Assembly: GCA_903822185.1 (NCBI GenBank)
Contig: CAIJOA010000048.1
Location: 124,001 to 188,000, forward strand
Length of the DNA stretch: 64,000 bases
Reading direction: 5' to 3'
Source: an uncultured Rhodospirillales bacterium
GTDB lineage: Bacteria > Pseudomonadota > Alphaproteobacteria > ATCC43930 > CGMCC-115725
The translations under genes and the position numbers were made by a program. The notes below the pieces were generated by a model. It saw only the letters and a program-made list of their open reading frames with translations. It was not told the DNA's origin and made no database searches. This document shows positions 1 through 64,000 of the stretch, piece by piece (within the stretch, counting starts at the first letter, position 1; each line of letters starts with the position of its first letter).

Positions 1-1333
1 TGAGCACGAAATCGCGCGGATCGTAACCCTTTTCGACCGACACTTCGCGAACGCAGAGGGCCATTTTGGCGATGGCGATCTGAACCACGGCGCTGGCGGC
101 TTCTTCGGCGGTCATGTTGAGCGGTTTCGCGATACGCTCCTGCATGCCCTTCAGCGCCGCGTCGCGGTCGAGTTTCATCTCGCCGCCGAGGAAGTCATTG
201 GCACCGATACGGCCGAGAATAACGTTGGCATCGGTGATCGTCGGCTCGGTGCCGCCGCGGCCATAGCAGATCGGGCCGGGTTCGGCGCCGGAGCTTTGCG
301 GGCCGACTTTCAGCGCGCCGACATCGTCGATCGAGGCGATCGAGCCGCCGCCGGCGCCGACTTCGACGATATCGACGACCGGGGTCATGACCGGATGGCC
401 CGAGGCGTAACCGCCGACGTAATAGCCTTCTGCCATCGAGGCTTCGCCGTCACGGACGAGGCTGGCCTTGGCGGTCGTGCCGCCCATGTCGAAGGAAACG
501 ACGTTGGCATAACCGAGCGCCTGACCGACCTGCGCCGCGGCGATGATGCCGCCGACCGGGCCGGATTCCATCATCGTGACCGGACGGTTGATCGCCGTCG
601 CCGGGGCCATGACGCCGCCGTTCGACTGCATGATCGCGAGTTCGCCCTTGAAACCGATGGTTTCGAGGCGATTTTGCAGATTACGGACGTAACCGCCGAC
701 GACCGGGCCGATATAGGCGTTCACCGCCGTGGTCGAGATACGCTCATATTCCCGATATTCGCGCATGATCTCGTGGCTGAGCGAGACATAAGCCTTCGGC
801 ATCGCCTTCCGGACGATCTCGCCGGCCTGCTGCTCGTGCTCGGGATTGGCGTAGGAGTGGAGGAAGCAGACCGCGACCGCATCGACGCCTTCCTTGACGA
901 GGATATCGCAGGCCGCCTTGACGCTGGCCGGGTCGAGCGCTTCGCGGACTTCGCCGGAGGCGAGGAGGCGCTCATTGACCTCGATGGTCAGATGGCGCGG
1001 CACCAGCGGCTTCGGCCGATGGAAGAAGAGGTTGTAGGCTTCGGGGCGATTGCCGCGGCCGATGGCGTAAACGTCGCGTGTACCGCGCGTCACGATCAAG
1101 CCAACCTTCGCACCCTTGCGCTCGATCAGCGTGTTGATCGCCGTGGTCGAGCCATGGATCAGGTGATTGATGGTGCCGGGATCGAGTTCGGACTTCTCGA
1201 TGCAATCGATGATGCCATCGACGTGATTCCGGGGCGTGGTCAGGCTTTTCGCCTGAAAAAAGCGCCCGGTCTTGTCGTCGAACGCAATCAGATCCGTAAA
1301 CGTCCCACCGATATCAACCGCTAGAAAAACCAC
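1..1333 (-). CDS. hydantoinase/oxoprolinase family protein, HyuA-like (3' end outside window)
   Basis: Partial gene: about 444 codons are present and the C-terminus lies beyond the left edge. The family carries out ATP-dependent ring opening of hydantoins, 5-oxoproline or related cyclic amides, or acetone carboxylation, usually with a HyuB partner in the cytoplasm. The N-terminus carries the actin-like ATPase motif DIGGTFTD (residues 7-14), followed by the hydantoinase-A region with GSTTAINTLIERKG and MMESGPVGG and the glycine-rich FDMGGTTAK. The start is GTG at 1333, with GAGGGA upstream on the minus strand. A HyuB-like gene lies 9 kb away on the other strand (10608-12455), so whether the two work together is unknown. 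The family call is firm; the substrate is not. Confidence 0.9.
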   Translation of the reverse strand, partial: MVFLAVDIGGTFTDLIAFDDKTGRFFQAKSLTTPRNHVDGIIDCIEKSELDPGTINHLIHGSTTAINTLIERKGAKVGLIVTRGTRDVYAIGRGNRPEAYNLFFHRPKPLVPRHLTIEVNERLLASGEVREALDPASVKAACDILVKEGVDAVAVCFLHSYANPEHEQQAGEIVRKAMPKAYVSLSHEIMREYREYERISTTAVNAYIGPVVGGYVRNLQNRLETIGFKGELAIMQSNGGVMAPATAINRPVTMMESGPVGGIIAAAQVGQALGYANVVSFDMGGTTAKASLVRDGEASMAEGYYVGGYASGHPVMTPVVDIVEVGAGGGSIASIDDVGALKVGPQSSGAEPGPICYGRGGTEPTITDANVILGRIGANDFLGGEMKLDRDAALKGMQERIAKPLNMTAEEAASAVVQIAIAKMALCVREVSVEKGYDPRDFVL

Positions 1334-1448
1334 GATATTTTGTCCCTCTGACGTGTTCCTGCACCTGGCGCACAATTTTGTGGGCAAGCCGCCTCGGGGC
1401 GGCACGGTGCCGGGCGCGACTATCGCGGAGCAACGGAAATGACGCAAT

Positions 1449-1490
1449 CCCTTTTCCGTGCCACTCTTTCCCTTTTCCGTGCCACTCTTT
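1449..1490. repeat. 21-bp perfect tandem duplication in the leader of the isocitrate lyase-like gene
   Basis: Two adjacent identical 21-base units (1449-1469 and 1470-1490), each beginning CCCTTTTCCGTG, lie about 60 bases before the start codon at 1552, in the gap between divergent genes. No mobile element is adjacent. The unit could be a doubled regulator site or simple slippage. Confidence 0.85.
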
Positions 1491-1551
1491 TCGGCACGTT
1501 CGGCATGCTTCACTATGTGTTTTCGACAGGAAATTACCCGGAGGAATAGTG

Positions 1552-2421
1552 ATGACGGAAAGCGCGGCACAGAAACTGCGGCGGATGATGGCGGGACCCG
1601 AGATATTGGTCTGTCCGGTGATCGGCGATCCGCTGATGGCGCGGATGTCCGAGGAAGCCGGCTTCCCCCTCGCCATGCTGGGCGGGTTCGGCATCGCCGC
1701 GATGAGCTTCGCCATGCCCGATGCCGGGCTGATCGACTTCACCGAAGTGGTCACCGCCCTCCACAACACCTGCGCCGCTGTGCCCGGTTTCCCGGTCATC
1801 GCCGACGGCGACACCGGCTATGGCAACGCGATGAACGTCCGCCGGACGATCAAGGAATTCGCCCGCGCCGGCGCGGCGGTCACGCTGCTGGAAGACCAGG
1901 TCTGGCCCAAGAAATGCGGCCATTATGGAGGCAAGCGCGAGGTCATTCCCCGCGCCGAGGCCCGGCTGAAAATCCGCGCCGCGGTCGAGGCGCGCAACGA
2001 ATCCGGCAGCGACATGCTGATCCTCGCCCGCACCGATGGGCGCGGCGCGATCAGCTTCGACGAAGCCATGGCGCGCTGCGAGGATTTCGTCGCCGAGGGC
2101 GCCGACATCATTTTCGCCGAGGCGTTGGAAACCGAGGCCGAGTTGAAGGATTTCGGCAGCCGGTTTCCCAAGACCTTCAAGCTGGCCAACATGATGCCGA
2201 AGACACCGGTCAAATCGCGCGCCGAGCTGAAAGCGATGGGCTTCAGCATCGTCACCTACAACGTGCTGGTCCATGCCGCGATCGCAGCAGTTCAGGGAAC
2301 GCTGACGGCACTCAAAGCCGACAACATGACCAACGCCCCGCCGCAAGCGGGTTTCGACGACCTGACGCGTTTAGTCGGCCTGCCCGACTACACGCGGTTG
2401 GAACAGCGTTACAAAGTCTAA
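1552..2421 (+). CDS. isocitrate lyase/PEP mutase family enzyme
   Basis: A 289-residue TIM-barrel enzyme of the isocitrate lyase/phosphoenolpyruvate mutase superfamily (methylisocitrate lyase, oxaloacetate decarboxylase, carboxyphosphonoenolpyruvate mutase). These Mg-dependent enzymes make or break C-C or P-C bonds next to a carboxylate. The metal-site motif DGDTGYGN (about residues 85-92) and the active-site loop KKCGH (residues 120-124) with catalytic Cys122 are both intact. An open frame extends upstream, but ATG 1552 follows a consensus GGAGG at 1540-1544 and fits the family length; GTG 1549 is a less likely alternative. It is divergent from the HyuA-like gene. The loop excludes PEP mutase proper but does not settle the substrate. 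Confidence 0.9.
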   Translation: MTESAAQKLRRMMAGPEILVCPVIGDPLMARMSEEAGFPLAMLGGFGIAAMSFAMPDAGLIDFTEVVTALHNTCAAVPGFPVIADGDTGYGNAMNVRRTIKEFARAGAAVTLLEDQVWPKKCGHYGGKREVIPRAEARLKIRAAVEARNESGSDMLILARTDGRGAISFDEAMARCEDFVAEGADIIFAEALETEAELKDFGSRFPKTFKLANMMPKTPVKSRAELKAMGFSIVTYNVLVHAAIAAVQGTLTALKADNMTNAPPQAGFDDLTRLVGLPDYTRLEQRYKV

Positions 2422-2425
2422 ACTC

Positions 2426-2516
2426 CGTCATTGCGAGCCCCTTCTTGAAGAGGGACGAAGCAATCCAGTTCGAGGCACGACTGGATTGCTTCGTCGCGAT
2501 GCTCCTCGCAATGACG
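2426..2516. repeat. palindromic intergenic repeat, family 1, full copy
   Basis: The outer arms CGTCATTGCGAG and CTCGCAATGACG are inverted. Inside them is a perfect 15-bp inverted repeat beginning GACGAAGCAATCCAG. It lies between convergent genes and could also act as a transcription stop. Related copies are at 37752, 38752 and 49950. The element resembles short interspersed palindromes common in alphaproteobacterial genomes. Confidence 0.85.
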
Positions 2517-2535
2517 ATGTTTCAATATCGAAGTA

Positions 2536-4854
2536 TTATTTGCGTTCGGCCAAAATCTGGTCGAACACGTCGAGCCGAGCCGCGATGCGTCCGAAGACGC
2601 TGTCGGGCGGTAACTTCCCCGCCGCATCAGCCTGGCCGACCTCCGTTCCCATCAACAGCGCGACAACATCCTCGACCGTCGCCACCGACCAGATGTGGAA
2701 CTTTCCGGCAGAAACTGCCTCGGCCACTTCGTCGTGAAGGACAAGATTGATCCGGTTGGATTGCGGCACGATCACGCCTTGGGTGCCGGTGAGGCCGCCC
2801 GGTTTCGCGGCGCAGAGACGGAAGAATCCTTCGATCTTCCAATGGCCGCCGCCGATCGGTTGCGACTGACCTTCCTGATTGACCGAGCCGGTGATGGCGA
2901 TGTCTTGCCGGATCGGCAGTTGCGCCAGGTCCGAGATGATCGCGACCAGTTCCGCCATCGAAGCGCTATCGCCCTCGACGCCGCCATAGACCTGTTCGAA
3001 GGTGATGCTGCTGGTGAAAGACAGCGGCCGCAGCGTGGCGAGACGCCCGGCGAGATAACCGCCGATCACCATCGCGCCCTTTTGCTGGATCGGGCCGCCC
3101 ATGCCGATATCGCGCTCGATATTGACGACGCCGCCACGCCCGGCGAAGGCGCGCGCGGTGACGCGTACCGGCGTGCCGAATTCGTGATCGCCCGCGGTGT
3201 GAACCGTCAGCGCGTTGATCTGGCCGATGGCGCTGCCCGCCGTGTCGATCAGCATCATGCCATCGACGATGTTCTGCAGCATGCGCTCTTCGATCCGCGC
3301 GTTGCGGCGGTGGCGCGTTTCATACGCCGTGCGAACGACCGCCTCGGTCAGGGTCTTTTGCTTGGCCGCCCGGGCGAGCGCCGCCGCCTCGGCGACGACA
3401 TCTTCGATCAATTCGATTTGCGCGGTCAGCCGGTCGCGCCGTTCGGCCCAACGCGCCGCAATGCCGAAAAGCCGCGTGAGCGCAGCCGGTTCGACACCGT
3501 CGAGTTTCTGTTCCGCCGCCATTTGCGCGATGAGCCCCGCATAAAGCCCGAGATTGCCCGCATCGGTGGGCAAATCGGGATCGATATCGGCGCTGATCTT
3601 GAAGTAGGTCCGAAAATCCGGGTCGCTTTCAAAGAAGGTCGCATACCAATGCGGCGCGCCGACCAGCACGACCTTCAGATCGAGCGGCACTGGGCGCGGT
3701 TTCGGCGCACCGGCTATCGGCTGGCCCTGATCACGGGATGGGTCTTCGAGCCGGATTTCCCGGTCACGCAACGCCGCTTTCAGAAACGCCCAGACGGTCG
3801 CATTCGCCGCCAGCGCCTCGGCCCGCAAGACCAGCACGCCACCATTGGCACGATGCAAAGCCCCAGCCTTGATCTGGAGGAAGTCGGTTTCGATCGAGCC
3901 TTTGGCTTGGTGATATTCGATCCGGCCGAAGAGATTTTCGTAGCTCGGGTTGTTTTCCAACACGACTAGCGGATGGGCATCGCCGCCGTGATCAACCAGC
4001 AGATTGATGCCGTAACGCCGCTCGGGAAGTTCCGCTTCCGGGGCCATGCCGGATTGAAGCTGGAACCTTTCAGGTGCCTCGGCGATATCGACCTGCATCG
4101 CCGTCAGCCAGCGGCCAATGGCCGGAAAAGCCGCAAATTGCGTGCCCATCGCCGCGATCACCGGGGCGACGACTTCCTCGGCGATGCCGCGATTGAGGAC
4201 CAGGATTTGCGCTGCCAGCCGGGACCGCGCCTCGACCGCCTCGGTCTGAACCCGGGTCAGCGCCGTCGCCATTTCCCGCTCGGTATCCGCATCGAGCTTC
4301 AAGGCCGGCGTGGGCGTTTCCGCGCGCATCAGGCGCAACGCGCCATCCTCGCCCGAGGCGAGCCGCAGCCCATGCGCCTCGGCCAGTTGCGCGAGGGTCG
4401 TCATATCGGCGGAGACGTCTCTCTGGGCCTCTTCGCGCAGCGCCAGAAGCCGGGCCTGGTAGGCGTCGCCACCGAACGAGGCAGCCAACGTCTCGCGTAG
4501 TGTCGCGACCAGCGCCGTCGCCGCGTCGCAAAGGCGGCGGCCGGTTCCCGCCGGAAGCGCGAGCGGCGTCGGCCGTTCGGGATGGCGGAAGTTATTCAGA
4601 TAAACCCAGTCGCCGGGCGCCGGCCGCTTCGCCGCAGCTTCTGTGAGGTAGCGCAGCGTCGCAGTCATCCGCGCTGAGCGATCCGCCCCCACCACGAAGA
4701 CGTTGAATCCAATGCCGGTTATCGAGAGGCCGGAATCAAGTGCCGCGCGGGCGCGGGCATGGCTGGCCAAATCGAAGATTTTCGCGTCCGCCGTGGGCGT
4801 GGCAGTGAATTGCGGCAACCCGATCTCGCCGCTCGAAAGCTCTTGCGCGCTCAT
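2536..4854 (-). CDS. Lon-like ATP-dependent protease (AAA_32 / peptidase S16, LonH/LonB type)
   Basis: A 772-residue Lon-family protease related to E. coli YcbZ/LonH (COG1067) rather than classical LonA. The C-terminal S16 domain has the Ser-Lys dyad: Ser630 in GDSAS and Lys673 in GGGHWKIEG. The 43-residue spacing matches the Lon family. The N-terminal AAA_32 region has a P-loop-like segment (VVGADRSARMTA, about residues 54-65) with no GKT/GKS lysine, so ATP binding there is uncertain. A glycine-rich Lon-insertion region precedes the protease domain. The gene stands alone, convergent with the isocitrate lyase-like gene and divergent from the M24 pair. Protein quality control is the inferred role. 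Confidence 0.87.
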   Translation of the reverse strand: MSAQELSSGEIGLPQFTATPTADAKIFDLASHARARAALDSGLSITGIGFNVFVVGADRSARMTATLRYLTEAAAKRPAPGDWVYLNNFRHPERPTPLALPAGTGRRLCDAATALVATLRETLAASFGGDAYQARLLALREEAQRDVSADMTTLAQLAEAHGLRLASGEDGALRLMRAETPTPALKLDADTEREMATALTRVQTEAVEARSRLAAQILVLNRGIAEEVVAPVIAAMGTQFAAFPAIGRWLTAMQVDIAEAPERFQLQSGMAPEAELPERRYGINLLVDHGGDAHPLVVLENNPSYENLFGRIEYHQAKGSIETDFLQIKAGALHRANGGVLVLRAEALAANATVWAFLKAALRDREIRLEDPSRDQGQPIAGAPKPRPVPLDLKVVLVGAPHWYATFFESDPDFRTYFKISADIDPDLPTDAGNLGLYAGLIAQMAAEQKLDGVEPAALTRLFGIAARWAERRDRLTAQIELIEDVVAEAAALARAAKQKTLTEAVVRTAYETRHRRNARIEERMLQNIVDGMMLIDTAGSAIGQINALTVHTAGDHEFGTPVRVTARAFAGRGGVVNIERDIGMGGPIQQKGAMVIGGYLAGRLATLRPLSFTSSITFEQVYGGVEGDSASMAELVAIISDLAQLPIRQDIAITGSVNQEGQSQPIGGGHWKIEGFFRLCAAKPGGLTGTQGVIVPQSNRINLVLHDEVAEAVSAGKFHIWSVATVEDVVALLMGTEVGQADAAGKLPPDSVFGRIAARLDVFDQILAERK

Positions 4855-4975
4855 CGTCCCTCACTTCTCAAACGGCGCGAAGGATAGGGCCGTCCCCGCG
4901 CCCTGGCGAGACGGACGATTTCTTGCCGCGCCCTGCCCTGGCCGATAGATTGAGCCGGTAAATTGGGAGGAAGCG

Positions 4976-6067
4976 ATGCTGGCGCAAGAGCGGCGCAATC
5001 GTCTGCGCGAGGCGATGGCACAGACGGGGATCGAGGCGCTGATCGTCTATGGCAATTCCTGGCAAAGCGATTATCTGCGCTATGTCGCGGATTTCTCGTC
5101 GCTGGAAGGCCATGGCCTCGCGATCATTACCCCCGACGGGTCGATCGAATTATTTCTCGACAGCGCGGCCGAAGCCGAGCGGGCCGAGATCGAAACCACC
5201 GACATCAAGGTAAAGCTGGCGCCGGAAATCGCGCGCGCCGTGTCGTCCCGCCTCGATCGTATCGCCAATCATCGTATTGCCGCGGCGCCGCTGGGTTTCA
5301 TGCCGAAATTCCTCGCCGACGCCACGCGCGGCTACAAGCTCGAGGACGGCACCAGCTTCGTCGATCGTTTTCTGATGGTAAAAATGCCGGAGGAAATCGA
5401 CGCCATCCGGCAAGCCGCCAAATGGGCCGACGAGGGCTATGAAGTCTTCAAAAAAGCCGCCGTGCCGGGCCGGATGCAGTTCGAGCTGATCGCCGATATC
5501 GAGGGCTTCTTCCGCAGCCGCGGCTGCCCCGACAATTTCATGATCATGGGATCGGGCGGCAAGGACGTGTTCGCGATGGCGCCGCCGTCCGAGCGCCGTC
5601 TCGTCGCCGGGGACATGGTGACGACCGAATTGACGCCGAATTGCCGCGGCTATTTCGCTCAGATCTGCCGCACCATGGTGCTGGGCAAAGCCAGCGATCT
5701 GCAAAAGAAGGCCCATGCCGTCTATCGCGAAGCGATGGAAGCCGGCATCGCGACTATTCGGCCCGGCGTCACCGCCGGACAAGTGGCGAAAGCCGAGAAC
5801 GACATCTTCCGCAAATACGGCCTCGGCGAATATGCGACCAGCAAATACACCCGCGTGCGCGGCCACGGGCTGGGGCTTTTCGTCGATACCAAGCCGCATA
5901 TCCTCGAGGACGTGGATACGGTGCTGGAAGCCGGGATGACCATGATCATCCATCCCAACACGTATCATCCGGACACCGGGTATATGGTGTTGGGCGATAC
6001 CGTCGTCGTCACCGAAACCGGGGCCGAAGTCCTCTGCGGTACGCCGCGCGAATTGTTCGAGGTCTGA
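4976..6067 (+). CDS. creatinase/Xaa-Pro peptidase-like protein (M24 family)
   Basis: A 363-residue protein with a creatinase N-terminal domain (about 1-135) and a pita-bread M24 domain (about 140-355). The histidine of RGHGLGL and the last glutamate (VVVTETGAEV) are kept. The usual first two Asp metal ligands appear as Glu/Asn and Gln (TTELTPNCRGYFAQICRT), and the Glu of the fourth ligand appears as His (IIHPNTY). This resembles metal-free creatinase more than a metallo-aminopeptidase, so hydrolysis of a non-peptide C-N bond is plausible. SD GGAGG precedes ATG 4976. The next gene starts directly after its stop codon, so the two are very likely co-translated. Confidence 0.87.
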   Translation: MLAQERRNRLREAMAQTGIEALIVYGNSWQSDYLRYVADFSSLEGHGLAIITPDGSIELFLDSAAEAERAEIETTDIKVKLAPEIARAVSSRLDRIANHRIAAAPLGFMPKFLADATRGYKLEDGTSFVDRFLMVKMPEEIDAIRQAAKWADEGYEVFKKAAVPGRMQFELIADIEGFFRSRGCPDNFMIMGSGGKDVFAMAPPSERRLVAGDMVTTELTPNCRGYFAQICRTMVLGKASDLQKKAHAVYREAMEAGIATIRPGVTAGQVAKAENDIFRKYGLGEYATSKYTRVRGHGLGLFVDTKPHILEDVDTVLEAGMTMIIHPNTYHPDTGYMVLGDTVVVTETGAEVLCGTPRELFEV

Positions 6068-7138
6068 ATGCGCCGCGGTCTGATCGCCTGGTCGAAAGCC
6101 GAGATTCCCGAAAGCGTGTTCGATGCCCGGCTGGCGCGATTGCGCGCCGCCATGGCGGCCGAAAAGCTCGATGCGTTGGTCGTTTATACGAATAACACCC
6201 GCACCGCCGGCGTTTCCTGGCTGACGGCTTTCGTCCCCTATTGGGCCGAGGGTTTGCTGGTCGTGCCGTTGAGCGGCGACCCGCTGCTGACCATGGCTTT
6301 CTCGAACCGTATCGTCGGTTGGGGCAAGGATGTCAGCCATGTCGCCCGCTTCGAAGGCGGCGCGCGGCCCGGCATCGCCGCCGGCAAATATCTGGCCGAT
6401 TGCGGCGCCAAGCATGTCGGTGTGGTTGAATTCGATAGCTTGCGCGCGGCGGTCGTCGAAGACATGGCCGGTAATGCCGGCGGCGCGGTGCTGGCCGATG
6501 CCACCGCCTTGTTCGAGAATATCCGTACTAAGCCCGACAGCGCCGAGATCGCGCTGATCACCAAGGCCGGCATCATCGGACAACGCGCTCTGTCGCTGGC
6601 GACGGGCACGGAAACGATGATCGGCGAGGCCCTGGCCGCCGTCGATCACGAGTCCCGGCTGCTGGGCGCCGAAGAGGTCTATATGGCCGCCGCGCCCGAT
6701 CTCGACCGCGATCCGCGCTTTCGCCGCATGGAAGGCACTGTCGAAACCGGCCGCAGCTTCGCCCTACGCGCGACGCTCGCCTATAAAGGCCATTGGGTGC
6801 GCGTGACCCGGACCTATTTCCGCGACAAGGCCGACGAGGCGTTGGCCGATCGCGCCGCAGCGCGGTTTGCCGCCGCCGTGGCCGGCCTGCCCAGCGCCGA
6901 TGGCTTCAAGGACTTCCGGTCCTGGAATGTCGAAGCCTGCCGCGTGACCCAGCCGCTCGATCCGATGATGGGATCGCAAATCGACGAGCCGCGCGCCCTG
7001 GCGCCGGGTTCGATCGCCAATGCCCAGGCATTGATCACCATCGACGGCCGAACCATCGCCCTGGCCGCCCCAATTCTCGTGGGCAGGGAAGCATTTCCAT
7101 CCGGTTTTCTGGTCGCGCCCGTTTTCGGACGGCGCTGA
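6068..7138 (+). CDS. degenerate M24/creatinase-like protein, partner of the preceding gene
   Basis: A 356-residue protein whose ATG follows the upstream TGA with no gap. It shares the creatinase N-terminal fold (RLRAAMAAEKLDALVVYTNN, about residues 22-41) and a C-terminal half that looks like a worn M24 domain. It has no recognisable HGxGxxxHE motif or Asp/Glu metal ligands. It may be a non-catalytic partner of the upstream protein, as in hetero-oligomers of paralogues, or a divergent amidinohydrolase. Its length and intact frame argue against a pseudogene. Function is not assigned. Confidence 0.78.
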   Translation: MRRGLIAWSKAEIPESVFDARLARLRAAMAAEKLDALVVYTNNTRTAGVSWLTAFVPYWAEGLLVVPLSGDPLLTMAFSNRIVGWGKDVSHVARFEGGARPGIAAGKYLADCGAKHVGVVEFDSLRAAVVEDMAGNAGGAVLADATALFENIRTKPDSAEIALITKAGIIGQRALSLATGTETMIGEALAAVDHESRLLGAEEVYMAAAPDLDRDPRFRRMEGTVETGRSFALRATLAYKGHWVRVTRTYFRDKADEALADRAAARFAAAVAGLPSADGFKDFRSWNVEACRVTQPLDPMMGSQIDEPRALAPGSIANAQALITIDGRTIALAAPILVGREAFPSGFLVAPVFGRR

Positions 7139-7158
7139 CCCGAATCCCATCCACTTTC

Positions 7159-7187
7159 TTGACAGTTGTGGGCTACCGCCCATAAAT
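7159..7187 (+). promoter_or_regulatory. strong sigma70-like promoter for the 7.2-10.5 kb operon
   Basis: TTGACA (7159-7164), a 17-base spacer, then ATAAAT (7182-7187). Transcription would start near 7194, leaving a leader of about 17 bases before ATG 7211. This is one of the closest matches to consensus seen in the window. Confidence 0.75.
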
Positions 7188-7210
7188 GGCCGCGAATTCA
7201 AGGAGAGATC

Positions 7211-7975
7211 ATGGCATCTACGCGTAAGGCCGCCCTCGTCACGGGCGCGGCGAATGGTATTGGAGCGGCTGCAGCGATCGCGCTCGCCAAAGCGGGCTAC
7301 GACGTCGCCATCAATTACAGCCGCAGCGAAGACGCGGCCAAGGCGACCGCCGCCGAATGCGAAAAGGCCGGCGCCAAGACCCTTTTGATCAAATGCGACG
7401 TGTCCGACGACGCCGGCGTGCGCGAGATGCTGAAACTGGTCGGCGAGACCTTCGGCCGCCTCGATGCCCTGGTGAACAACGCCGGCATTACCGCCACCGC
7501 CCATCCGAAGGATTTCGAGAACACCTCGCTTGAGGAATGGGATCGGGTTTTCGCCGTCAACGTTCGCGGCATCTTCTCGGTCACGCGTGCCGCACTATCG
7601 CTGCTGAAGGCCGCCGACAAGCCGGCGATCGTCAACACCGCCAGCATCGTCGGCCTGCGCCCCGGCCCGCAGCCGCTCGCCTATGCGACCTCGAAAGCGG
7701 CGGTGGTCAGCCTGACCAAGACCCTCGCCCTCAATCTCGGCCCCAAGATCCGCGTCAACGCCGTCGCCCCCGGCTGGATGGAAGGCGATTGGATGAAGCG
7801 GATGCTGAAAGATCATTACGACGAGCTGATGACCCGCCGCGCCAAGGCGACGCCGCTGAAGCGTTGCGTCACGGCCGAAGACGTCGCCGAGACGATGGTC
7901 AATCTGATCGAACACAACCACTTCGTCACCGGCGAGATCGTTGTGATCGACGGCGGCTTCGCCAGCTCCACCTGA
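7211..7975 (+). CDS. SDR family NAD(P)-dependent oxidoreductase
   Basis: A classical short-chain dehydrogenase/reductase of 254 residues. It has the nucleotide-binding TGAANGIG near residue 10, NNAG in mid-protein, the catalytic Ser in NTASIVG and the YATSK pair, then PGWMEGDW and the C-terminal IDGGF. It oxidises or reduces a hydroxyl/keto group. An in-frame ATG lies upstream, but ATG 7211 is preceded by AAGGAGAGATC and fits the promoter at 7159. It is first in an operon with the AMP ligase (10-base gap) and amidohydrolase, so its substrate is probably made or used by that pathway. Confidence 0.93.
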   Translation: MASTRKAALVTGAANGIGAAAAIALAKAGYDVAINYSRSEDAAKATAAECEKAGAKTLLIKCDVSDDAGVREMLKLVGETFGRLDALVNNAGITATAHPKDFENTSLEEWDRVFAVNVRGIFSVTRAALSLLKAADKPAIVNTASIVGLRPGPQPLAYATSKAAVVSLTKTLALNLGPKIRVNAVAPGWMEGDWMKRMLKDHYDELMTRRAKATPLKRCVTAEDVAETMVNLIEHNHFVTGEIVVIDGGFASST

Positions 7976-7985
7976 GGAAACGACC

Positions 7986-9626
7986 ATGCTTGAAGGCGCC
8001 GTTCCGTTTCCGCCCGAATTCGCCGCGCGTTATCGCGCCAAAGGCTATTGGCAAGATAAGTCCCTGCGCGACGAATTCGATGTCGTGTTCAAAAAGTACG
8101 GCCCGCGGGTCTTCATCATCGATCGCGACCGTGAGATCACCTACACGCAGATCGACGAGCTGAGCACCAATCTGGCGCTCAACTTGCTCGAGCTCGGCTT
8201 CAAGCCGCTGGACCGCGTTGTCCCGACGCTGCCCAACGTCGCCGAATTCGTGATCCTTTATTTCGCCCTGCAGAAGATCGGCTGTATTCCGATCGCGGCG
8301 CTGGCGACCCATCGCTACAGCGAAGTGAGCCAGTTCGTCCGGTTGTCGCAGGCAGTCGCCTGCTTCTATCCGGAACGTCAGAGCGATTTCGAATTCGCAC
8401 CGATGGTTCGCCGCGTGCGCGAAGAAAGCCCGTGCTGCAAATTCGCGATCACCTTGGGCAAGCCAGCGGCCGATGAGCTGTCGCTGCAAGATCTGATCGC
8501 GAAGCCGGCAAAGCTGCCGAAGAGCGCTTTGGACGCGTTGAAGCTCGATCCGACCGATCCGTGCATCTTCCAGCTTTCGGGCGGCACGACCGGCATTCCG
8601 AAGCTCATTCCGCGCACCCACAACGACTACGCCTACAATTCCAAGGTGGCGTCGGAAGTCTGCGGCGTGAATGGCGATTCAGTCCTGCTGCTGATGCTGC
8701 CGATCGCGCACAACCTGCCGCTCGCCTGCCCCGGCATTCAGGGCTTCATGTTCCATGGCGGCAAGGTCGTTGTCAGCCAGACGACGCGGCCCGAGGAAAT
8801 CTTCCCGATCGTCGCGAAGCACAAGGTCAGCCACATCAAGGTGGTTCCGGCCCTGCTGATACGTCTCATCAACAGCCCCGACGTGACCAAGCACGACACC
8901 TCGTCGGTGCTGTACATCCAGAGCGGCGGTCAGCGTCTGCAGCCGGAGGTCCGGTTGAAGACCAAGGAACTGATCCCGACGACCTTCGTGCAGGAAAATT
9001 TCGGCATGTCGGAAGGCATGTTGATGTTCGCGAAGATCGACGATCCCGAGGACGTGCGCCTCGAAACGGTCGGCTTCCCGGTTTGCCCGGACGACGAAGT
9101 CCTGCTGCTGGACGAAGAAGACAAAGTCGTGCCGTTCGGTGAGGTCGGTGAATTCTGCGCCCGCGGCCCCTATACGCTGCGCGGTTATTTCGGCACGCCG
9201 GAACATAACGCCCGCGCCTTCACCCCGGACGGCTTCTATCGTTCGGGCGATCTGATGCGCCAGCACAAGTCCGGCGCCTACATGGTCGAAGGCCGCAAGA
9301 AGGACGTGATCAATCGCGGCGGCGAAAAGATCAGCGCCGAGGAAGTCGAGAACCTGATCCTGTCGCATCCCGCCGTTCAGAACGTCGCCTGCATCGCCGT
9401 GCCCGACCCCGATATGGGCGAGCGCATGTGCGCCTGCGTCGTGCTGCACAAGGGTGGATCTCTGACCCTGCCCGAGCTTCTCAGCTATCTCCAGGGCAAA
9501 GAGATCGCCAAATACAAACTGCCGGAACGGCTTGAGATTATGGACGAGTTTCCGCTGTCTAAATTTGGCAAGGTGGCGAAGAACGTCATGGTCGAGACCG
9601 TTTCCGCCAAAATGGGAAAAAAATAA
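7986..9626 (+). CDS. aryl-acid AMP ligase, EntE/DhbE-like
   Basis: A 546-residue adenylate-forming enzyme. The N-terminus (PPEFAARYRAKGYWQD) closely follows the EntE/DhbE opening. The core motifs are present: SGGTTGIPK (about residue 197), FGMSEG, YRSGDL, GRKKDVINRGGEKIS, and a final lysine in SKFGKVAK. The acid pocket reads AHNLPLACPG: His242 and Asn243 match the residues that hold 2-hydroxybenzoates, and Cys248 is at the position that is Ser in dihydroxybenzoate ligases and, as I recall, Cys in salicylate ligases. No carrier protein, NRPS or siderophore gene is nearby, so aryl-CoA or another aryl ester or amide may be the product. It is the middle gene of a three-gene operon. Confidence 0.88.
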   Translation: MLEGAVPFPPEFAARYRAKGYWQDKSLRDEFDVVFKKYGPRVFIIDRDREITYTQIDELSTNLALNLLELGFKPLDRVVPTLPNVAEFVILYFALQKIGCIPIAALATHRYSEVSQFVRLSQAVACFYPERQSDFEFAPMVRRVREESPCCKFAITLGKPAADELSLQDLIAKPAKLPKSALDALKLDPTDPCIFQLSGGTTGIPKLIPRTHNDYAYNSKVASEVCGVNGDSVLLLMLPIAHNLPLACPGIQGFMFHGGKVVVSQTTRPEEIFPIVAKHKVSHIKVVPALLIRLINSPDVTKHDTSSVLYIQSGGQRLQPEVRLKTKELIPTTFVQENFGMSEGMLMFAKIDDPEDVRLETVGFPVCPDDEVLLLDEEDKVVPFGEVGEFCARGPYTLRGYFGTPEHNARAFTPDGFYRSGDLMRQHKSGAYMVEGRKKDVINRGGEKISAEEVENLILSHPAVQNVACIAVPDPDMGERMCACVVLHKGGSLTLPELLSYLQGKEIAKYKLPERLEIMDEFPLSKFGKVAKNVMVETVSAKMGKK

Positions 9627-9628
9627 CG

Positions 9629-10471
9629 ATGCGCATCATCGATCTGCACTGCTATCCGAACACCGAGCCGTGGATCAAATGCCAGGGCCCCTATGTCGAT
9701 GCGCTGGCCAAATACTGGAACCGCACCTGGACCTGGAAACAGGAAGACGAAGTCGTCGCCGAATTCGCCAAGGCCGGCGTCGAGGCGGTGCTGGTGGCGC
9801 TCGATCTCGAGACCACCACCAACACCCCGCCCTGCAGCAATGAATATGTGAAAGGGATGCAGGAACGGCATCCCGACCGCATCATTCAGTCCTGGGCCGC
9901 CGTCGATCCCTTCAAGGGCGAGATCGCGATCCAGCAGGCGAAGAAGGCGATCCTCGAGCTGAAAATGCTCGGCTTCCACTTCCATCCGATCATGGGCCAC
10001 TTCGCGGTCGATGATCGCCGGCTTTATCCGCTGTTCGAGACCATCAACGAGCTGAAAGTGCCGGTGATGATCGACGTCGGCACGACCGGCATGGGCGCCG
10101 GCATGCCGGGCGGCATGGGCGCGCGCATCCGTCATGCTCATCCGTCGGCGATCGACAACCTCGCCTGCGACTTCCCGAACATGAACATCATCATGGCGCA
10201 TCCAGGCTGGCCCTGGGTCGATGAGACGACGGCGGTCGCCCTGCACAAGGGCAACGTCTTCTGGGAAATGTCTGGCTGGGCGCCGAAATACCTGCCGGCG
10301 CAGCTTAAGACCGACATCCGCTCGCGCCTCAAGGACAAGGTCATGTTCGGCAGCGACTATCCGAGCATCCCCTATGACCGCCTGATGAAAGAATGGGCGG
10401 AAATCGGCTACAGCGACGCGGTGATGGAACAGTTCTTCCACGGCAACGCGGAACGCGTCCTCGGTCTCTAA
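9629..10471 (+). CDS. amidohydrolase family protein, ACMSD/resorcylate-decarboxylase-like
   Basis: A 280-residue TIM-barrel protein of the amidohydrolase-2 group, which holds metal-dependent aryl decarboxylases and ring-cleaving hydrolases. Likely metal ligands are Asp/His of the N-terminal DLHCYP (the usual second His is missing: HCY instead of HxH), a mid-protein FHFHP, the histidine of IIMAHPGWPW and the aspartate of FGSDYP. It begins two bases after the ligase stop, so the two are translationally coupled. Decarboxylation of a hydroxybenzoate would suit a neighbouring aryl-acid ligase, but hydrolysis is equally possible. Confidence 0.87.
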   Translation: MRIIDLHCYPNTEPWIKCQGPYVDALAKYWNRTWTWKQEDEVVAEFAKAGVEAVLVALDLETTTNTPPCSNEYVKGMQERHPDRIIQSWAAVDPFKGEIAIQQAKKAILELKMLGFHFHPIMGHFAVDDRRLYPLFETINELKVPVMIDVGTTGMGAGMPGGMGARIRHAHPSAIDNLACDFPNMNIIMAHPGWPWVDETTAVALHKGNVFWEMSGWAPKYLPAQLKTDIRSRLKDKVMFGSDYPSIPYDRLMKEWAEIGYSDAVMEQFFHGNAERVLGL

Positions 10472-10494
10472 GAAGAAACGTACCTTACGAACTG

Positions 10495-10529
10495 AATGGC
10501 CGGGCTTGTCCCGGCCATTTTCGTTTTTA
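10495..10529 (+). terminator. rho-independent terminator of the SDR-ligase-amidohydrolase operon
   Basis: A perfect 10-bp stem (AATGGCCGGG / CCCGGCCATT) with a 5-base loop, followed by TTCGTTTTT. It lies 23 bases past the amidohydrolase stop and separates that operon from the hydantoinase B gene. Confidence 0.9.
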
Positions 10530-10607
10530 TCTCTACCTCATGCGGCTGGCAAAGCGTGGGCCGGCCCCGTAAAATCCGCCCACAGTCGATTTTGGAGATA
10601 TTGGGTC

Positions 10608-12455
10608 ATGACGGTGAAGCTCGATCCGGTCACGCTGGAAGTCATTCGCAACGCGCTGCCCGCGGTATCGAACGAAATGGCCGCCGATCTGCAGCGCACG
10701 TCGTACAACATGATGATTTACGAGGTGCGCGACTTCTGCACTGCGCTGATGGGTGTCGATGGCTCGCTGATTTCGCAGAATGTCGGCGGCGTGTCGCATT
10801 TCGTCGCCGATCTGGGCGTCATCATCACCGACGGTGTGAAGCGTTACGGAACGGGCGGCTTCAAAGATGGCGACGTCATCATCATGAACCATCCGGCCGT
10901 CGCCGGGCAGCATCTCAACAACATCTGCATCTACATCCCTTATTTCTTCAAGGGCGAGTTGTTGATGTTCTCGATGGTGCGCGCGCATTGGATCGATGTC
11001 GGCGGCATGAGCACCGGCTTCGGCGCCGGCCGTTCGGCGATCGATCCCTGGATGGAAGGGCTGCAGTTCGACCAGATCAAACTGTATGAAGGCGGCGTGC
11101 GGAACGACATGCTGTTCCGCTGCATCCAGGACAATATCCGCTTCCCCGAATCATCGATGGGCGATCTTCGCTCGCAGATCGCGGCTTGCCGTCTCGGCAA
11201 TCGCCGCGCCGACGAATTGTTCGAGCGCTATGGGCGCGACGCGGTGATGGCCGGCATCCAGCAGGTCTTCGACGAAACCGAGCTGCGTTGCCGCAACGCC
11301 GTGAAGCAGATCGCCGACGGTGTCTATGAAGCCGAATCCTTCATCGACGATACCGGCGAGACCCCGCCGCAACGCGTCCGCATCAACGCCAAGGTGACCG
11401 TGAAACAAGGACAGATGACCATCGATCTGTCGGAATGTTCCAAAGAGCGTCCGCACGGCCCGAACTGCCGTTCATTGGCCGGCGCGCGCATCGCCTACAA
11501 GGCGATCACCCAGCCGCTCGACCCGGTGAACGAAGGCTCGTTCCGTGCGCTCGACATCGTGCTGCCGGAAGGCAACTTCATGATGGCGCGCCATCCGATC
11601 CCGATGACCGGTTGGAGCCTGATGCTTCCGACGGTTGCCGATACCATCGTCGCGGCGCTAGCCCCGGCGATGAAAGACAAGGCACCCGCCGGCCACCATT
11701 GCGATCTCGGCGGCTCGTCCTTCTTCGGCCGCGATCCGAAAAACGGCGGACGCAACTTCGTGCTGCAAAGCATCGATGGCGGCGGCTGGGGCGGCCGGCC
11801 GTGGGAAGACGGCGAGTCCGGCACCGTCTCGATCTGCCAGGGCGACGTGCGCAACGGCGCGATCGAAGCGATCGAACTCAAATGCCCGCTGATGATCGAG
11901 AAGCGCGGCTTCCGCACCGACTCAGGCGGCGCCGGGAAATATCGCGGCGGGCTCGGCATCGAATTGCAGGTGCGGAATTTCGTCGAAGGCCGCTGGAACC
12001 TCAACAAGCCTTATCGCCAGGGTCTTGCCTCATGGGGTCTTTGGGGCGGCAAGCAGGGCACGATCGGCGATTCGCTGATGCGCAAGCCCGGCGACAATGA
12101 CTTCCGCGAAACCTACGGCCATCGCTATCTCGTGCCTGCCGACACCCAGGTACTGGTCCGGCGTCCCGGCGGCGGTGGTTGGGGTGAAGCGTTGGATCGC
12201 GATGCCGCAGCCGTGCGCTGGGACGTGATCGAAGAACTCGTTTCGCGCGACCAGGCGAAAGCGAAGTACGGCGTCGTGCTGAAAGACGATCTGACGCTAG
12301 ATGCCGTCGCGACGGAGAAAGAACGTCAGACCATTCGCACGAATGGTTCGACCGACAAAGACCCGGTCGCGATCCCCACGGCGATCATCGACGCGGCGGG
12401 GATTTCAGTGATGAAGACCGACCTGACCGTGTTCGCGACGGGGCTGAGCAAGTAA
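10608..12455 (+). CDS. hydantoinase B/oxoprolinase family protein (HyuB-like)
   Basis: A 615-residue protein of the HyuB family, the partner of HyuA in ATP-dependent hydantoin/oxoproline ring opening and in acetone carboxylase. Family landmarks are the opening DPVTLEVIRNAL, RTSYNMMIYEVRDF near residue 37, NHPAVAGQHL, the DLSECSKERPHGPNCRS segment, a GGGWGGRP stretch and the C-terminal RRPGGGGWG. The open frame continues 34 codons upstream into the terminator, but ATG 10608 matches the family start and has GGAG 12 bases before it. No HyuA is adjacent on this strand; the nearest is the partial gene at 1-1333 on the minus strand. Confidence 0.9.
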   Translation: MTVKLDPVTLEVIRNALPAVSNEMAADLQRTSYNMMIYEVRDFCTALMGVDGSLISQNVGGVSHFVADLGVIITDGVKRYGTGGFKDGDVIIMNHPAVAGQHLNNICIYIPYFFKGELLMFSMVRAHWIDVGGMSTGFGAGRSAIDPWMEGLQFDQIKLYEGGVRNDMLFRCIQDNIRFPESSMGDLRSQIAACRLGNRRADELFERYGRDAVMAGIQQVFDETELRCRNAVKQIADGVYEAESFIDDTGETPPQRVRINAKVTVKQGQMTIDLSECSKERPHGPNCRSLAGARIAYKAITQPLDPVNEGSFRALDIVLPEGNFMMARHPIPMTGWSLMLPTVADTIVAALAPAMKDKAPAGHHCDLGGSSFFGRDPKNGGRNFVLQSIDGGGWGGRPWEDGESGTVSICQGDVRNGAIEAIELKCPLMIEKRGFRTDSGGAGKYRGGLGIELQVRNFVEGRWNLNKPYRQGLASWGLWGGKQGTIGDSLMRKPGDNDFRETYGHRYLVPADTQVLVRRPGGGGWGEALDRDAAAVRWDVIEELVSRDQAKAKYGVVLKDDLTLDAVATEKERQTIRTNGSTDKDPVAIPTAIIDAAGISVMKTDLTVFATGLSK

Positions 12456-12481
12456 CGTCTCACCCCACCTCTCTACATCGC

Positions 12482-12556
12482 CACCCCGCGAAAGCGGGGG
12501 TCCATCTATCCAACGAAACGCTGGCGCCATGGATTCCCGCGTTCGCGGGAATGACG
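12482..12556. repeat. bipartite palindromic repeat, family 2, reverse copy
   Basis: Two hairpin-forming modules are separated by a variable spacer: ACCCCGCGAAAGCGGGGGTCC and GGATTCCCGCG..CGCGGGAATGACG. The same pair is found in the opposite orientation at 20844-20936. It sits between convergent genes. Confidence 0.85.
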
Positions 12557-12574
12557 ACCAGGAAAGTAGCGCGT

Positions 12575-12949
12575 TTATTCCTGCGGCAGTCTTTTGCTCG
12601 GCTTCATGAAGAAGGCAAGGAAGGTCACGCCATTCGGTGCGCGGCCGATGTGACGGCTGCCGGCGGGACGCCAGACGAAATTGCCGGCGGTGCAGACACC
12701 CTCGTCGTCTTCGAAGCTGCCATCGATGACATAGGTCTGTTCGATGTCGGGATGCTCGTGGAACGGGATCACGCCACCCGGCGCGACCTTGCACAGCCAA
12801 GTCTGCATGTCCGTCTTCGGATCATGGAACAGTACCTTGCGCTGTGAGGTGGGGCCAAGTTGTTCCCATTCCATGCCCTCAACATCGACGTAATGCGATT
12901 CGAGGCCCGGTGCGTTGAACACCTTCTTCATGCTTGATCCGTCCGCCAT
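12575..12949 (-). CDS. cupin domain protein
   Basis: A 124-residue single-domain cupin. The metal-binding motif is visible as PFHEHPDIEQTYVIDG followed by the second-box RPAGSRH (His-x-His, Glu, distal His). Such small cupins act as dioxygenases, isomerases or ligand binders; none of these can be chosen from sequence. The frame extends upstream, but ATG 12949 follows AGGGAG and gives a compact cupin. It is downstream of, and probably co-transcribed with, the HMG-CoA-lyase-like gene (26-base gap). Confidence 0.86.
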   Translation of the reverse strand: MADGSSMKKVFNAPGLESHYVDVEGMEWEQLGPTSQRKVLFHDPKTDMQTWLCKVAPGGVIPFHEHPDIEQTYVIDGSFEDDEGVCTAGNFVWRPAGSRHIGRAPNGVTFLAFFMKPSKRLPQE

Positions 12950-12975
12950 GACGATCTCCCTGTGTGTCTTATGAA

Positions 12976-13938
12976 TTAGGCCGCTTGGAGTTTTTCGCGC
13001 AGCAACTTGAGACTGCCGCCCTTCATCACCGCGCCGGGCAGCGGATGGCCGACGATCTCTTCCGCCAGATTCGCGCATTCGATCAGCGCATTGAGATCGA
13101 GGCCGGTTTCGATGCCCATCTCGTCGCACATGAAGACCAAGTCTTCGGTGCAGACATTGCCCGCCGCGCCTTTGTGACCGGCGAAGGGGCAGCCGCCGAG
13201 ACCCGCTACCGCCGCATCGTAACGCCGCACGCCCATTTCAAGCCCCGCATAGGCATTGGCGATACCCATGCCGCGCGTGTCGTGAAGATGCAGCACGATG
13301 TCCAAATCGGGGAATTTATCCTGCACCGCGCCGACCGTGCGTTTGATCGAAAGCGGCGTCGCCCAGCCCATCGTGTCGGCCAGGGTCAGGCGCTTGAACG
13401 GCACGCCGCCGTTACGCGCAACATCGACCATCTTGCCGACGAGATCGACGACCTTGGCCGCCGACACATCGCCTTCGTAATTGCAGCCGAAGGCGGCGCT
13501 GAGCAGCCCGCCGTCGATTTCGACGTTCTGCGCTTTGTACTTTTCGAGCGACGCCGGCAGCGAGGCGAGCTGTTCGGCGATGCTGCGATTCTGGTTGCGC
13601 TTGATGAAGGCGTCGGAGGCCGAGAGATTGAGCCCGCCATTGATATGCAGCCGCTTGGTCGCGACCGCGCGCTCGAACCCCTTATCATTGAGCCAGAGCC
13701 CGGTGTAATGGACGCCCGGTTGCGTCGTCATGCCGGCCACGACCTCGTCGGCATCCGCCGCATTCGGGACGCGGCGCGGATCGACGAAGGAAACGATCTG
13801 GATATGTTTGAGCCCGGTCTTGCCCAGCGCGTTGATCAACTCGATCTTGCGCGCGGTCGGTATGAATTCCTTTTCGATCTGGAAACCCTCGCGCGGGCCT
13901 TCCTCGCGGATTTCGATCGATTTCGGTAGGTCAGCCAT
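12976..13938 (-). CDS. hydroxymethylglutaryl-CoA lyase family protein
   Basis: A 320-residue HMGL-like TIM barrel that would cleave or form a C-C bond on an acyl-CoA. The metal-binding HLHDTRG and the active-site GGCPFAGHKGAAGN with its cysteine and asparagine match HMG-CoA lyase. At the N-terminus the usual PRDG is EEGPREGFQIE, so the metal-ligand Asp is replaced by Glu. This variant hints at a related lyase (for example acting on a branched 3-hydroxyacyl-CoA) rather than textbook leucine catabolism, and none of the leucine pathway partners is adjacent. It shares its transcript with the cupin gene. Confidence 0.86.
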   Translation of the reverse strand: MADLPKSIEIREEGPREGFQIEKEFIPTARKIELINALGKTGLKHIQIVSFVDPRRVPNAADADEVVAGMTTQPGVHYTGLWLNDKGFERAVATKRLHINGGLNLSASDAFIKRNQNRSIAEQLASLPASLEKYKAQNVEIDGGLLSAAFGCNYEGDVSAAKVVDLVGKMVDVARNGGVPFKRLTLADTMGWATPLSIKRTVGAVQDKFPDLDIVLHLHDTRGMGIANAYAGLEMGVRRYDAAVAGLGGCPFAGHKGAAGNVCTEDLVFMCDEMGIETGLDLNALIECANLAEEIVGHPLPGAVMKGGSLKLLREKLQAA

Positions 13939-14093
13939 ATCGTCCTCCCAGCATGCTTTCCCGCCAGCATAGCGCGGGGCCGGGCCGGGGCAAAACCATG
14001 CTCAAGGGGGGATCACCGAACTGGACGCTTCCCGGCCTGCCCCTTAGTTTCACCCCTTCGTTTCACGAGGCAAATCTTAGCAGGAGCCCCCGT

Positions 14094-15266
14094 TTGACCG
14101 ATCAGCGCGACTCAATCATCGCAGCGGCCCAAGCACTTTCCCGTCAGGCCCGCGAACTCGAGGTCGCCACCAATGCCGCGCGTCAAATCCCGGCGGAACT
14201 GATCGAGGCATTCCATCGGTCGGGCCTCCTCCGCATTCTTCAGCCCAAGCAATTCGGCGGGATGGAGGCGACGCTGGTCGATATGATCGATGTCGCCGAC
14301 ATCATCGGGCGTGGCTGCGGTTCGGCTGGTTGGGTTTATGCCGTCTTCGCCTCGCATGTCCTGACCCTCGCCTGCTTCCCCGAGGAAACCCAGCGCGAGA
14401 TCTGGGAAGGCCATCCGCAGCATGTCGCTTCATCGGCCTACAATCCCAATCCGCTGATCCGCGTGCCGGGCGGCTTCCGCACCAGCGGCAAGTGGTCGTT
14501 CATGAGCGGCATCGACCATGCGCAGTGGTGCATCATCCTCGGCGAGGTCGATGAGGGGCCAGGCAAGCCGCCGACCGCTTACACCTGCGTCGTCCCGAAA
14601 TCCGACGTCACGATCCTCGACGATTGGTACGTCATGGGCATGACCGGCACCGGTAGCAAGTCGATCATCGCCAAGGACATCTTCATACCGGAACGCCGCA
14701 CGGTCGCGTTCCTCGACACGACGCAAGGCGACACCCCCGGCGGGCGCTTCCACAGCAATCCACTTTATCGCTGCCCGCGCCTGTCCTGCACCGGCTATGT
14801 CTTGGCCGCCGTGGTCATGGGCATCGCCGAGGGATTCATCGACCGCTTCGTCGCCCATGCCCATACGCGCCGCCGCCGCCCCGCCACCAGCGGCACCATG
14901 GCCGACCAGCACAGCATGCAGCTGCGCGTCGCCCAGTCCGCCGGCGAGGTCGATGCGGCGCGCCTGCTGTTGCGCCGCAACTGCATCGAGACGCACGAGA
15001 CCTTGCAGCGCGGCGAGAGCCTGCCCGACGAACTGCGCGGGCGTAACCGGCGCGACAACGCGCTGGTCAGCATGATGAGCGTCGAGGCGGTCAATCGCCT
15101 GTTCACCGCCGCCGGCGCTCACGCAGTGCTGGAAGCCGCGCCACTGGCTTCGGCGTTCCGCGACATCCAGACCGGACAAGCCCAGACGGTGCTTAATTTC
15201 GAATCCGCCGGCACCAGCTATGGCCGCATACGTATGGGCCTGCCGCCGGACGATAGCTGGCTTTGA
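14094..15266 (+). CDS. acyl-CoA-dehydrogenase-fold flavin monooxygenase (HpaB/DszC/HsaA type)
   Basis: About 390 residues with the acyl-CoA dehydrogenase fold and an Acyl-CoA_dh_2-type C-terminal helical domain, as in two-component flavin hydroxylases of aromatic rings. Seen: PAELIEAFHRSGLLRILQP near the N-terminus, GGFRTSGKWSFMSGI in the beta domain, and a C-terminal NFESAGTSYGR. There is no catalytic Glu as in true acyl-CoA dehydrogenases. The open frame begins at 13953, but the first 47 codons look non-coding. TTG 14094 has AGGAG seven bases before it and is preferred. No flavin reductase is adjacent, so reduced FMN/FAD would come from elsewhere. A binding-fold protein follows after 16 bases. 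Confidence 0.83.
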   Translation: MTDQRDSIIAAAQALSRQARELEVATNAARQIPAELIEAFHRSGLLRILQPKQFGGMEATLVDMIDVADIIGRGCGSAGWVYAVFASHVLTLACFPEETQREIWEGHPQHVASSAYNPNPLIRVPGGFRTSGKWSFMSGIDHAQWCIILGEVDEGPGKPPTAYTCVVPKSDVTILDDWYVMGMTGTGSKSIIAKDIFIPERRTVAFLDTTQGDTPGGRFHSNPLYRCPRLSCTGYVLAAVVMGIAEGFIDRFVAHAHTRRRRPATSGTMADQHSMQLRVAQSAGEVDAARLLLRRNCIETHETLQRGESLPDELRGRNRRDNALVSMMSVEAVNRLFTAAGAHAVLEAAPLASAFRDIQTGQAQTVLNFESAGTSYGRIRMGLPPDDSWL

Positions 15267-15282
15267 TAAAGAGTAATTTGTC

Positions 15283-15990
15283 GTGAAGGAATTGATCCCG
15301 ACGGGACGGCTGCGCGCCGGCATCGCTTCGGCCCCCGCGCTGACGACGCTGTTCGTTGTCGCGGATGCGCAAGGCGTACGCGGTGTGACGGTCGATCTCG
15401 CTAACGACCTGGCAAAGCAATTAGGCGTGCCGGTCGATTTCACCATCGCATCCAACACCGGGCTTCTGACCGATGCCATCGAAGCCGGTACGATCGACGT
15501 CGCCTTCATGCCGATCGATGCCGAGCGGCAGAAACGGATCGATTTCGGCCCGGCCTATTACATCATCGAAAGCACCTACATGGTGACGGGCGCATCCGGC
15601 ATCAAAGCCGTCGCCGAGGTCGATCGCGAAGGCATCCGCATCGTCGGCATCGCCAACACGACGACGGTTCGCGCCGCGGCGCGATCGCTGACGAAGACAA
15701 CCATCGGCACGACATCATCGATCGATGCCGCCCTGACCATGATGCGCAACGGTGAGGTCGATGCCTTCGCCCTGTCGCGCGACGCCTTGCCACCGTTCGT
15801 CGCGAGTCTGCCCGGATCGCGCATGACCGATGGCGGGTTCCAGCGCACCGGCATCGCCGTCGCGGTACAGAAGGGCCGCTCCGGCGTGCTCGATTACGTG
15901 ACGCAGTGGATGAACGGCGCCAAGACCAACGGCGTCGTGCGTAAGGCTCTCGACGCGGCAGGCTTTAAGGACGAGCCCATCGCGCCGTAA
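15283..15990 (+). CDS. substrate-binding-fold protein (SBP_bac_3-like) without signal peptide
   Basis: A 235-residue protein with the type II periplasmic-binding fold: GVTVDLANDLAKQLGVPVDF, then AIEAGTIDVAFMPIDAERQKRIDFGPAYY. The mature-domain homology begins within ten residues of the GTG start, and there is no hydrophobic N-terminus, so it should remain in the cytoplasm. It may be a ligand carrier or sensor rather than part of an importer; no permease or ATPase is present. It is coupled to the flavin monooxygenase and may bind its substrate or product. An error hiding an upstream signal sequence is unlikely because the upstream gene ends 16 bases before. Confidence 0.8.
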   Translation: MKELIPTGRLRAGIASAPALTTLFVVADAQGVRGVTVDLANDLAKQLGVPVDFTIASNTGLLTDAIEAGTIDVAFMPIDAERQKRIDFGPAYYIIESTYMVTGASGIKAVAEVDREGIRIVGIANTTTVRAAARSLTKTTIGTTSSIDAALTMMRNGEVDAFALSRDALPPFVASLPGSRMTDGGFQRTGIAVAVQKGRSGVLDYVTQWMNGAKTNGVVRKALDAAGFKDEPIAP

Positions 15991-15996
15991 GCGCCG

Positions 15997-17379
15997 TCAC
16001 GCCACGGGCGAGACGCGTTCCAAGACCTTACCGCCGGTCTCCGTCGCAAAGAGCGCGCATATAATTCCGCCGATAACGGCCGCCACGCCGAACATGACGA
16101 AGACCGCACCGAGCCCCGCTGCCGGCAGAATAATCCCGACCATGTAGGGACCGATCACCGAGGCAACGCGCAGCCAGGCCCCGGCGATGCCGCCGCCCAG
16201 CGCGCGCAGATGCGTCGGATAATTCTCGGCGGTGAACATGCCGAGCGAGATCGACACCGACGAAATGCAGGGCAAGCAGCAGCAGATCAGGATCAGCACC
16301 GTCTCGACGCTCATGCTCGGCGCGAACCACAACACGAATAGCGGAATGGATGCGAGCAACAGCGCCACGGTGAACCAAGGCTTGCGGCCGGTGCGATCGA
16401 CGAGAAAGGCAACCGCAATCGAGCCGCAGATGCTGATGCTCTGCGCGACGAAGCTGAAATTCAGCGCCTGCTGCACGCTGAGATGGAACTGCGTGCGATA
16501 CAACGACGGCAGCCAGCCCGTCATGCCGTAGCCGATGAAATAGGTGCAGAACCACAGGCCCCAGACCGTCAGGGTACGGCGCAGATAAATCCCTTTGAAC
16601 AGATCACCCACCCGCGTCTTTGCCTGTTGCGCGCGTGGCTCATCCGCCGGGATCGGCGGTAACGTGCCGCCATATTGTTTAGCGATCTTGCTTTCGATGT
16701 TGGTCAGAATCCGATCGGCTTCGACGAAGCGTCCACGGCTGGCGAGCCAGCGTGGCGATTCCGGAATCATCCAGCGCAGCGGCACCGTCATCAGCGCCGG
16801 GATCGTGCCGAGGATGAACATCCATCGCCAGCCGAGGCTGGGCACGACCCACACCGCCGCCAGCGATGCGCCCAAGATGCCGAAGGCGAAACCGAGCTGA
16901 AAGACGAGGGTGAATTTCGCGCGATGCTTCGCCTTGGCGAATTCATTGATATAGGCATGCATGACCGGCGTCTCGCCACCGAGGCCGATGCCTTGAACGA
17001 AGCGCAGCCAGAACAGCGCCGCGTAGCTATCGACAAAAATACAGCCGAGGCTGGTCAGCGAGAACAGCGTGATCGTGATGATCGCCGACGGGATACGTCC
17101 GATCTTTTCGCCCAGCCAGCCGAAGAACAGCGAACCAATGACCTGACCGGCGTAACCGATCGAGATCATGCCGCCGATATCTTGCGGCGATAATTTCCAG
17201 AGCGGAATGAGAACCGGCAGCACGTAGGCGATGGCGACGCCGTCGAAACCATCGAAAAACATCGCTGTGCCGACGACGCTGCGCATCCAGCTGTGCCAGC
17301 GCGAGATCGGCAACCGCTCGATTCGAGCAACGATGTGATAGTCGTGATCGGGCGCGTTAGCGCTCGCTGCATCCGTCAT
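15997..17379 (-). CDS. MFS transporter (aromatic-acid/metabolite symporter-like)
   Basis: A 460-residue inner-membrane carrier with about 12 hydrophobic segments. The first helix has FDGFDG, the helix 2-3 loop has GWLGEKIGR, and the PESPRWLASRGR stretch follows helix 6, all typical of the AAHS/sugar-porter branch of MFS. The charged pair in helix 1 (D..D) is often found in H+-coupled aromatic-acid carriers. It converges on the flavin monooxygenase unit with a 6-base gap. The substrate is unknown; an aromatic or short organic acid is the best guess from context. Confidence 0.88.
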   Translation of the reverse strand: MTDAASANAPDHDYHIVARIERLPISRWHSWMRSVVGTAMFFDGFDGVAIAYVLPVLIPLWKLSPQDIGGMISIGYAGQVIGSLFFGWLGEKIGRIPSAIITITLFSLTSLGCIFVDSYAALFWLRFVQGIGLGGETPVMHAYINEFAKAKHRAKFTLVFQLGFAFGILGASLAAVWVVPSLGWRWMFILGTIPALMTVPLRWMIPESPRWLASRGRFVEADRILTNIESKIAKQYGGTLPPIPADEPRAQQAKTRVGDLFKGIYLRRTLTVWGLWFCTYFIGYGMTGWLPSLYRTQFHLSVQQALNFSFVAQSISICGSIAVAFLVDRTGRKPWFTVALLLASIPLFVLWFAPSMSVETVLILICCCLPCISSVSISLGMFTAENYPTHLRALGGGIAGAWLRVASVIGPYMVGIILPAAGLGAVFVMFGVAAVIGGIICALFATETGGKVLERVSPVA

Positions 17380-17489
17380 GGAATCCCCCCAAGTAGCCGG
17401 CCTTGTCGAGCGGTTCCCCCAAGAACCGCCCGTGGCTGTTGACGATCAGCTTGCGCGAAAATTCCCCGGACTGCAAGCGGACCGGCCGG

Positions 17490-18158
17490 TTACGGCATCG
17501 GCAGCAGCGGCTTTTGCCCGGCAGGCAACTGCATGTCGAAGGTCGCGAGCAACACCGCCGTCCCGGCGTAATTGCCCATCAGCCCGACGAGGTTGATGAG
17601 ATTGCGCGGCCCAAATTGCTTCAAGGCACGAGCATAGGTCGCCGAGCTGACCTTCTTGGCCCGGAACATCTCGCGGCCCAGTTGAATGACGACCGCATCG
17701 GCCTCAACCACGCCGCGCAATGACTTGCGATGCTTGATGACGTCGATGGTCTTGGCCGGGACGCCGTTCTTCAGCCCTTCGCCTTCGTGCGCTGCCCATT
17801 CGAACTGGCTGTTGAATTCGCGCGCGGTGGTGAGGATGGCCAGTTCACGGACATGGCCGCCGAGGCCCGAATCCTCGCTGCGCAAATAGCGGTTTAGGCC
17901 GTTATTGAGTTCGGACAATTTGGGGCTGTGCAGCAGGATGCCGCCCGGCCCGCGCAGTCCTACCAGCGATCCACCCGACGGGGAATTCAGCGCATCGTAA
18001 ATCTTCTGTCCCGCCGGATCGAGATCGTCGCGTTTCGGCAACGGCAGCCGCGAGCCGGATTCCATATTCACGTCGCTGGACGCCGCCACGGCGTGCGGGA
18101 TCGAAAAACCGGCTATCGCAATGACCAGCGCACATACCGTCGATATCAAAACCTTCAT
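17490..18158 (-). CDS. exported carboxymuconolactone decarboxylase-family protein
   Basis: A 222-residue protein with a clear signal peptide (MKVLISTVCALVIAIAGFSIPHAVAA) followed by an AhpD/CMD-type helical domain (LAILTTAREFNSQFEWAAHE, then IDVIKHRKSL). The CxxC redox pair of AhpD is absent (EWAAHE), so peroxidase chemistry is unlikely; decarboxylase-like or unknown function in the periplasm. The frame extends to 18290, but ATG 18158 precedes the signal sequence and follows GGGGGAACG. Export of a CMD-family protein is unusual. The next gene upstream encodes another exported enzyme on the same strand. Confidence 0.83.
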   Translation of the reverse strand: MKVLISTVCALVIAIAGFSIPHAVAASSDVNMESGSRLPLPKRDDLDPAGQKIYDALNSPSGGSLVGLRGPGGILLHSPKLSELNNGLNRYLRSEDSGLGGHVRELAILTTAREFNSQFEWAAHEGEGLKNGVPAKTIDVIKHRKSLRGVVEADAVVIQLGREMFRAKKVSSATYARALKQFGPRNLINLVGLMGNYAGTAVLLATFDMQLPAGQKPLLPMP

Positions 18159-18223
18159 GACGTTCCCCCTGTTTTGATTGATTAGGGGAAGCATGCGCCG
18201 CCGGAGCGGCCTCGTCCAGAAGC

Positions 18224-19144
18224 CTAATGCTTGGCGAGGAAATCCCTGATGGCGGCCATCGTCGCCGTCGGCTGTTCTTCCATCAGCCAATGACCCGAAT
18301 TCGAAATGACCAGCTCGGTGACATCGGTCGCGACGAAGCGGACATCCGACGCCATCGCCGGGCCGAAGGATTTATCGGCGCCGATGGCAAGGATCGGCAT
18401 CGTCAGCTTACCCTTGGCGAGAAACGCCTGGTTGTCGATCGCGTCCTGCGAGAAGGCCGCAAACTGATTGAAGGCCGAGTGCATCGCGCCCGGTCGTGCA
18501 TAAAGCGCCGCATAATGCCGGCGCGTTTCTTCATCGATCGATTTCGGCGTCGCCGACAGTTCGTTCCAGAAACGGTCGAGATAAATCCGCTCGCGCCCCT
18601 TCACCAGCCGTTCGACATCGGGGCCGCGGAAATTGAAATGCCACAGGGCCGGGCTGCGAAGAATCTCGTCCCAGGGTCCGATGCCCGGCAACGGCGCATC
18701 CATGACAACCCAGCGCGTCACCCGATCCGGGTACTGCGCGACGAAGGCATAGCCGACCATATTGCCGATATCGTGCGTCACGACATCGGCCTTCTGAATT
18801 TTCAGCCGGTCGAGAATCTGCGCGACATCCTGCGCCTGGGTTTTCTTGTCGTATCCGGTTTCGGGATGCGACGAGAGTCCCATGCCGCGCAAATCCGGCA
18901 CGATGATCGTGTGATCGCGGACCAGGGAGGCGGCGAGCGGGGCCCACATATCGCCAGTATCGCCAAAGCCATGCAGCATCACGATCGTCGGACCCGTACC
19001 GCCGATGCGGACATGGATTGTCGCGCCGTTCGTTTTGATTTCTTCAATGTGAAAAGCGCGTGGGAATTCCTGAACCCGCGCGAAGGACGGCGCGGAAACC
19101 GCGAGCAGGCAACCCATTGCCACGAGTAGTTGTCGGATCATCAT
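18224..19144 (-). CDS. exported alpha/beta hydrolase with Asp nucleophile (epoxide hydrolase/dehalogenase-like)
   Basis: A 306-residue alpha/beta hydrolase with an N-terminal signal (about 1-22). The oxyanion-hole loop HGFGDTG is near residue 58. The nucleophile elbow reads VVTHDIGNMVG, placing Asp125 where esterases have Ser, as in epoxide hydrolases and haloacid/haloalkane dehalogenases. The catalytic His is in NSGHWLMEEQP. It is predicted to act in the periplasm on an epoxide or halogenated carbon. It lies upstream of the CMD-like gene (65-base gap). Confidence 0.87.
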   Translation of the reverse strand: MMIRQLLVAMGCLLAVSAPSFARVQEFPRAFHIEEIKTNGATIHVRIGGTGPTIVMLHGFGDTGDMWAPLAASLVRDHTIIVPDLRGMGLSSHPETGYDKKTQAQDVAQILDRLKIQKADVVTHDIGNMVGYAFVAQYPDRVTRWVVMDAPLPGIGPWDEILRSPALWHFNFRGPDVERLVKGRERIYLDRFWNELSATPKSIDEETRRHYAALYARPGAMHSAFNQFAAFSQDAIDNQAFLAKGKLTMPILAIGADKSFGPAMASDVRFVATDVTELVISNSGHWLMEEQPTATMAAIRDFLAKH

Positions 19145-19232
19145 GGCAATACCCCTTCAAGATTCGCGTGCGTTCCGGAGCATCATACCGAACGAGATCG
19201 GCATGTGCCCCGGAATTCGCAAGCGGATCGGA

Positions 19233-20168
19233 CTAGGGCGCCATTAGTGTCGCCGGATCGGGATTGCCTTTGATGAGCCCCTGATCGCGCGCGGCTTCGA
19301 TCCAGAATTTGAAACCATCGGGCTTCGCGTGAACGTCGAATTCTTCGGGGATCGGCACGGTCGCCGCGGCGGCGGGCGGCAACTTGGTGTATTTCGCCAT
19401 GCTGGCCCGGACCGAATCGAGATTGGCCGGGTTCTTCACATAGACCACACCTTCATCTAGCGAGGCGCGGAATTCTTTGATCGCCGCGGCGTTCTTGGTC
19501 GCCCAGTCGCGCGTTGCGGCATAGACGACGATCATGGCGCCCTTCGGCACGATGCTGGTCGGGTCACCGATGTCGTAACCGACCTTGCTGTCGAGAACGC
19601 GGCCATAGAACGGGTTGACCATGCCGACCGCATCGGCGAGGCCGGCTTTCAATGCGTCGCCCATCTGCGGGAACTGCAATTCGATCCATTCGACCTTGTG
19701 ATAGTCCGCGCCGCTGGCCTTGACCCAGTTGCGCATCATCACGTCGAAGCTGCCGCCGAAGCCGGGCACGCCGACTTTCTTACCGACGAGATCTTTTGGT
19801 CCTTTGATGCCGCTGTCATTGCGGGCAAGCATGCCGGCAGCATGAGGCGGGAATGGCAGCACCGTCGCACCGGCGATGACGACGAGATCGAGTCCCTGCT
19901 CATGCGCCTGCAGCACGACCGGCGGCGTCGGCACGCCGATCTGCGCCGAGCCCGACGCCAGCGCCGCCGAGATCACCGACCCGTTCTGCGCGATCGACAG
20001 ATCGACATCGAGCCCGTGCTTGTCGAAAATGCCCTGGTCCTTCGCGACGAAGGACGGGACGAAGTCGCCGCCAGGAATATAAAGAAGATTGATCTTGATC
20101 GCGGCCATCGCGGGCAGACTGCTGGCGATGATGGCGCTGGCGATGATCGCCGCAAATTGACGCTGCAT
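19233..20168 (-). CDS. ABC-type solute-binding protein, NMT1/THI5-like, without cognate transporter
   Basis: A 311-residue exported binding protein: signal peptide about 1-22, then the NMT1-type opening INLLYIPGGDFVPSFVAKDQGIFDKHGLDVDL and the DLVGKKVGVPGFGG segment. The family binds sulfonates, thiamine precursors, taurine, nitrate or aromatic acids in the periplasm. No ABC ATPase or permease lies within this window next to it, so its partner is missing or elsewhere. The next upstream gene (5-FTHF cyclo-ligase) is 86 bases away on the same strand. Confidence 0.87.
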   Translation of the reverse strand: MQRQFAAIIASAIIASSLPAMAAIKINLLYIPGGDFVPSFVAKDQGIFDKHGLDVDLSIAQNGSVISAALASGSAQIGVPTPPVVLQAHEQGLDLVVIAGATVLPFPPHAAGMLARNDSGIKGPKDLVGKKVGVPGFGGSFDVMMRNWVKASGADYHKVEWIELQFPQMGDALKAGLADAVGMVNPFYGRVLDSKVGYDIGDPTSIVPKGAMIVVYAATRDWATKNAAAIKEFRASLDEGVVYVKNPANLDSVRASMAKYTKLPPAAAATVPIPEEFDVHAKPDGFKFWIEAARDQGLIKGNPDPATLMAP

Positions 20169-20254
20169 GGCTTTCCTTCCCCTGTTTGAATTTTATGACG
20201 CGTTCCTGTGACCACTATGGCATTGGTCCGCCGGCGAAAGCTACGCCCGAAAGG

Positions 20255-20821
20255 CTAAGTTTGGGACGCTTCCGTCACGATGCGATCCATCGTGATGTCA
20301 TGCGGCAAGGGATAGATCGTCGGCAGGCGGCCGATTTCGAAGCCAACCCCTATGCAAAGTGGTTTCGGTTCGCTGACCGCCAACGTCCGGTCGTAGAAGC
20401 CACCGCCATAACCGAGGCGATAGCCGGCATCGTCGAAACCGACGACCGGGACGATCAGGATCGACGGATAGACCGGCACACCCTCTGCAGGATAAGGGAT
20501 GTCATAGACGCCGGACGCCATTGGCGTGTCGCGGGTCCAGGTGCGGAATTCCAGCGGTTGGCCTTTGCCGAGGACAACCGGCAGGGCGATGCAGTGGCCT
20601 TGCGCGATTAAGCGATCGAACAGGCTGACGATGTTGTATTCGCGGCGGAACGGCCAGTAGGCACCGATGAGCGTCGGTACGCACACCGACAAAATTGTTC
20701 CGAGTTTTTCGTCGATTGCTGAGCAGGCGGCTTTATGAGTATCGGGCGACATCGCCATGCGCGCGGCGATGAGTTCGGCACGCGTGACCTTACGCCAAGC
20801 CATCACTTCGGGACGGTTCAT
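20255..20821 (-). CDS. 5-formyltetrahydrofolate cyclo-ligase
   Basis: A 188-residue protein of the 5-FTHF cyclo-ligase family, which uses ATP to turn 5-formyl-THF into 5,10-methenyl-THF in the cytoplasm. The signature GYGGGFYDRTL is in the C-terminal third, and the N-terminal WRKVTRAELIAARMAM provides the basic ATP-phosphate region, somewhat worn compared with the usual KxxLR. It lies downstream of formate-THF ligase on the same strand, separated by a palindromic repeat, and both feed the same folate pool. Confidence 0.92.
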   Translation of the reverse strand: MNRPEVMAWRKVTRAELIAARMAMSPDTHKAACSAIDEKLGTILSVCVPTLIGAYWPFRREYNIVSLFDRLIAQGHCIALPVVLGKGQPLEFRTWTRDTPMASGVYDIPYPAEGVPVYPSILIVPVVGFDDAGYRLGYGGGFYDRTLAVSEPKPLCIGVGFEIGRLPTIYPLPHDITMDRIVTEASQT

Positions 20822-20843
20822 CTGCCTACGCCATAACTTCAGT

Positions 20844-20936
20844 CGTCATTCCCGCGCCCTTCGACCTCGCTCAGGAGCGGGAATCCAGAACCAGCGCGAT
20901 GCTGCTAGATGGACCCCCGCTTTCGCGGGGGTGACG
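20844..20936. repeat. bipartite palindromic repeat, family 2, forward copy
   Basis: CGTCATTCCCGCG...GAGCGGGAATCC, a spacer, then GGACCCCCGCTTTCGCGGGG with GTGACG. It fills most of the gap between formate-THF ligase and the cyclo-ligase and is the reverse-orientation counterpart of 12482-12556. Its first hairpin is less perfect than in that copy. Confidence 0.85.
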
Positions 20937-20961
20937 ATGAAAGGAACGTAGGCGTCGAGAA

Positions 20962-22656
20962 TCACGACAGGCCGATGATCTGGCCCGCTTCGTTGACGAA
21001 CATATTTTCGGCTGAGGGTACGCGCGGCAGGCCCGGCATGGTCATGATGTCGCCGCAGATGGCGACGATGAATTCGGCGCCTGCCGAGAGGCGAACCTCG
21101 CGCACCGGCAAGGCGAAGCCCGAGGGTGCGCCGAAGAGATCGCCGTTGGCCGAGAAGCTGTATTGCGTCTTGGCCATGCAGACCGGCAGGTCGCGGAAGC
21201 CCAGTTTCTCGAATTCGGCGAGACGATCGACCACGGCCTTCGGTGCTTCGACCGAGCCGGCGCGATAGATTTCGGTGGCAACAGTTTTGATCTTGTCGAG
21301 CAGCGGCATATCATCGGGATAGAGCGGCTTGTAGCTCGCCTTGCCTTCGTCGATACCGGCCGCGACGACGCGGGCCAATTCTTCCGCACCTTTGCCGCCT
21401 TCGGCGAAGTGGGTGCAGACGACGGCCTTGACGCCCTGCGCCTTGCAGCCATCGACGATGGCGGCAAGTTCCGCCTCCGTATCGGTACCGAAGCGGTTGA
21501 TACAGACGACCGCCGGCACGCCGAACTTGGCGATGTTTTCGAGATGGCGCTGCAGATTGACGAGGCCCTTCGACACGGCCGCAACGTCCGGCGTACCGAG
21601 ATTGGCGCGTGCGATGCCGCCATGGAATTTAAGCGCGCGAACGGTGGCGACGACTACCGCCATATCGGGCTTCAAATCGGCTTTGCGGCATTTGATGTCG
21701 AAGAACTTTTCCGCGCCGAGATCGGCGCCGAAGCCGGCTTCGGTCACGACATAATCAGCAAGCTTCAGCGCGAGCTTCGTCGCCGTCACCGAGTTGCAGC
21801 CATGGGCGATGTTGGCGAACGGACCGCCATGAATGAAGGCCGGATTGTTCTCAAGGGTTTGGACGAGGTTCGGCTTGATCGCGTCTTTCAGCACCGCCGT
21901 CATCGCGCCGTCGGCCTTCAATTGCTTGGCGCGGACAGGCTGCCGGTCGCGGGTCTGGGCGACGATGATATTGCCAATGCGCCGCTGCAGATCCTCGATC
22001 GAGGTGGCGAGGCAGAGGATCGCCATGATCTCGGACGCCACGGTGATGTCGAACCCGTCTTCGCGCGGGAAACCGTTCGCGACGCCGCCCAGTGAATCGA
22101 CGATTTGGCGCAGCGCGCGGTCGTTCATATCCATGCAGCGGCGCCAGGTGATGCGGCGCGGATCGATACTGAGTTCATTGCCCCAATAGACGTGATTGTC
22201 GATCATCGCCGCGAGCAGGTTGTTGGCGATGCCGATGGCGTGGAAGTCGCCGGTGAAATGCAGATTGATGTCGTCCATCGGCACGACCTGGGAATAGCCG
22301 CCGCCCGCCGCGCCGCCCTTCATGCCGAAGCAAGGACCAAGGCTGGGTTCGCGCAAGCATATCATCGCCTTCTTGCCGATGCGGTTGAGCGCATCGCCGA
22401 GCCCGACCGTCGTCGTGGTCTTGCCCTCGCCCGCCGGTGTCGGGTTGATCGCGGTAACAAGGATGAGCTTGCCGTCGGATTTGGTCGCCAGGGTTTCTTT
22501 GACGAAGCTCATATCGATCTTAGCCTTGTAGTGGCCGTAGGGTTCGACATGCTCGGCCGCGATGCCGAGGCGATCGCGCGCGAGTTCGACAATCGGACGC
22601 AGCTTCCCGGCCTGCGCAATTTCCCAATCCGTTTTCGGCTTTGCGGCTTCGCTCAT
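20962..22656 (-). CDS. fhs: formate--tetrahydrofolate ligase
   Basis: A 564-residue formyltetrahydrofolate synthetase (family about 555-560) that makes 10-formyl-THF from formate, THF and ATP. The P-loop [14 protein letters not shown] (about residues 72-85), the glycine-rich [19 protein letters not shown], the conserved [10 protein letters not shown] segment and the C-terminal [11 protein letters not shown] are all intact. It supplies one-carbon units for purines and serine or allows formate recycling. With the cyclo-ligase downstream and the gcv operon 10 kb away, it is part of a folate one-carbon group. Two NMT1-type binding protein genes lie directly upstream. Confidence 0.96.
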
Positions 22657-22700
22657 GTTCTATCCCCGTTTTGTCGATGGCATATCGAACTGGCCAAATA

Positions 22701-22727
22701 CGCCGGCGTCAACCACAAACGCCGGCG
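22701..22727 (-). terminator. possible transcription stop after the binding-protein gene
   Basis: A perfect 9-bp inverted repeat (CGCCGGCGT / ACGCCGGCG) with a 9-base loop, eight bases past the stop of the gene ending at 22735 and before fhs. The tract following on the minus strand is only mildly T-rich, so termination may be partial. Confidence 0.5.
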
Positions 22728-22734
22728 AGAATTT

Positions 22735-23736
22735 CTACTGCAGCCGTTTGACCGCCTCCTGCGCAAGCGTGAGATCGGCATAGGCCGCGACATCCAGATC
22801 GGCCTTGGCGAGTCCCAATTCCTTTTGCGCATGAATATTCGCGGCGATGGCCTTGAGGTCCGGCTGGCCGTCGAGCGATTGGTAATTGTCCTTATGGGTG
22901 AAGATATAAGCGTCAAGCCGTTCCGCCGGCTGTTTCGTCGCCGCAGCGACGCGCTTCACCGCCTCGGCATGGTTGGCGGGGTCCCAGGCCCAGCGCAGGG
23001 TGCGGATATAATCCTCGACCAGATCGACCATCGCGGCCCGGTTCTTTTCGAGATAGCCCGTCCGCGCCGTCCAGAAAGTCAGCCCCACCGGTCCCATCGC
23101 ATCCGCCGTCGGGAAAAGCTCGCGCGCCTTCGATTGAAGTTCGGCGTCTTCGACGAAGGGTTCGATCGAGACGATGAAATCGACTTTGCGTTCCAACAGC
23201 ACCGATTTCATGTTCGGGAACGCCGCTTCGACCGTGGTGAAGTCGCGCTTGTCGCTGAGGCCATGTTTGAAGAACATCGACTTGGCAACCATATCGAGTG
23301 CGCCGCCGATCGCGTTGGTCGCGATGACCTTGCCCTTCAAATCCTCGATCTTTTTCACCGGGCCGTCTTTCAGCACCATGTAGCTGGTGCCGCCATAGCC
23401 GGGCACGCCCAGTTGCACCTCGTCGGCAATGACACGGATATCCTTCATGCCGGCGTTTTCAACCGCAACGCTGAGCGTCGAGAAGCCCAGCGAGGCGATG
23501 TCGATCTGGTCGGCCTGCAGCGCGGTGATCTGAACCGGCGAGCCTTGGAATGTGACCGGCTCCAGCACGTAGGACTGACCGGCGTGTTTGGCGATGTCGG
23601 GCGTACCGAAGATCACCGGCACCAGCGACGATGGTGCCGGGACGATTCCGAGGCGGATTTTGACCGGATCGGCGACGGCACTGCCGCACGCGACGAGCAG
23701 CATGGCCAGAGCGGCCGTCAGTTTCCCCATAGACAT
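22735..23736 (-). CDS. NMT1-type solute-binding protein, tandem copy 2
   Basis: A 333-residue exported binding protein. The signal peptide (about 1-22, ending AVA) leads into DPVKIRLGIVPAPSSLVPVIF. Shared landmarks with its neighbours at 23749-24768 and 27249-28247 are FQGSPVQITALQADQIDIAS, VENAGMKDIRVIADE, VKKIEDLKGKVIATNAIGG and AFPNMKSVLLERKVDF. The three are clear paralogues. No ABC permease or ATPase accompanies them. It starts 12 bases after the upstream copy. The ligand is unknown; a short sulfonate or aromatic acid is typical of the family. Confidence 0.87.
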   Translation of the reverse strand: MSMGKLTAALAMLLVACGSAVADPVKIRLGIVPAPSSLVPVIFGTPDIAKHAGQSYVLEPVTFQGSPVQITALQADQIDIASLGFSTLSVAVENAGMKDIRVIADEVQLGVPGYGGTSYMVLKDGPVKKIEDLKGKVIATNAIGGALDMVAKSMFFKHGLSDKRDFTTVEAAFPNMKSVLLERKVDFIVSIEPFVEDAELQSKARELFPTADAMGPVGLTFWTARTGYLEKNRAAMVDLVEDYIRTLRWAWDPANHAEAVKRVAAATKQPAERLDAYIFTHKDNYQSLDGQPDLKAIAANIHAQKELGLAKADLDVAAYADLTLAQEAVKRLQ

Positions 23737-23748
23737 TGAGCTTTCCTT

Positions 23749-24768
23749 TTATTTGAGACGCGCCGACGCCTCTTTGATGAGCGCCAGCCCGTCATGCTGC
23801 CGGGCATCGAGATCGGCCTTGATGAGGCCCAGCTCTCGCTGCGAATGGACGTTGCGCGATACCGCGTCGATATCGGTGAGGCCGTTCGGGTCGCGATAAT
23901 TGTCCGCCTTGGTGAAGAGCCAATCCTGCATTGTCGCCACCGGCACCTTGGTGAAATCCGAGACGACCTTCACCGCCGCGTCGTGATTGGCCGGATCGAG
24001 ATACCAATGGATCGAGCGCACGTAATCTTCGAGCAGATCGACCATCACTGCGCGGTTCTTGTCGAGGAACGGCTGGCGCGCGACCCAGAACGAGAGTCCG
24101 ACATGACCCATCGCCTCGTTGGTGGTGAAGAACGTGCGCGTGTTGGCGATGAATTCCGGATCGCGCGACCAGGGCAAGGTCGAGGGCACCAGATCGGCCT
24201 TATGTTCCATCAGCACCGACTTCATGTTCGGAAAGGCGATTTCGATGACGCTGAAGTCGCGCTTATCGATCATCCCACGTTTCAGCATCATCGCCTTCAT
24301 GATCATATCGAGGCCGCCGCCGATGCCGTTCGTGACCAGCACCTTGCCCTTCAAATCCTCGACGCGTTTGATCGGCGAATCCTTGAGGACCGCGAAATCG
24401 GCGGTGCCGTAGCCGGGAATGCCCCATTGGATTTCGTCGGCGATGATTTTGAGGTCGGCCATGCCGGCGTTTTCGACGGCGATGCTGAAGGACGAAAAGC
24501 CGAGCGCGGCGATATCGATCTCGCCGCTTTGCTGCGCCGTGATCTGGAGCGGCGAGCCTTGGAAATGGATCGCCTCGACCGTGTAGGAGATGCCGTTATG
24601 CTTGGCGATGCCCTCCTTGGGGAAAAGGATCGGCACCAGCGAGGCCGGGGCCGCTACCCAACCCATGCGGATTTTGACCGGATCGGCCTTGGCCATCGGC
24701 GCTAAAGCCAGGGCGACCGCCAAGGCTCCGCCCAGAATCGATGTCCCCAAAATGGATGTCGAAGGCAT
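23749..24768 (-). CDS. NMT1-type solute-binding protein, tandem copy 1
   Basis: A 339-residue paralogue of the next gene. Signal peptide about 1-28 (ALAPMAKA), then DPVKIRMGWVAAPASLVPILF. It shares FQGSPLQITAQQSGEIDIAALGFSSFSIAVENAGM and the GKVLVTNGIGGGLDMI hinge region with copy 2. It heads a minus-strand run, copy 1, copy 2, then fhs, and is divergent from the PadR gene, so its promoter region adjoins the PadR operator at 24872-24889. That placement makes it a possible PadR target as well. Confidence 0.87.
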   Translation of the reverse strand: MPSTSILGTSILGGALAVALALAPMAKADPVKIRMGWVAAPASLVPILFPKEGIAKHNGISYTVEAIHFQGSPLQITAQQSGEIDIAALGFSSFSIAVENAGMADLKIIADEIQWGIPGYGTADFAVLKDSPIKRVEDLKGKVLVTNGIGGGLDMIMKAMMLKRGMIDKRDFSVIEIAFPNMKSVLMEHKADLVPSTLPWSRDPEFIANTRTFFTTNEAMGHVGLSFWVARQPFLDKNRAVMVDLLEDYVRSIHWYLDPANHDAAVKVVSDFTKVPVATMQDWLFTKADNYRDPNGLTDIDAVSRNVHSQRELGLIKADLDARQHDGLALIKEASARLK

Positions 24769-24852
24769 GCTGAAAACCCTCCCTGTTCGTCTTTTTGCTT
24801 ATCGCCACCCTATCACAGGGAGGCCCCCTAGAAAGAATCTTCAGAAAGACCC

Positions 24853-24880
24853 TTGACTCTTTCATCGAAAAACATATCTT
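24853..24880 (+). promoter_or_regulatory. promoter of the PadR gene
   Basis: TTGACT (24853-24858), a 16-base spacer, TATCTT (24875-24880). The -10 box lies inside the inverted repeat at 24872-24889, so repressor binding would block RNA polymerase. Confidence 0.6.
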
Positions 24881-24889
24881 ACGATATGT
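24872..24889. promoter_or_regulatory. putative PadR operator
   Basis: A perfect 7-bp inverted repeat, ACATATC-TTAC-GATATGT, directly upstream of a PadR-family gene and covering its -10 box. It strongly resembles the AT-rich dyads bound by PadR repressors, and autoregulation is inferred. Confidence 0.7.
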
Positions 24890-24916
24890 CGTTAGCAAAA
24901 AGGAGTACGACATTTA

Positions 24917-25537
24917 ATGCACCATCATTTTAGAAAACTTGAGAAATTGCGCCACGCCATGGGTAGCCACCGTCACGGACGGCGCGGCTTCGGCGGCCCC
25001 TTCGCGGGTGGCTTTGCCGATGGAACGGGCATGGGCGGCGGCGGTTTCCGCACCGGTCGTAAGCTCGGCGCGGCCGATCTGCAGATCGTCATCCTGGCGC
25101 TGCTGAAAGACAAGCCCCGTCACGGCTATGAGGTCATCAAGGCGATCGAAGAGCATTCCGGCGGGTTTTATGTTCCGAGCCCGGGCGTGATCTACCCCGC
25201 CCTCACCTATCTCGAAGAAGTCGGCGAAGCCGTGGTCGAGGTCGAGGGCAACAAAAAGCTCTACAGCGTGACCCCCGAAGGCGAGGCCCGGCTGAAAAAG
25301 GATCAAGAGATCGCCGACGCGATCATGGTCCAGCTCGGCCGCATGGGTCAGAAAATGGACCGGGTCCGCGAAGCCTTCGCAGCGGACGAGGAAGATGCGA
25401 CCGGCACCATCGACGTGCGGACCGCCGTCCATGGCTTGCGGATGGCGCTACGCTCGAAGAAATCGGCATCGAACGAAGAGCGCCAGCGGGTTCTCGAGAT
25501 CCTGCAGCGCGCGACCAAGGAAATCCTCGGGTCGTAA
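24917..25537 (+). CDS. PadR family transcriptional regulator with His/Gly-rich N-terminus
   Basis: A 206-residue DNA-binding protein. After an unusual 50-residue leader rich in His, Arg and Gly (starts MHHHFRKLEK; later GGGFRTG) comes the PadR winged helix: LQIVILALLKDKPRHGYEVIKAI, then PSPGVIYPALTYLEEVG with wing GNKKLYSVTPEG. A C-terminal helical dimerisation region ends the protein. PadR repressors respond to phenolic acids or drugs, and the His-rich leader could bind metal. The autoregulatory operator sits upstream. ATG 24917 follows AGGAG at 24901. The divergent binding-protein gene is the nearest possible other target. Confidence 0.92.
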   Translation: MHHHFRKLEKLRHAMGSHRHGRRGFGGPFAGGFADGTGMGGGGFRTGRKLGAADLQIVILALLKDKPRHGYEVIKAIEEHSGGFYVPSPGVIYPALTYLEEVGEAVVEVEGNKKLYSVTPEGEARLKKDQEIADAIMVQLGRMGQKMDRVREAFAADEEDATGTIDVRTAVHGLRMALRSKKSASNEERQRVLEILQRATKEILGS

Positions 25538-25551
25538 CCGATAGCCAGGGT

Positions 25552-25577
25552 GGCTGCCGCGATGAAACGCGGCAGCC
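25552..25577. terminator. strong hairpin between convergent genes, no T-tract
   Basis: A perfect 10-bp stem (GGCTGCCGCG / CGCGGCAGCC) with a 6-base loop, 14 bases after the PadR stop. Neither strand has a T-run after it, so it is either a factor-dependent terminator or an mRNA 3' stabiliser. Confidence 0.45.
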
Positions 25578-25601
25578 GGCCCCTCGGCTTCGTCGGATTT
25601 C

Positions 25602-26234
25602 TTAGTAAGCGATCATGCTCATTTTGGTCAGCGTCGTATTGGCGCTGATCGTCGGGCCATTCGCCAGGTTCCACGCCGTGAACTGTTCCTGATACAGATT
25701 CGGCGCGGACATGCCTTCCACCGGCACGATCACCTTGTAACCACGCATCGCCGCATCGCTGGCCGTATAAAGCACCGCGCCATTGGCGACGGTACCGACG
25801 ACGATGACGGTCTTGATCCCCTTATCTTTGAGGATCTTGTCCAATTCGGGATTGGTGAACTTGTTGGCCGGCGCGTTGACGTTAGGCTCGTTGCCGGTCG
25901 GGGCGACTTCCTTCAACGTGTCGGCCATCGTCGCACCCGGAAAGGTGCTATAGACAACCGTTAGCCCATGCGAGCGCGCATCGGCCAGCATCTTCTGAAT
26001 CGCCGGCAGCGAAGCGACGCAGCGGGGACGCTGATCGTTACAGCTCTGCTTGAGGATATCGAGCACGAGAAGCGCCGTCGTTTTCGGATCGACCGTCGCC
26101 GGCTTGAGCTCGGGCGCGGCGGGCGCTTTCACGTTCGTCCAATCTTCGATCACGGTTTGCGCGGCTGCCGGCTGCACCGCCGCCACGAAGACGGCGCCGG
26201 CCGCAACGATCGCAAATTTCAAGAATGCACCCAC
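25602..26234 (-). CDS. exported isochorismatase-fold protein lacking the catalytic cysteine
   Basis: A 210-residue protein with a signal peptide (about 1-25, ending PAAAQ) and an isochorismatase-like Rossmann fold. Of the hydrolase triad, Asp59 (LLVLDIL) and Lys125 (APANKFTNPEL) are visible. The cysteine position in the VVGTVANGAVLYTASDAA motif is Ala153, so thiol amidase chemistry is not expected. True isochorismatases also lack this Cys but are not exported. The open frame begins at 26378, but GTG 26234 has GGGAGG just upstream and starts the signal peptide. It is divergent from an exported dienelactone-hydrolase-like gene. Confidence 0.83.
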   Translation of the reverse strand: MGAFLKFAIVAAGAVFVAAVQPAAAQTVIEDWTNVKAPAAPELKPATVDPKTTALLVLDILKQSCNDQRPRCVASLPAIQKMLADARSHGLTVVYSTFPGATMADTLKEVAPTGNEPNVNAPANKFTNPELDKILKDKGIKTVIVVGTVANGAVLYTASDAAMRGYKVIVPVEGMSAPNLYQEQFTAWNLANGPTISANTTLTKMSMIAY

Positions 26235-26271
26235 GAAACCCTCCCGCAAAATAATCGTTCTCTCGGGCGGG

Positions 26272-26300
26272 ATCGTGTCGGCGGCACTGTCCGCTGTCAA
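26272..26300 (-). promoter_or_regulatory. possible promoter of the isochorismatase-fold gene
   Basis: On the minus strand TTGACA (26300-26295), a 17-base spacer and a weak -10 CACGAT (26277-26272), about 38 bases before GTG 26234. Confidence 0.4.
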
Positions 26301-26409
26301 ATCAACCGCGATCACAAAGGATGGAGGCCGACGATCTCTGCTTGGGCTCCAACGGCGGATGTGCCACCCTAGCCGCAATCAAAAACGTCACCACCTGGGG
26401 AGATCACGC

Positions 26410-27198
26410 ATGAAGACGCTCAGCCTATCCGTTCTCGCCGTCGCCGCCGCCCTATCCTTCACGTCAAGCCATGCGCAGGCTGCGATCAAAGTTCAGACCG
26501 TCGATTACAAGCAAGGCGACACCACGCTCGAAGGCTGGCTCGTTTATGACGATGCCAAGCAGGGCAAGCGCCCCGGCGTTGTGGTCTATCCCACCTGGAA
26601 TGGCCCCAGCGCCGACGAGAAAGGCCGGGCGCAGATGCTGGCGAAAATGGGGTATGTCGCCTTCGTCGCCGACCTTTACGGCAAGGGCATTCGTCCGCAA
26701 GGGTTCAAAGACGCCTCGGCCGAAGCCGGCAAATATATGAAAGACCGGACTCTGCTGCGCCAACGCGCCGAGGCAGGCTTCGAACAACTGCGCAAAAATC
26801 CGATGGTCGATACCAAGAAGATAGTCGCGATCGGTTATTGCTTCGGCGGCGCCGGCGCGCTCGATCTCGCCCGCGGCGGTGCGCCGGTCCTTGCCACCGT
26901 GACCTTCCATGGCGACCTGACATCGCCGACGCCCGAAGACGACAAGAACATCAAAGGCCGCGTCCTCGTCCTACACGGCGCCGACGATCCGGTCGTCGGT
27001 CCCAAAGAACAGGACGCGTTCAAGAAAGAAATGACCGACGCCAAAGTCGATTGGGAACTCGTGCTCTATAGCGGCGCGGTCCATTCTTTCACCCAGAAGA
27101 GCGCCGGCAACGACAATTCGAAGGGTGCCGCCTATAACGAAAAGGCGGATAAGCGTTCGTGGGACGATCTGACGCGCCTGCTCAAACAGACGCTCTGA
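26410..27198 (+). CDS. exported dienelactone hydrolase family protein
   Basis: A 262-residue protein with a signal peptide (about 1-25, SSHAQA) and a DLH alpha/beta hydrolase domain. The nucleophile elbow GYCFGG gives Cys144, the acid is in HGADDPVVGP (Asp192 or Asp193), and His225 is in GAVHSFTQ, the Cys-Asp-His triad of dienelactone hydrolases. It would hydrolyse a lactone or ester outside the cytoplasm, which is not where ortho-cleavage normally runs. The open frame starts at 26050, but ATG 26410 has GGGGAG before it and begins the signal peptide. Confidence 0.9.
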   Translation: MKTLSLSVLAVAAALSFTSSHAQAAIKVQTVDYKQGDTTLEGWLVYDDAKQGKRPGVVVYPTWNGPSADEKGRAQMLAKMGYVAFVADLYGKGIRPQGFKDASAEAGKYMKDRTLLRQRAEAGFEQLRKNPMVDTKKIVAIGYCFGGAGALDLARGGAPVLATVTFHGDLTSPTPEDDKNIKGRVLVLHGADDPVVGPKEQDAFKKEMTDAKVDWELVLYSGAVHSFTQKSAGNDNSKGAAYNEKADKRSWDDLTRLLKQTL

Positions 27199-27216
27199 TC
27201 TTTTCCACAAAACGAA

Positions 27217-27250
27217 ACGGCGCGCCGGGAACCCGACGCGCCGTTTTTTT
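27217..27250. terminator. rho-independent terminator after the DLH gene
   Basis: Stem ACGGCGCG / CGCGCCGT with a 12-base loop, then seven T residues. It lies between convergent genes, and its T-run touches the stop codon of the binding-protein gene ending at 27249. Confidence 0.88.
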
Positions 27251-28247
27251 ATGGCAGGCGCGTCACCGCCTCGGTGACGATCGACAGATCGGTCATCTGC
27301 TTCACGTCGATCGTCTTCTTGAGTAGGCCGAGCTGGGCTTGGATATCGATCGAATGCTGCAGGGCGTCGAGATTCGGTAGGCCGCGCGGATCGCGGAAAT
27401 AATCCGACTTCGTATAGAGATACCCGTCGTAGGTCTCGGGCGGCTGTTTGGTGAAGGCCGAGATGATCGCTAGGGATTCCGTCCGGTTCGCCGGGTCCAT
27501 GAACCAGCGTTCCGCCCGATAGAAGTCTTCGACGAAATCAACCAATGCCGCGTGATTTTTCTGCAAGAAATCCGCGCGCGCGACCCAGAAAATCTTCTGT
27601 GTCGGCCCCATCGCGTCCTTGCCCGTAAAGAGCGTATGGGCGAACTGGTTCAGTTCCGGATCGAAGGCAAAAGGAGGAATCGCGACGACGAGGTCGGCTT
27701 TCTGTTCTTTGAGAAACGACTTCATGTTCGGATAGGCGACCTGGATGATGGTCGCATCCTTCGCCGGATCCATCTTGTGCTGAACGAGCATCGCCCGAAG
27801 CGCGATGTCGCTGGCCGCGCCGAAGCCGGTCGAGGCAAGAACCTTGCCCTTCAAATCCTCGACCGATTTGATCGCGCTGTCGTTGCGAATTTTGAATTCG
27901 TCGGTGTAATAGCCAGGCGCGCCGTCCTGCGATTCGTCGGCAATGACGCGCAGATCGGTCATGCCGGCATTGAGTACCGCGATCGGGAAGCTGGAGAAAG
28001 CCAGCGCGGCAATGTCGATTTCCTTCGCCGCCAGGGCGGTGATCATCTGCGGGCTGGCCGCGATACGGACCGCCCCAAAGGCATAGGATTTGCCGTTATG
28101 TTTGGCGAGATCGGGCTTGGTGAAAATCACCGGCGCGAGTTCACCCGGCATCACCGACCAACCCAGCCGAACCGGCACGGGCTCGTCTGCCAAAGCAGCG
28201 TTCGCCATCAAAGTGAGGACCGCGACCGCCGCCATTCGCAAGCGCAT
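27249..28247 (-). CDS. NMT1-type solute-binding protein in the MetE-like operon
   Basis: A 332-residue exported protein (signal peptide about 1-20, NAALA), paralogous to the pair at 22735 and 23749: VPVRLGWSVMPGELAPVIF, ALAAKEIDIAALAFSSFPIAVLNAGM, SVEDLKGKVLASTGFG, AYPNMKSFLKEQKADL. It is the third gene of a minus-strand unit with two MetE-like enzymes (9- and 11-base gaps), and no ABC ATPase or permease is present. ATG 28247 follows a consensus AGGAGG; the longer frame upstream is not used. It may deliver the substrate of the two enzymes. Confidence 0.88.
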   Translation of the reverse strand: MRLRMAAVAVLTLMANAALADEPVPVRLGWSVMPGELAPVIFTKPDLAKHNGKSYAFGAVRIAASPQMITALAAKEIDIAALAFSSFPIAVLNAGMTDLRVIADESQDGAPGYYTDEFKIRNDSAIKSVEDLKGKVLASTGFGAASDIALRAMLVQHKMDPAKDATIIQVAYPNMKSFLKEQKADLVVAIPPFAFDPELNQFAHTLFTGKDAMGPTQKIFWVARADFLQKNHAALVDFVEDFYRAERWFMDPANRTESLAIISAFTKQPPETYDGYLYTKSDYFRDPRGLPNLDALQHSIDIQAQLGLLKKTIDVKQMTDLSIVTEAVTRLP

Positions 28248-28258
28248 GATCCGGCCTC

Positions 28259-29299
28259 CTAATCGAGCGCGGCAGCTTGCGCATGGACGCGCAGCAACTC
28301 GGGAATCGTATCCGCTTTCCGGCGGCCCATGCCGCATTCGGTGGCGAGCGAGAAGGTCTTCAGATGCTTGCGTGCGGTCGCAAGGCGCTTTTTGACGCCA
28401 TCGATACCGCCGGTCAGATGCAGGAGGCCGAGGGCGATTTCGGTTTCCGGCGCGAGATCGAGATTTTTCAGCGGTGCGAAATAAGCATCGTCATCGCGGT
28501 CGCGCGGCACCGGCATATGGATGAGATTGATCGGTCGTGTCATCGCACGGCGCAGACGGTTGGCCATATCCGCCATGTCTCCCATGTCGATCGGCTCGAC
28601 CGAATGACGATGATTGTTATCGCCGTAACAGAAATGGAACATGAGATCGATGTCGGCAGGCACATGATTGCCGAGCTTGGCCAGAATCGCGGTAAAGGTC
28701 GCTGCGATCTCTTCCTTGCTGCCGCCGTGAATGCCGGTCTCGACATTTTGCAGCGTTTTGAATACAGCCGATGCCGCGTCGAATTGGAAAGCCAGGTCTT
28801 GATGCGGAATGGCGGCAGCGATCTTATCGACCTCGCGGCGGACGGCGTCGTCGAAGACCGGCTCGATCGTCGGCAATAAATCTTCGGTGATATGCGAGCG
28901 CACCGCCGAATGGGCCGGCGCGAAATCGACCTGGAACTTGGTGCCGACAGGAACCTTGCCCGCGTCGCGCAAGCGCCGGAACACCGCGTAGGACTCACGG
29001 GCGAAATCGGCGTAAGGAAGATTATCGACGCGCACGTCCTTGGCCAGCATCCCGGCCTTCATCCGGTAGCGGCGATGCGCCGTCGCGCCTTCGTGAACCT
29101 TCCAGGTTTCGCTCGATAATTCGAGCGCGGGGTTCTGACCGAAAATCCGCGCCAGCCATCCGACCCAGGAATTGCGCTCGCCGGTTTCGCCGTCGGGCAT
29201 GCGTTTGACCGCAGCGCCGAGCACGCTCCCGAGGGTCGTGAAAACTTCCTCGGAATCCTTCAGCGGCATGCTGCCGACGATGTGAATTTGATGCGTCAT
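28259..29299 (-). CDS. MetE/UROD-superfamily methyltransferase-like protein
   Basis: A 346-residue TIM-barrel protein resembling the C-terminal catalytic half of cobalamin-independent methionine synthase. Likely zinc ligands are the His and Cys of MFHFCYGD and the Cys of ATECGMGRR near the C-terminus. It opens with IVGSMPLKDSEEVF and PDGETGERNSWVG, unlike authentic MetE, and lacks the folate-binding N-terminal half. It could move an alkyl group to a thiol other than homocysteine, as coenzyme-M epoxide transferases of this superfamily do. It is the middle gene of the three-gene unit. Confidence 0.76.
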   Translation of the reverse strand: MTHQIHIVGSMPLKDSEEVFTTLGSVLGAAVKRMPDGETGERNSWVGWLARIFGQNPALELSSETWKVHEGATAHRRYRMKAGMLAKDVRVDNLPYADFARESYAVFRRLRDAGKVPVGTKFQVDFAPAHSAVRSHITEDLLPTIEPVFDDAVRREVDKIAAAIPHQDLAFQFDAASAVFKTLQNVETGIHGGSKEEIAATFTAILAKLGNHVPADIDLMFHFCYGDNNHRHSVEPIDMGDMADMANRLRRAMTRPINLIHMPVPRDRDDDAYFAPLKNLDLAPETEIALGLLHLTGGIDGVKKRLATARKHLKTFSLATECGMGRRKADTIPELLRVHAQAAALD

Positions 29300-29308
29300 C
29301 GGCTGCTC

Positions 29309-30427
29309 CTAGTTTTTCCAGACGTCGCGCGCCACCGAGACAATGCGTTCCAGCTTTTGCGTCTGGACATCGTAGGTCATCGGCGAAGCGGAAAAACCGC
29401 AGGAGAAGCCGCATTGCGCGCCCAGCGCCAGACGATCCAGCGGCATGAACTTCGTCGCTTCGTTGATCCGCTGCTTCAATTCGTCGGCGGTTTCGATGCG
29501 CGGGCTCTTGGTCGAAACCAATCCCAGCATCGCGATCTTGTCCTTGGGCATGAAACGCAGCGGCTCGAAATCGCCGGCGCGCGGTGAATCATATTCCAGC
29601 AGATAAGCCTTGGCCTTCACCGTGCCGAAAATGATTTCAGCGACCGCATCGTAGCCCGCTTGTGCCTGCCAGAGGCCGTGATTGTTGCCGCGGCAATGAT
29701 GGATCGCGACGTGCATTCCTGCCGGTGCGCCGTCGATGATACGGTTGATGACATCGGCATATTTGAGCGTCAGTTTCTTCCAGTCCTCCCCGCGCTTGCG
29801 CACGACGTCCTGGATGATCGGATCGGCCAGCTTGGGCATGCAGGTCTCGTCGATCTGGACATAGCTGCAGCCGGCATCGCCCAGCGCCTTCAGCTCGGCA
29901 TGGTAAGCGGCGATCATGTCGTTCCAGAACAGTTCAACGTCGGGATAGACGGCCTTGTTGATGCCCGTCGTGCCGGCGAAAAGATGAACCTGCGTCGGCG
30001 CGGGGATCGTGACCTTTGGCACCGCCGTCGTCACCGACTTGAGAAACTTGAACGCCTCGACATTGACCGAGGATTTCCAGGTGATCTTGCCGGCGACGAC
30101 CGCCTTGGTCGCCGGCACGGTGCCGCCGTGATCGTCGTGATAGACGAGATCTTCGCTCTTGCGCTGCTGCAGATCGACGCCGATCGGATTGAGAAATTCG
30201 GTGAGGTAGGTGCTGCGGCGGAATTCGCCATCCGTCACCACCGGCAGCCCGATCTCTTCCTGCATCGCCACGACCTCGCGCACCGCCTTGTCTTCCAGCG
30301 CATGTAGTTCGGCGACCGGCTTGTTCCCGGCCAGCCATTCCTGGCGCGCCTTAATCAGCCAGTCGGGCCGAACGAGGCTGCCGACATGATCGGCGCGGAA
30401 TGGGGGTTTTTGCTGGGTCGTCGTCAT
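29309..30427 (-). CDS. cobalamin-independent methionine synthase II-like protein
   Basis: A 372-residue MetE C-terminal-type enzyme. It has RADHVGSLVRP at the N-terminus, TDGEFRRSTY, VQIDETCMPKL, the zinc His-Cys in AIHHCRGN, the Glu of LLEYDSPRAG and the last Cys in GAQCGFSCGF, so all four zinc-site residues of the MetE family are present. The N-terminal MetE half is missing, so methyl-folate need not be the donor. ATG 30427 follows GGGAGG; the open frame begins at 30472. It is first in the unit with the second MetE-like gene and the binding protein, under the promoter at 30474-30503. Confidence 0.88.
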   Translation of the reverse strand: MTTTQQKPPFRADHVGSLVRPDWLIKARQEWLAGNKPVAELHALEDKAVREVVAMQEEIGLPVVTDGEFRRSTYLTEFLNPIGVDLQQRKSEDLVYHDDHGGTVPATKAVVAGKITWKSSVNVEAFKFLKSVTTAVPKVTIPAPTQVHLFAGTTGINKAVYPDVELFWNDMIAAYHAELKALGDAGCSYVQIDETCMPKLADPIIQDVVRKRGEDWKKLTLKYADVINRIIDGAPAGMHVAIHHCRGNNHGLWQAQAGYDAVAEIIFGTVKAKAYLLEYDSPRAGDFEPLRFMPKDKIAMLGLVSTKSPRIETADELKQRINEATKFMPLDRLALGAQCGFSCGFSASPMTYDVQTQKLERIVSVARDVWKN

Positions 30428-30448
30428 GGCGCGTCCTCCCGAGGTCGA

Positions 30449-30478
30449 TTGACCGATATTACGATTTAACATTATTGT
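30449..30478 (+). promoter_or_regulatory. promoter of the IclR gene
   Basis: TTGACC (30449-30454), an 18-base spacer, TATTGT (30473-30478). Its -10 box coincides with that of the opposite promoter at 30474-30503. Confidence 0.55.
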
Positions 30479-30503
30479 ATGAGTGCAGCATCGTTAGAGT
30501 CAA
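30474..30503 (-). promoter_or_regulatory. promoter of the MetE-like/binding-protein operon
   Basis: On the minus strand TTGACT (30503-30498), an 18-base spacer, TACAAT (30479-30474). It is close to consensus and overlaps the IclR promoter back to back, so only one can be occupied at a time. Confidence 0.6.
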
Positions 30504-30515
30504 CGAAAGGCCGAC

Positions 30516-31310
30516 ATGGTCTCCCTCGACCGACGCACCCTCGACCGACGCAAGGGCATCCAATCGATCGAGATCGGCTTTCGCGTCGTCGCGGCTTTGG
30601 AGCGTGCGGGCGCGCCGCAATCGCTGTCGCAGATCGCGCGCGATTGCGGCATGACGCCCAGCAAGGTGCATTTCTATCTCGTCAGCCTCACGCGCGTGGG
30701 CCTGGTCGCTCAAAGTGCGACGGGCGGGCTTTATCGCCTTGGTCCGGCGGCGATGCGGCTGGGGCTTGCTGCCCTGGCGCAGCTCGACATTCTGGAACTG
30801 GCGCGCGAGGAAATGGCGCGGCTGAGCGCAGTTACTGGCAACACCGTGTTCCTTTCGATCTGGAGCGGCAAGGGACCGACCGTCATCAACCGGTTCGACG
30901 GTGAGAAGATCGCGCCGCTGGCGATTCGTGTCGGCGCGGTGATGTCGTTGCTGGGATCGGCGACGGGTCAGGCCTTCCTCGCCTGGCAACCGGAAAGCAT
31001 CACCAAAACCCTGCTGGCGCGCGAGCTTGCTGATGCGGGCAATGCCGATGTCACTGCCACGATCGACCGCGTTCGCGGCAGCGGCCTTTCCGTCATTCAC
31101 GGCATGGTGGTGCCTGGCATCTTCGCGGTCGCCGCACCGATCTTCGATCACGAAGGCGGGCTGCATTGCGTACTGACCGCCATCGACGAGGCGGCGGGCG
31201 CTCACGACGCCCCGACCGAGGTGGCCTACGCGCTCAATGAATCCGCGCGCGCGGTGTCGCGCGCGGCTGGCTATGTCACCAAAGAGGAAGAAGCGGCCGA
31301 ACCGATTTAA
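30516..31310 (+). CDS. IclR family transcriptional regulator
   Basis: A 264-residue regulator: N-terminal winged helix (about 10-75; SLSQIARDCGMTPSKVHFYLVSLTRVGLV, then GLYRLGPAAMRLG) and C-terminal IclR effector domain (FLSIWSGKGPTVINRF, VGAVMSLLGSATGQAFLAW, AVAAPIFDHEGG). IclR proteins control aromatic and acid catabolism and sense pathway metabolites. It is divergent from the MetE-like operon, with overlapping promoters, and is followed after a short gap by an MFS gene; both sides are likely targets. Confidence 0.93.
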   Translation: MVSLDRRTLDRRKGIQSIEIGFRVVAALERAGAPQSLSQIARDCGMTPSKVHFYLVSLTRVGLVAQSATGGLYRLGPAAMRLGLAALAQLDILELAREEMARLSAVTGNTVFLSIWSGKGPTVINRFDGEKIAPLAIRVGAVMSLLGSATGQAFLAWQPESITKTLLARELADAGNADVTATIDRVRGSGLSVIHGMVVPGIFAVAAPIFDHEGGLHCVLTAIDEAAGAHDAPTEVAYALNESARAVSRAAGYVTKEEEAAEPI

Positions 31311-31367
31311 CAGGAGATGGATCAAGAGACGCTGAAAGCGTCCAGTATCCGAACAACGGAGGAAACG

Positions 31368-32773
31368 ATGGTAGAGGGACGTAGAGTCGAGATCGCCGAG
31401 TTGGTCGAGAACCAGAAATTCGGCCGCTATCAGCTCGTGACGCTGATTCTTTGTTTTCTGATCTTGTTCATCGACGGGCTCGATTACAGCGCGGCGAATG
31501 TCGGTGCGCCGGCGATCATTCGCGCCTTTGGTGTCGAACGCAGCGCCATGGGAATGGTCTTCGGCTGGGGCAATTTCGGCATCCTCTGCGGCAGCCTGCT
31601 CTTCGGCTATATTGGCGACCGCTATGGCCGCAAGGTCGGCGCGATTACCGGCGTCCTGACCTATAGCCTTCCGGCGCTTGCCATCTATTTCACCGGCTCG
31701 ATCGAGCATCTCATGGTGCTGCGCTTCTTCGCCGGGCTCGGCATCGGCGGCGTCATTCCCAACACCATTGCGCTACTGACCGAAACCGCACCGAAGAAAT
31801 TCCGGTCGAGCTTCGTCATGCTGTGTTTCATCGGCTATTCCGCCGGCACCGCGGCCATCGCGCAGATCGCGGCGTGGCTCATTCCAACCCATGGCTGGAC
31901 GGTCGTGTTCCTCACCGCCGGCAGCGTCGGCACCCTTCTCGGCTTGTTCCTGCTCTACGCGCTGCCGGAATCGATCCGCTGGGTTGGGCTGCATCAACCG
32001 GGTTCGGCGCGGCTACATGCGATGATTGCACGCTTCGCACCGGATCGCGGTTTCGGTCCCGAGACCGCCTTCTATCTGCATCAGCCGATGCAGGGCGAAA
32101 AGTTCCGGGTGGCTCAGCTGTTCGCCGGCAACCTTAAATGGGTAACGACGCTGCTGTGGCTCGGCTATTTCGCCGAGTCCCTTACCTTCATGACATTCCT
32201 CAGCTGGCTCGGCGTCATCCTCGAGGGCGCCGGTCTCGCGCCGCAGGAAGCATCGCTCGCCTTCTCCTACGCGGCGATCGGCGGCGTCTGTGCCTTGCTG
32301 GTGCTGTCGCGTTTTCTCGACAAGTTCGGGCCGATGGCGACGGTCATCCCAGCACTCTGCGCCGTGGCGCTGCTGATTTATCTCGGTGCCATCGCCGGCT
32401 CCTCGGCGCTCGTGGTGACGTCGGTCGCGGTGCTGGCCATGGCCTGCTGCCAGGGTACGCATAATTCCTTCAACGGCACGGTCGGCGGATTCTATCCGAC
32501 GCAAATCCGTGCCAAGGGCGTCGGGTATGCCAGCGGATTCGGCCGGTTCGCGCTGGTGCTTGGCCCTGTGATCGCGGGCTTTCTGCTATCGGCGCATCTG
32601 CCGATCGCCAAACTGATGTATGTCGTCGCCGCGCCTATCTGGTCGTGTCGGTCGTCTGCTTCGGGCTGGGGCGGCTTTATCGCCAGCGGTTCGCCGCCGG
32701 TGAAGCAGCCGTCGCCGCGTTTCATGACATTCCGGCGGAGGACGGCGCAATGCCGTTGGCGACGAGACAGTAA
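31368..32773 (+). pseudogene. MFS transporter gene with a frameshift near its 3' end
   Basis: An MFS carrier of about 12 helices: LFIDGLDYSAANVGAP in helix 1, GYIGDRYGRKVG in the 2-3 loop, LPESIRW after helix 6. The frame is normal to about 32635. There, in GTCGTCGCCGCGCC-TATCTGG, one base appears to be missing. Read in the next frame, the sequence continues as YLVVSVVCFGLGRLYRQRFAAG and stops at 32773, the ending expected for this family. In the unshifted frame the reading runs on to 32960 through arginine-rich non-coding sequence and overlaps the convergent gcvPB. A recent mutation or an assembly error are both possible. ATG 31368 follows GGAGG with 5-base spacing and is preferred to ATG 31317. 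Confidence 0.8.
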
Positions 32774-32793
32774 GGACGGAAAAGGCGGCGCGG

Positions 32794-34329
32794 CTATTGC
32801 GCCGCATCGGCTTTCGTCTCAGGGCGCCAGCGTAGGATGGGTTTGCGTGCCGCCGCAACCTCGTCGAGACGGCGGCGCGGCGCGTTATGCGGCGCGCCGT
32901 GGAAGAAATCGGCTTCGCGGTTCGCCGCGCGCGCTGCGAGGTGGCGCATCGAGGCGATGAAGCGGTCGAGTGACGCCTTGCTTTCATTTTCGGTCGGTTC
33001 GACCAGCAGCGCGCCATGAACGACGAGCGGAAAATACATCGTCATCGGATGATAGCCTTCGTCGATCAGCGCCTTGGCGAAATCGAGCGTCGTCACGCCG
33101 GTATCGCCGAGGAAGCGATCGTCGAACAACACTTCGTGCATTGCCGCGCCGGCAAAGGACGGCGACATCACATCCTTGAGACTGGCGAGGAGATAATTTG
33201 CGTTGAGGACCGCATCGCCCGACAGCCGCGCCATGCCGTCGCCGCCATGGCTCATCATGAAAGCGAGCGCGCGGACGAACATGCCCATCTGGCCATGGAA
33301 GGCCTTGATCCGGCCCAGTGCGTGTGCCGCCTCGTCCTTCGCGTCTTCGATCAGGCGGAAGCCCTGGGCGTTATGCACCAGCCACGGCAACGGCGCATAA
33401 GGCGCTAGGCTCGCCGCCATCGCCACCGGACCGCTACCCGGTCCCCCGCCGCCATGGGGCGTCGAGAAGGTCTTGTGCAGATTGATGTGCATGCAGTCGA
33501 TGCCGAGATCGCCCGGCCGCACGCGCCCGAGCAGCGCATTGAGGTTCGCGCCGTCGAGATAAAAATAAGCGCCGGCAGCATGAACCGCCTCGGCAATCTG
33601 CGGCGACTGATCCTCGAACAAACCGCAGGTGTTCGGGTTGGTCAGCATGATCGCGGCGACATCGTCACCGAGCTTTGCCTTCAGCGCCGCGAGATCGACG
33701 CGGCCGCGCGCATCGGCCGGAATCGGATCGATGGCATAACCGCACGCGGCAGCCGTCGCGGGATTGGTGCCGTGCGCGGATTCCGGCACCAGTACACGCA
33801 CGCGTTTTTCGCCGCGCGCTTCGAGCGCGGCCTTGATCGCCATCATGCCGCACATTTCGCCATGCGCGCCCGCGGCGGGCGACAACGCCACCGCCGGCAG
33901 GCCGGTGATGGTCTTCAGCCAATGCGCCAGCGTGTCCATCAGTTCGAGCGCGCCCTGCACCGTCGCCATCGGCTGCAACGGATGAAGATCGGCAAAACCG
34001 GGCAGTCGCGCCATCTTTTCGTTGAGGCGCGGATTATGCTTCATCGTGCAGGAGCCGAGCGGATAGATGCCGGTATCGATCGCATAATTCTTTTGCGAAA
34101 GACGCGTGTAATGCCGCACGATCTGCGGTTCGCTCAACCCTGGCAGGCCGATCCGGCCTTCGCGGCGCAAACCGCCGAGACGATCCGTAACCTTTGGCGC
34201 ATCCGGCAGATCGACGCCGCAACGCCCGGCACCGTCTTCCTCGAACAGCAATGTCTCGTCGGATTCGACGGTGCGGCCACCACCACCGGCGATGGTGAAG
34301 CCCGAAACCGCGCGGCTCCAATCATTCAT
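32794..34329 (-). CDS. gcvPB: glycine dehydrogenase (decarboxylating) subunit 2
   Basis: A 511-residue PLP subunit of the split P-protein of the glycine cleavage system, which decarboxylates glycine and loads the methylamine onto lipoyl GcvH. The PLP lysine is Lys286 in [16 protein letters not shown]. Also seen are [10 protein letters not shown] near residue 90 and [12 protein letters not shown]. It overlaps gcvPA by four bases and is last in the order gcvT-gcvH-gcvPA-gcvPB. The split form is common in alphaproteobacteria and Gram-positives. It converges with the frameshifted MFS gene. Confidence 0.96.
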
Positions 34330-35666
34330 GACAGCACCTCGCGCAAACCCGCTTCGAGCGCCGCCATATCGGCATCGCTGGTCAATTCGGTCGCGGCGAC
34401 CAGCAGCAAGTCGGCGAAATCGGCCCGAGCCGGCAAGAGGCGGCTGACCGGCACGCCGGCGAGAATTTTGCGTTTCGCCAGTTCATCGACGACAAGCGCC
34501 GCCGGCTTCGGCAGACGCAGGGTGAATTCATTGAAGAAGCTGTCGTTAAGCATCGTGACGCCGGGAATCGCCGTCAGCCGTTCGGCGAGTTGAACCGCAT
34601 GGGCGTGATTGAGTTCGGCGAGGCGTTGAAATCCGATCTCGCCCAGCAGCGCCAGATGAATCGAGAAGGCCAGCGCACAGAGGCCCGAGTTCGTGCAGAT
34701 ATTGCTGGTCGCCTTCTCGCGGCGGATATGCTGTTCGCGTGCCGAGAGCGTCAGCACGAAGCCGCGCCGCCCTTCGGTATCGACGGTCTGACCGGCGAGG
34801 CGCCCCGGCATCTGGCGCATGAATTTTTCGCGTGTCGCGAAAAGCCCGAGATAAGGCCCGCCGAATTCGAGCGAATTACCGAGGGACTGACCTTCCGCGA
34901 CAACGATATCTGCACCCATCGCGCCCGGCGGCTTTACGAGGCCCAACGAGACGATCTCGGTCACGGCGATAACCAGCAACGCGCCGACGCTTTGGCAATG
35001 CGCGGCGAGCGGACTGTAATCCTGCACGCCGCCGAAGAAGCCGGGATTTTGCACGACGACACAGGATGTCGAAGCATCGATCGCGGCGATTAGTTCCGCG
35101 ATCGCATCGGTCGGCTTCAGCACCGTCTCGAAACCGTTGAAGCGGCCGTAGGTCTCGATCGCCTGGCGATAATGCGGATGGAGATTTCCGGACACCACGG
35201 CGCGTTTCCGCCGCGTGATACGGTTGGCCATCATCACCGCCTCGGCCGCCGCGGTCGCGCCGTCATACATCGAGGCGTTGGCGACATCCATGTCGGTGAT
35301 CAGCGCAACCTGGGTCTGGAATTCGAACAACGCCTGCAGCGTGCCCTGCGCGATCTCGGGCTGGTACGGCGTGTAAGACGTCAGGAATTCGCCGCGCTGA
35401 ATCAACGCATCGACCGCTGCCGGAACATGATGCCGATAAGCACCCGCGCCGAGGAAGAACGGCCCCGCGCCGGCCGAGAGATTTTTCGCCGCCATCGCCG
35501 TGAAGGCGCGATCGATTTCGAGTTCGCCCTGCCCCTTTGGGAGATCGAGCGGCCGTTTCAAGCGAACGGCGGCAGGCACGTCGTTGAAGAGATCATCGAC
35601 GCTGGCCGCGCCGATGACGGCAAGCATGTCGCGCCGATCGTCATCGGTCAGCGGCAGATACCGCAT
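34326..35666 (-). CDS. gcvPA: glycine dehydrogenase (decarboxylating) subunit 1
   Basis: A 446-residue partner of GcvPB, related in fold but without the PLP lysine. It has [19 protein letters not shown] at the start, [40 protein letters not shown] and the C-terminal [15 protein letters not shown]. The start codon overlaps the gcvH stop by a single base and its end overlaps the gcvPB start (ATGA), indicating tight translational coupling and equal expression of the two subunits. Confidence 0.96.
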
Positions 35667-36043
35667 CAGGTCAGACTCGCCGTAAAGGCCGTATAGGCGG
35701 CCTCATCCATCAGGGCATCCAGTTCCTTGGGATCGGCAAGCTTCAGCTTGTAGAACCAACCCTCGCCGGTCGGGTCTTTATTGACCATCGCCGGATCATC
35801 GGCGAGCGCGGCATTCGTCGCGGTGACGTCACCCGTCGCCGGCGCATAGACCTCGCTGGCAGCCTTCACCGATTCGACGACGCCGGCCTCTTTGCCTTTT
35901 TCGACATGACGGCCGACCTCGGGCAGATCGACGAAAACGATGTCGCCCAATTGATCCTGCGCGAAGACCGTGATGCCGATGACGGCTGCATCGCCGTCGA
36001 TGCGAATCCATTCATGTTCTTTGGTGTAGCGAACGGTGCTCAT
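35666..36043 (-). CDS. gcvH: glycine cleavage system H protein
   Basis: A 125-residue lipoyl carrier of the glycine cleavage complex. The lipoylation motif VESVKAASE places the modified lysine at residue 60, and the opening [15 protein letters not shown] and [14 protein letters not shown] are standard. It overlaps gcvT by four bases. It shuttles the aminomethyl group and reducing equivalents among the P, T and L proteins; lipoamide dehydrogenase is not in the window. Confidence 0.97.
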
Positions 36044-37161
36044 GGCTGCCCTGAGACTGGAGATGAAAAATAGCGATGCGGCACGAAGGGGAGTTTCGCG
36101 ACCTGCGCCGGACGCGTCGCGCCGCGCACTTGAAGACCGAGATCGGTACCGATCTTGGCATGCGCCGTATCGACATAGCCCATGGCGATGGCGCCTTCGA
36201 TCGAGGGACCGAAGCCGCCGCTGGTGACATGACCGATCACCACGCCGTCGGCATCGACGATATCGGTATGACCGCGCGCAATCTGCCGTCCCTCGGGTTT
36301 GATCCCGACGCGGCGGCGCTTCGGTCCTTCGGCCAATTCGCGTTGAATAACTGCAGCGCCTGCGAAGCCGCCTTCGGCGCGGCGGCGCGGCTGGATCGTC
36401 CAGGCGAGATTGGCTTCGATCACCGTCGTGGTTTCATCGATATCGGAGCCGTAAAGACATAGCCCAGCCTCAAGCCGCAACGTGTCGCGTGCACCGAGGC
36501 CCGCAGGGGCGACTTCAGGCTCCGCAAGAAGCCGGCGCGCCAATTGCTCGGCCATGGCGCCGGGCACCGAAATTTCATAGCCGTCTTCGCCGGTATAACC
36601 CGACCGCGTGACGATGCAGGCGATACCGTCGAGCGTCACCGCCGCCGCCGACATGAAGGCCATCGCATCGATATCAGGCGCGAGCCGCGACAGCACCGAT
36701 GCGGCTTGCGGTCCTTGCAAAGCGAGCAACGCGTCCTGATCGAAATAGGTAACGGCGTCCACGCCAAGCCGATCGCGCATATGGGCAAGGTCCGCATCCT
36801 TGCAGCCCGCATTGACGACAAGGCGCAAAACATCGCCATCCTTCGCGACCATCAGATCGTCGAGAATGCCGCCCCGGTCATTGGTGAACATGGTGTAGCG
36901 AACGCGGCCGTCGGCAAGCCCGATCACATCGGCCGGAACGAGCTTTTCAAACTTAGCGGCGATATCGGGACCGGCGAGCCGCACCTGCCCCATATGCGAG
37001 ACATCGAACAAAGATGCCTTGGTTCGCGTATGGAGATGTTCGGCAATGATACCGGCGGGATATTGCACCGGCATGTCATAGCCGGCGAAAGCAGTCAGCT
37101 TCGCGCCAAGACTTTGGTGCAGCGCATAAAGCGGTGTACGAGCGAGCGTATTTTCCGCCAT
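36040..37161 (-). CDS. gcvT: glycine cleavage system aminomethyltransferase
   Basis: A 373-residue T-protein that moves the methylene from aminomethyl-GcvH to THF, making 5,10-methylene-THF and ammonia. Seen: [34 protein letters not shown] near residue 50, and [11 protein letters not shown] in mid-protein (the folate-contacting region). It is first in the gcv operon. The 79-base gap upstream has no glycine riboswitch that I can recognise. Confidence 0.96.
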
Positions 37162-37240
37162 CGAATCGCAAAGCGCCTCGTTCGATTAACGATGCGCGAA
37201 GCCTATCATTCGTGGGCAGAAAAGAACAGTCGGGTTCGAC

Positions 37241-37678
37241 TCAGAGATGGCTCTTTTCCACATCTTCGTAGGAATAGCCAAGCGCACTTAGCCCTTCCTC
37301 GAGGTAATCCCCGAGCAAGGGTATGCCGAGCAGATAGTCGGCGGAATTGCGTTTATGTCTTTCATCCGCGAGGGCCCGGGCTTCGTCCAATTCCGACGCA
37401 TCGAAATCGCCGCGACCGATCCATACCATCGCGATCAGGTCGATGACCTCGTCCTCATCGAGCGATGAAATCGCGCCGCGCAATTCTTCTTCCGTCGCAT
37501 CGCCGGCATAGTCACTAAGAATACTGCTTTCGCCATCATCGGACGCGTTCGATCCCGGCTGCGGCTCGACCGGATCGACCTTTACGTCAAACTCGCGCGC
37601 CTTGATGATGATGAACCCGACCTTTTCGACCGCGATATTGAGTTCGACGCTGTCGGTGCCTTCATCGATCGTCCGCAT
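37241..37678 (-). CDS. DUF3775 domain protein
   Basis: A 145-residue acidic cytoplasmic protein of the DUF3775 family, widespread in alphaproteobacteria and of unknown function. The conserved block is DEVIDLIAMVWIGRGDF followed by LADERHKRNSADYLLGIPLLGDYLEEGL. There is no signal peptide or catalytic motif. It lies upstream of gcvT on the same strand with an 79-base gap and may or may not share its transcript. Confidence 0.85.
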   Translation of the reverse strand: MRTIDEGTDSVELNIAVEKVGFIIIKAREFDVKVDPVEPQPGSNASDDGESSILSDYAGDATEEELRGAISSLDEDEVIDLIAMVWIGRGDFDASELDEARALADERHKRNSADYLLGIPLLGDYLEEGLSALGYSYEDVEKSHL

Positions 37679-37751
37679 GGGAAGTCTCCTCGCAACGGGG
37701 CGTGCGAGTCAAACGTCCAACCAATGAGATTGTTGCACCGGAAAATCAGCG

Positions 37752-37792
37752 GTCATTGCGAGTCCATTCTTGAAGAAGGGGCTCGCAATGAC
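37752..37792. repeat. palindromic repeat, family 1, shortened copy
   Basis: GTCATTGCGAG and CTCGCAATGAC in inverted orientation with a 19-base centre. The internal GAAGCAATCCAG module is missing, so it is an internally deleted form of the repeat at 2426. Confidence 0.8.
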
Positions 37793-37799
37793 AAAGAAT

Positions 37800-38717
37800 T
37801 TAGACTTTCTTCGCGGCCAACTTTTTTGCCGATTCGGCGAGGAAGTCCGACAGACGCTTGCGCAGCGTAGCAGCTTGTTCCGGGGTCCAGTCGCGGAAGC
37901 CGCGGCCGTTCGCCATGCCGAGTTCGCCCTTCGCGACTTTATCGACCAGATACGGATGCGGGCCGGGGGTGCGATCAAGATCGGCGATCAGCGTCTTATG
38001 AATGTCGAGCGTCAGGTTGAGCCCGACAAGATCGGATTGTTCCAGCGGGCCGCAGACGGCCATACGCGCGCCGAATCCTTCCTTCACCACCGTATCGAGC
38101 GTTTCCGCATCGCATACGCCGTCGGCAACGAGCGCGATCGCTTCGCGCTTCAGCGCATGCTGCAAGCGATTGCCGATGAAGCCGGGAATGTCTTTCCGGA
38201 CATGGACCGGTGATTTACCGACCGCCTTCAGCAAGGCAATCGTCGCCTCGACCGTCGCCAGCGACGTCTCGGTCGATTGCACGACCTCGACCAGCGGAAT
38301 GAGATGCGGCGGGTTCCAGTAATGCGTGCCGACGACGCGCGATTGATCCGCAACCTGCGCACCGATCTGACCGATCGGAATCGCCGAGGTGTTGGTGCAG
38401 AGGATCGCGGTCGGCTTGGTCTTCTCACCGAGATTCTTGAAGATCGCCTGCTTCACTTCGAGCTTTTCCGGCCCGGCTTCGAAGACGAAATCGGCGTCTT
38501 TCACCGCTTCAGCGAAATCGGCGTGGAAGCTGACATTATCGAGACAAGCCGGGTCTTGTGCCAGCAAGGTGCAGATCGCGGTCATCTTGCCCTTGGCCGC
38601 GCCGAGGATGTCGGCATTGGGATCGTGCAGCGCGACCTTGTGGCCGGCGGCTGCGAAAATCTGGCCGATGCCATGGCCCATCAGGCCGGCGCCGATAACG
38701 GCGATCTTTGCGCTCAT
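37800..38717 (-). CDS. 3-hydroxyacyl-CoA dehydrogenase family protein
   Basis: A 305-residue NAD-dependent dehydrogenase: Rossmann motif GAGLMGHGIG (about residues 9-18), VFEAGPEKLEVKQAIF, TNTSAIPIGQIG and the catalytic HYWNPPHLIPLVEVV, then a C-terminal helical dimer domain. It oxidises a 3-hydroxyacyl-CoA or a related beta-hydroxy acid. HYWNPP in place of HFFNPV resembles the lambda-crystallin/carnitine dehydrogenase side of the family. It is last in the minus-strand order cyclase, cyclase, cupin, SDR, HAD, separated from the SDR by a degenerate repeat. Confidence 0.88.
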   Translation of the reverse strand: MSAKIAVIGAGLMGHGIGQIFAAAGHKVALHDPNADILGAAKGKMTAICTLLAQDPACLDNVSFHADFAEAVKDADFVFEAGPEKLEVKQAIFKNLGEKTKPTAILCTNTSAIPIGQIGAQVADQSRVVGTHYWNPPHLIPLVEVVQSTETSLATVEATIALLKAVGKSPVHVRKDIPGFIGNRLQHALKREAIALVADGVCDAETLDTVVKEGFGARMAVCGPLEQSDLVGLNLTLDIHKTLIADLDRTPGPHPYLVDKVAKGELGMANGRGFRDWTPEQAATLRKRLSDFLAESAKKLAAKKV

Positions 38718-38751
38718 GAAAATGCCTCGTGACGTTAACCGGGGTTAGAAA

Positions 38752-38806
38752 CGACGAAGCAACCCAGTCGGAAAACGGGGTTGCTTCGGTAGGCTTAGCA
38801 ATAACG
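38752..38806. repeat. palindromic repeat, family 1, degenerate copy
   Basis: CGACGAAGCAACCCAG with a mutated partner (GGGTTGCTTCGG) and a worn outer arm AGCAATAACG; the left outer arm is not recognisable. It is probably an old copy. Confidence 0.65.
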
Positions 38807-38813
38807 AAAACGA

Positions 38814-39617
38814 TCAGCCGGCGGTGAAGCCGCCATCGACATAGATGACCTGACCGGTGCAGAAGTCCGACGCCGGCGCGAGCAGATAAAGCGCCATGCC
38901 CATCAGATCTTCGACTTCGGCCAGACGGCCCAACGGAATACGCGAGAGCGAGCGGGCGCGCGTCGCCTGGCCCAATTCGTCGTCGCTATACATCCAGGCC
39001 GTCAGCTTCGAGCGGAAGACGGTCGGGCCGATCGAATTGACGGTGATGCCGTGCTTGGCCCATTCGGTTGCGAGCACGCGAGTCAGCGCATCGGTCGCGC
39101 CCTTCGAGGCGCAATAGCCGGTATAGCCCGAGATGTTGCCGTGGCGTCCGCGCACGGACGACATCATCAGCATCTTGCCTTTGATCTTCTGGGCGAGCCA
39201 GTAGGTGCCGACCGCCTTGGCCATCAGATATTCGCCACGGACATTCGCGTCCATGACGTTCTGCCATTCCTCGTAGCTCTGCTCGTGAATGAAGCCGGCC
39301 TTGTTGTAGCCGGACGCCACGATGAGCTGATCAACCTTGCCGTAGGCATCGAGCCCGGTCTTCAACATCGCTTCGGCGTCTTCCAGCGTGTCGGGACGGC
39401 GATAGACGACCTGGACCTTGCCGCCGAGGCTTTTGACTTCCGCGACGACTTCGTCGAGTTCGGCCTTCGAACCCGAGGCGAGGGTCAGATCGACGCCCAA
39501 CGACGCGAGCATGAGCGCGCAGCCGCGGCCGAACGCACCCGACGCGCCGGTGATGACCGCGGACTTGCCGCGGACATCGAACATGCTGAGTGGATTTTTG
39601 AGCGTATCGGAAATCAT
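38814..39617 (-). CDS. SDR family oxidoreductase
   Basis: A 267-residue short-chain dehydrogenase. TGASGAFGRG is the cofactor loop (about residues 23-32); catalytic residues are Ser in MSSVRGRHG and the pair in YTGYCASKG; the C-terminus has YVDGGF. The usual NNAG is replaced by VASGYN, a departure seen in some gluconate/sugar-acid dehydrogenases. Its start overlaps the stop of the upstream cupin by four bases, so they are translated together. Confidence 0.92.
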   Translation of the reverse strand: MISDTLKNPLSMFDVRGKSAVITGASGAFGRGCALMLASLGVDLTLASGSKAELDEVVAEVKSLGGKVQVVYRRPDTLEDAEAMLKTGLDAYGKVDQLIVASGYNKAGFIHEQSYEEWQNVMDANVRGEYLMAKAVGTYWLAQKIKGKMLMMSSVRGRHGNISGYTGYCASKGATDALTRVLATEWAKHGITVNSIGPTVFRSKLTAWMYSDDELGQATRARSLSRIPLGRLAEVEDLMGMALYLLAPASDFCTGQVIYVDGGFTAG

Positions 39618-39961
39618 GGCGCGACCTTCGCGTTGGAAACGATCACCAGCATGGTGGCCACGCTGTTGCTGCGATTTTCGACGAAGCGCATTTCCTTCGG
39701 GGCGATATGCACCGAATCGAACGCACCCAGTACCGCCGTACCTTGGTCGGTGACGACGGTCACTTCACCCTCGATCACGAAATAGACGCGCTCGAAATCC
39801 GAGGCGCTTTTTTCGGCCTTGCCGCCGGGCAGGTAATGCGAGATGCCGCACCAGAAGGTACTGGTCTTGGTCGCCTCGGCGCCCTGCAGACGCAGGGCGC
39901 TGACGTCGAAGTGATTCGCGGCTTCGTAGCGTTTCGCTTCTTTGAACTTCGTGACCTGCAT
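39614..39961 (-). CDS. small cupin protein
   Basis: A 115-residue cupin-fold protein. Box 1 reads LPGGKAEKSASDFERVYFVIEGEVTV, where the His-x-His ligands are replaced by Ala/Lys/Ser; box 2 retains DSVHIAP. A metal site is therefore doubtful and a binding or structural role is possible. It overlaps the SDR by four bases and follows the cyclase gene at 39971 by nine bases, in the middle of a catabolic operon. Confidence 0.84.
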   Translation of the reverse strand: MQVTKFKEAKRYEAANHFDVSALRLQGAEATKTSTFWCGISHYLPGGKAEKSASDFERVYFVIEGEVTVVTDQGTAVLGAFDSVHIAPKEMRFVENRSNSVATMLVIVSNAKVAP

Positions 39962-39970
39962 CGCCGGACC

Positions 39971-40774
39971 TTATTCCTTTTCGAAGCGGAACTTCTGCTG
40001 CGGATCGACGACCGCGACGATGCGGATGCCGCAGCCTTCGCCCTCGGGCCAACGCCAGGGGAAGCACATGAAGGTGCAGCGCTTGCCGGTGACTTTGTCG
40101 AGATCGCCGTTGACGTTCTCGATGCCCGGAATGCCGTTGCCCATCAGCACTTTGTGCGAGGGTTCCCACAGCGGGAAGTCTTCGAGGATATGACGGCCGG
40201 TCTCGGCGAAATATTCATCGTCGAGATGCGGCTGGGCCGGGCCGGGGCCGTGCGGCGCGAGGAACGTGCCGAGCGGATGATCGAGCGCCTGAACATCGAC
40301 GCCGACGAGCTTCACCTTCTTCGCGACCAGCCATTCGGCGGCGGGCTTATAAAGGCCCGGCGAATAAGCGAAGTAATCCGGATTGTCGCCCCACAGGCGA
40401 TGCGCGCCGGTGTTGATCATGACGATGTCGCCCGGCATGATTTTCGGCGTGGCTTTTTCCAGATCCTCGGGGGTGATGACGCCCCACTTGCCCTTCGGGA
40501 TCGACACCGCGACGCCGGTGCCCATGAAGCGCCAGCTTTCGTAATCGGTGATGAAAGGCGTGTTTTCGAGAACGTGGATCGGCGCGTCCATATGCGTGCC
40601 GCGGTGCATGATGCCTTCGTATTCGAGCACCTGGACGCCGTCCTTCGCGTGAAATTCCTTCACGCGGATATTCATGTTCGCCTTGGAAGGCCATTGCGGC
40701 ATTCCATGCACCCACTCGGTGCTGAGGTTATAAAATTCGAGGCCTTTGGTATCGGTCTTTGGCATGAAGCTCAC
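39971..40774 (-). CDS. cyclase family metal-dependent hydrolase (kynurenine formamidase-like), copy with intact motif
   Basis: A 267-residue protein of the cyclase/kynurenine formamidase/isatin hydrolase family, which opens cyclic or formyl amides using a metal site. The signature MHRGTHMDAPIH fits the family HxGTHxDxPxH. Also seen are VMINTGAHRL and LVGVDVQALDHPLG near the C-terminal third. It is 22 bases downstream of a paralogue (40797-41612) with an altered motif. The ring-opened substrate may be an amide or lactone from the same pathway as the SDR and cupin. Confidence 0.88.
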   Translation of the reverse strand: MSFMPKTDTKGLEFYNLSTEWVHGMPQWPSKANMNIRVKEFHAKDGVQVLEYEGIMHRGTHMDAPIHVLENTPFITDYESWRFMGTGVAVSIPKGKWGVITPEDLEKATPKIMPGDIVMINTGAHRLWGDNPDYFAYSPGLYKPAAEWLVAKKVKLVGVDVQALDHPLGTFLAPHGPGPAQPHLDDEYFAETGRHILEDFPLWEPSHKVLMGNGIPGIENVNGDLDKVTGKRCTFMCFPWRWPEGEGCGIRIVAVVDPQQKFRFEKE

Positions 40775-40796
40775 CGGTTCCGTATGTCTGTCTTGA

Positions 40797-41612
40797 TTAG
40801 CTGACGACGCGTTCGCCCGATTCGAGGCGGTAGTCGCCCTTCGAATCGAACATGGCCATCAGGCGAATGACGCAAGCGTCGCCGTCTTTCCACAGCCAGG
40901 GATAGGCGTGGAAGGTCGTGCGCTTACCGTTCACCGAATCGACGTCGCCGCCGACATTCTCGATCGTCGGGATACCCGCGGCCAGCAGCGTCTTATGCGC
41001 CACGTTCCATTCTGGGAAATCCTTCTTCGCGTCGCGGCCGGTGACTTCTTTGTAGTGTCCGGGCAGTTCGCGGATCTGCGGACCATTGCGGTGCGGCCCG
41101 AGCGAGGTCGCCAGCGGATGATCGATCGTCGCGGTGTCCAGACCGACGAGCTTCACCTTTTTCGCGACGAGCCATTGGGCCGCTTCTTTCGAAAGGCCCG
41201 GCGCATGGCCGAAATATTCCTGGCTGTCGGCATAACGGTGATGCCAGCCGGTGTTGATGATGACGATATCGTCTTCCTCGATCGCCGGGGTCGCCTTTTC
41301 GAGATCGGCAACGGTGATCACTTCCCACTTTTTCTTGGGGAGGTTCAACACAACGCCGCTGCCGAAGAAGCGGTCCATCGCGATGCTGCCGACGCCCTTG
41401 GCGCCCGGAATCAGATGGATCGGGGCGTTCACATGCGTCGAGACATGCATGGTGGCGGTGAATTTCTGGGTCATCACGCCGTGCTTCGCGTGATAGGTGA
41501 TGCGTTCGAGCTTCACATCTTCGTAGCCGGGGAAGGTCGGCGCGTTGTAGCCCCAGGGGTGGCTCAACTCATACATCTTCAATCCCGTTACCGGGTCGAT
41601 AATAGCAGTCAT
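40797..41612 (-). CDS. cyclase family protein, paralogue with altered metal motif
   Basis: A 271-residue paralogue of the neighbouring cyclase: same landmarks KMYELSHPWGYNAPTFPG, IVIINTGWHHRY, LVGLDTATIDHPL. The signature, however, is MHVSTHVNAPIH: Gly is Ser and the metal-ligand Asp is Asn. It is the promoter-proximal gene of the five-gene minus-strand unit. It may bind a different metal, act on a different ring, or form a hetero-complex with the intact copy. It is divergent from the FAH-family gene at 41830; the 217-base gap between shows no feature I can name. Confidence 0.87.
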   Translation of the reverse strand: MTAIIDPVTGLKMYELSHPWGYNAPTFPGYEDVKLERITYHAKHGVMTQKFTATMHVSTHVNAPIHLIPGAKGVGSIAMDRFFGSGVVLNLPKKKWEVITVADLEKATPAIEEDDIVIINTGWHHRYADSQEYFGHAPGLSKEAAQWLVAKKVKLVGLDTATIDHPLATSLGPHRNGPQIRELPGHYKEVTGRDAKKDFPEWNVAHKTLLAAGIPTIENVGGDVDSVNGKRTTFHAYPWLWKDGDACVIRLMAMFDSKGDYRLESGERVVS

Positions 41613-41829
41613 GCGAATTTTCCCGCAGATTAGGGGCTGTGCAAAAGCGTGGGCAGTGTAACAAAACGGCCCGCGATGGGAAGCCCCGCCGCCCCAGACG
41701 GGACAGCCCTCCTTACGTAAAACCCCGTATTGACTCGTAAAATTGGATTTTGGCAGCCGCCCTCGACAGGAGACGGCGGAAACCGCTATGCCGGGGCGAT
41801 CGGTCTAAAAAATCCGGGAGGAGTGAAAA

Positions 41830-42675
41830 ATGAAGATAGCAACCTATACGCGCGGTGGCGCCAAGAGCTACGGCGTGGTCGCCGCGGACGGCATCGTCGA
41901 TCTGGGCAAGCGCATCGGCACGAAATATCCGAGCCTGTTGTCGCTGTTGGAGCAGAACGGTCTCGACGAGGCGCGCCGCGCCGTCGAGGGCCAGAAGCCC
42001 GATTTCGCCGAGAGCGAGATCACCTACCTGCCGCTGATCCCGGACCGCATCAACATCTATTGCACCGGCCTCAACTATAAAGAGCATATCGAAGAGACCA
42101 AGCTGGACGCGCCGAAATTCCCGCGCCTCTTCATGAAGCTCGATGAATCACTGGTCGGCCATAACGTGCCGATGATCCGCCCCCAGGCCTCGACCGAATT
42201 CGATTTCGAAGCCGAGTTGATGGTCGTGATCGGCAAGGAAGCCCGCCATGTCAGCGAGGCCGACGCGATGAACTATGTCGCCGGCTACACGATCTTCAAT
42301 GACGGCTCGATCCGCGACTTCCAGAAGCGCACGACCGACCAGGGCAAGAACTTCTTCCAGTCGAGCTCGCTTGGCCCCTACATGGTGACCATGGACGAAG
42401 TGCCGAAGAACCCGACCGACATGACGCTGATCGCGCGCCTCAACGGCAAGGTCGAGCAATCGACCACCTGCGGCAACATGATCTTCCCAGTCCCGGTGCT
42501 GCTGTCGTACTTCTCGAAGATCAGCCGCCTGCGTCCCGGCGACATGATCGCCACCGGCACCTGCGGCCGCGTCTCCTACAGCGACAAGCAGTTCATGAAA
42601 CACGGCGACACGATCGAAATCGAAATCGGCGGCATCGGCAAGCTGGTCAACCCGATCGTCGACGAGAAGCTGTAA
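41830..42675 (+). CDS. fumarylacetoacetate hydrolase family protein
   Basis: A 281-residue FAH-fold enzyme (acylpyruvate hydrolase, decarboxylase or hydratase). N-terminal lid domain about 1-60, then YCTGLNYKEHIEE and metal ligands in FDFEAELMVVIG and IFNDGSIRDFQ. The usual GTPGGVG near the end is GTCGRVSYSDKQF, which sets it apart. Typical of meta-cleavage and homogentisate-type pathways. SD GGGAGGAG precedes ATG 41830. It is divergent from the cyclase operon and is followed by a strong terminator. Confidence 0.9.
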   Translation: MKIATYTRGGAKSYGVVAADGIVDLGKRIGTKYPSLLSLLEQNGLDEARRAVEGQKPDFAESEITYLPLIPDRINIYCTGLNYKEHIEETKLDAPKFPRLFMKLDESLVGHNVPMIRPQASTEFDFEAELMVVIGKEARHVSEADAMNYVAGYTIFNDGSIRDFQKRTTDQGKNFFQSSSLGPYMVTMDEVPKNPTDMTLIARLNGKVEQSTTCGNMIFPVPVLLSYFSKISRLRPGDMIATGTCGRVSYSDKQFMKHGDTIEIEIGGIGKLVNPIVDEKL

Positions 42676-42701
42676 CCGCAAAGCTTCTTTCTCGAAATGA
42701 A

Positions 42702-42730
42702 AATGCCCGGAGCGATCCGGGCATTTTTTG
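42702..42730. terminator. rho-independent terminator between convergent genes
   Basis: A perfect 10-bp stem (AATGCCCGGA / TCCGGGCATT) with a GCGA loop and a T-run after it; A-rich sequence on the other side makes it possibly bidirectional for the amidohydrolase gene ending at 42750. Confidence 0.9.
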
Positions 42731-42749
42731 TTTTTGCAGTCCGTGTTTC

Positions 42750-43730
42750 TTAGTGATTCCCGAGCCGCAGATATTTCTCCGCATTGCCGTGGGCGAACTT
42801 TTCCATGTCGGCCGGTGAGATCGGCAGGTGATGCAGGAAGTCCATGCCGGCCTTGTTCGATTCAAACGGCCAGTCGATCGAGAACATCATGTTGTCGATG
42901 CCGACGGTCGTCAGCGCGCAAAGGAACGACGGGATCGAGAAATTGCCGCTGCAGGTGATCAGCAGATTCTCGAGCAGATATTCTTTCGGGCTTTTCTTGA
43001 GGCCGCGCTTCTTGGCCGAGAATTGCGCGTGATCGTTGAGGCGGTGAATCCAATAGGGCAATCCCTCGCCCATATGGCCGAGGATGAATTTCAAATTCGG
43101 ATAAGCGTCGAACACGCCCGAGAAGATGATGCGCAGGAAATGCGTCGCCGTATCCATCGAATAGCCCCAGGCGGCGAAGGCGAGATCTTCATAGCCCTCG
43201 AAATAGGCCTTCATCGCCGCTTCCGACGGGTTGCGCGGGTGGAGATAGATCGGCACGTCGAGCGAAGCCGCCGCTTCGAAGATCGGCCAATATTTCTTGG
43301 CGTCGAGGAATTCGCCGTCGTGATGGCCGTTGATCATCGTGCCGACGAAGCCGTTCTTGACGCAGCGTTCCAATTCCTTGACCGAGGCGGCGACATCCGC
43401 CGTCGGCAGCGCGGCGAGCGCGGCAAAGCGCGTCGGATGACGCTTGCAGGCTTCGTGCATGCGATCGTTGGCGTCGATCGAGACGGCGATGCCGGTCTTG
43501 GCGTCGAAGCCCTGCGGACCTGGCGCGACCAGCGACAGGATCTGCATATCGACGCCATGTTCGTCCATGAATTTGATGCGCGAATTTTCGAGATCGAGCA
43601 ATTCGGTCGGCATGTCGTGGCCGAGATAGCGTGAACGATCGACCAGTACCGCAGCACGACGCAGATGCGGCGGCACCGCCTCGTTGCCCATAACCGTCGC
43701 CATATGTTCTTCGAGCGCGATGACTTTCAC
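42750..43730 (-). CDS. amidohydrolase family aryl decarboxylase-like (dihydroxybenzoate/resorcylate decarboxylase group)
   Basis: A 326-residue amidohydrolase-2 protein. The start MKVIALEEHMA matches the metal-binding EEHF-type opening of 2,3-dihydroxybenzoate and gamma-resorcylate decarboxylases. Further ligands are the His of YLHPRNPSE and LGHMGEGLPYWIHR and the Asp of SIDWPFES. It would non-oxidatively decarboxylate a hydroxyaryl acid or hydrolyse a related lactone. It is distinct from the shorter paralogue at 9629. It is divergent from the Ldh-type gene. Confidence 0.88.
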   Translation of the reverse strand: MKVIALEEHMATVMGNEAVPPHLRRAAVLVDRSRYLGHDMPTELLDLENSRIKFMDEHGVDMQILSLVAPGPQGFDAKTGIAVSIDANDRMHEACKRHPTRFAALAALPTADVAASVKELERCVKNGFVGTMINGHHDGEFLDAKKYWPIFEAAASLDVPIYLHPRNPSEAAMKAYFEGYEDLAFAAWGYSMDTATHFLRIIFSGVFDAYPNLKFILGHMGEGLPYWIHRLNDHAQFSAKKRGLKKSPKEYLLENLLITCSGNFSIPSFLCALTTVGIDNMMFSIDWPFESNKAGMDFLHHLPISPADMEKFAHGNAEKYLRLGNH

Positions 43731-43866
43731 GAAATCCTCCCAGCAAAAACCGATCTTCGATTGGAGCGGAGATTGCCGTCTGGCTTCTCTCTTCGCAATT
43801 CAATAATTTAACGCCCACCAAAACCAAAACGGCATACCGAAGAAAAAACAAGGGAGCGATACCGCC

Positions 43867-44940
43867 ATGATCCTGCAACCCGAGGCGCTGACCGAATTCG
43901 CCGCCGCGATCATCGAGGCAGCCGGCAGCCAACGCGCCGAAGCGTTGGAAGTCGCGCGTCACCTGGTCGAGGCCAACCTAAAAGGCCACGACAGCCACGG
44001 CGTCGGCATGATCCCGACCTATACCACCAACGTGACGACGGGACGGCTTCACCCCAATAAGCACGCCGAGAAGATTTCCGAAATGGGATCGATCGCCGTG
44101 TTCGACGGCGGCATGGGTTACGGCCAGGTGATCGCGCGCGAGGCGACGGAATGGGCCATCGCCAAGACGCAGGAAACCGGCCTCGCCATGTTCGCCATCC
44201 GCAACACGCACCACGTCGCGCGCGTCGGCGCTTACGGCGAGCAGGCGGCGGCGGCAGGCTTCGTCTCGATCCATTTCGTCAATGTGTTGATCGCACCGGG
44301 CCGCACCGCGCCGTTCGGCGGCACCACCGGCCGCTTCGGCACCGATCCGATCTGCATCACGTTCCCGGGGAATCTAGGTGGAGGCAAGAAGGACGCACCG
44401 CCAGTCGTCCTCGATTTCGCCACCAGCCGCGTCGCCGCCGGCAAGCTGCGCGTCGCGATGAACGAGGACAAGCAGATGCAGCCCGGCGTCTTGATCGATG
44501 CCGAAGGCCATGACGCGACCGACCCGAATGTTTTTTATAAAAAGAACGGCGCGATGCTGCCCTTCGGCGAGCATAAGGGATCGGGGCTCGCCCTCGTCTG
44601 CGAGCTGATGGCCGGCGTCCTGACCGGCGGCGGCGTGATGCAGGGCAACATGACCAACCACGGCGTCAAGAACGGCATGTTCACGATCATGCTGGACCCG
44701 GCGAAGTTCGGCGATACCGGCTGGATGTCGAACGAGATGCAGACCCTGCTGGATTGGGTGAAATCGTCGAAGCCGCGCCCCGGCGTCGAAGAGGTGCTGG
44801 TCGCCGGCGAGCCCGAGCGCAAATCACGCGACAAGCGGCTTAAGACAGGCATTCCCGTCGATACCACCACCTGGGGCGAGCTGGTCGCCGCGGCAAAGGC
44901 GGCCGGCGTACCAGCGGCAAAGATCCCGACCGAAGCCTAG
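43867..44940 (+). CDS. Ldh family oxidoreductase (malate/L-lactate/ureidoglycolate dehydrogenase type)
   Basis: A 357-residue NAD(P)-dependent dehydrogenase of the LDH2/MDH2 family. Catalytic His is in NTHHVARVGAYG, preceded by KGHDSHGVGMIPTY, and ATSRVAAGK and PFGEHKGSGLALVCELMAG mark the cofactor-binding half. It oxidises a 2-hydroxy acid to the keto acid in the cytoplasm. ATG 43867 follows AGGGAG. It sits next to the amidohydrolase, on the opposite strand, and is followed 62 bases later by the CydDC-like gene. Confidence 0.9.
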   Translation: MILQPEALTEFAAAIIEAAGSQRAEALEVARHLVEANLKGHDSHGVGMIPTYTTNVTTGRLHPNKHAEKISEMGSIAVFDGGMGYGQVIAREATEWAIAKTQETGLAMFAIRNTHHVARVGAYGEQAAAAGFVSIHFVNVLIAPGRTAPFGGTTGRFGTDPICITFPGNLGGGKKDAPPVVLDFATSRVAAGKLRVAMNEDKQMQPGVLIDAEGHDATDPNVFYKKNGAMLPFGEHKGSGLALVCELMAGVLTGGGVMQGNMTNHGVKNGMFTIMLDPAKFGDTGWMSNEMQTLLDWVKSSKPRPGVEEVLVAGEPERKSRDKRLKTGIPVDTTTWGELVAAAKAAGVPAAKIPTEA

Positions 44941-45002
44941 GACTCCGCGCCGGCAGTTCTGATACGATGGAGCCCTGACCGACCGGTGAAGGTGGGGGCT
45001 CC

Positions 45003-48000
45003 ATGTATTTTGATTCTCGCTTGTGGCAATTGACGCGCGGCCTGCGCAGTCGAATTGCGGGGAACGTCCTCATCGGATTGCTGGCTTCGTTGGTCGGCAT
45101 TACCCGTTTTGTCCTTCTCGGCCTGCTGATCGCGAAAGTCTTCCAGGGCGCGCCCTTCGCGGGACTCTGGCCGCTGGCTGTGGCCGTCGCCTTCGCGGTG
45201 CTGTTGCGCGGCGCGATGGAACACACACGGACAAGTGTGGCCAACAGCACGGCGGCGCGCGTCCAGCAAGTGCTGCGCGGCAAGCTGTACGACAAGATCA
45301 CCGCCCTGGGTCCGGCCTGGTTCGCGGGCGAGCGCACCGGCGGCCATGTCCAATCGATCGTCGATGGCGTCGAGCAGCTTCAGGTTTTCTTCGGCCGTTA
45401 CGTGCCGCAGATGACGGTCGCGGCGCTAACGCCGCTGCTGATCTTCGCCTTTATCGCCTATTGGGACGTGCCGGTCGCCCTGGTGATGCTGGGCTTTGCG
45501 TTGTTCGGGCTTTGCGCGCCGTGGGTGTTCGTCAAACTGGACCGGCAGGCAAGCCGTGGCCGCCAAGTTGCGTTCCGCGCCTTCAGCGCCGAATTCCTCG
45601 ACGCCATCCAAGGCCTCGGCACGCTCAAGGCCTTCGGGCAAAGCGAATCCTACGGCAAACAGCTCGCCGACAAGGCACGTAAGCTATCGAACACGACGAT
45701 GTGGCTGACCACCACCGGCCTGATGACGCGCGGCGTCATCGACGTCGCCATCGCGCTGGGCGCGGCGGCGGCATTGGCGCTGGGTGCTTATCGCGTGACG
45801 CACGATCTGATGAGCCTGCAGGCGCTGATCATCGTCCTGATGGCCGGCACCGAAATCTTCCGCCCGCTGCGCGATTTCCGCGCGGTCATTCATGAAGGCA
45901 TGGTCGGACAGGCCGCCGGCATCGCGATCAATGAATTGCTGGCCACGCCGGTCGCCATGCCCGCGAGCAAAGGCGATGTCCTGCCGCGCGTCGCCCCGAC
46001 GCTGAGCTTCGACAATGTACGTTTTGCCTATCCGGGCGGTCGCGGCATCGCGCTCGACGGCATGTCGTTCGAACTGGCCGCCGGCGAGCGCATCGGCGTC
46101 GTCGGCACCAGCGGTTCTGGTAAATCGACGCTCGCGCGTTTGCTGCTGCGGCTCTACGACCCGCAAAGCGGCACAGTGCGGCTGGGCGGCACCGACCTGA
46201 CCGCGATCGACCCGGAGCAGTTGCGGGCGCAGATCGCGGTGGTGCAGCAGGACACCTATCTTTTCCACGGCACCGTCGAAGATAATATTCGCCTCGGCAA
46301 ACAGGACGCGACGCGCGCCGAGATCGAAGCCGCCGCCCGTGCCGCCGACGCGCACGACTTCATCATGGGTCTGCCGCAAGGCTATGGCGCGATGATCGGC
46401 GAGCGCGGTGCGCGTTTGTCCGGTGGACAGCGGCAACGTATCGCCATCGCGCGCGCGCTGTTGCGTGACGCACCGATCCTCATCCTCGACGAAGCCTTGT
46501 CGTCGGTCGATGCCGAAACCGAAACGACGATCCAGCGCGCGCTCGACCGTTTGATGGCCGGACGTACCACGCTGATCCTTGCCCACCGCCTGTCGAGCGT
46601 GATCGGCGCCGACCGCATCCTGGTCGTTGAACAGGGCCGCATCGTCGAAAGCGGCACGCACGACATGCTGATCGCGCAGAACGGACCCTATCGCCGCTTG
46701 ATGGGCGTGCAGGCCGACGAGCGCGCGGGCGCGAACCAGGCGGCATCGGAACGCGCGATGGAAAAGGCGCTGGCCGATGCGCCGGACGTCGAAGCCGATG
46801 GCGAAGCGGACGATTCGATCCTGCGTGTCGATAAACTGCCCTGGGGCCAGACGCTCGGCTGGCTGCTGCGGATGATCGCGTCTTGGTGGCGGCAGCTGAG
46901 CATCACGATGGGCGCCGGCATCGGCCGCGTCGCCACCTTCATCAGCGTCGGCATCTTCTCCTCGCTCGCCGTCGCGGCGGTGAAGCATGGCGGCGATTAC
47001 GCGACGCCTTTGATGATCCTGCTGATCGTCGCGCCGGTGTCGGGATTCCTCGCCTGGTGCGAGGCATGGCTGGCGCATGACATGGCCTATCGCCTTCTCG
47101 CCGAGATGCGAATCGATCTTTTCGCCAAGCTCGATTCGCTTGCCCCGGCTTATCTGCTGCGCCGCCGCTCGGGCGATCTCGTCGCGCTGGCGACGCAGGA
47201 TATCGAGACGGTCGAATCCTTCTTTGCCCATACCGTCACGCCCGCGGTCGTCGCGGTCGTGATCCCGACCAGTGTGCTTGCAACCCTCGCCTATTTCGCC
47301 TGGCCGACGGCGCTCGTGCTGCTGCCGTTCCTCCTCTATGTCGGCCTCACGCCGATCTTCCTGCGCCGCCGTGTCGATCGGTTGGGCGCCGCGGCGCGTG
47401 AAGGGCTGGGCCGGATGACGGCGCATGTCACCGACACGATTCAAGGTCTGTCCGAATTGGTCGCGTTCCAGGCGACCGGCCATCGCCGCGACGACTTCAT
47501 GCGCATCACCGGCGACTATCACAAGCTGCGCCTGACGCTGCTGAGCGATCTCTCGAAGCAATCGGCGCTGCTGGATGTCGCAACGGGGCTCGGCGGGCTT
47601 TGTGTCGCCGTCACCGGCGCTTATGTCGCGACGCTCGGCAAGCTCGACCCGACGATGCTGCCGCTGCTGACCTTGCTGTCGGTTGCGGCCTTCCTGCCGG
47701 TGTCCGAAATCGCTTATGCCAGCCGTCAATTGGCCGACACCTTCGCCTCGGCCCATCGCCTGCGCAAAGTGCATGACGAGCCGCCGCCGGTCGTCGATGG
47801 TCCGTTGACGCCTGCCGCACCCACCGTCGGCGGCGCGACGATCCAACTCGACAAGGTCGGCTTCACCTATCCGACGCGGCAACGCCCGGCGTTGAGCGAA
47901 GTCAGCCTGACGGTCGCGGCCGGCACGACCCTCGCCTTGGTCGGTCCGTCGGGATCGGGCAAATCGACGCTCGCCAATCTGCTGCTGCGTTTTTGGGACC

Positions 48001-48578
48001 CCGCCACCGGCAGCATCAGCCTGGACGGCACGGATCTGCGCCGCTATCGGCTCGACCATCTGCGCGGTCGTATCGCGTTGGTGGCGCAGGATACCTATCT
48101 GTTCAACGACACGCTGCGCGCCAATGTGAAGCTGGCGCGGCCCGAGGCGAGCGACACGGAGATTCAAACGGCGATCGAGCGCGCCGCCTTGTCCGACTTC
48201 GTCGCGAAGCTGCCCGAAGGACTCGACACGAAAGTCGGCGAGCGCGGCATGCAGCTATCGGGCGGACAGCGGCAGCGCATCGCCATCGCGCGTGCGTTCC
48301 TCAAAAACGCGCCGGTGCTGATCCTTGATGAGGCAACCTCGCATCTCGACACGGTCAGCGAGGCGCAGGTGCATCAGGCCCTCGACGCCTTGATGAAGGA
48401 ACGCACCACCATCGTCATCGCGCATCGCCTCTCGACCATCCGCAACGCCGCGACGATCGCGGTGCTGGATCAAGGCCGCCTCGTGGAATCCGGCACGCAT
48501 CAATCGCTGCTGGCTGAGGGCGGGCTTTATGCCGAACTGATCGATCACCAGATGGGGCTTAGCCGCGCGGCGGAGTAA
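45003..48578 (+). CDS. fused two-unit ABC exporter, CydDC-like
   Basis: A 1191-residue protein holding two complete ABC exporter units in one chain. Each has a six-helix membrane domain and an ATPase: Walker A at about 369 (GTSGSGKST) and about 980 (GPSGSGKST), LSGGQ at about 471 and 1085, each followed by a Walker B and H-loop. Unit 1 resembles CydD and unit 2 CydC, which export cysteine/glutathione for cytochrome bd assembly, but they are normally separate genes and no cydAB is near. A lipid or peptide exporter remains possible. Long open frames on the opposite strand here are shadows. Confidence 0.85.
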   Translation: MYFDSRLWQLTRGLRSRIAGNVLIGLLASLVGITRFVLLGLLIAKVFQGAPFAGLWPLAVAVAFAVLLRGAMEHTRTSVANSTAARVQQVLRGKLYDKITALGPAWFAGERTGGHVQSIVDGVEQLQVFFGRYVPQMTVAALTPLLIFAFIAYWDVPVALVMLGFALFGLCAPWVFVKLDRQASRGRQVAFRAFSAEFLDAIQGLGTLKAFGQSESYGKQLADKARKLSNTTMWLTTTGLMTRGVIDVAIALGAAAALALGAYRVTHDLMSLQALIIVLMAGTEIFRPLRDFRAVIHEGMVGQAAGIAINELLATPVAMPASKGDVLPRVAPTLSFDNVRFAYPGGRGIALDGMSFELAAGERIGVVGTSGSGKSTLARLLLRLYDPQSGTVRLGGTDLTAIDPEQLRAQIAVVQQDTYLFHGTVEDNIRLGKQDATRAEIEAAARAADAHDFIMGLPQGYGAMIGERGARLSGGQRQRIAIARALLRDAPILILDEALSSVDAETETTIQRALDRLMAGRTTLILAHRLSSVIGADRILVVEQGRIVESGTHDMLIAQNGPYRRLMGVQADERAGANQAASERAMEKALADAPDVEADGEADDSILRVDKLPWGQTLGWLLRMIASWWRQLSITMGAGIGRVATFISVGIFSSLAVAAVKHGGDYATPLMILLIVAPVSGFLAWCEAWLAHDMAYRLLAEMRIDLFAKLDSLAPAYLLRRRSGDLVALATQDIETVESFFAHTVTPAVVAVVIPTSVLATLAYFAWPTALVLLPFLLYVGLTPIFLRRRVDRLGAAAREGLGRMTAHVTDTIQGLSELVAFQATGHRRDDFMRITGDYHKLRLTLLSDLSKQSALLDVATGLGGLCVAVTGAYVATLGKLDPTMLPLLTLLSVAAFLPVSEIAYASRQLADTFASAHRLRKVHDEPPPVVDGPLTPAAPTVGGATIQLDKVGFTYPTRQRPALSEVSLTVAAGTTLALVGPSGSGKSTLANLLLRFWDPATGSISLDGTDLRRYRLDHLRGRIALVAQDTYLFNDTLRANVKLARPEASDTEIQTAIERAALSDFVAKLPEGLDTKVGERGMQLSGGQRQRIAIARAFLKNAPVLILDEATSHLDTVSEAQVHQALDALMKERTTIVIAHRLSTIRNAATIAVLDQGRLVESGTHQSLLAEGGLYAELIDHQMGLSRAAE

Positions 48579-49125
48579 GCGCCGCGCCCAGCGCATCGTA
48601 CCAACGCGTCTGATCGGCCGGCGTGAAATGCGCATTGGCCGGGCTGGGATTTGGCACGACGAACAGCCTCGTCTTGCCGACCAGCAAATTCTGCAAACCC
48701 AAAACGACGTCGGGGGCATCCGGTGCGAGCACGCGCTGGATCGGCCGGAATACGGTCACGCCGTGAAAACAGGCGACCTGCGGCTTATAGCGCTTCAGTT
48801 TTTCGACAAGCCCATCGACACCGGCGACGAATTCCGCACGCGACAGATCGGCTGCCTTGGCCGTCGGACGCTTCACCAAATCGGTAAAACCGAAACCGTG
48901 ATCGAGCATCGCGCGATCGTTCGTCGGCCCCAGCAGATCGACGCCTAACGCTTGCCGCGCCGGCAGACTGATCACCGAGCGCGAAAAGGCCGGCCAGAAG
49001 CGATTGGTGCGGCGCGCGAAGTAATGTCCGATCGCCGCCGAAGGTAACGACGGATTGATGCCGACGAACAGCACATCGAGGCCCGGCCGCACCAGATCCG
49101 GCAATGTCTTCAAGGTTTCGACCAT
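48559..49125 (-). CDS. mug: mismatch-specific uracil/thymine-DNA glycosylase (Mug-like)
   Basis: A 188-residue DNA repair enzyme that removes uracil or ethenocytosine from mismatches. The active-site motif GINPSLPSAAIGHYFARRTNRFWP and the C-terminal VVPNPSPANAHFTPADQ are characteristic of the Mug/TDG branch. ATG 49125 is preceded by AGGA; a GTG at 49164 is an in-frame alternative. Its 3' end overlaps the ABC exporter gene by 20 bases on the opposite strand. It is divergent from the sirtuin gene. Confidence 0.92.
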   Translation of the reverse strand: MVETLKTLPDLVRPGLDVLFVGINPSLPSAAIGHYFARRTNRFWPAFSRSVISLPARQALGVDLLGPTNDRAMLDHGFGFTDLVKRPTAKAADLSRAEFVAGVDGLVEKLKRYKPQVACFHGVTVFRPIQRVLAPDAPDVVLGLQNLLVGKTRLFVVPNPSPANAHFTPADQTRWYDALGAALTPPRG

Positions 49126-49195
49126 CGCCCCATCCTGCCACAAATTATCGCTAAGTGCTTGCACGTGATGGACCGGACTCGCTTATGATGGGGTC

Positions 49196-49942
49196 ATGTC
49201 AGCGACCGAAAAACTTGCCAAGCTTCTCGCCGAATCGCGCAATGCCGTCATCTTTACCGGGGCGGGTATCTCCACCGAATCGGGCATTCCCGATTTCCGC
49301 AGTCCCGGCGGCGTCTGGAGCCGGATGAAGCCCATCTATTATCAGGACTTCATCGCCAGTGAAGATGCTCGTCGCGAGGCCTGGGACCGGACTTTCTCGG
49401 GGGTGATGCGCTGGACTGGCGCGTCCCCCAACGCCGGTCATTACGCGGTGGCGCGGCTGGTTGCGCGCGGCAAGGTTTCGGCGATCATCACCCAGAATAT
49501 CGACAATCTGCATCAAGACTCCGGCGTGCCCGCCAGCCAGATCGTCGAGCTGCACGGCAATGCCAGCTATGCCACCTGCCTCGATTGCGGATTGCGGCAC
49601 GAGCTGGATGTCTTGAAGCAAAGCTTTCTCGGCCGCGGCGAGATCCCGGTATGCCGCGACTGCGGCGGGCTCGTCAAAACGGCGACGATCTCGTTCGGCC
49701 AAGCGATGCCTCAAGGGCCGATGGAACGGGCGCAAGAAGCGACGCTCGCCTGCGATCTGTTCATCGTGTTGGGTTCGTCGCTGGTGGTATATCCGGCGGC
49801 GGGATTTCCGCTGTTGGCGAAACAGAACGACGCTCGGTTGGTGATCGTCAATCGTGAAGCGACCGAGCAAGACGATTACGCCGATCTCGTCATTCACGAC
49901 TCGATCGGCGCGACTCTCGCCGCCGTTGTCCCGGTCGACTAA
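49196..49942 (+). CDS. NAD-dependent protein deacylase (sirtuin)
   Basis: A 248-residue Sir2-family enzyme, removing acyl groups from protein lysines using NAD. GAGISTESGIPDFRS (about 22-36), TQNIDNLHQ, the catalytic His in VELHGN, the zinc Cys pairs in ATCLDCG and VCRDCGG, and GSSLVVYPAAGFP are all present. The Tyr/Arg pair typical of desuccinylases is not evident, so deacetylation is the default guess. Complete and standard in length. Confidence 0.94.
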   Translation: MSATEKLAKLLAESRNAVIFTGAGISTESGIPDFRSPGGVWSRMKPIYYQDFIASEDARREAWDRTFSGVMRWTGASPNAGHYAVARLVARGKVSAIITQNIDNLHQDSGVPASQIVELHGNASYATCLDCGLRHELDVLKQSFLGRGEIPVCRDCGGLVKTATISFGQAMPQGPMERAQEATLACDLFIVLGSSLVVYPAAGFPLLAKQNDARLVIVNREATEQDDYADLVIHDSIGATLAAVVPVD

Positions 49943-49949
49943 CTTTTCA

Positions 49950-50028
49950 CGTCATTGCGAGCGCAGCGAAGCAATTCAGTGTGCAGTACGACTGGATTGC
50001 TTCGTCGCTAACGCTCCTCGCAATGACG
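49950..50028. repeat. palindromic repeat, family 1, full copy
   Basis: CGTCATTGCGAG with GCGCAGCGAAGCAATTCAG and the inverse ACTGGATTGCTTCGTCGC ... CTCGCAATGACG. It fills the gap between the convergent sirtuin and FAH-family genes. Confidence 0.88.
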
Positions 50029-50035
50029 AAAGAAT

Positions 50036-50959
50036 TTAGTTCGGGCGATAAACCCGCGGCTGATCCGCGACGATCGGATTGCGCAGCACGCCCAGCCCAG
50101 TGATCTCGACCTCGACCTTGTCGCCTGGTTTCATATTCACCTGACCCAGGATCTTATGCCGTCCGGACGGGGCGAGAGTCTCGCCGGGATGCGGCGGCAG
50201 GGCGCCCGGCGTGCCCATGGCGATGACGTCGCCCGGCCGCAGCGTATAACCGGCCGAGAGATATTCGATCAACCGTTCGACGGGGAACAGCATGTCGTTA
50301 AGCGGCGCGTTCTGGCGTTCGATGCCGTTGAGCCGCGTGATGACCCGCTGCGCCTTCGGATCGCCGAATTCGTCGTTGGTCATCATCCAGGGGCCGATGC
50401 TGCCCGATTCCTCGAAATTCTTGCCGAGACCGAAATTGCGGTTATGGCGTTGATATTCGCGCACCGAGCCTTCGTTGAAGCAGGAGAAGCCGGCGATGTG
50501 GTCGAAGGCTTTCTCGATCGGGATGTGGCGGCCGCCTTTGCCGATGATCACCGCCAGTTCACCCTCGTAATCGAATTCCTTGGCGACTTCCGGCGGGGGG
50601 CATAGCAGCGGATGACCATCGCCGACCATCGAGGCTGGCGTGCGGATGAACAGATGCGGGAATTCGCGCGACGTGGTGAGGCCGGTTTCCTCGATATGCG
50701 TTTTGAAGTTGAGCGCCAAAGCCCAGGTCACATGCGGGTTGCCGATCAGCGGCAACAGCTTCACGTCTTTCAAGGCATGCGTGCCGGTCTTGCCGGCGGT
50801 GGCATCGCGCACGCAGGCAAGACCTTCGGGCATTTCGAGAATCGCGCGCAACGTGTGCGGCAGTTGCGGTGCTGCCTCGTCCAGCGCGACGAAGTGATCG
50901 TCGCCGGTCATGACGCCGACATGATCCGCGCCGCCAGCCGAATAGGAAATGATGCGCAT
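50036..50959 (-). CDS. fumarylacetoacetate hydrolase family protein
   Basis: A 307-residue FAH-fold protein, less similar to the copy at 41830. ALNFKTHIEET, metal ligands in FDYEGELAVIIG and the motif CFNEGSVREYQ (Glu where many have Asp), then RPGDVIAMGTPGALPPH. It could hydrolyse an acylpyruvate or act as a hydratase/isomerase in aromatic catabolism. It stands alone between a repeat and the CsbD unit, with no operon partners. Confidence 0.88.
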   Translation of the reverse strand: MRIISYSAGGADHVGVMTGDDHFVALDEAAPQLPHTLRAILEMPEGLACVRDATAGKTGTHALKDVKLLPLIGNPHVTWALALNFKTHIEETGLTTSREFPHLFIRTPASMVGDGHPLLCPPPEVAKEFDYEGELAVIIGKGGRHIPIEKAFDHIAGFSCFNEGSVREYQRHNRNFGLGKNFEESGSIGPWMMTNDEFGDPKAQRVITRLNGIERQNAPLNDMLFPVERLIEYLSAGYTLRPGDVIAMGTPGALPPHPGETLAPSGRHKILGQVNMKPGDKVEVEITGLGVLRNPIVADQPRVYRPN

Positions 50960-51109
50960 TTATTTGCCCGCCCGATTGATCCCCGTTGGCGTAAGACTAA
51001 CGCCAATTTCCGGGCGGCGACACAGCCTCATTTGATCCCAAAACCGTCATAGTCTTGGACGATTCGAGGCCCATCTCTCGCCTAGTCCCCAGCATGAGGA
51101 GAATCGGCC

Positions 51110-51295
51110 ATGGATAAAGATCGCATCGAAGGTTCGGCGAAACAGGCGGCCGGCGGCATCAAAGCCGGTGTCGGCAAGGTCCTCGGCGACAAGAAGCTTG
51201 AAACCGAAGGTCATGCGGAAAAGGCCGAAGGAAAAATTCAAAACGCCGTCGGCGGGCTGAAAGATAAAGCCCGCGAACTGGCGGGGCAAAAATAA
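51110..51295 (+). CDS. CsbD family stress-related protein
   Basis: A 61-residue, highly charged, lysine-rich protein of the CsbD family: MDKDRIEGSAKQAAGGIKAG, then KKLETEGHAEKAEGKIQNAVGG and KDKARE. The family is induced by general stress in many bacteria; its molecular role is unknown. SD GAGGAGAA precedes ATG. The following small frame starts inside its stop codon (TAATG). Confidence 0.9.
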   Translation: MDKDRIEGSAKQAAGGIKAGVGKVLGDKKLETEGHAEKAEGKIQNAVGGLKDKARELAGQK

Positions 51296-51447
51296 TGATT
51301 TATGCGCAGGACCCCGGTATGCCCCAGCCGCCGGGCAATCCAACCCCGGTGATGCCCGACCCCGAGATTCCGCCGCCGATGGAAGAACCGCCGCGGCCGA
51401 TCCCGTCGCCGCCAATCGACGTGCCGCCCAACCCCGTAAAGAGCTAG
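51295..51447 (+). CDS. 50-residue proline-rich small protein, coupled to CsbD
   Basis: Its ATG overlaps the CsbD stop (TAATG), giving 50 residues of which about 20 are proline: starts MIYAQDPGMPQPPGN and ends PPNPVKS. There is no signal peptide, membrane segment or cysteine. The tight overlap and the clean stop argue for translation, but no family is recognised and a chance frame in GC-rich DNA cannot be excluded. Its last four bases overlap the convergent DUF2237 gene. Confidence 0.5.
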   Translation: MIYAQDPGMPQPPGNPTPVMPDPEIPPPMEEPPRPIPSPPIDVPPNPVKS

Positions 51448-51848
51448 CCGGGATCGACGGCGTGGCGCTTGAGATTCTCAAGCGCGCAATAAGCCAACGC
51501 GCCTTCGTGGGTCGCGCGCAGGACAACCCCCGGCGCGCGATCCGCCTGAAAGGCTTCCTGCCAACGCGGCGCGCAGAGGCACCAGCGATCGCCCGGATTT
51601 AAGCCAGGAAATTCATATTGCGGCATCGGCGTCGAAAGGTCGTTGCCGGCGGCTTTCGAGAAAGCCAAAAATTCTTCGGTTAGCACGACACAAACGGTAT
51701 GGCTGCCGACATCGTCCCACGAGGTATCGCAGCAGCCATTGCGGAAAAATCCGGTGACGGGTTTGAAGGAACAGCTTTCCAGCGGGCCGCCCAGCACATT
51801 GCGCGACGGCCGGCGGCCCCCGCGATCATAACCCGCATCCAATGGCAT
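51444..51848 (-). CDS. DUF2237 family protein
   Basis: A 134-residue protein with the DUF2237 pattern almost end to end: NVLGGPLESCS, VTGFFRNGCCDTS, HTVCVVLTEEFLAFSKAAGNDLSTP, FPGLNPGDRWCLCAPRWQEAF, and a final THEGALAYCALENLKRHA. Several conserved cysteines suggest metal or redox use, but no function is known. GGAG precedes ATG 51848. It converges with the proline-rich frame. Confidence 0.9.
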   Translation of the reverse strand: MPLDAGYDRGGRRPSRNVLGGPLESCSFKPVTGFFRNGCCDTSWDDVGSHTVCVVLTEEFLAFSKAAGNDLSTPMPQYEFPGLNPGDRWCLCAPRWQEAFQADRAPGVVLRATHEGALAYCALENLKRHAVDPG

Positions 51849-51911
51849 AACGATTTTCTCCGTCTAAGCGCGCTGCATAATAGCGCACAGCCGGAACGGA
51901 AAAGAACCGCC

Positions 51912-53045
51912 TTAAAGCCCAGCGCCGACAGCGATGGCTTGAGCCTTCGACGGCGTACGCGTCCGGCGGCGTGGCTTCTGTTGCTGCTTCAGCCGCGCCT
52001 GCAACATTGCCAACACGGCTGCTTCTTCGGGCTCAAGCCCGGCCAGATCGTCGCGCAACGTCGTTTCGACCTCGGCTTGAATGGCCGCAACGAGACTGCC
52101 ATCGAGATAAGAGTTCATCACCTCGGGATGGATATAACATTTGCGGCAGATCGTCGGCGTGTTGCCGAGCCGCGCCGAGACGCGCTCGATCGCCGCGCGC
52201 AGATTGCGTTTTGCCTGCGCCGCGCTGTCGAACGTCTCGACTTCCTTCAGCGCCAGCGCCGCCAGCAACGTGCCGGCCCAAGTGCGAAAATCCTTGGCGG
52301 TGATTTCCTCGGCGGTGATTTCTTTCAGATAGGCGTTCACATCGTTCGAGGTGACGTCCTGATATGTGCCATCCTCGTCGATATATTGCAGCAATTCCTG
52401 GCCCGGCAATTCCTGGCACGCCTTGATGATCTTGGCGACACGCCGGTCCTTCACCTTAAGCGACCATTGCTTGCCGCTTTTACCGGTAAAGCGGAACCGG
52501 ACTTCCGAGCCCTCGACCTCGACATGACGGTTCTGCAGCGTCGTCAGGCCGTAGCTTTTATTCTCTTTGGCGTAATCGTCGTTGCCGACGCGGATCAGCG
52601 TCGTCTCTAACAGATGCACCACCGTTGCCAGCACCTTGGCGCGCGGCAGACCCCGCAGCGCCATATCGGCGCGTACTTTGGCCCGAATGATCGGCAGCAC
52701 ATGAGCGAAGGCGATCACATGATCGTATTTGGTGCTTTCGCGGATTTCGCGAAAGCGCGGGTGATAGCGATATTGCTTGCGGCCTTTGGCATCGCGGCCC
52801 GTCGCCTGGATATGGCCGTCCGCCCGCGCGCAAATCCACACATCGGCCCAAGCGGGCGGAATGACCAACGAACGAATGCGTTTCAGCACATCCTTGTCGG
52901 CCAGCTTCGTCCCGTCGGGCTTGCGATAGGTGAAGCCGGTGCCGGATTTCCGCCGGCTGATACCGGGTCGATCATCCGTGACGTAACGGAGCCCGACCGA
53001 ATCGGCCGCATCCCGGGGATCGACGATGGTTTGAATATCTTCCAC
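51912..53045 (-). CDS. DNA topoisomerase IB
   Basis: A 377-residue poxvirus-type topoisomerase IB, which relaxes supercoils through a transient 3'-phosphotyrosyl bond. N-terminal domain about 1-100, catalytic domain with VGNDDYAKENKSYGLTTL, FRFTGKSGKQW and KDFRTWAGTLLAA; the catalytic tyrosine is Tyr304 in RKCYIHPEV. A lysine/arginine-rich tail (about 350-377) follows. Found in a minority of bacteria. Its role beside gyrase is unclear; the gene has no operon partner. Confidence 0.93.
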   Translation of the reverse strand: MEDIQTIVDPRDAADSVGLRYVTDDRPGISRRKSGTGFTYRKPDGTKLADKDVLKRIRSLVIPPAWADVWICARADGHIQATGRDAKGRKQYRYHPRFREIRESTKYDHVIAFAHVLPIIRAKVRADMALRGLPRAKVLATVVHLLETTLIRVGNDDYAKENKSYGLTTLQNRHVEVEGSEVRFRFTGKSGKQWSLKVKDRRVAKIIKACQELPGQELLQYIDEDGTYQDVTSNDVNAYLKEITAEEITAKDFRTWAGTLLAALALKEVETFDSAAQAKRNLRAAIERVSARLGNTPTICRKCYIHPEVMNSYLDGSLVAAIQAEVETTLRDDLAGLEPEEAAVLAMLQARLKQQQKPRRRTRTPSKAQAIAVGAGL

Positions 53046-53230
53046 GCGCGAATAACAGCCATGGCGTCACGCTCGTTCCATCACGCCAACGCGGCAGATT
53101 TTACCGGCAGCGGCAGAAACGACCGGCAAGCTTTGCCGGTGTCCGCCGCAAAGCCTGCAAATCCGCGCCGCATTGCTGGCACGGCGCTTGCGATAGGCAA
53201 AGGTGGAAACTTGGGCGAATGAGGTCGAGC

Positions 53231-53464
53231 ATGTCAGCCGGTGGCATTACGAGTATGGCGAGCACGCTGTTGCAGCCGACGCAGCAGGCGACATCGCCCA
53301 TGACGCACAAGCACCATCATAAAGGTGCCGCAGCCCAGACCGATCCTTTCGCGGCGCTGCTCGGCAAGACTGCCAGTACGGGCACCAACACCACCGGCCA
53401 AAGCAGCACCGCGTCGCAGACGCAGAGCAGCGGCGCGGCCAGCATGTTCGATCTGTTGGTATGA
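53231..53464 (+). CDS. small Ser/Thr/Gln-rich hypothetical protein
   Basis: A 77-residue protein not recognised: MSAGGITSMASTLLQ, a short His cluster (THKHHHKG), then a low-complexity TGTNTTGQSSTASQTQSSG stretch and MFDLLV at the end. GAGG six bases before ATG 53231 supports this start over ATG 53219. Its stop overlaps the next gene by four bases (ATGA), which argues that it is expressed. Confidence 0.6.
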   Translation: MSAGGITSMASTLLQPTQQATSPMTHKHHHKGAAAQTDPFAALLGKTASTGTNTTGQSSTASQTQSSGAASMFDLLV

Positions 53465-54039
53465 CCTTCAAGCCGCTGATCGCCGGCATTTTTCTGACGA
53501 CAGCATCGTTGCTACCGGCGGCGCATGCGGAGTTTTATAAACTCGACGGCCGTTATCAATGTATCGGCAAGGCAAATACGGTTTGCGGCGACGCCGCGCG
53601 ATCCTATCGGCCCGCGCCCGAAATCACGGCGCCAGTCGTGGCGACACTGGAAGATATCCGTCCGGGCGCACCGCCCGTTACCATTCCACTGACCGCAACG
53701 CCGCGACCGGCGCGCAATCCCTTCTATGACCTGGCGCAACGCATGCGTGCCGGTCGTCCCTTGCCCGGCGATATCGAGACGCTGCGTGTTGCGGTCAAAG
53801 CCAATGATGCCTCCGCCGCGGAGCTGCTTGCCTGGTGCGACCTGACCGGGACCGGCACGGCGCGCAATCCGATCGAGGCTTATATTTTATACGGTGTCGC
53901 GGCGCTGAACGGCGTGCCGCGCGCCTCACACAATCAATCGATCATCTATGATACGGTGCTCAATCCAGAGCAGCGGCAGCAATTGCTGAATATCCGCAAC
54001 AGCGATCCGGCGATGGTTCGGATTTTCGACGGCCGTTAG
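53461..54039 (+). CDS. exported hypothetical protein with one Sel1-like unit
   Basis: A 192-residue protein with a signal peptide (about 1-23, PAAHA). The C-terminal half has NDASAAELLAWCDLTGTGTARNPIEAYILYG, which resembles a Sel1/TPR-like helical unit; a linker rich in Pro and Thr precedes it. Two cysteines near the mature N-terminus (QCIGKANTVCGD) might form a disulfide. Probably periplasmic. It overlaps the preceding small gene by four bases and converges on the next gene, with no bases between. Confidence 0.72.
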   Translation: MTFKPLIAGIFLTTASLLPAAHAEFYKLDGRYQCIGKANTVCGDAARSYRPAPEITAPVVATLEDIRPGAPPVTIPLTATPRPARNPFYDLAQRMRAGRPLPGDIETLRVAVKANDASAAELLAWCDLTGTGTARNPIEAYILYGVAALNGVPRASHNQSIIYDTVLNPEQRQQLLNIRNSDPAMVRIFDGR

Positions 54040-54615
54040 CTAGTTCCGGCGGCGTCCGGAAAAGACCGCGAAATCGCTTTCATGCGTGGTCATGCCTTTT
54101 TCGATCATCGCCCGCATCAAATTGTCGCCAAGCTTGCCGGCACCCGCCAGCACGTCGGGCGGCGTCCCGAAAATCGACGCCAGCAAACCCGTGCGCAATT
54201 CGGGCTTTGCCGATTCGAAAACTTCGCGGCATTTGACGATCGATAATTGTTCGACGAGCCCGCCGTCGCCCGCGTCGGTCAGGCTGCGCGCTGCGATCGT
54301 GAAGGCGACGAAATCGAGCATGCCGGGACGCAGCCCCTCTATCTTTGCCAACACTTGCTCGGCGGCGGCGCGATCGACCTTCGGTGCCGTGCCGGTATAG
54401 GCCCGCGACGCTTTCAATTTTTCATAGAGAAGTCCGGTGCGATGGCTCGGCTTCGCATTCCATTCCGCCTCGGTCATCAGTGATGCTTCGGCAAATTCGG
54501 TTTCCGCGCCGCTATCGGTCGAGCAATAAACAACCCCGTCATCGACCTCATCGACGACATAGCTGCGGCCATTCTGCGTATAAGCGAGTGCGCCGCGCCG
54601 AAATTTGGATGCCAT
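54040..54615 (-). CDS. hypothetical protein
   Basis: A 191-residue soluble protein with no family I recognise. The N-terminus (FRRGALAYTQNGRSYVVDEVDDGVVYCSTDSGAETEF) looks like a small beta barrel; the rest is helical. ATG 54615 follows AGAGAGG with a 6-base spacer; the frame upstream to 54675 overlaps the ABC exporter gene and is not used. It is 23 bases downstream of that exporter on the same strand and probably co-transcribed with it. Confidence 0.72.
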   Translation of the reverse strand: MASKFRRGALAYTQNGRSYVVDEVDDGVVYCSTDSGAETEFAEASLMTEAEWNAKPSHRTGLLYEKLKASRAYTGTAPKVDRAAAEQVLAKIEGLRPGMLDFVAFTIAARSLTDAGDGGLVEQLSIVKCREVFESAKPELRTGLLASIFGTPPDVLAGAGKLGDNLMRAMIEKGMTTHESDFAVFSGRRRN

Positions 54616-54638
54616 CGAAATCCTCTCTGCGAGCGGTG

Positions 54639-56504
54639 TTACGGTGCCAGCGCCCCGTCCGCTGCGGCATCCCATCTTTGTGACGGCTGGTCGGTGAATT
54701 GCAAGGCCGCGAGGCGCGCATAAAGCCCGCCGGCCTGAATAAGCTCGCGGTGATGCCCTTGAGCAACAACTCGCCCCTCATCCATCACGATAATACGGTC
54801 GGCTTTCAGCACCGTCGCAAGGCGATGGGCGATGATCAGAGTCGTGCGGTTCTTCGATAATTTCTCGAGCGCAACCTGAACCGCGCGTTCCGATTCGGCA
54901 TCGAGGGCCGAAGTTGCCTCATCAAGCAGCAGAATCGGGGGATCGCGCAACACCGCGCGGGCGATGGCGATGCGTTGCCGCTGCCCGCCCGAAAGACGCG
55001 CACCCTTTTCGCCGAGAAACGTGTCGATTCCCTGCGGCAGCCGATCCAGAAATGTTTCCGCACTCGCCGCCCGGGCCGCGGCGCGAACCTCGTCGTCCGA
55101 CGCGCCGAGACGGCCATAGCGAATATTCTCCATCGCGGTGCCGCCGAAAATCACCGGGTCCTGCGGCACCAGACCGATACGGCCGCGCAATTCGGCCGGG
55201 TCCATATCGCGCACATCGACACCATCAACACGCACCGCGCCCGTGCCGACGTCGTAGAAACGCAACAGGAGCTGAAACACCGTCGTTTTGCCGGCGCCCG
55301 ACGGGCCGACCAGCGCAACCGTTTCACCCGGTTTGATCGCGAGCGAAAAATCGTGCAGGGCCGATTGATCGGGACGCGCCGGATAAAAGAATGTCACCGC
55401 GTCGAAATTGATCGCGCCACGCGCAGGCGAGGGCGGCGTCACCGGATTGGCGGGCGCGGCGATGTCGGGTTGGACCGCCAACAGTTCGAACAGCCGCTCG
55501 GTCGCGCCCGCCGCGCGTTGCAGATCGCCCCATACCTCGGACAGCGTGCCGACGGCGAAGGCGACGATGACTGCGTAAAAGACGAAGGCCGAGAGCGCGC
55601 CGCCCGTCATCCGGCCCGCCACCACGTCATAGCCGCCGACCCACAACACCAGGGCAATCGCGCCGAAAGCGAGGAAAATGACCGCACCGTTGAGGAAAGC
55701 GCGGACGCGGATACGCGCGATCGCGACGTCGAACGACGCCGCCACGCGCGCCCGGAAATCGGCCCGGTCGGCGTCTTCGTGGGTGTAGGACTGCACCGTC
55801 TGGATCGCGTTGATCATTTCTTCGGCATAGGCGCCGACATCGGCCACCGTATCCTGCGAGCTGCGCGACAGGCGGCGGACGCGGCGGCCGAAGACAACGA
55901 TCGGCACCACCACCGCCGGCACGATCGCCATCACCACCGCGGTCAACTTCACACTGGTGAAGGTCAGCATCGCCAGCCCGCCGATCAGCATCAGGACATT
56001 GCGCAACGCCACCGAGACGCTGGAGCCAATGACGGTCTGGAGCAGCGTCGTATCGGTGGTCAGACGCGACAGCACTTCGCCGGTCTTGGTCGTCTCGAAA
56101 TAGGCCGGGCTCATCGCGATGATGCGATTGAACACGGCATTGCGCAGATCGGCAACGACCCGTTCACCGATCCAGGACACCAGCGAGAAACGCAGATAAG
56201 TCGAGATCGCGAGGACCACCACGGAGGCCATCAGCACCAGAACGGCCTCGTCCAGCGAGGCGGTGCTGGTCGAAGAAAGGCCGCGATCGACGACCGCGCG
56301 CAGTCCTTGCCCCATCACCAGCACCATCGCCGACGAGACGGCCAGCGCCAGCGTCGCGCCGACGATCTGCCGCCAATAGGGCCGCAAATAAAGCCACAGC
56401 GGCGTCAGGAGTTTCAGCGAGCCGACGCCGGAAGGGGTCGGCCGCGCAGGGACGGCACGACGCGTATCGGGGGGACGGGGGTCGGAAGCCCGGTCAGCCG
56501 GCAT
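54639..56504 (-). CDS. ABC exporter, membrane plus ATPase (MsbA-like)
   Basis: A 621-residue half-size exporter, expected to form a homodimer. Six membrane helices (about 35-320) are followed by an ATPase with Walker A VGPSGAGKTT, signature LSGGQRQRIAIARA, Walker B LLLDEATSALD and H-loop AHRL. The call to MsbA-like lipid flipping is only by general form; drug or peptide export is possible. The first 30 residues are an extra polar Pro/Arg-rich tail. A hypothetical gene follows at 54615. Confidence 0.9.
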   Translation of the reverse strand: MPADRASDPRPPDTRRAVPARPTPSGVGSLKLLTPLWLYLRPYWRQIVGATLALAVSSAMVLVMGQGLRAVVDRGLSSTSTASLDEAVLVLMASVVVLAISTYLRFSLVSWIGERVVADLRNAVFNRIIAMSPAYFETTKTGEVLSRLTTDTTLLQTVIGSSVSVALRNVLMLIGGLAMLTFTSVKLTAVVMAIVPAVVVPIVVFGRRVRRLSRSSQDTVADVGAYAEEMINAIQTVQSYTHEDADRADFRARVAASFDVAIARIRVRAFLNGAVIFLAFGAIALVLWVGGYDVVAGRMTGGALSAFVFYAVIVAFAVGTLSEVWGDLQRAAGATERLFELLAVQPDIAAPANPVTPPSPARGAINFDAVTFFYPARPDQSALHDFSLAIKPGETVALVGPSGAGKTTVFQLLLRFYDVGTGAVRVDGVDVRDMDPAELRGRIGLVPQDPVIFGGTAMENIRYGRLGASDDEVRAAARAASAETFLDRLPQGIDTFLGEKGARLSGGQRQRIAIARAVLRDPPILLLDEATSALDAESERAVQVALEKLSKNRTTLIIAHRLATVLKADRIIVMDEGRVVAQGHHRELIQAGGLYARLAALQFTDQPSQRWDAAADGALAP

Positions 56505-56616
56505 ATCTACGTCCCATCACGATATCGTCCCGCCTCGCCCATTGCCGATTCACAAGATAGGCATTGGCGTGGGTGGCCGCCATGGATGACACGGCGATGG
56601 GGTTAGATTACCGCTG

Positions 56617-57297
56617 CTATTTTTCGAGCGTGGCGCATTCCTGCAGGAATTCGCTTTTCAGCGATTTGTCGGTCTGCAACTCGCCGTAAAGCGCCGTATT
56701 GACCATCCGGCTGTTGTGCGAGGCCCGAACGCCGCGATGGGTCTTACACATATGAACGGCGCTGATGCGGACAGCGAGCCCACGCGGCTGGGTCTTTTCC
56801 AGGAGGAAATCGCCGATCTGCTTCACCAGTTCTTCCTGAATCTGGAAGCGTGCGGCGAAATGCTCGACGATGCGGTCATATTTCGAGAGGCCGATGATCT
56901 TTCCGTCGGGCGCGGGCAAGACGCCGATGAAGGCATGGCCATAGATCGGCATCAGGTGATGGGCGCACAGCGAGCGCACCTCGATCGGGCCGGTCACGAT
57001 CAGTTGGTCGTAGTGCCCGACATTCTCGAACTCGGTGATTTTGGGGGGCGGCGAGTAACGCCCCTGCAGCAATTCCTTCACATACATCTTCGCAACCCGC
57101 GCCGGAGTCTCGCGGGTATTGTGGTCGTTGCGGTGATCAATGCCGAGGATATCGAGCAATTCGCCGATCTTGCGGCTGGCGGCGGCGATCAGCTGTGCCT
57201 CTTCCGCAGCATCGAGCGGTGCCTCGACGGCTTCGTTGGCGCGGCGGGGAAGTCTCAGCGGATGAATGTTCATCGGAACAACCGAAAAGGGGCTCAC
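56617..57297 (-). CDS. folE: GTP cyclohydrolase I
   Basis: A 226-residue enzyme that converts GTP to dihydroneopterin triphosphate, the first step of folate synthesis. Zinc and active-site motifs VRSLCAHHLMPIYGHAFIG and HMCKTHRGVR are intact, as is VKQIGDFLLEKTQPRGLAVRI. Two starts are possible: GTG 57297 and ATG 57273; neither has a convincing ribosome site. It adds to the folate theme of the window but is 20 kb from the gcv operon. Confidence 0.95.
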   Translation of the reverse strand: MSPFSVVPMNIHPLRLPRRANEAVEAPLDAAEEAQLIAAASRKIGELLDILGIDHRNDHNTRETPARVAKMYVKELLQGRYSPPPKITEFENVGHYDQLIVTGPIEVRSLCAHHLMPIYGHAFIGVLPAPDGKIIGLSKYDRIVEHFAARFQIQEELVKQIGDFLLEKTQPRGLAVRISAVHMCKTHRGVRASHNSRMVNTALYGELQTDKSLKSEFLQECATLEK

Positions 57298-57342
57298 CCG
57301 CTTTTTACGCCGCGTCCGCGCGGGTGGATCACCGAAACCGAA

Positions 57343-57819
57343 TCAGGGAATTCCGAACCACCCGCCCGTATCGCCGCCGGCCCAACAGGCATCATCGTGG
57401 CAAACCTTCAATGCACGGCCGCATATCTGTTTGAATTTCGGCAAGGCGCTGATGTCCTTACCGCGATAACCGCGCGGCTGGAAAATCCGGCCGTCGTAAG
57501 CCCCGCGCAGCCGAACCTGCCCAACGACATAAATATCCCCGCCGACCGGATAAGCGCTGCCCGCTTCGCGATGCGAATAGCAGGCGACATAGCCGCCATC
57601 TTGACCGCGATAAAGATTGCGCGTCGGCAACCGCACAGCACGCGCACCCGGCATGGGATGGTTCACGACGGCGTCGCCGCTGCGATAGACGGTGAAGTTC
57701 GGTGGCAACAGATGATCGCTGCGACCGTCGTCGGCCATCGCGGCACCGGATGAAACAGCGCAGGCCATCATAAAACCAACGATGAATTTTTTCAGCCTTG
57801 TCATCTTTGTATGTTTCAT
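57343..57819 (-). CDS. small exported hypothetical protein
   Basis: A 158-residue protein with a signal peptide (about 1-29, GAAMA). The mature part has HLLPPNFTVYRSGDAVVNHPMPGARAVRLP and ends with several cysteines (QICGRALKVCHDDACWAGG). No family is recognised. ATG 57819 has AAGG seven bases before it; the much longer open frame upstream runs antisense to the methyltransferase gene and is not real. Confidence 0.72.
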   Translation of the reverse strand: MKHTKMTRLKKFIVGFMMACAVSSGAAMADDGRSDHLLPPNFTVYRSGDAVVNHPMPGARAVRLPTRNLYRGQDGGYVACYSHREAGSAYPVGGDIYVVGQVRLRGAYDGRIFQPRGYRGKDISALPKFKQICGRALKVCHDDACWAGGDTGGWFGIP

Positions 57820-57915
57820 CGGCATACCTTGTTTCAAACGGCCTGGCTGCGAAATCGGGCAATCGGCTACTATGATCGCCGGCAACACTACCCCATGCGA
57901 AGGGATGAAACGATC

Positions 57916-58776
57916 ATGACCGACAAGCACGCGGAAGCGCCCGAAAACACAGCGGCACGCGTTGCCTTGTGGCGCGCGCTGCATGTCGAAAGCGATGCGG
58001 CTCCGCCTGTGCTGGAAGATACAGTCGGGCTGACGCTGCTGGCGCCGGATCTGGGCTGGCAAAAGCGCGGCGATATGAATCCGGACTTTACACGTCCCTT
58101 CCGCGCCTCGATCGTGGCGCGCGCCCGTTTCATCGAAGACCTGGTGACGGAGCAGGCTGGCCGCGGGCTCGACCAATATGTAATTCTCGGCGCAGGGCTC
58201 GACAGCTTCGCACAGCGGCGGCCCGAGATCGCATCCCGCCTCAAGATTTTCGAGGTCGATCAACCCGGCCCGCAAGCTTGGAAAAAACGCCGCCTCCATG
58301 AAACCGGCTTCGGCATACCCGAGTGGCTGCGTTTCGTGCCGGTCGATTTCGAAGCGCGCGGATCGTGGCAGGACGGACTCGTGGCGGCTGGCTTCGATAC
58401 CGCAAAGCCGGCGATCGTCGTCTCTACTGGTGTCAGCATGTATCTCACCAAGGAAGCGAACGCGGCCACGATGCGCCAAGTCGCGTCGCTCGCCCCCGGA
58501 TCGATCTTCGCGACAAGTTTTCTTCTGCCGTTCGAGATGGCCGATCCCGAGGTCCGCCCCGGTCTTGAGATGTCGGCGAAAGGTGCGCGCGCCAGCGGCA
58601 CGCCGTTCATCAGCTTCTTCATGCCAGCGGACATGATCGCCATGGCGCAAGACGCGGGCTTCAGGGAAGCGCGGCATGTTTCGGCGGCGGACCTGACGCA
58701 ACGTTATTTCACCGACCGGACCGACGGCTTACGGCCGCCGAACAATGCCGAAGAGCTTCTGGTTGCAACCGCCTAG
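57916..58776 (+). CDS. class I SAM-dependent methyltransferase (leucine carboxyl methyltransferase-like)
   Basis: A 286-residue protein of the PPM1/LCM branch (TIGR00027-like). SAM motif I is VILGAGLDSFAQR, followed by IFEVDQPGPQAWKKR, VPVDFEARGSW and VVSTGVSMYLT. These enzymes methylate small acids or polyketide parts; many are uncharacterised. ATG 57916 is preferred to upstream in-frame ATGs because homology starts there. It is divergent from the small exported protein gene and converges with an MFS gene whose stop overlaps it by four bases. Confidence 0.88.
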   Translation: MTDKHAEAPENTAARVALWRALHVESDAAPPVLEDTVGLTLLAPDLGWQKRGDMNPDFTRPFRASIVARARFIEDLVTEQAGRGLDQYVILGAGLDSFAQRRPEIASRLKIFEVDQPGPQAWKKRRLHETGFGIPEWLRFVPVDFEARGSWQDGLVAAGFDTAKPAIVVSTGVSMYLTKEANAATMRQVASLAPGSIFATSFLLPFEMADPEVRPGLEMSAKGARASGTPFISFFMPADMIAMAQDAGFREARHVSAADLTQRYFTDRTDGLRPPNNAEELLVATA

Positions 58777-60176
58777 TGCGCGATGTCTTCGAGCGCGCGG
58801 CCGCGCGTTTTCGGGCCCATCAAGCCGATCACACCGACAACCATCGCCATCGCAAAGGCGATGAACAGAAACACGGTTTCGACCCCGCCGACATGGAGAA
58901 GGTAGCTAATCAGCAGCCCGGCGAAGGCCGCCGATAGGCGGCTCCAGGAATAGACGAAGCCGACGGCGCGCGCGCGGACGCGCGTCGGAAACACCTCGGC
59001 CTGATAATTGTGATAGGCGAAGGACATCCAGTTGTTAGCCAGCGTGATCAGCACGCCCAGCGTGATCAACGCCAGCGCATCCGTCTGGCGGGCGAAGGTC
59101 ATGCCGAAGACGGCGATGAGAATCGCGGCGACGACGATCTGCCATTTGCGCTCGATCCGATCGGCGATCAGCACGCCGAGCAGCGGGCCGATGGGATTGG
59201 CGATGGCGATGATGAAGGAATATTCGAGCCCACGCGTGACGTTGATGCCTTGGGCGATCAGCAGCGTCGGCACCCAGGCGGCAAAACCGTAAAAGCCGAT
59301 CGTCTGGAAGAAATTGAACATCGACAGCATGATCGTGCGCTTGCGGTAAAGCGGGCTCCATATATCGCGCAGCGTGCCGGAACCTTCGATCTCCGTCGCA
59401 GCGGATGAAAGAGGTTCGGGCAAAACCTTTCCCGTCTCGCGCATCACCGCTGCCTCGATCGTCGCCGTAATCTGCTCTGCCTCCGCCTCGCGGCCATGAT
59501 TCGCCAGCCAGCGCGGACTCTCGGGCACACCCAGCCGGATGAAGAAGACGAACAGCGCTCCCGACGAACCGATCAGCACCACCCAGCGCCAGCCATCGAG
59601 CCCGAGCGGCGCCAACGGCACCAGAATCCAGGCAAGAAACGCGACCAGCGGCACGACCAGGAAAGCAACGAACTGGCTGACCGCGAAAGCACGCCCGCGT
59701 TCGCTGCGCGGGATCATTTCGGAAATATAAGTGTCGATCGTCACCAGCTCGACGCCGATGCCGATCCCGGCGAGGAAGCGCCAGATGTCGATCCAGAAGC
59801 CGGACGGCATGAAAGCCATGATGGCCGTCGTGACGGAATACCACAGCAGCGAGGTGACAAAGATCGACCGCCGCCCCAAGCGATCGGCAACCGACCCCAA
59901 TAACATCGCGCCAACAAACAAACCGGCGAAGGTCGCGAACACAAAAGTGCCCAACCCCTGAACCCCAAGCGGTCCGAGCACGTCGAAAACGCCCAACGAT
60001 TCCGGCGTAAACATCCCCGCCTTGACCATGCCCGGCCCGACATAGCCGGTGACGAACAGATCGTAGAATTCGAACATGCCGCCAAGCGACAGCAGCAACA
60101 CCGTCCGCCACACATGACGTGACGGCGGCAAACGATCGAGCCGCGCCGCGATCTCGGCCGCTTTATTTGGGGTCAT
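58773..60176 (-). CDS. MFS transporter
   Basis: A 467-residue inner-membrane carrier with about 12 helices: GGMFEFYDLFVTGY in helix 1, GSVADRLGRRS in the 2-3 loop and GVPESPRWLANHGRE after helix 6. It belongs to the sugar/organic-acid porter side of MFS. A proton-linked uptake of an organic acid for the decarboxylase-like gene beside it (60267) is plausible but not shown. Confidence 0.88.
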   Translation of the reverse strand: MTPNKAAEIAARLDRLPPSRHVWRTVLLLSLGGMFEFYDLFVTGYVGPGMVKAGMFTPESLGVFDVLGPLGVQGLGTFVFATFAGLFVGAMLLGSVADRLGRRSIFVTSLLWYSVTTAIMAFMPSGFWIDIWRFLAGIGIGVELVTIDTYISEMIPRSERGRAFAVSQFVAFLVVPLVAFLAWILVPLAPLGLDGWRWVVLIGSSGALFVFFIRLGVPESPRWLANHGREAEAEQITATIEAAVMRETGKVLPEPLSSAATEIEGSGTLRDIWSPLYRKRTIMLSMFNFFQTIGFYGFAAWVPTLLIAQGINVTRGLEYSFIIAIANPIGPLLGVLIADRIERKWQIVVAAILIAVFGMTFARQTDALALITLGVLITLANNWMSFAYHNYQAEVFPTRVRARAVGFVYSWSRLSAAFAGLLISYLLHVGGVETVFLFIAFAMAMVVGVIGLMGPKTRGRALEDIAH

Positions 60177-60266
60177 ACGATGTTCCTATCGAAAGGTCCT
60201 TCATAGCGCATCTTCAAGGTGCCAAGAGCACCGCCGACGCCTACCGTTCTTTCATCATGGCAGATA

Positions 60267-61259
60267 TTAGGAACCGAGGCAGTTCGGGTCGAATATTTCG
60301 TCTATGCCGACGATGCGCGACGTCAGCCCCTGATCGTGTGAATAGCGCGCAGCCATCTCCAATGTCTTCCGATTGGCCTCGATGCCATAGGAAACCAGCG
60401 GCGTGGAAAGTGGCTTACGATATTCGGGCGGCAGCAATCCCGTTTCGAGGTGATAGGCGATATGCTCCATTCGGGCACGATCGGCTGCCGCATTGGCCTC
60501 GTTGAAGACTTCCAACAGCCGCGCGATTGCCCATGGATGACGCTCGGCCACATTTCGTTTGATGACAACGCCGTGATTGATCGGATAGATGCCCGTCTTG
60601 CGGTAATAGCGAATGCCTTCCGCTACGGAATCCGGAAACAACGGCTTGATCTCGGGATGGTCCTCGAGATTCGCGATGCTTCGGTTGATGCTGTTGCGAT
60701 TGGGAAAATAGAACAGGCACGCGTCCAGAGTGCCAGCGATCATCATATCGCCGATATTGGTTTCTTTTGGAATCTGGTGAATGACAACGTCCGGCGGCGA
60801 CGTGAAGCCGATGGCGCCGCCATGGCTGTGTTCCGGCATGCGTTCCATCCAGAATTCCATGTCCGCCGGCGAAACGCCGAACTCGCTGTGCAGGGCGCCG
60901 CGAATCCAAAGCGCCGCCGTCTGCTGAAATTCGCGTACCCCGACCCGCTTTCCCTTCAGGTCGGCAGGTGTTTCGATTTTTGCATCGCGGCGTACCATGA
61001 TGTGCGTATGGAAAAAACGCCGCGTCGTGAAGATGGGCAGGCCGATGAAACGGTCGTCGCCCCGCGCGATCATCATCATCAACGTGGACATCGACATTTC
61101 CGAGACGTCGAACTCGTCATCGCGCAACTGTCGCCCGAAAATTTCCCCCGGATCGCCGGTCGCGACCGTGACGTCGATATCCTTGGCCGTGACTTTGCCT
61201 TCGATGATCGGACGGGTGCGGGGATTGTCGATGAGGCCGAGACGGAGGGCGAGCGTCAT
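60267..61259 (-). CDS. 4,5-dihydroxyphthalate decarboxylase-like protein of the binding-protein fold
   Basis: A 330-residue protein of the family that includes phthalate-pathway decarboxylase Pht5. It keeps the type II solute-binding fold but has no signal peptide (starts MTLALRLGLIDNPRTRPIIEGKV), so it should be cytosolic. Landmarks are EMSMSTLMMMIARGDDRFIGLPIFTTRRFFHT, LKGKRVGVREFQQTAALWIRG and YPINHGVVIKR. Many members may be ligand binders instead. Its start overlaps the end of the upstream NMT1-type gene by four bases. Confidence 0.83.
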   Translation of the reverse strand: MTLALRLGLIDNPRTRPIIEGKVTAKDIDVTVATGDPGEIFGRQLRDDEFDVSEMSMSTLMMMIARGDDRFIGLPIFTTRRFFHTHIMVRRDAKIETPADLKGKRVGVREFQQTAALWIRGALHSEFGVSPADMEFWMERMPEHSHGGAIGFTSPPDVVIHQIPKETNIGDMMIAGTLDACLFYFPNRNSINRSIANLEDHPEIKPLFPDSVAEGIRYYRKTGIYPINHGVVIKRNVAERHPWAIARLLEVFNEANAAADRARMEHIAYHLETGLLPPEYRKPLSTPLVSYGIEANRKTLEMAARYSHDQGLTSRIVGIDEIFDPNCLGS

Positions 61260-62206
61260 GGCGCGGACTTTCCCGCCACGGGCGGCAAGTACTTTTCCGT
61301 GACCAGCGTTTTCATATCGGGTGGATTGTCGAGCACATGAAGATCGATAAAGGTCTGGCGTAGTTCATCCAGCGCCGTATTGCTGAATCGTCCGTCGTTC
61401 GACACTTCTTTCATCACGATATCATAGGTGCCCGCGGCGATGTCGGCATCGACGTGCTGGACCTCTTTGGCGATGGCGATCGTTGCCGCCTTGTCGGCCC
61501 GCATAAAGCCGACTGTCTCGAACCAAGCCGTCAGGAACGACCGGATGACGCGGGGATTTTTTTCCATCAGTGTGTTCGTCGCAAAGACCAGATTGGCGAC
61601 AAAACTCTTCACGACGTCGCCGTCCGTGATGAGAATACGTCCGCGACCGAGCCGTTCGGCCTGCAGCGCCGAGGAAATATCGACGCTCGCCGCGTCGATC
61701 TGCTTGGTCATCAAGGCAGCCCAATAGCCATCGGGCGGTCCGATGGTCGCACGCTTGATTCCTTCCGGCCCCCAGCCCTGTTGCTGCGACAACTGCGCCA
61801 CAACCCACCCGGTCATCGAGGCAATTTGCGACACGGCAACCGACTTACCTTTAAGATCGGCGACGGTCTTGATCGGGCTATCGGGCACGACGCTGAAGGT
61901 CAGCTCGACGGGGGCACCGAGGATCGCGGCGACACCTTTGACCGGCAAGCCCTTTTCGATCAGCGCAAGCTCGACACCGCTGGTGAGGCCGATATCGACG
62001 GTGCCGCCGGTAAGCGCCATATCCAGCATCGGCGCACGACCAAAATTGACGATTTCAACATCGAGGCCGTGCTTATTGAAAATGCCCTTTTGCACGCCGA
62101 CATCGAGCGGCATGTAAGCGAAGGCGTTGGCATTCGACTTGCCGACACGCAACGCCTCTCCCGCCACCGCCCGGATAGGAGAAAATGCCATCAGCGCAAC
62201 GATCAC
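61256..62206 (-). CDS. NMT1-type solute-binding protein
   Basis: A 316-residue exported protein, signal peptide about 1-16 (RAVAG). ALRVGKSNANAFAYMPLDVGVQKGIFNKHGLDVEIVNF is the family opening, then ALTGGTVDIGLTSGVELA and VADLKGKSVAVSQIASM. No ABC partner genes are present. It is translationally coupled to the dihydroxyphthalate decarboxylase-like gene, so the periplasmic protein and the cytosolic protein may handle the same acid. The 242-base gap upstream has only a weak dyad TTCCG-N6-CGGAA at 62342-62357. Confidence 0.88.
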   Translation of the reverse strand: MIVALMAFSPIRAVAGEALRVGKSNANAFAYMPLDVGVQKGIFNKHGLDVEIVNFGRAPMLDMALTGGTVDIGLTSGVELALIEKGLPVKGVAAILGAPVELTFSVVPDSPIKTVADLKGKSVAVSQIASMTGWVVAQLSQQQGWGPEGIKRATIGPPDGYWAALMTKQIDAASVDISSALQAERLGRGRILITDGDVVKSFVANLVFATNTLMEKNPRVIRSFLTAWFETVGFMRADKAATIAIAKEVQHVDADIAAGTYDIVMKEVSNDGRFSNTALDELRQTFIDLHVLDNPPDMKTLVTEKYLPPVAGKSAP

Positions 62207-62448
62207 TAAACACAGGTTCCGTCGGTCGAGCGAAATGGTTTGCCTCCCGGTGCATCTTGTTATCGAGACAAGCGTCTCTATTGCCGAGAACGCTACTCAG
62301 GACCGAAGGCATGTCAATTTTCGATGCGATGCCCGCAACACTTCCGGATATTCGGAAACGCGGCAACGGCGAGGAATGATTGCGATTTTGTCCTCATCAC
62401 GCCAAGCTTTACGACATCTTTTAAAGCATCCGTGACAGGGAGAACCTG

Positions 62449-63318
62449 GTGACGTCGAGCAAGGTCAATGCCATCCGAAGCGTGGCGATCGGTGTGGTGG
62501 ATGTCGCGGCGAGCGCAACCTTTTACCGCGAGATTTGGGGGCTCATTCCCGTCTCCGAATCACCTGAAGCGGTCTATCTGCGCGGTACCGGACCGGATCA
62601 TCATTTACTGGCGCTGATCCAGCACGATCGGCCACAGGTTCTTCGCCTCGATATGACCGCGCCGGATCGCGCCGCGGTCGATGCGCTTCATGCTTCGCTC
62701 AGCATTCTCGGTTCGTCGTTGATCAACGAGCCCGCCACCATCACCGAGCCGGGCGGCGGCTATGGCTTCAGCTTTGGCGATCACGAAGGTCGGACGATTC
62801 GAATCCTCACCGATCCGATTTGCCATACGGCAATGGCCGATCATCCCGACCGCCCCTCGAAGATCACCCATGTCGTGTTGAACTCGGGAGATCCCGACAT
62901 GGTTTCTCTATCGAAGCTTTATTGCGATGCTCTCGGTTTTACCGTGATCAACAAATCCAAGAATCAGAGCTTCCTCAAATGCAATGCGGATCATCATTCG
63001 CTTGCCTTCGTGGTCAACGAGACCAACGCCCTCAATCACATCGCCTTCGCGATGACCGATGTCGATGCTGTGGTCCGTGGCGCCGTGCGCATGTCGGCAC
63101 AAGGCTATCCCATCGGTTGGGGTGTCGGCCAACACAGCGCAGGTGAGGATGTGTACGCCTATTTCGGAGGACCGGACGGCGGCGCGATCGAATATATCGC
63201 GAAGGTTCCGCTCGACTGGAACGGCGCGGCCAGCGAAACGCCAAATTGGGACACCGAACGCCGGCCCAACGCAATCCTGGCCGCCGCACAGCGCCGCATC
63301 CCTTTTTACGCCGCGTGA
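62449..63318 (+). CDS. VOC family protein (extradiol dioxygenase-like), two modules
   Basis: A 289-residue protein with two vicinal-oxygen-chelate modules. In the second, THVVLNSGDPD, the DHHSLAFV stretch and NHIAFAMTDVD give plausible His/Glu metal ligands, as in catechol 2,3-dioxygenases; the first module (VAIGVVDVAASATFYREIWG) lacks the His, as expected. GTG 62449 follows AGGGAG. Ring cleavage is plausible in this catabolic setting, but a glyoxalase-like role cannot be excluded. It stands alone on its strand. Confidence 0.87.
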   Translation: MTSSKVNAIRSVAIGVVDVAASATFYREIWGLIPVSESPEAVYLRGTGPDHHLLALIQHDRPQVLRLDMTAPDRAAVDALHASLSILGSSLINEPATITEPGGGYGFSFGDHEGRTIRILTDPICHTAMADHPDRPSKITHVVLNSGDPDMVSLSKLYCDALGFTVINKSKNQSFLKCNADHHSLAFVVNETNALNHIAFAMTDVDAVVRGAVRMSAQGYPIGWGVGQHSAGEDVYAYFGGPDGGAIEYIAKVPLDWNGAASETPNWDTERRPNAILAAAQRRIPFYAA

Positions 63319-63351
63319 AACGTCCGCGGCACGAATTCGAAAAAGGTCCGG

Positions 63352-63753
63352 CTAGAACCAGCCGCCCGGCAGCGCTTCGAGATTCATGCTCGCGGGGTTC
63401 GTGAGCTTTATCGCAACGCCGGAACCATGTGGGGCCGCCCAAGCGAAGCCCGACGGGGAATGCCAGACTTTGGCTTGAATAACTGCGTCAGCGCCCAGCT
63501 TGCGGGCGCGATCGGCCAGCATTTTTTTGGATTCGTCGAGATTGCCATACCAAGGTTTGCTGACTTCGAGTTTACCGAGGACTTGATAAGTACCCGGCGG
63601 AAGATCTTCCGCCGAAACACGAATCTGATTGGTCTGCGGCGGAGAGACCCGCGCTTCTGCGGCAGGCTTGCTTTCGCTGACCGGCGAAGGCTTGGGGGAA
63701 TCTTGCGCACAGCCTGCGATCAGAACGGCAAAAGCGAGAGCTGATATTTCCAT
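63352..63753 (-). CDS. small lipoprotein
   Basis: A 133-residue protein with a lipoprotein signal: lipobox LIAGC, lipidated Cys at residue 15, then a Pro/Ser-rich linker. The C-terminal domain (GTYQVLGKLEVSKPW then ADRARKLGADAVIQAKV) resembles the compact alpha/beta domain of YbjQ/DUF4156-like envelope proteins. It should be membrane-anchored in the envelope. No partner genes are apparent. Confidence 0.76.
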   Translation of the reverse strand: MEISALAFAVLIAGCAQDSPKPSPVSESKPAAEARVSPPQTNQIRVSAEDLPPGTYQVLGKLEVSKPWYGNLDESKKMLADRARKLGADAVIQAKVWHSPSGFAWAAPHGSGVAIKLTNPASMNLEALPGGWF

Positions 63754-63918
63754 AATGTTCTACGCATTGTTCCCTCGTTCGACATGTGAAGCCATCAAGG
63801 TAGCCGACACGGACGACCGATCAAGCGCCCCCGACGGCGATGAAGAGCGCATTGCAGACGCCCGGAGCGCGGGGAGCTAAAGTATCCGGTAGTTGCCCCA
63901 TCCTTTGGAGAAGATGCG

Positions 63919-64000
63919 ATGTCGTTCTACCGTGGCATGATCTGTGAAAATCTAACCATCACCGGCGACAAAGGAACGCCGATCACGGCTTACGTGGCGA
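63919..64000 (+). CDS. dienelactone hydrolase family protein, N-terminus only
   Basis: The reading begins MSFYRGMICENLTITGDKG and runs off the right edge after 27 codons. The opening resembles cytosolic dienelactone hydrolases, and GGAG lies eight bases before the ATG. With only the first 27 residues visible, the catalytic Cys-Asp-His cannot be checked. Confidence 0.55.
   Translation, partial: MSFYRGMICENLTITGDKGTPITAYVA

Follow-up and report, generated by a model that had tools for sequence, protein, structure and literature searches.

A putative variant of the reductive phloroglucinol gene cluster, with two cyclase paralogues, in an uncultured Rhodospirillales bacterium

The stretch of DNA analysed here (the window, 64 kb) carries, in its second half, a group of genes that the first-pass annotation had described as a ring-degradation unit in its own right, organised separately. 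This description was borne out: all eight reading frames are present where they had been placed, and Pfam confirmed each family name. The features are the following:

37800-38717, minus strand: 3HCDH-like gene (HCDH), proposed 3-hydroxy-5-oxo-acid dehydrogenase (Pfam, catalytic residues)
38718-38813, minus strand: SDR-HCDH spacer with an 11-bp hairpin (hairpin z -2.84)
38814-39617, minus strand: phloroglucinol-reductase-like SDR, proposed ring reductase (best solved relative 5g4k/5g4l)
39614-39961, minus strand: small cupin (Pfam)
39971-40774, minus strand: cyc2, cyclase family PF04199, paralogue 2 (Pfam)
40797-41612, minus strand: cyc1, cyclase family PF04199, paralogue 1 (Pfam)
41830-42675, plus strand: FAH-superfamily hydrolase, divergent from cyc1, proposed to cleave a 3,5-dioxo acid (Pfam)
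42699-42728, plus strand: terminator-like hairpin (13 pairs, T-rich tail)
42750-43730, minus strand: Amidohydro_2 protein similar to gamma-resorcylate decarboxylase, which would supply the pathway as an o-hydroxybenzoate decarboxylase (Pfam, alignment)
43867-44940, plus strand: Ldh_2-type 2-hydroxyacid dehydrogenase (Pfam; NCBIfam PRK10098 passed)
20962-25537, no strand given: possible outlying parts, namely FTHFS, two NMT1-type binding proteins and a PadR regulator

A sister species (genome G012, locus L097) conserves all eight genes in the same order with 70-91% identity, which argues that the frames are genes and not chance frames. The FAH, amidohydrolase and Ldh genes thus stay with the operon in that species, with extra frames on both sides of FAH; the FTHFS, NMT1 and PadR genes, about 12 kb away in the window, adjoin the cluster there. 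The gaps from cyc1 to SDR are 22, 9 and -4 bases, and this tight spacing supports a single unit. The five-gene minus-strand unit proposed earlier holds for these genes, but HCDH is set off, beginning 96 bases past SDR with the stable hairpin in between, a possible attenuator or processing site; judged by coordinates, the same spacer is only a few bases long in the sister species, so that the hairpin spacer is not common to both. The FAH gene is indeed divergent from the minus-strand unit, lying on the plus strand next to cyc1. The amidohydrolase and Ldh genes do not follow in the unit as had been claimed: FAH and amidohydrolase converge on the hairpin at 42699-42728, and the amidohydrolase diverges from Ldh.

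The earlier reading could name no pathway for these enzymes. A cyclase, an SDR and a hydroxyacyl-CoA-dehydrogenase-like gene together, however, form the core of reductive phloroglucinol degradation. According to the main text of Zhou et al. 2023 (PMC10470551), which supplied a complete set of genes for the route, Clostridium scatologenes uses a PGR-DPGC-TfD-TAL pathway that opens phloroglucinol, a plant-phenol ring, by reducing the ring first; the authors suggest that microbes able to degrade polyphenols could be recognised by such clusters. Compared with that text, the gene set of the window corresponds to the PGR-DPGC-TfD core: it would share the cyclase, the phloroglucinol-reductase-type SDR and a 3HCDH-like dehydrogenase acting on free acids. 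It differs from the pathway described there in having two cyclases without the W20/Y22 (WPY) pair, a changed dehydrogenase pocket and no adjacent TAL, and in the additional FAH, amidohydrolase, Ldh and cupin genes.

Related clusters were collected by a genome scan that gave the best 80 loci, so that locus numbers are lower bounds; a class-wide search scored at most six candidates per genome, using a threshold fixed for type B. Two types can be recognised. Type A clusters (e.g., L005, L007, L011, L025 and L079) resemble the window in their cyclase-cupin-SDR-HCDH order and in about 50% identity, but, unlike the window, have a WPY cyclase. The window belongs to a subtype, type B, with at least 11 loci, itself included and the sister species not counted. 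The type B records come from alphaproteobacterial lineages (Rhodoplanes, Sphingomonas, Xanthobacteraceae, Rhizobium and others). The cupin accompanies 7 of the 11 type B loci and most type A clusters among the best 80; the term cupin is absent from the main text of PMC10470551. Neighbourhood counts of the two types omit L012, L013 and L014 as well as loci without a cyclase match. The p-values given below as nominal are too small, since the type B loci are related by descent, L017 and L020 closely so.

The best PDB match of the window SDR is 5g4k/5g4l, phloroglucinol reductase, at 2e-46 versus 2.5e-37 for the next protein. The catalytic S-Y-K set is present (S154, Y168 and K172, together with R156 and the PTVFRS motif, all common to 5g4k), and the protein shares the longer motif PTVFRSxLTxWM. 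Among the best loci of the scan, PTVFRSx[VLI]TxWM was found in 67/67 type A and 10/11 type B SDRs, as in 5g4k, and also in 4 of 13 rows outside both groups; 12 rows, most of them lacking a long cyclase match, are not part of the SDR residue counts, and L013 is set apart. One DNA pattern for the motif, searched in viral contigs, gave no match. In a quick tree, the type B SDRs form one clade (11 rows, SH-aLRT 99). The Arg of the TGRN segment of 5g4k is replaced by Gly in 11/11 type B rows and is absent from 67/67 type A rows among the best 80; if this segment is the TR(S/N) NADPH motif given in the main text of PMC10470551, as we take it to be, the loss of Arg counts against PGR identity. The ring opening proposed in the first-pass annotation is thus plausible as far as the cyclase-family hydrolase is concerned, but the role of the SDR as ring reductase had been missed; with it, ring opening would be reductive plus hydrolytic.

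The two cyclases are not equivalent. cyc1 has the metal motif MHVSTHVNAPIH, with Asn for Asp, and FPG in place of the WPY pocket motif; cyc2 has the intact metal motif MHRGTHMDAPIH and WPS in place of WPY. Among the best 80 loci, WPY is present in 67/67 type A and 2/2 anaerobe-like cyclase rows (L014 left out, L013 and L080 treated apart), and it corresponds to W20/Y22 in L013, numbered as in the main text of PMC10470551, an equation made through the L013 numbering and not the CsDPGC sequence itself. Neither window cyclase combines the full metal site with the W20/Y22 pair, as a DPGC would; an apparent W20/Y22 in cyc1 proved to be a coincidence of numbering, the pair being WPY. Type B cyclases form two clades of 10 rows each among the best 80 loci, where 10 of the 11 type B loci have both paralogues and the eleventh (L018) ends at a contig edge. 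In three loci (L017, L019 and L020; Pfam on L017 only) they make up one ORF, and the predicted structure of the fused protein is poor (pLDDT 62.6, pTM 0.46). The metal-motif Asp is Asn in 10/10 cyc1 rows from the best 80 loci, and the first and the last His are each replaced in 1/10. On these residues, cyc2 is proposed as the catalytic ring-opening C-C hydrolase, and cyc1 is probably its non-catalytic or altered partner. The constant pairing and the fusions would also suit two successive C-C hydrolases, one opening the ring and the other cleaving the 3,5-dioxo acid, with no need of FAH; the Asn and His changes of cyc1 look like lost rather than new catalysis, and we regard this alternative as quite improbable.

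As for HCDH, the catalytic Ser, His and Asn of a TfD-type enzyme are present in the window protein, and S111, H132 and N183 were found in 9/9 type B and 58/58 type A rows among the best 80 loci. In the 9/9 type B rows from these loci, K190 and Q227 occur together (W190K and N227Q with respect to ordinary clusters). None of the 22 NCBIfam models matched, including FadB/PaaH/HBD-type 3-hydroxyacyl-CoA dehydrogenases, was over its cut-off. The closest solved relative is FHMPC dehydrogenase (PDB 4om8), an enzyme of free acids rather than of CoA esters, for which the window protein scores 233 bits against an NCBIfam cut-off of 500. The W190K and N227Q changes, together with WPS or xPG for WPY, speak against plain phloroglucinol as the substrate.

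The substrate might instead lie outside the phloroglucinol class; a cyclase of amidase type could, for example, open a lactam or an N-heterocyclic acid. For the N-heterocyclic acids suggested previously, there are weak hints: the cyclase family includes, as distant kin, isatin hydrolase and kynurenine formamidase, and 4om8 acts on a pyridine acid. None passes a curated threshold, since the heterocycle-enzyme models all fall below the NCBIfam cut-offs (for kynurenine formamidase TIGR03035, cyc1 and cyc2 reach 59.9 and 39.7 bits versus 223). Moreover, the SDR is specifically phloroglucinol-reductase-like, and the eight families include neither a ring hydroxylase nor a nitrilase, which makes a heterocyclic substrate rather hard to credit.

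No BKACE was found in the 64-kb window, and the only one found in the genome lies on another contig. Among the best 80 loci, a BKACE is near 2/11 type B versus 42/69 type A loci (nominal p 0.010), some of the nine type B loci without it being on short contigs. Seven of 10 type A BKACEs selected from 46 rows pass the NCBIfam 3,5-dioxohexanoate model, which suggests that the type A relatives run through triacetate. The window might then belong to an ordinary phloroglucinol pathway, completed in trans by the single genome BKACE, with FAH, amidohydrolase and Ldh as unrelated neighbours. Each of two genomes of the genus has one BKACE in a common chromosomal context, and L015 has one of the same kind (54%) about 4 kb past its type B operon. 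Both the genome BKACE and that of L015 nevertheless fail the model NF053538 (246.6 and 210.2 versus 430). The model is an incomplete marker: L013, L023 and L047 carry the Trp of CsTAL, in so far as its published text describes it, and the two tested, L013 and L047, fail. By the same description, the genome BKACE has Ala at this position, yet model-passing type A BKACEs have Ile there. The genome BKACE adjoins a UbiD-family gene and a frame that, judged by eye, is a homogentisate dioxygenase, a setting that also counts against a role in trans. With the FAH association and the conservation in the sister species favouring the neighbour genes, we consider the in-trans explanation unlikely.

An FAH-superfamily gene is near 4/11 type B versus 2/69 type A loci among the best 80 (nominal p 0.003), as counted with a profile of 18 other FAH genes of the window genome and the sister genome; an earlier count on the same loci, with profiles from type B members, gave 4/11 versus 1/69. 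FAH genes are common, with 22 in the window genome and 25 in the sister. The four type B loci that have an FAH gene come from about three lineages and show two forms of it, long in L006, L017 and L020 and short in the genus of the window. In L006, which belongs to Rhizobium sp. ACO-34A, the gene 7 bases after HCDH passes fumarylacetoacetase TIGR01266 (473.5 versus 375.3), so that the operon has a true member of a family that acts on 3,5- and 2,4-dioxo acids. The window FAH is the short superfamily form without an NCBIfam match to TIGR01266, and resembles HpaG and 2,4-dioxo-acid hydrolase, both below the NCBIfam cut-off. From the type B association and the conservation in the sister species, we infer that FAH may be linked to the last step. 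An FAH gene near by is missing in five of the eight type B loci with longer flanks (L015, L016, L021, L022 and L093), and L016, L021 and L022 also have no BKACE, which would fit two successive cyclase hydrolases.

The amidohydrolase had been called resorcylate-decarboxylase-like, and rightly so: its closest solved relatives are gamma-resorcylate decarboxylases (3s4t and 2dvt). The alignment keeps LHPRNP, GHMGE and DWPFE, with LEEH at the start, segments that hold the active site of that enzyme. With these conserved metal and active-site segments, the protein appears to belong to the gamma-resorcylate type; no NCBIfam model matched it. A role as BKACE substitute was also considered (both genes occur in only 2/45 long-flank type A loci among the best 80), and independent pairs gave no support beyond shared descent. 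The Ldh_2 gene passes NCBIfam PRK10098 (392.4 versus 336); it and the cupin gene stand outside the scheme proposed below.

Taken as a whole, the cluster may be an operon for a variant phloroglucinol-type pathway in which the ring is opened reductively, a reading to which we give a probability of about 0.5. The amidohydrolase would decarboxylate an ortho-hydroxybenzoate such as 2,4,6-trihydroxybenzoate; the SDR, judged by homology, would act on a 1,3,5-trihydroxybenzene in its keto tautomer, either phloroglucinol itself or a substituted form of it, and reduce it to the dihydro compound; and cyc1 and cyc2, which probably make up a single heteromeric enzyme with the metal on cyc2, would open the ring by retro-Claisen hydrolysis to a 3-hydroxy-5-oxo acid. 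From this free acid, the 3HCDH-like protein would make a 3,5-dioxo acid by oxidation. The FAH-family hydrolase would then split the dioxo acid with water into acetoacetate and a short acid, at the point where the known pathway uses an acetyl-CoA-dependent lyase (BKACE/TAL). At the level of sequence, this reading draws on gene content, on the subtype, on the duplicated and in some loci fused cyclases, on the altered residues and on the neighbourhood statistics. In a literature search, phloroglucinol, dihydrophloroglucinol and cyclohydrolase were joined only in PMC10470551 and a 2026 review; a duplicated or fused cyclase or an FAH last step was not found in titles and the beginnings of abstracts, a scope that excludes subscription papers.

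The cluster may act on a related plant compound instead of phloroglucinol. Among the best 80 loci, a branched-chain ABC permease accompanies 33/45 type A loci with long flanks versus 1/8 type B loci, and TRAP carriers, which import organic acids, adjoin 3/8 type B loci with longer flanks. The TRAP membrane part is near 4/45 type A loci (nominal p 0.06 versus type B); neither the TRAP binding protein (8/45 type A, nominal p 0.34) nor ABC-transporter ATPases (nominal p 0.20) separate the types in this set. In L093, a type B and a type A-like cluster lie side by side, which suggests different substrates for the two. The pocket changes, the fumarylacetoacetase of L006, the TRAP neighbours and the L093 pair support a more specific, tentative idea, possible though doubtful: type B might be a separate CoA-free reductive pathway for a phloroglucinol ring with a carboxylate side chain (e.g., 2,4,6-trihydroxyphenylacetate). 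A heteromeric cyclase with a single working metal site would act in it, Lys190 would bind the extra carboxylate, the product would be an acylacetoacetate (e.g., succinylacetoacetate), and FAH would have been recruited separately in each lineage. Acylacetoacetates are the compounds on which fumarylacetoacetase naturally acts.

Should type B prove real, reductive phloroglucinol ring opening would have a second branch, in which the ring-opening enzyme is doubled and the pathway ends differently; searches demanding a CoA-dependent lyase would overlook this branch or misinterpret it. Type B would also provide a natural case of duplication and fusion where one copy of an enzyme seems to have lost the metal site that the other retains.

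Eight open frames make up the block; the frame listing bore out the positions given by the first-pass annotation, and Pfam agreed with its family calls, namely 3HCDH_N/3HCDH (the dehydrogenase, HCDH), SDR, Cupin_2, Cyclase (twice, cyc1 and cyc2), FAA_hydrolase (a member of the fumarylacetoacetase superfamily, FAH), Amidohydro_2, and Ldh_2. On the minus strand, the gaps from cyc1 through cyc2 and the cupin to the SDR are of 22, 9, and −4 bases, and 96 bases separate the SDR from HCDH; a hairpin of 11 bp (z −2.84) in this last gap could leave HCDH partly uncoupled from the preceding four genes. The plus-strand FAH is divergent from cyc1, at a distance of 217 bases, and converges with the minus-strand amidohydrolase at the following feature:

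42699–42728, terminator-like hairpin, between the converging FAH and amidohydrolase genes

All eight genes are present, in the same order, in another species of the genus (G012), with identities of 80% (FAH), 88% (cyc1), 90% (cyc2), 91% (cupin), 82% (SDR), 81% (HCDH), 87% (amidohydrolase), and 70% (Ldh), and with additional frames flanking FAH on both sides. Within the order, 2 of 43 genomes gave an SDR match at E ≤ 1e-60, each belonging to the window's genus, and among 385 genomes sampled from the class one, the window's own, gave a match at E ≤ 1e-100.

In the sister-species locus (L097), a LigB-like ring-cleavage dioxygenase frame (7065–8201) lies between FAH and cyc1, an interval too small for it in the window, and a dienelactone hydrolase frame (12086–12883) lies 3' of HCDH. 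A group comprising FTHFS, two NMT1-type binding proteins, and a PadR regulator adjoins that cluster (13247–17854); in the window it is found about 12 kb off (20962–25537), with gcvTHP and other genes intervening, and is possibly functionally linked with the cluster. The window also harbors an IclR regulator and, after it, an MFS carrier (30516–32960), a pair that could be part of the pathway because IclR regulators adjoin several plasmid clusters (L006, L007, L008, L010, and L011). A Sir2 family gene near the cluster (49196–49942), whose proximity may be due to chance, has a counterpart (63% identical) immediately 3' of cyc2 in locus L016 (3556–4305).

The first-pass annotation could not assign the block to any pathway that it could name. 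The best PDB match of the SDR, however, was 5g4k/5g4l (2e-46, the next protein being nine orders of magnitude weaker), labelled in the PDB text just as an SDR, which we take to be the Clostridium sp. ATCC BAA-442 phloroglucinol reductase. The window SDR and 5g4k share S154, Y168, K172, R156, and the motif PTVFRSxLTxWM; the absence of the NADPH-segment Arg of the reductase from the SDRs of both cluster types defined below counts against this reading. Plasmid relatives of cyc1 are embedded in cyclase-cupin-SDR-HCDH cassettes, with a BKACE gene farther along. According to Zhou et al. 2023 (PMC10470551), the same gene set underlies a phloroglucinol pathway composed of a reductase, a dihydrophloroglucinol cyclohydrolase (cyclase family), an (S)-3-hydroxy-5-oxohexanoate dehydrogenase (3HCDH family), and, lastly, a triacetate acetoacetate-lyase (BKACE family), with clusters in Mesorhizobium, Bradyrhizobium, Mycobacterium, and others. 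The block is genuine, and a variant of this known pathway, rather than an unnamed one, can account for it.

Scanning genome contigs with the SDR alignment and keeping the best 80 loci, we found nine whose SDR was 71–77% identical to that of the window, the rest reaching at most 52%. In a quick tree, the 11 SDRs of these nine loci, the plasmid locus L006, and the window group in a single clade (SH-aLRT 99), hereafter type B; type A denotes the ordinary phloroglucinol-type clusters, whose cyclase has a WPY motif. Two cyclases occur in nine of the ten type B loci besides the window; in L018 the contig ends in the locus and a partial cyc2 alone is visible. In L017, L019, and L020, cyc1 and cyc2 are a single open frame of 544–566 residues, and Pfam, run on that of L017, found two Cyclase domains; the predicted structure of the fused protein was of too low quality for use. 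The cyclase tree places cyc1 and cyc2 in clades of 10 rows each (supports 99/100 and 100/100), united at 92/88; their sister relation is tentative because the program warns of long branches meeting.

Trp20 and Tyr22 stand in for the substrate residues of isatin hydrolase, according to PMC10470551. In the clostridial relative Acetoanaerobium (anaerobe-like locus L013), positions 20/22 correspond to Trp and Tyr within a WPY motif; the SDR of this locus lacks the PTVFRS motif, so its status as a genuine phloroglucinol cluster is uncertain. WPY is found in 67/67 type A and 2/2 anaerobe-like rows, is replaced by WPS in 10/10 cyc2 rows, and has a final G at its position in 10/10 cyc1 rows. In the metal motif HxGTHxD, the ligand Asp is retained in 10/10 cyc2 and 66/67 type A rows, whereas all ten cyc1 rows have Asn there; the sister-species cyclases concur with these type B changes. 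HCDH retains its catalytic Ser, His, and Asn in all rows of both types. W190 is conserved in 58/58 type A rows and in L013, and the replacement of W190 by Lys and of N227 by Gln, each in 9/9 type B rows, points to a changed substrate pocket, which would perhaps suit an extra carboxylate. An Ancalomicrobiaceae contig (L093, 5367–13082), in which a type B cluster adjoins and converges with a type A-like one, argues for different substrates of the two and so counts against the phloroglucinol reading.

For the amidohydrolase, gamma-resorcylate decarboxylases were the best matches (1.2e-67 and 3.1e-63), and the family segments are retained; a similar gene accompanies 16 of the 69 type A loci, mostly upstream and on the opposite strand, and a UbiD-family gene takes its place in L017 and L020. 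TRAP carriers adjoin L006, L015, and L021. A branched-chain ABC permease accompanies 33/45 type A vs 1/8 type B loci (p 0.002), the TRAP membrane part 3/8 type B vs 4/45 type A (p 0.06), and the TRAP binding protein 3/8 vs 8/45 (p 0.34), these p-values being too small because the type B loci are related by descent (L017 and L020 being close kin). The amidohydrolase, UbiD, and transporter data would fit the import, and perhaps the decarboxylation, of a substrate bearing a carboxylate. Four type A loci (L026, L029, L032, and L092) harbor a second, plus-strand amidohydrolase from a different Amidohydro_2 branch.

Concerning the last step, a BKACE gene lies within 10 kb of the SDR in 2/11 type B vs 42/69 type A loci (p 0.010, again too small). 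The BKACE of L093 is part of the adjoining type A-like cluster, and that of L015 is of the same kind as the distant BKACE of the window genome (54% identical). The NCBIfam 3,5-dioxohexanoate:acetyl-CoA model is passed by 7 of 10 chosen relatives' BKACEs, which independently supports a route through triacetate in the relatives, and failed by the other three (L013, L047, and L093), by that of L015, and by that of the window genome (246.6 vs 430). The model is an incomplete marker, since L013 and L047 have the Trp that PMC10470551 describes in the characterised lyase.

Searching with a profile of 18 FAH genes located outside the cluster in the window's and sister's genomes, we found an FAH-family gene near 4/11 type B vs 2/69 type A loci (p 0.003, too small for the same reason). 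This association is suggestive rather than proof, because the FAH-bearing type B loci stem from about three lineages and each of the two genomes has many FAH genes (22 and 25). The strongest single case is the L006 operon, where cyc1-cyc2-SDR-HCDH is followed, 7 bases on, by a true fumarylacetoacetase, an enzyme that cleaves other 3,5-dioxo acids too. Against a hydrolytic last step, five of the eight longer-flanked type B loci (L015, L016, L021, L022, and L093) show no FAH nearby. A second FAH-family gene of the window (50036–50959), about 7 kb from the cluster FAH, is 37% identical to the cluster FAH of the sister species.

The cupin and Ldh genes have no place in the proposed scheme, which counts against it; a word search for "cupin" in the main text of PMC10470551 retrieved nothing. 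The small cupin (39614–39961) accompanies type A, type B, and L013 clusters, and its only NCBIfam match, to a mycobacterial beta-D-galactosidase model with an odd name, is below cut-off (123.5 vs 175).

No description of type B was found in the open-licence papers searched. As far as the sequences indicate, the novelty would reside in the subtype, with its duplicated and at times fused cyclase, one degenerate metal motif, and altered pockets, and likely includes a hydrolytic end replacing the CoA-dependent lyase.
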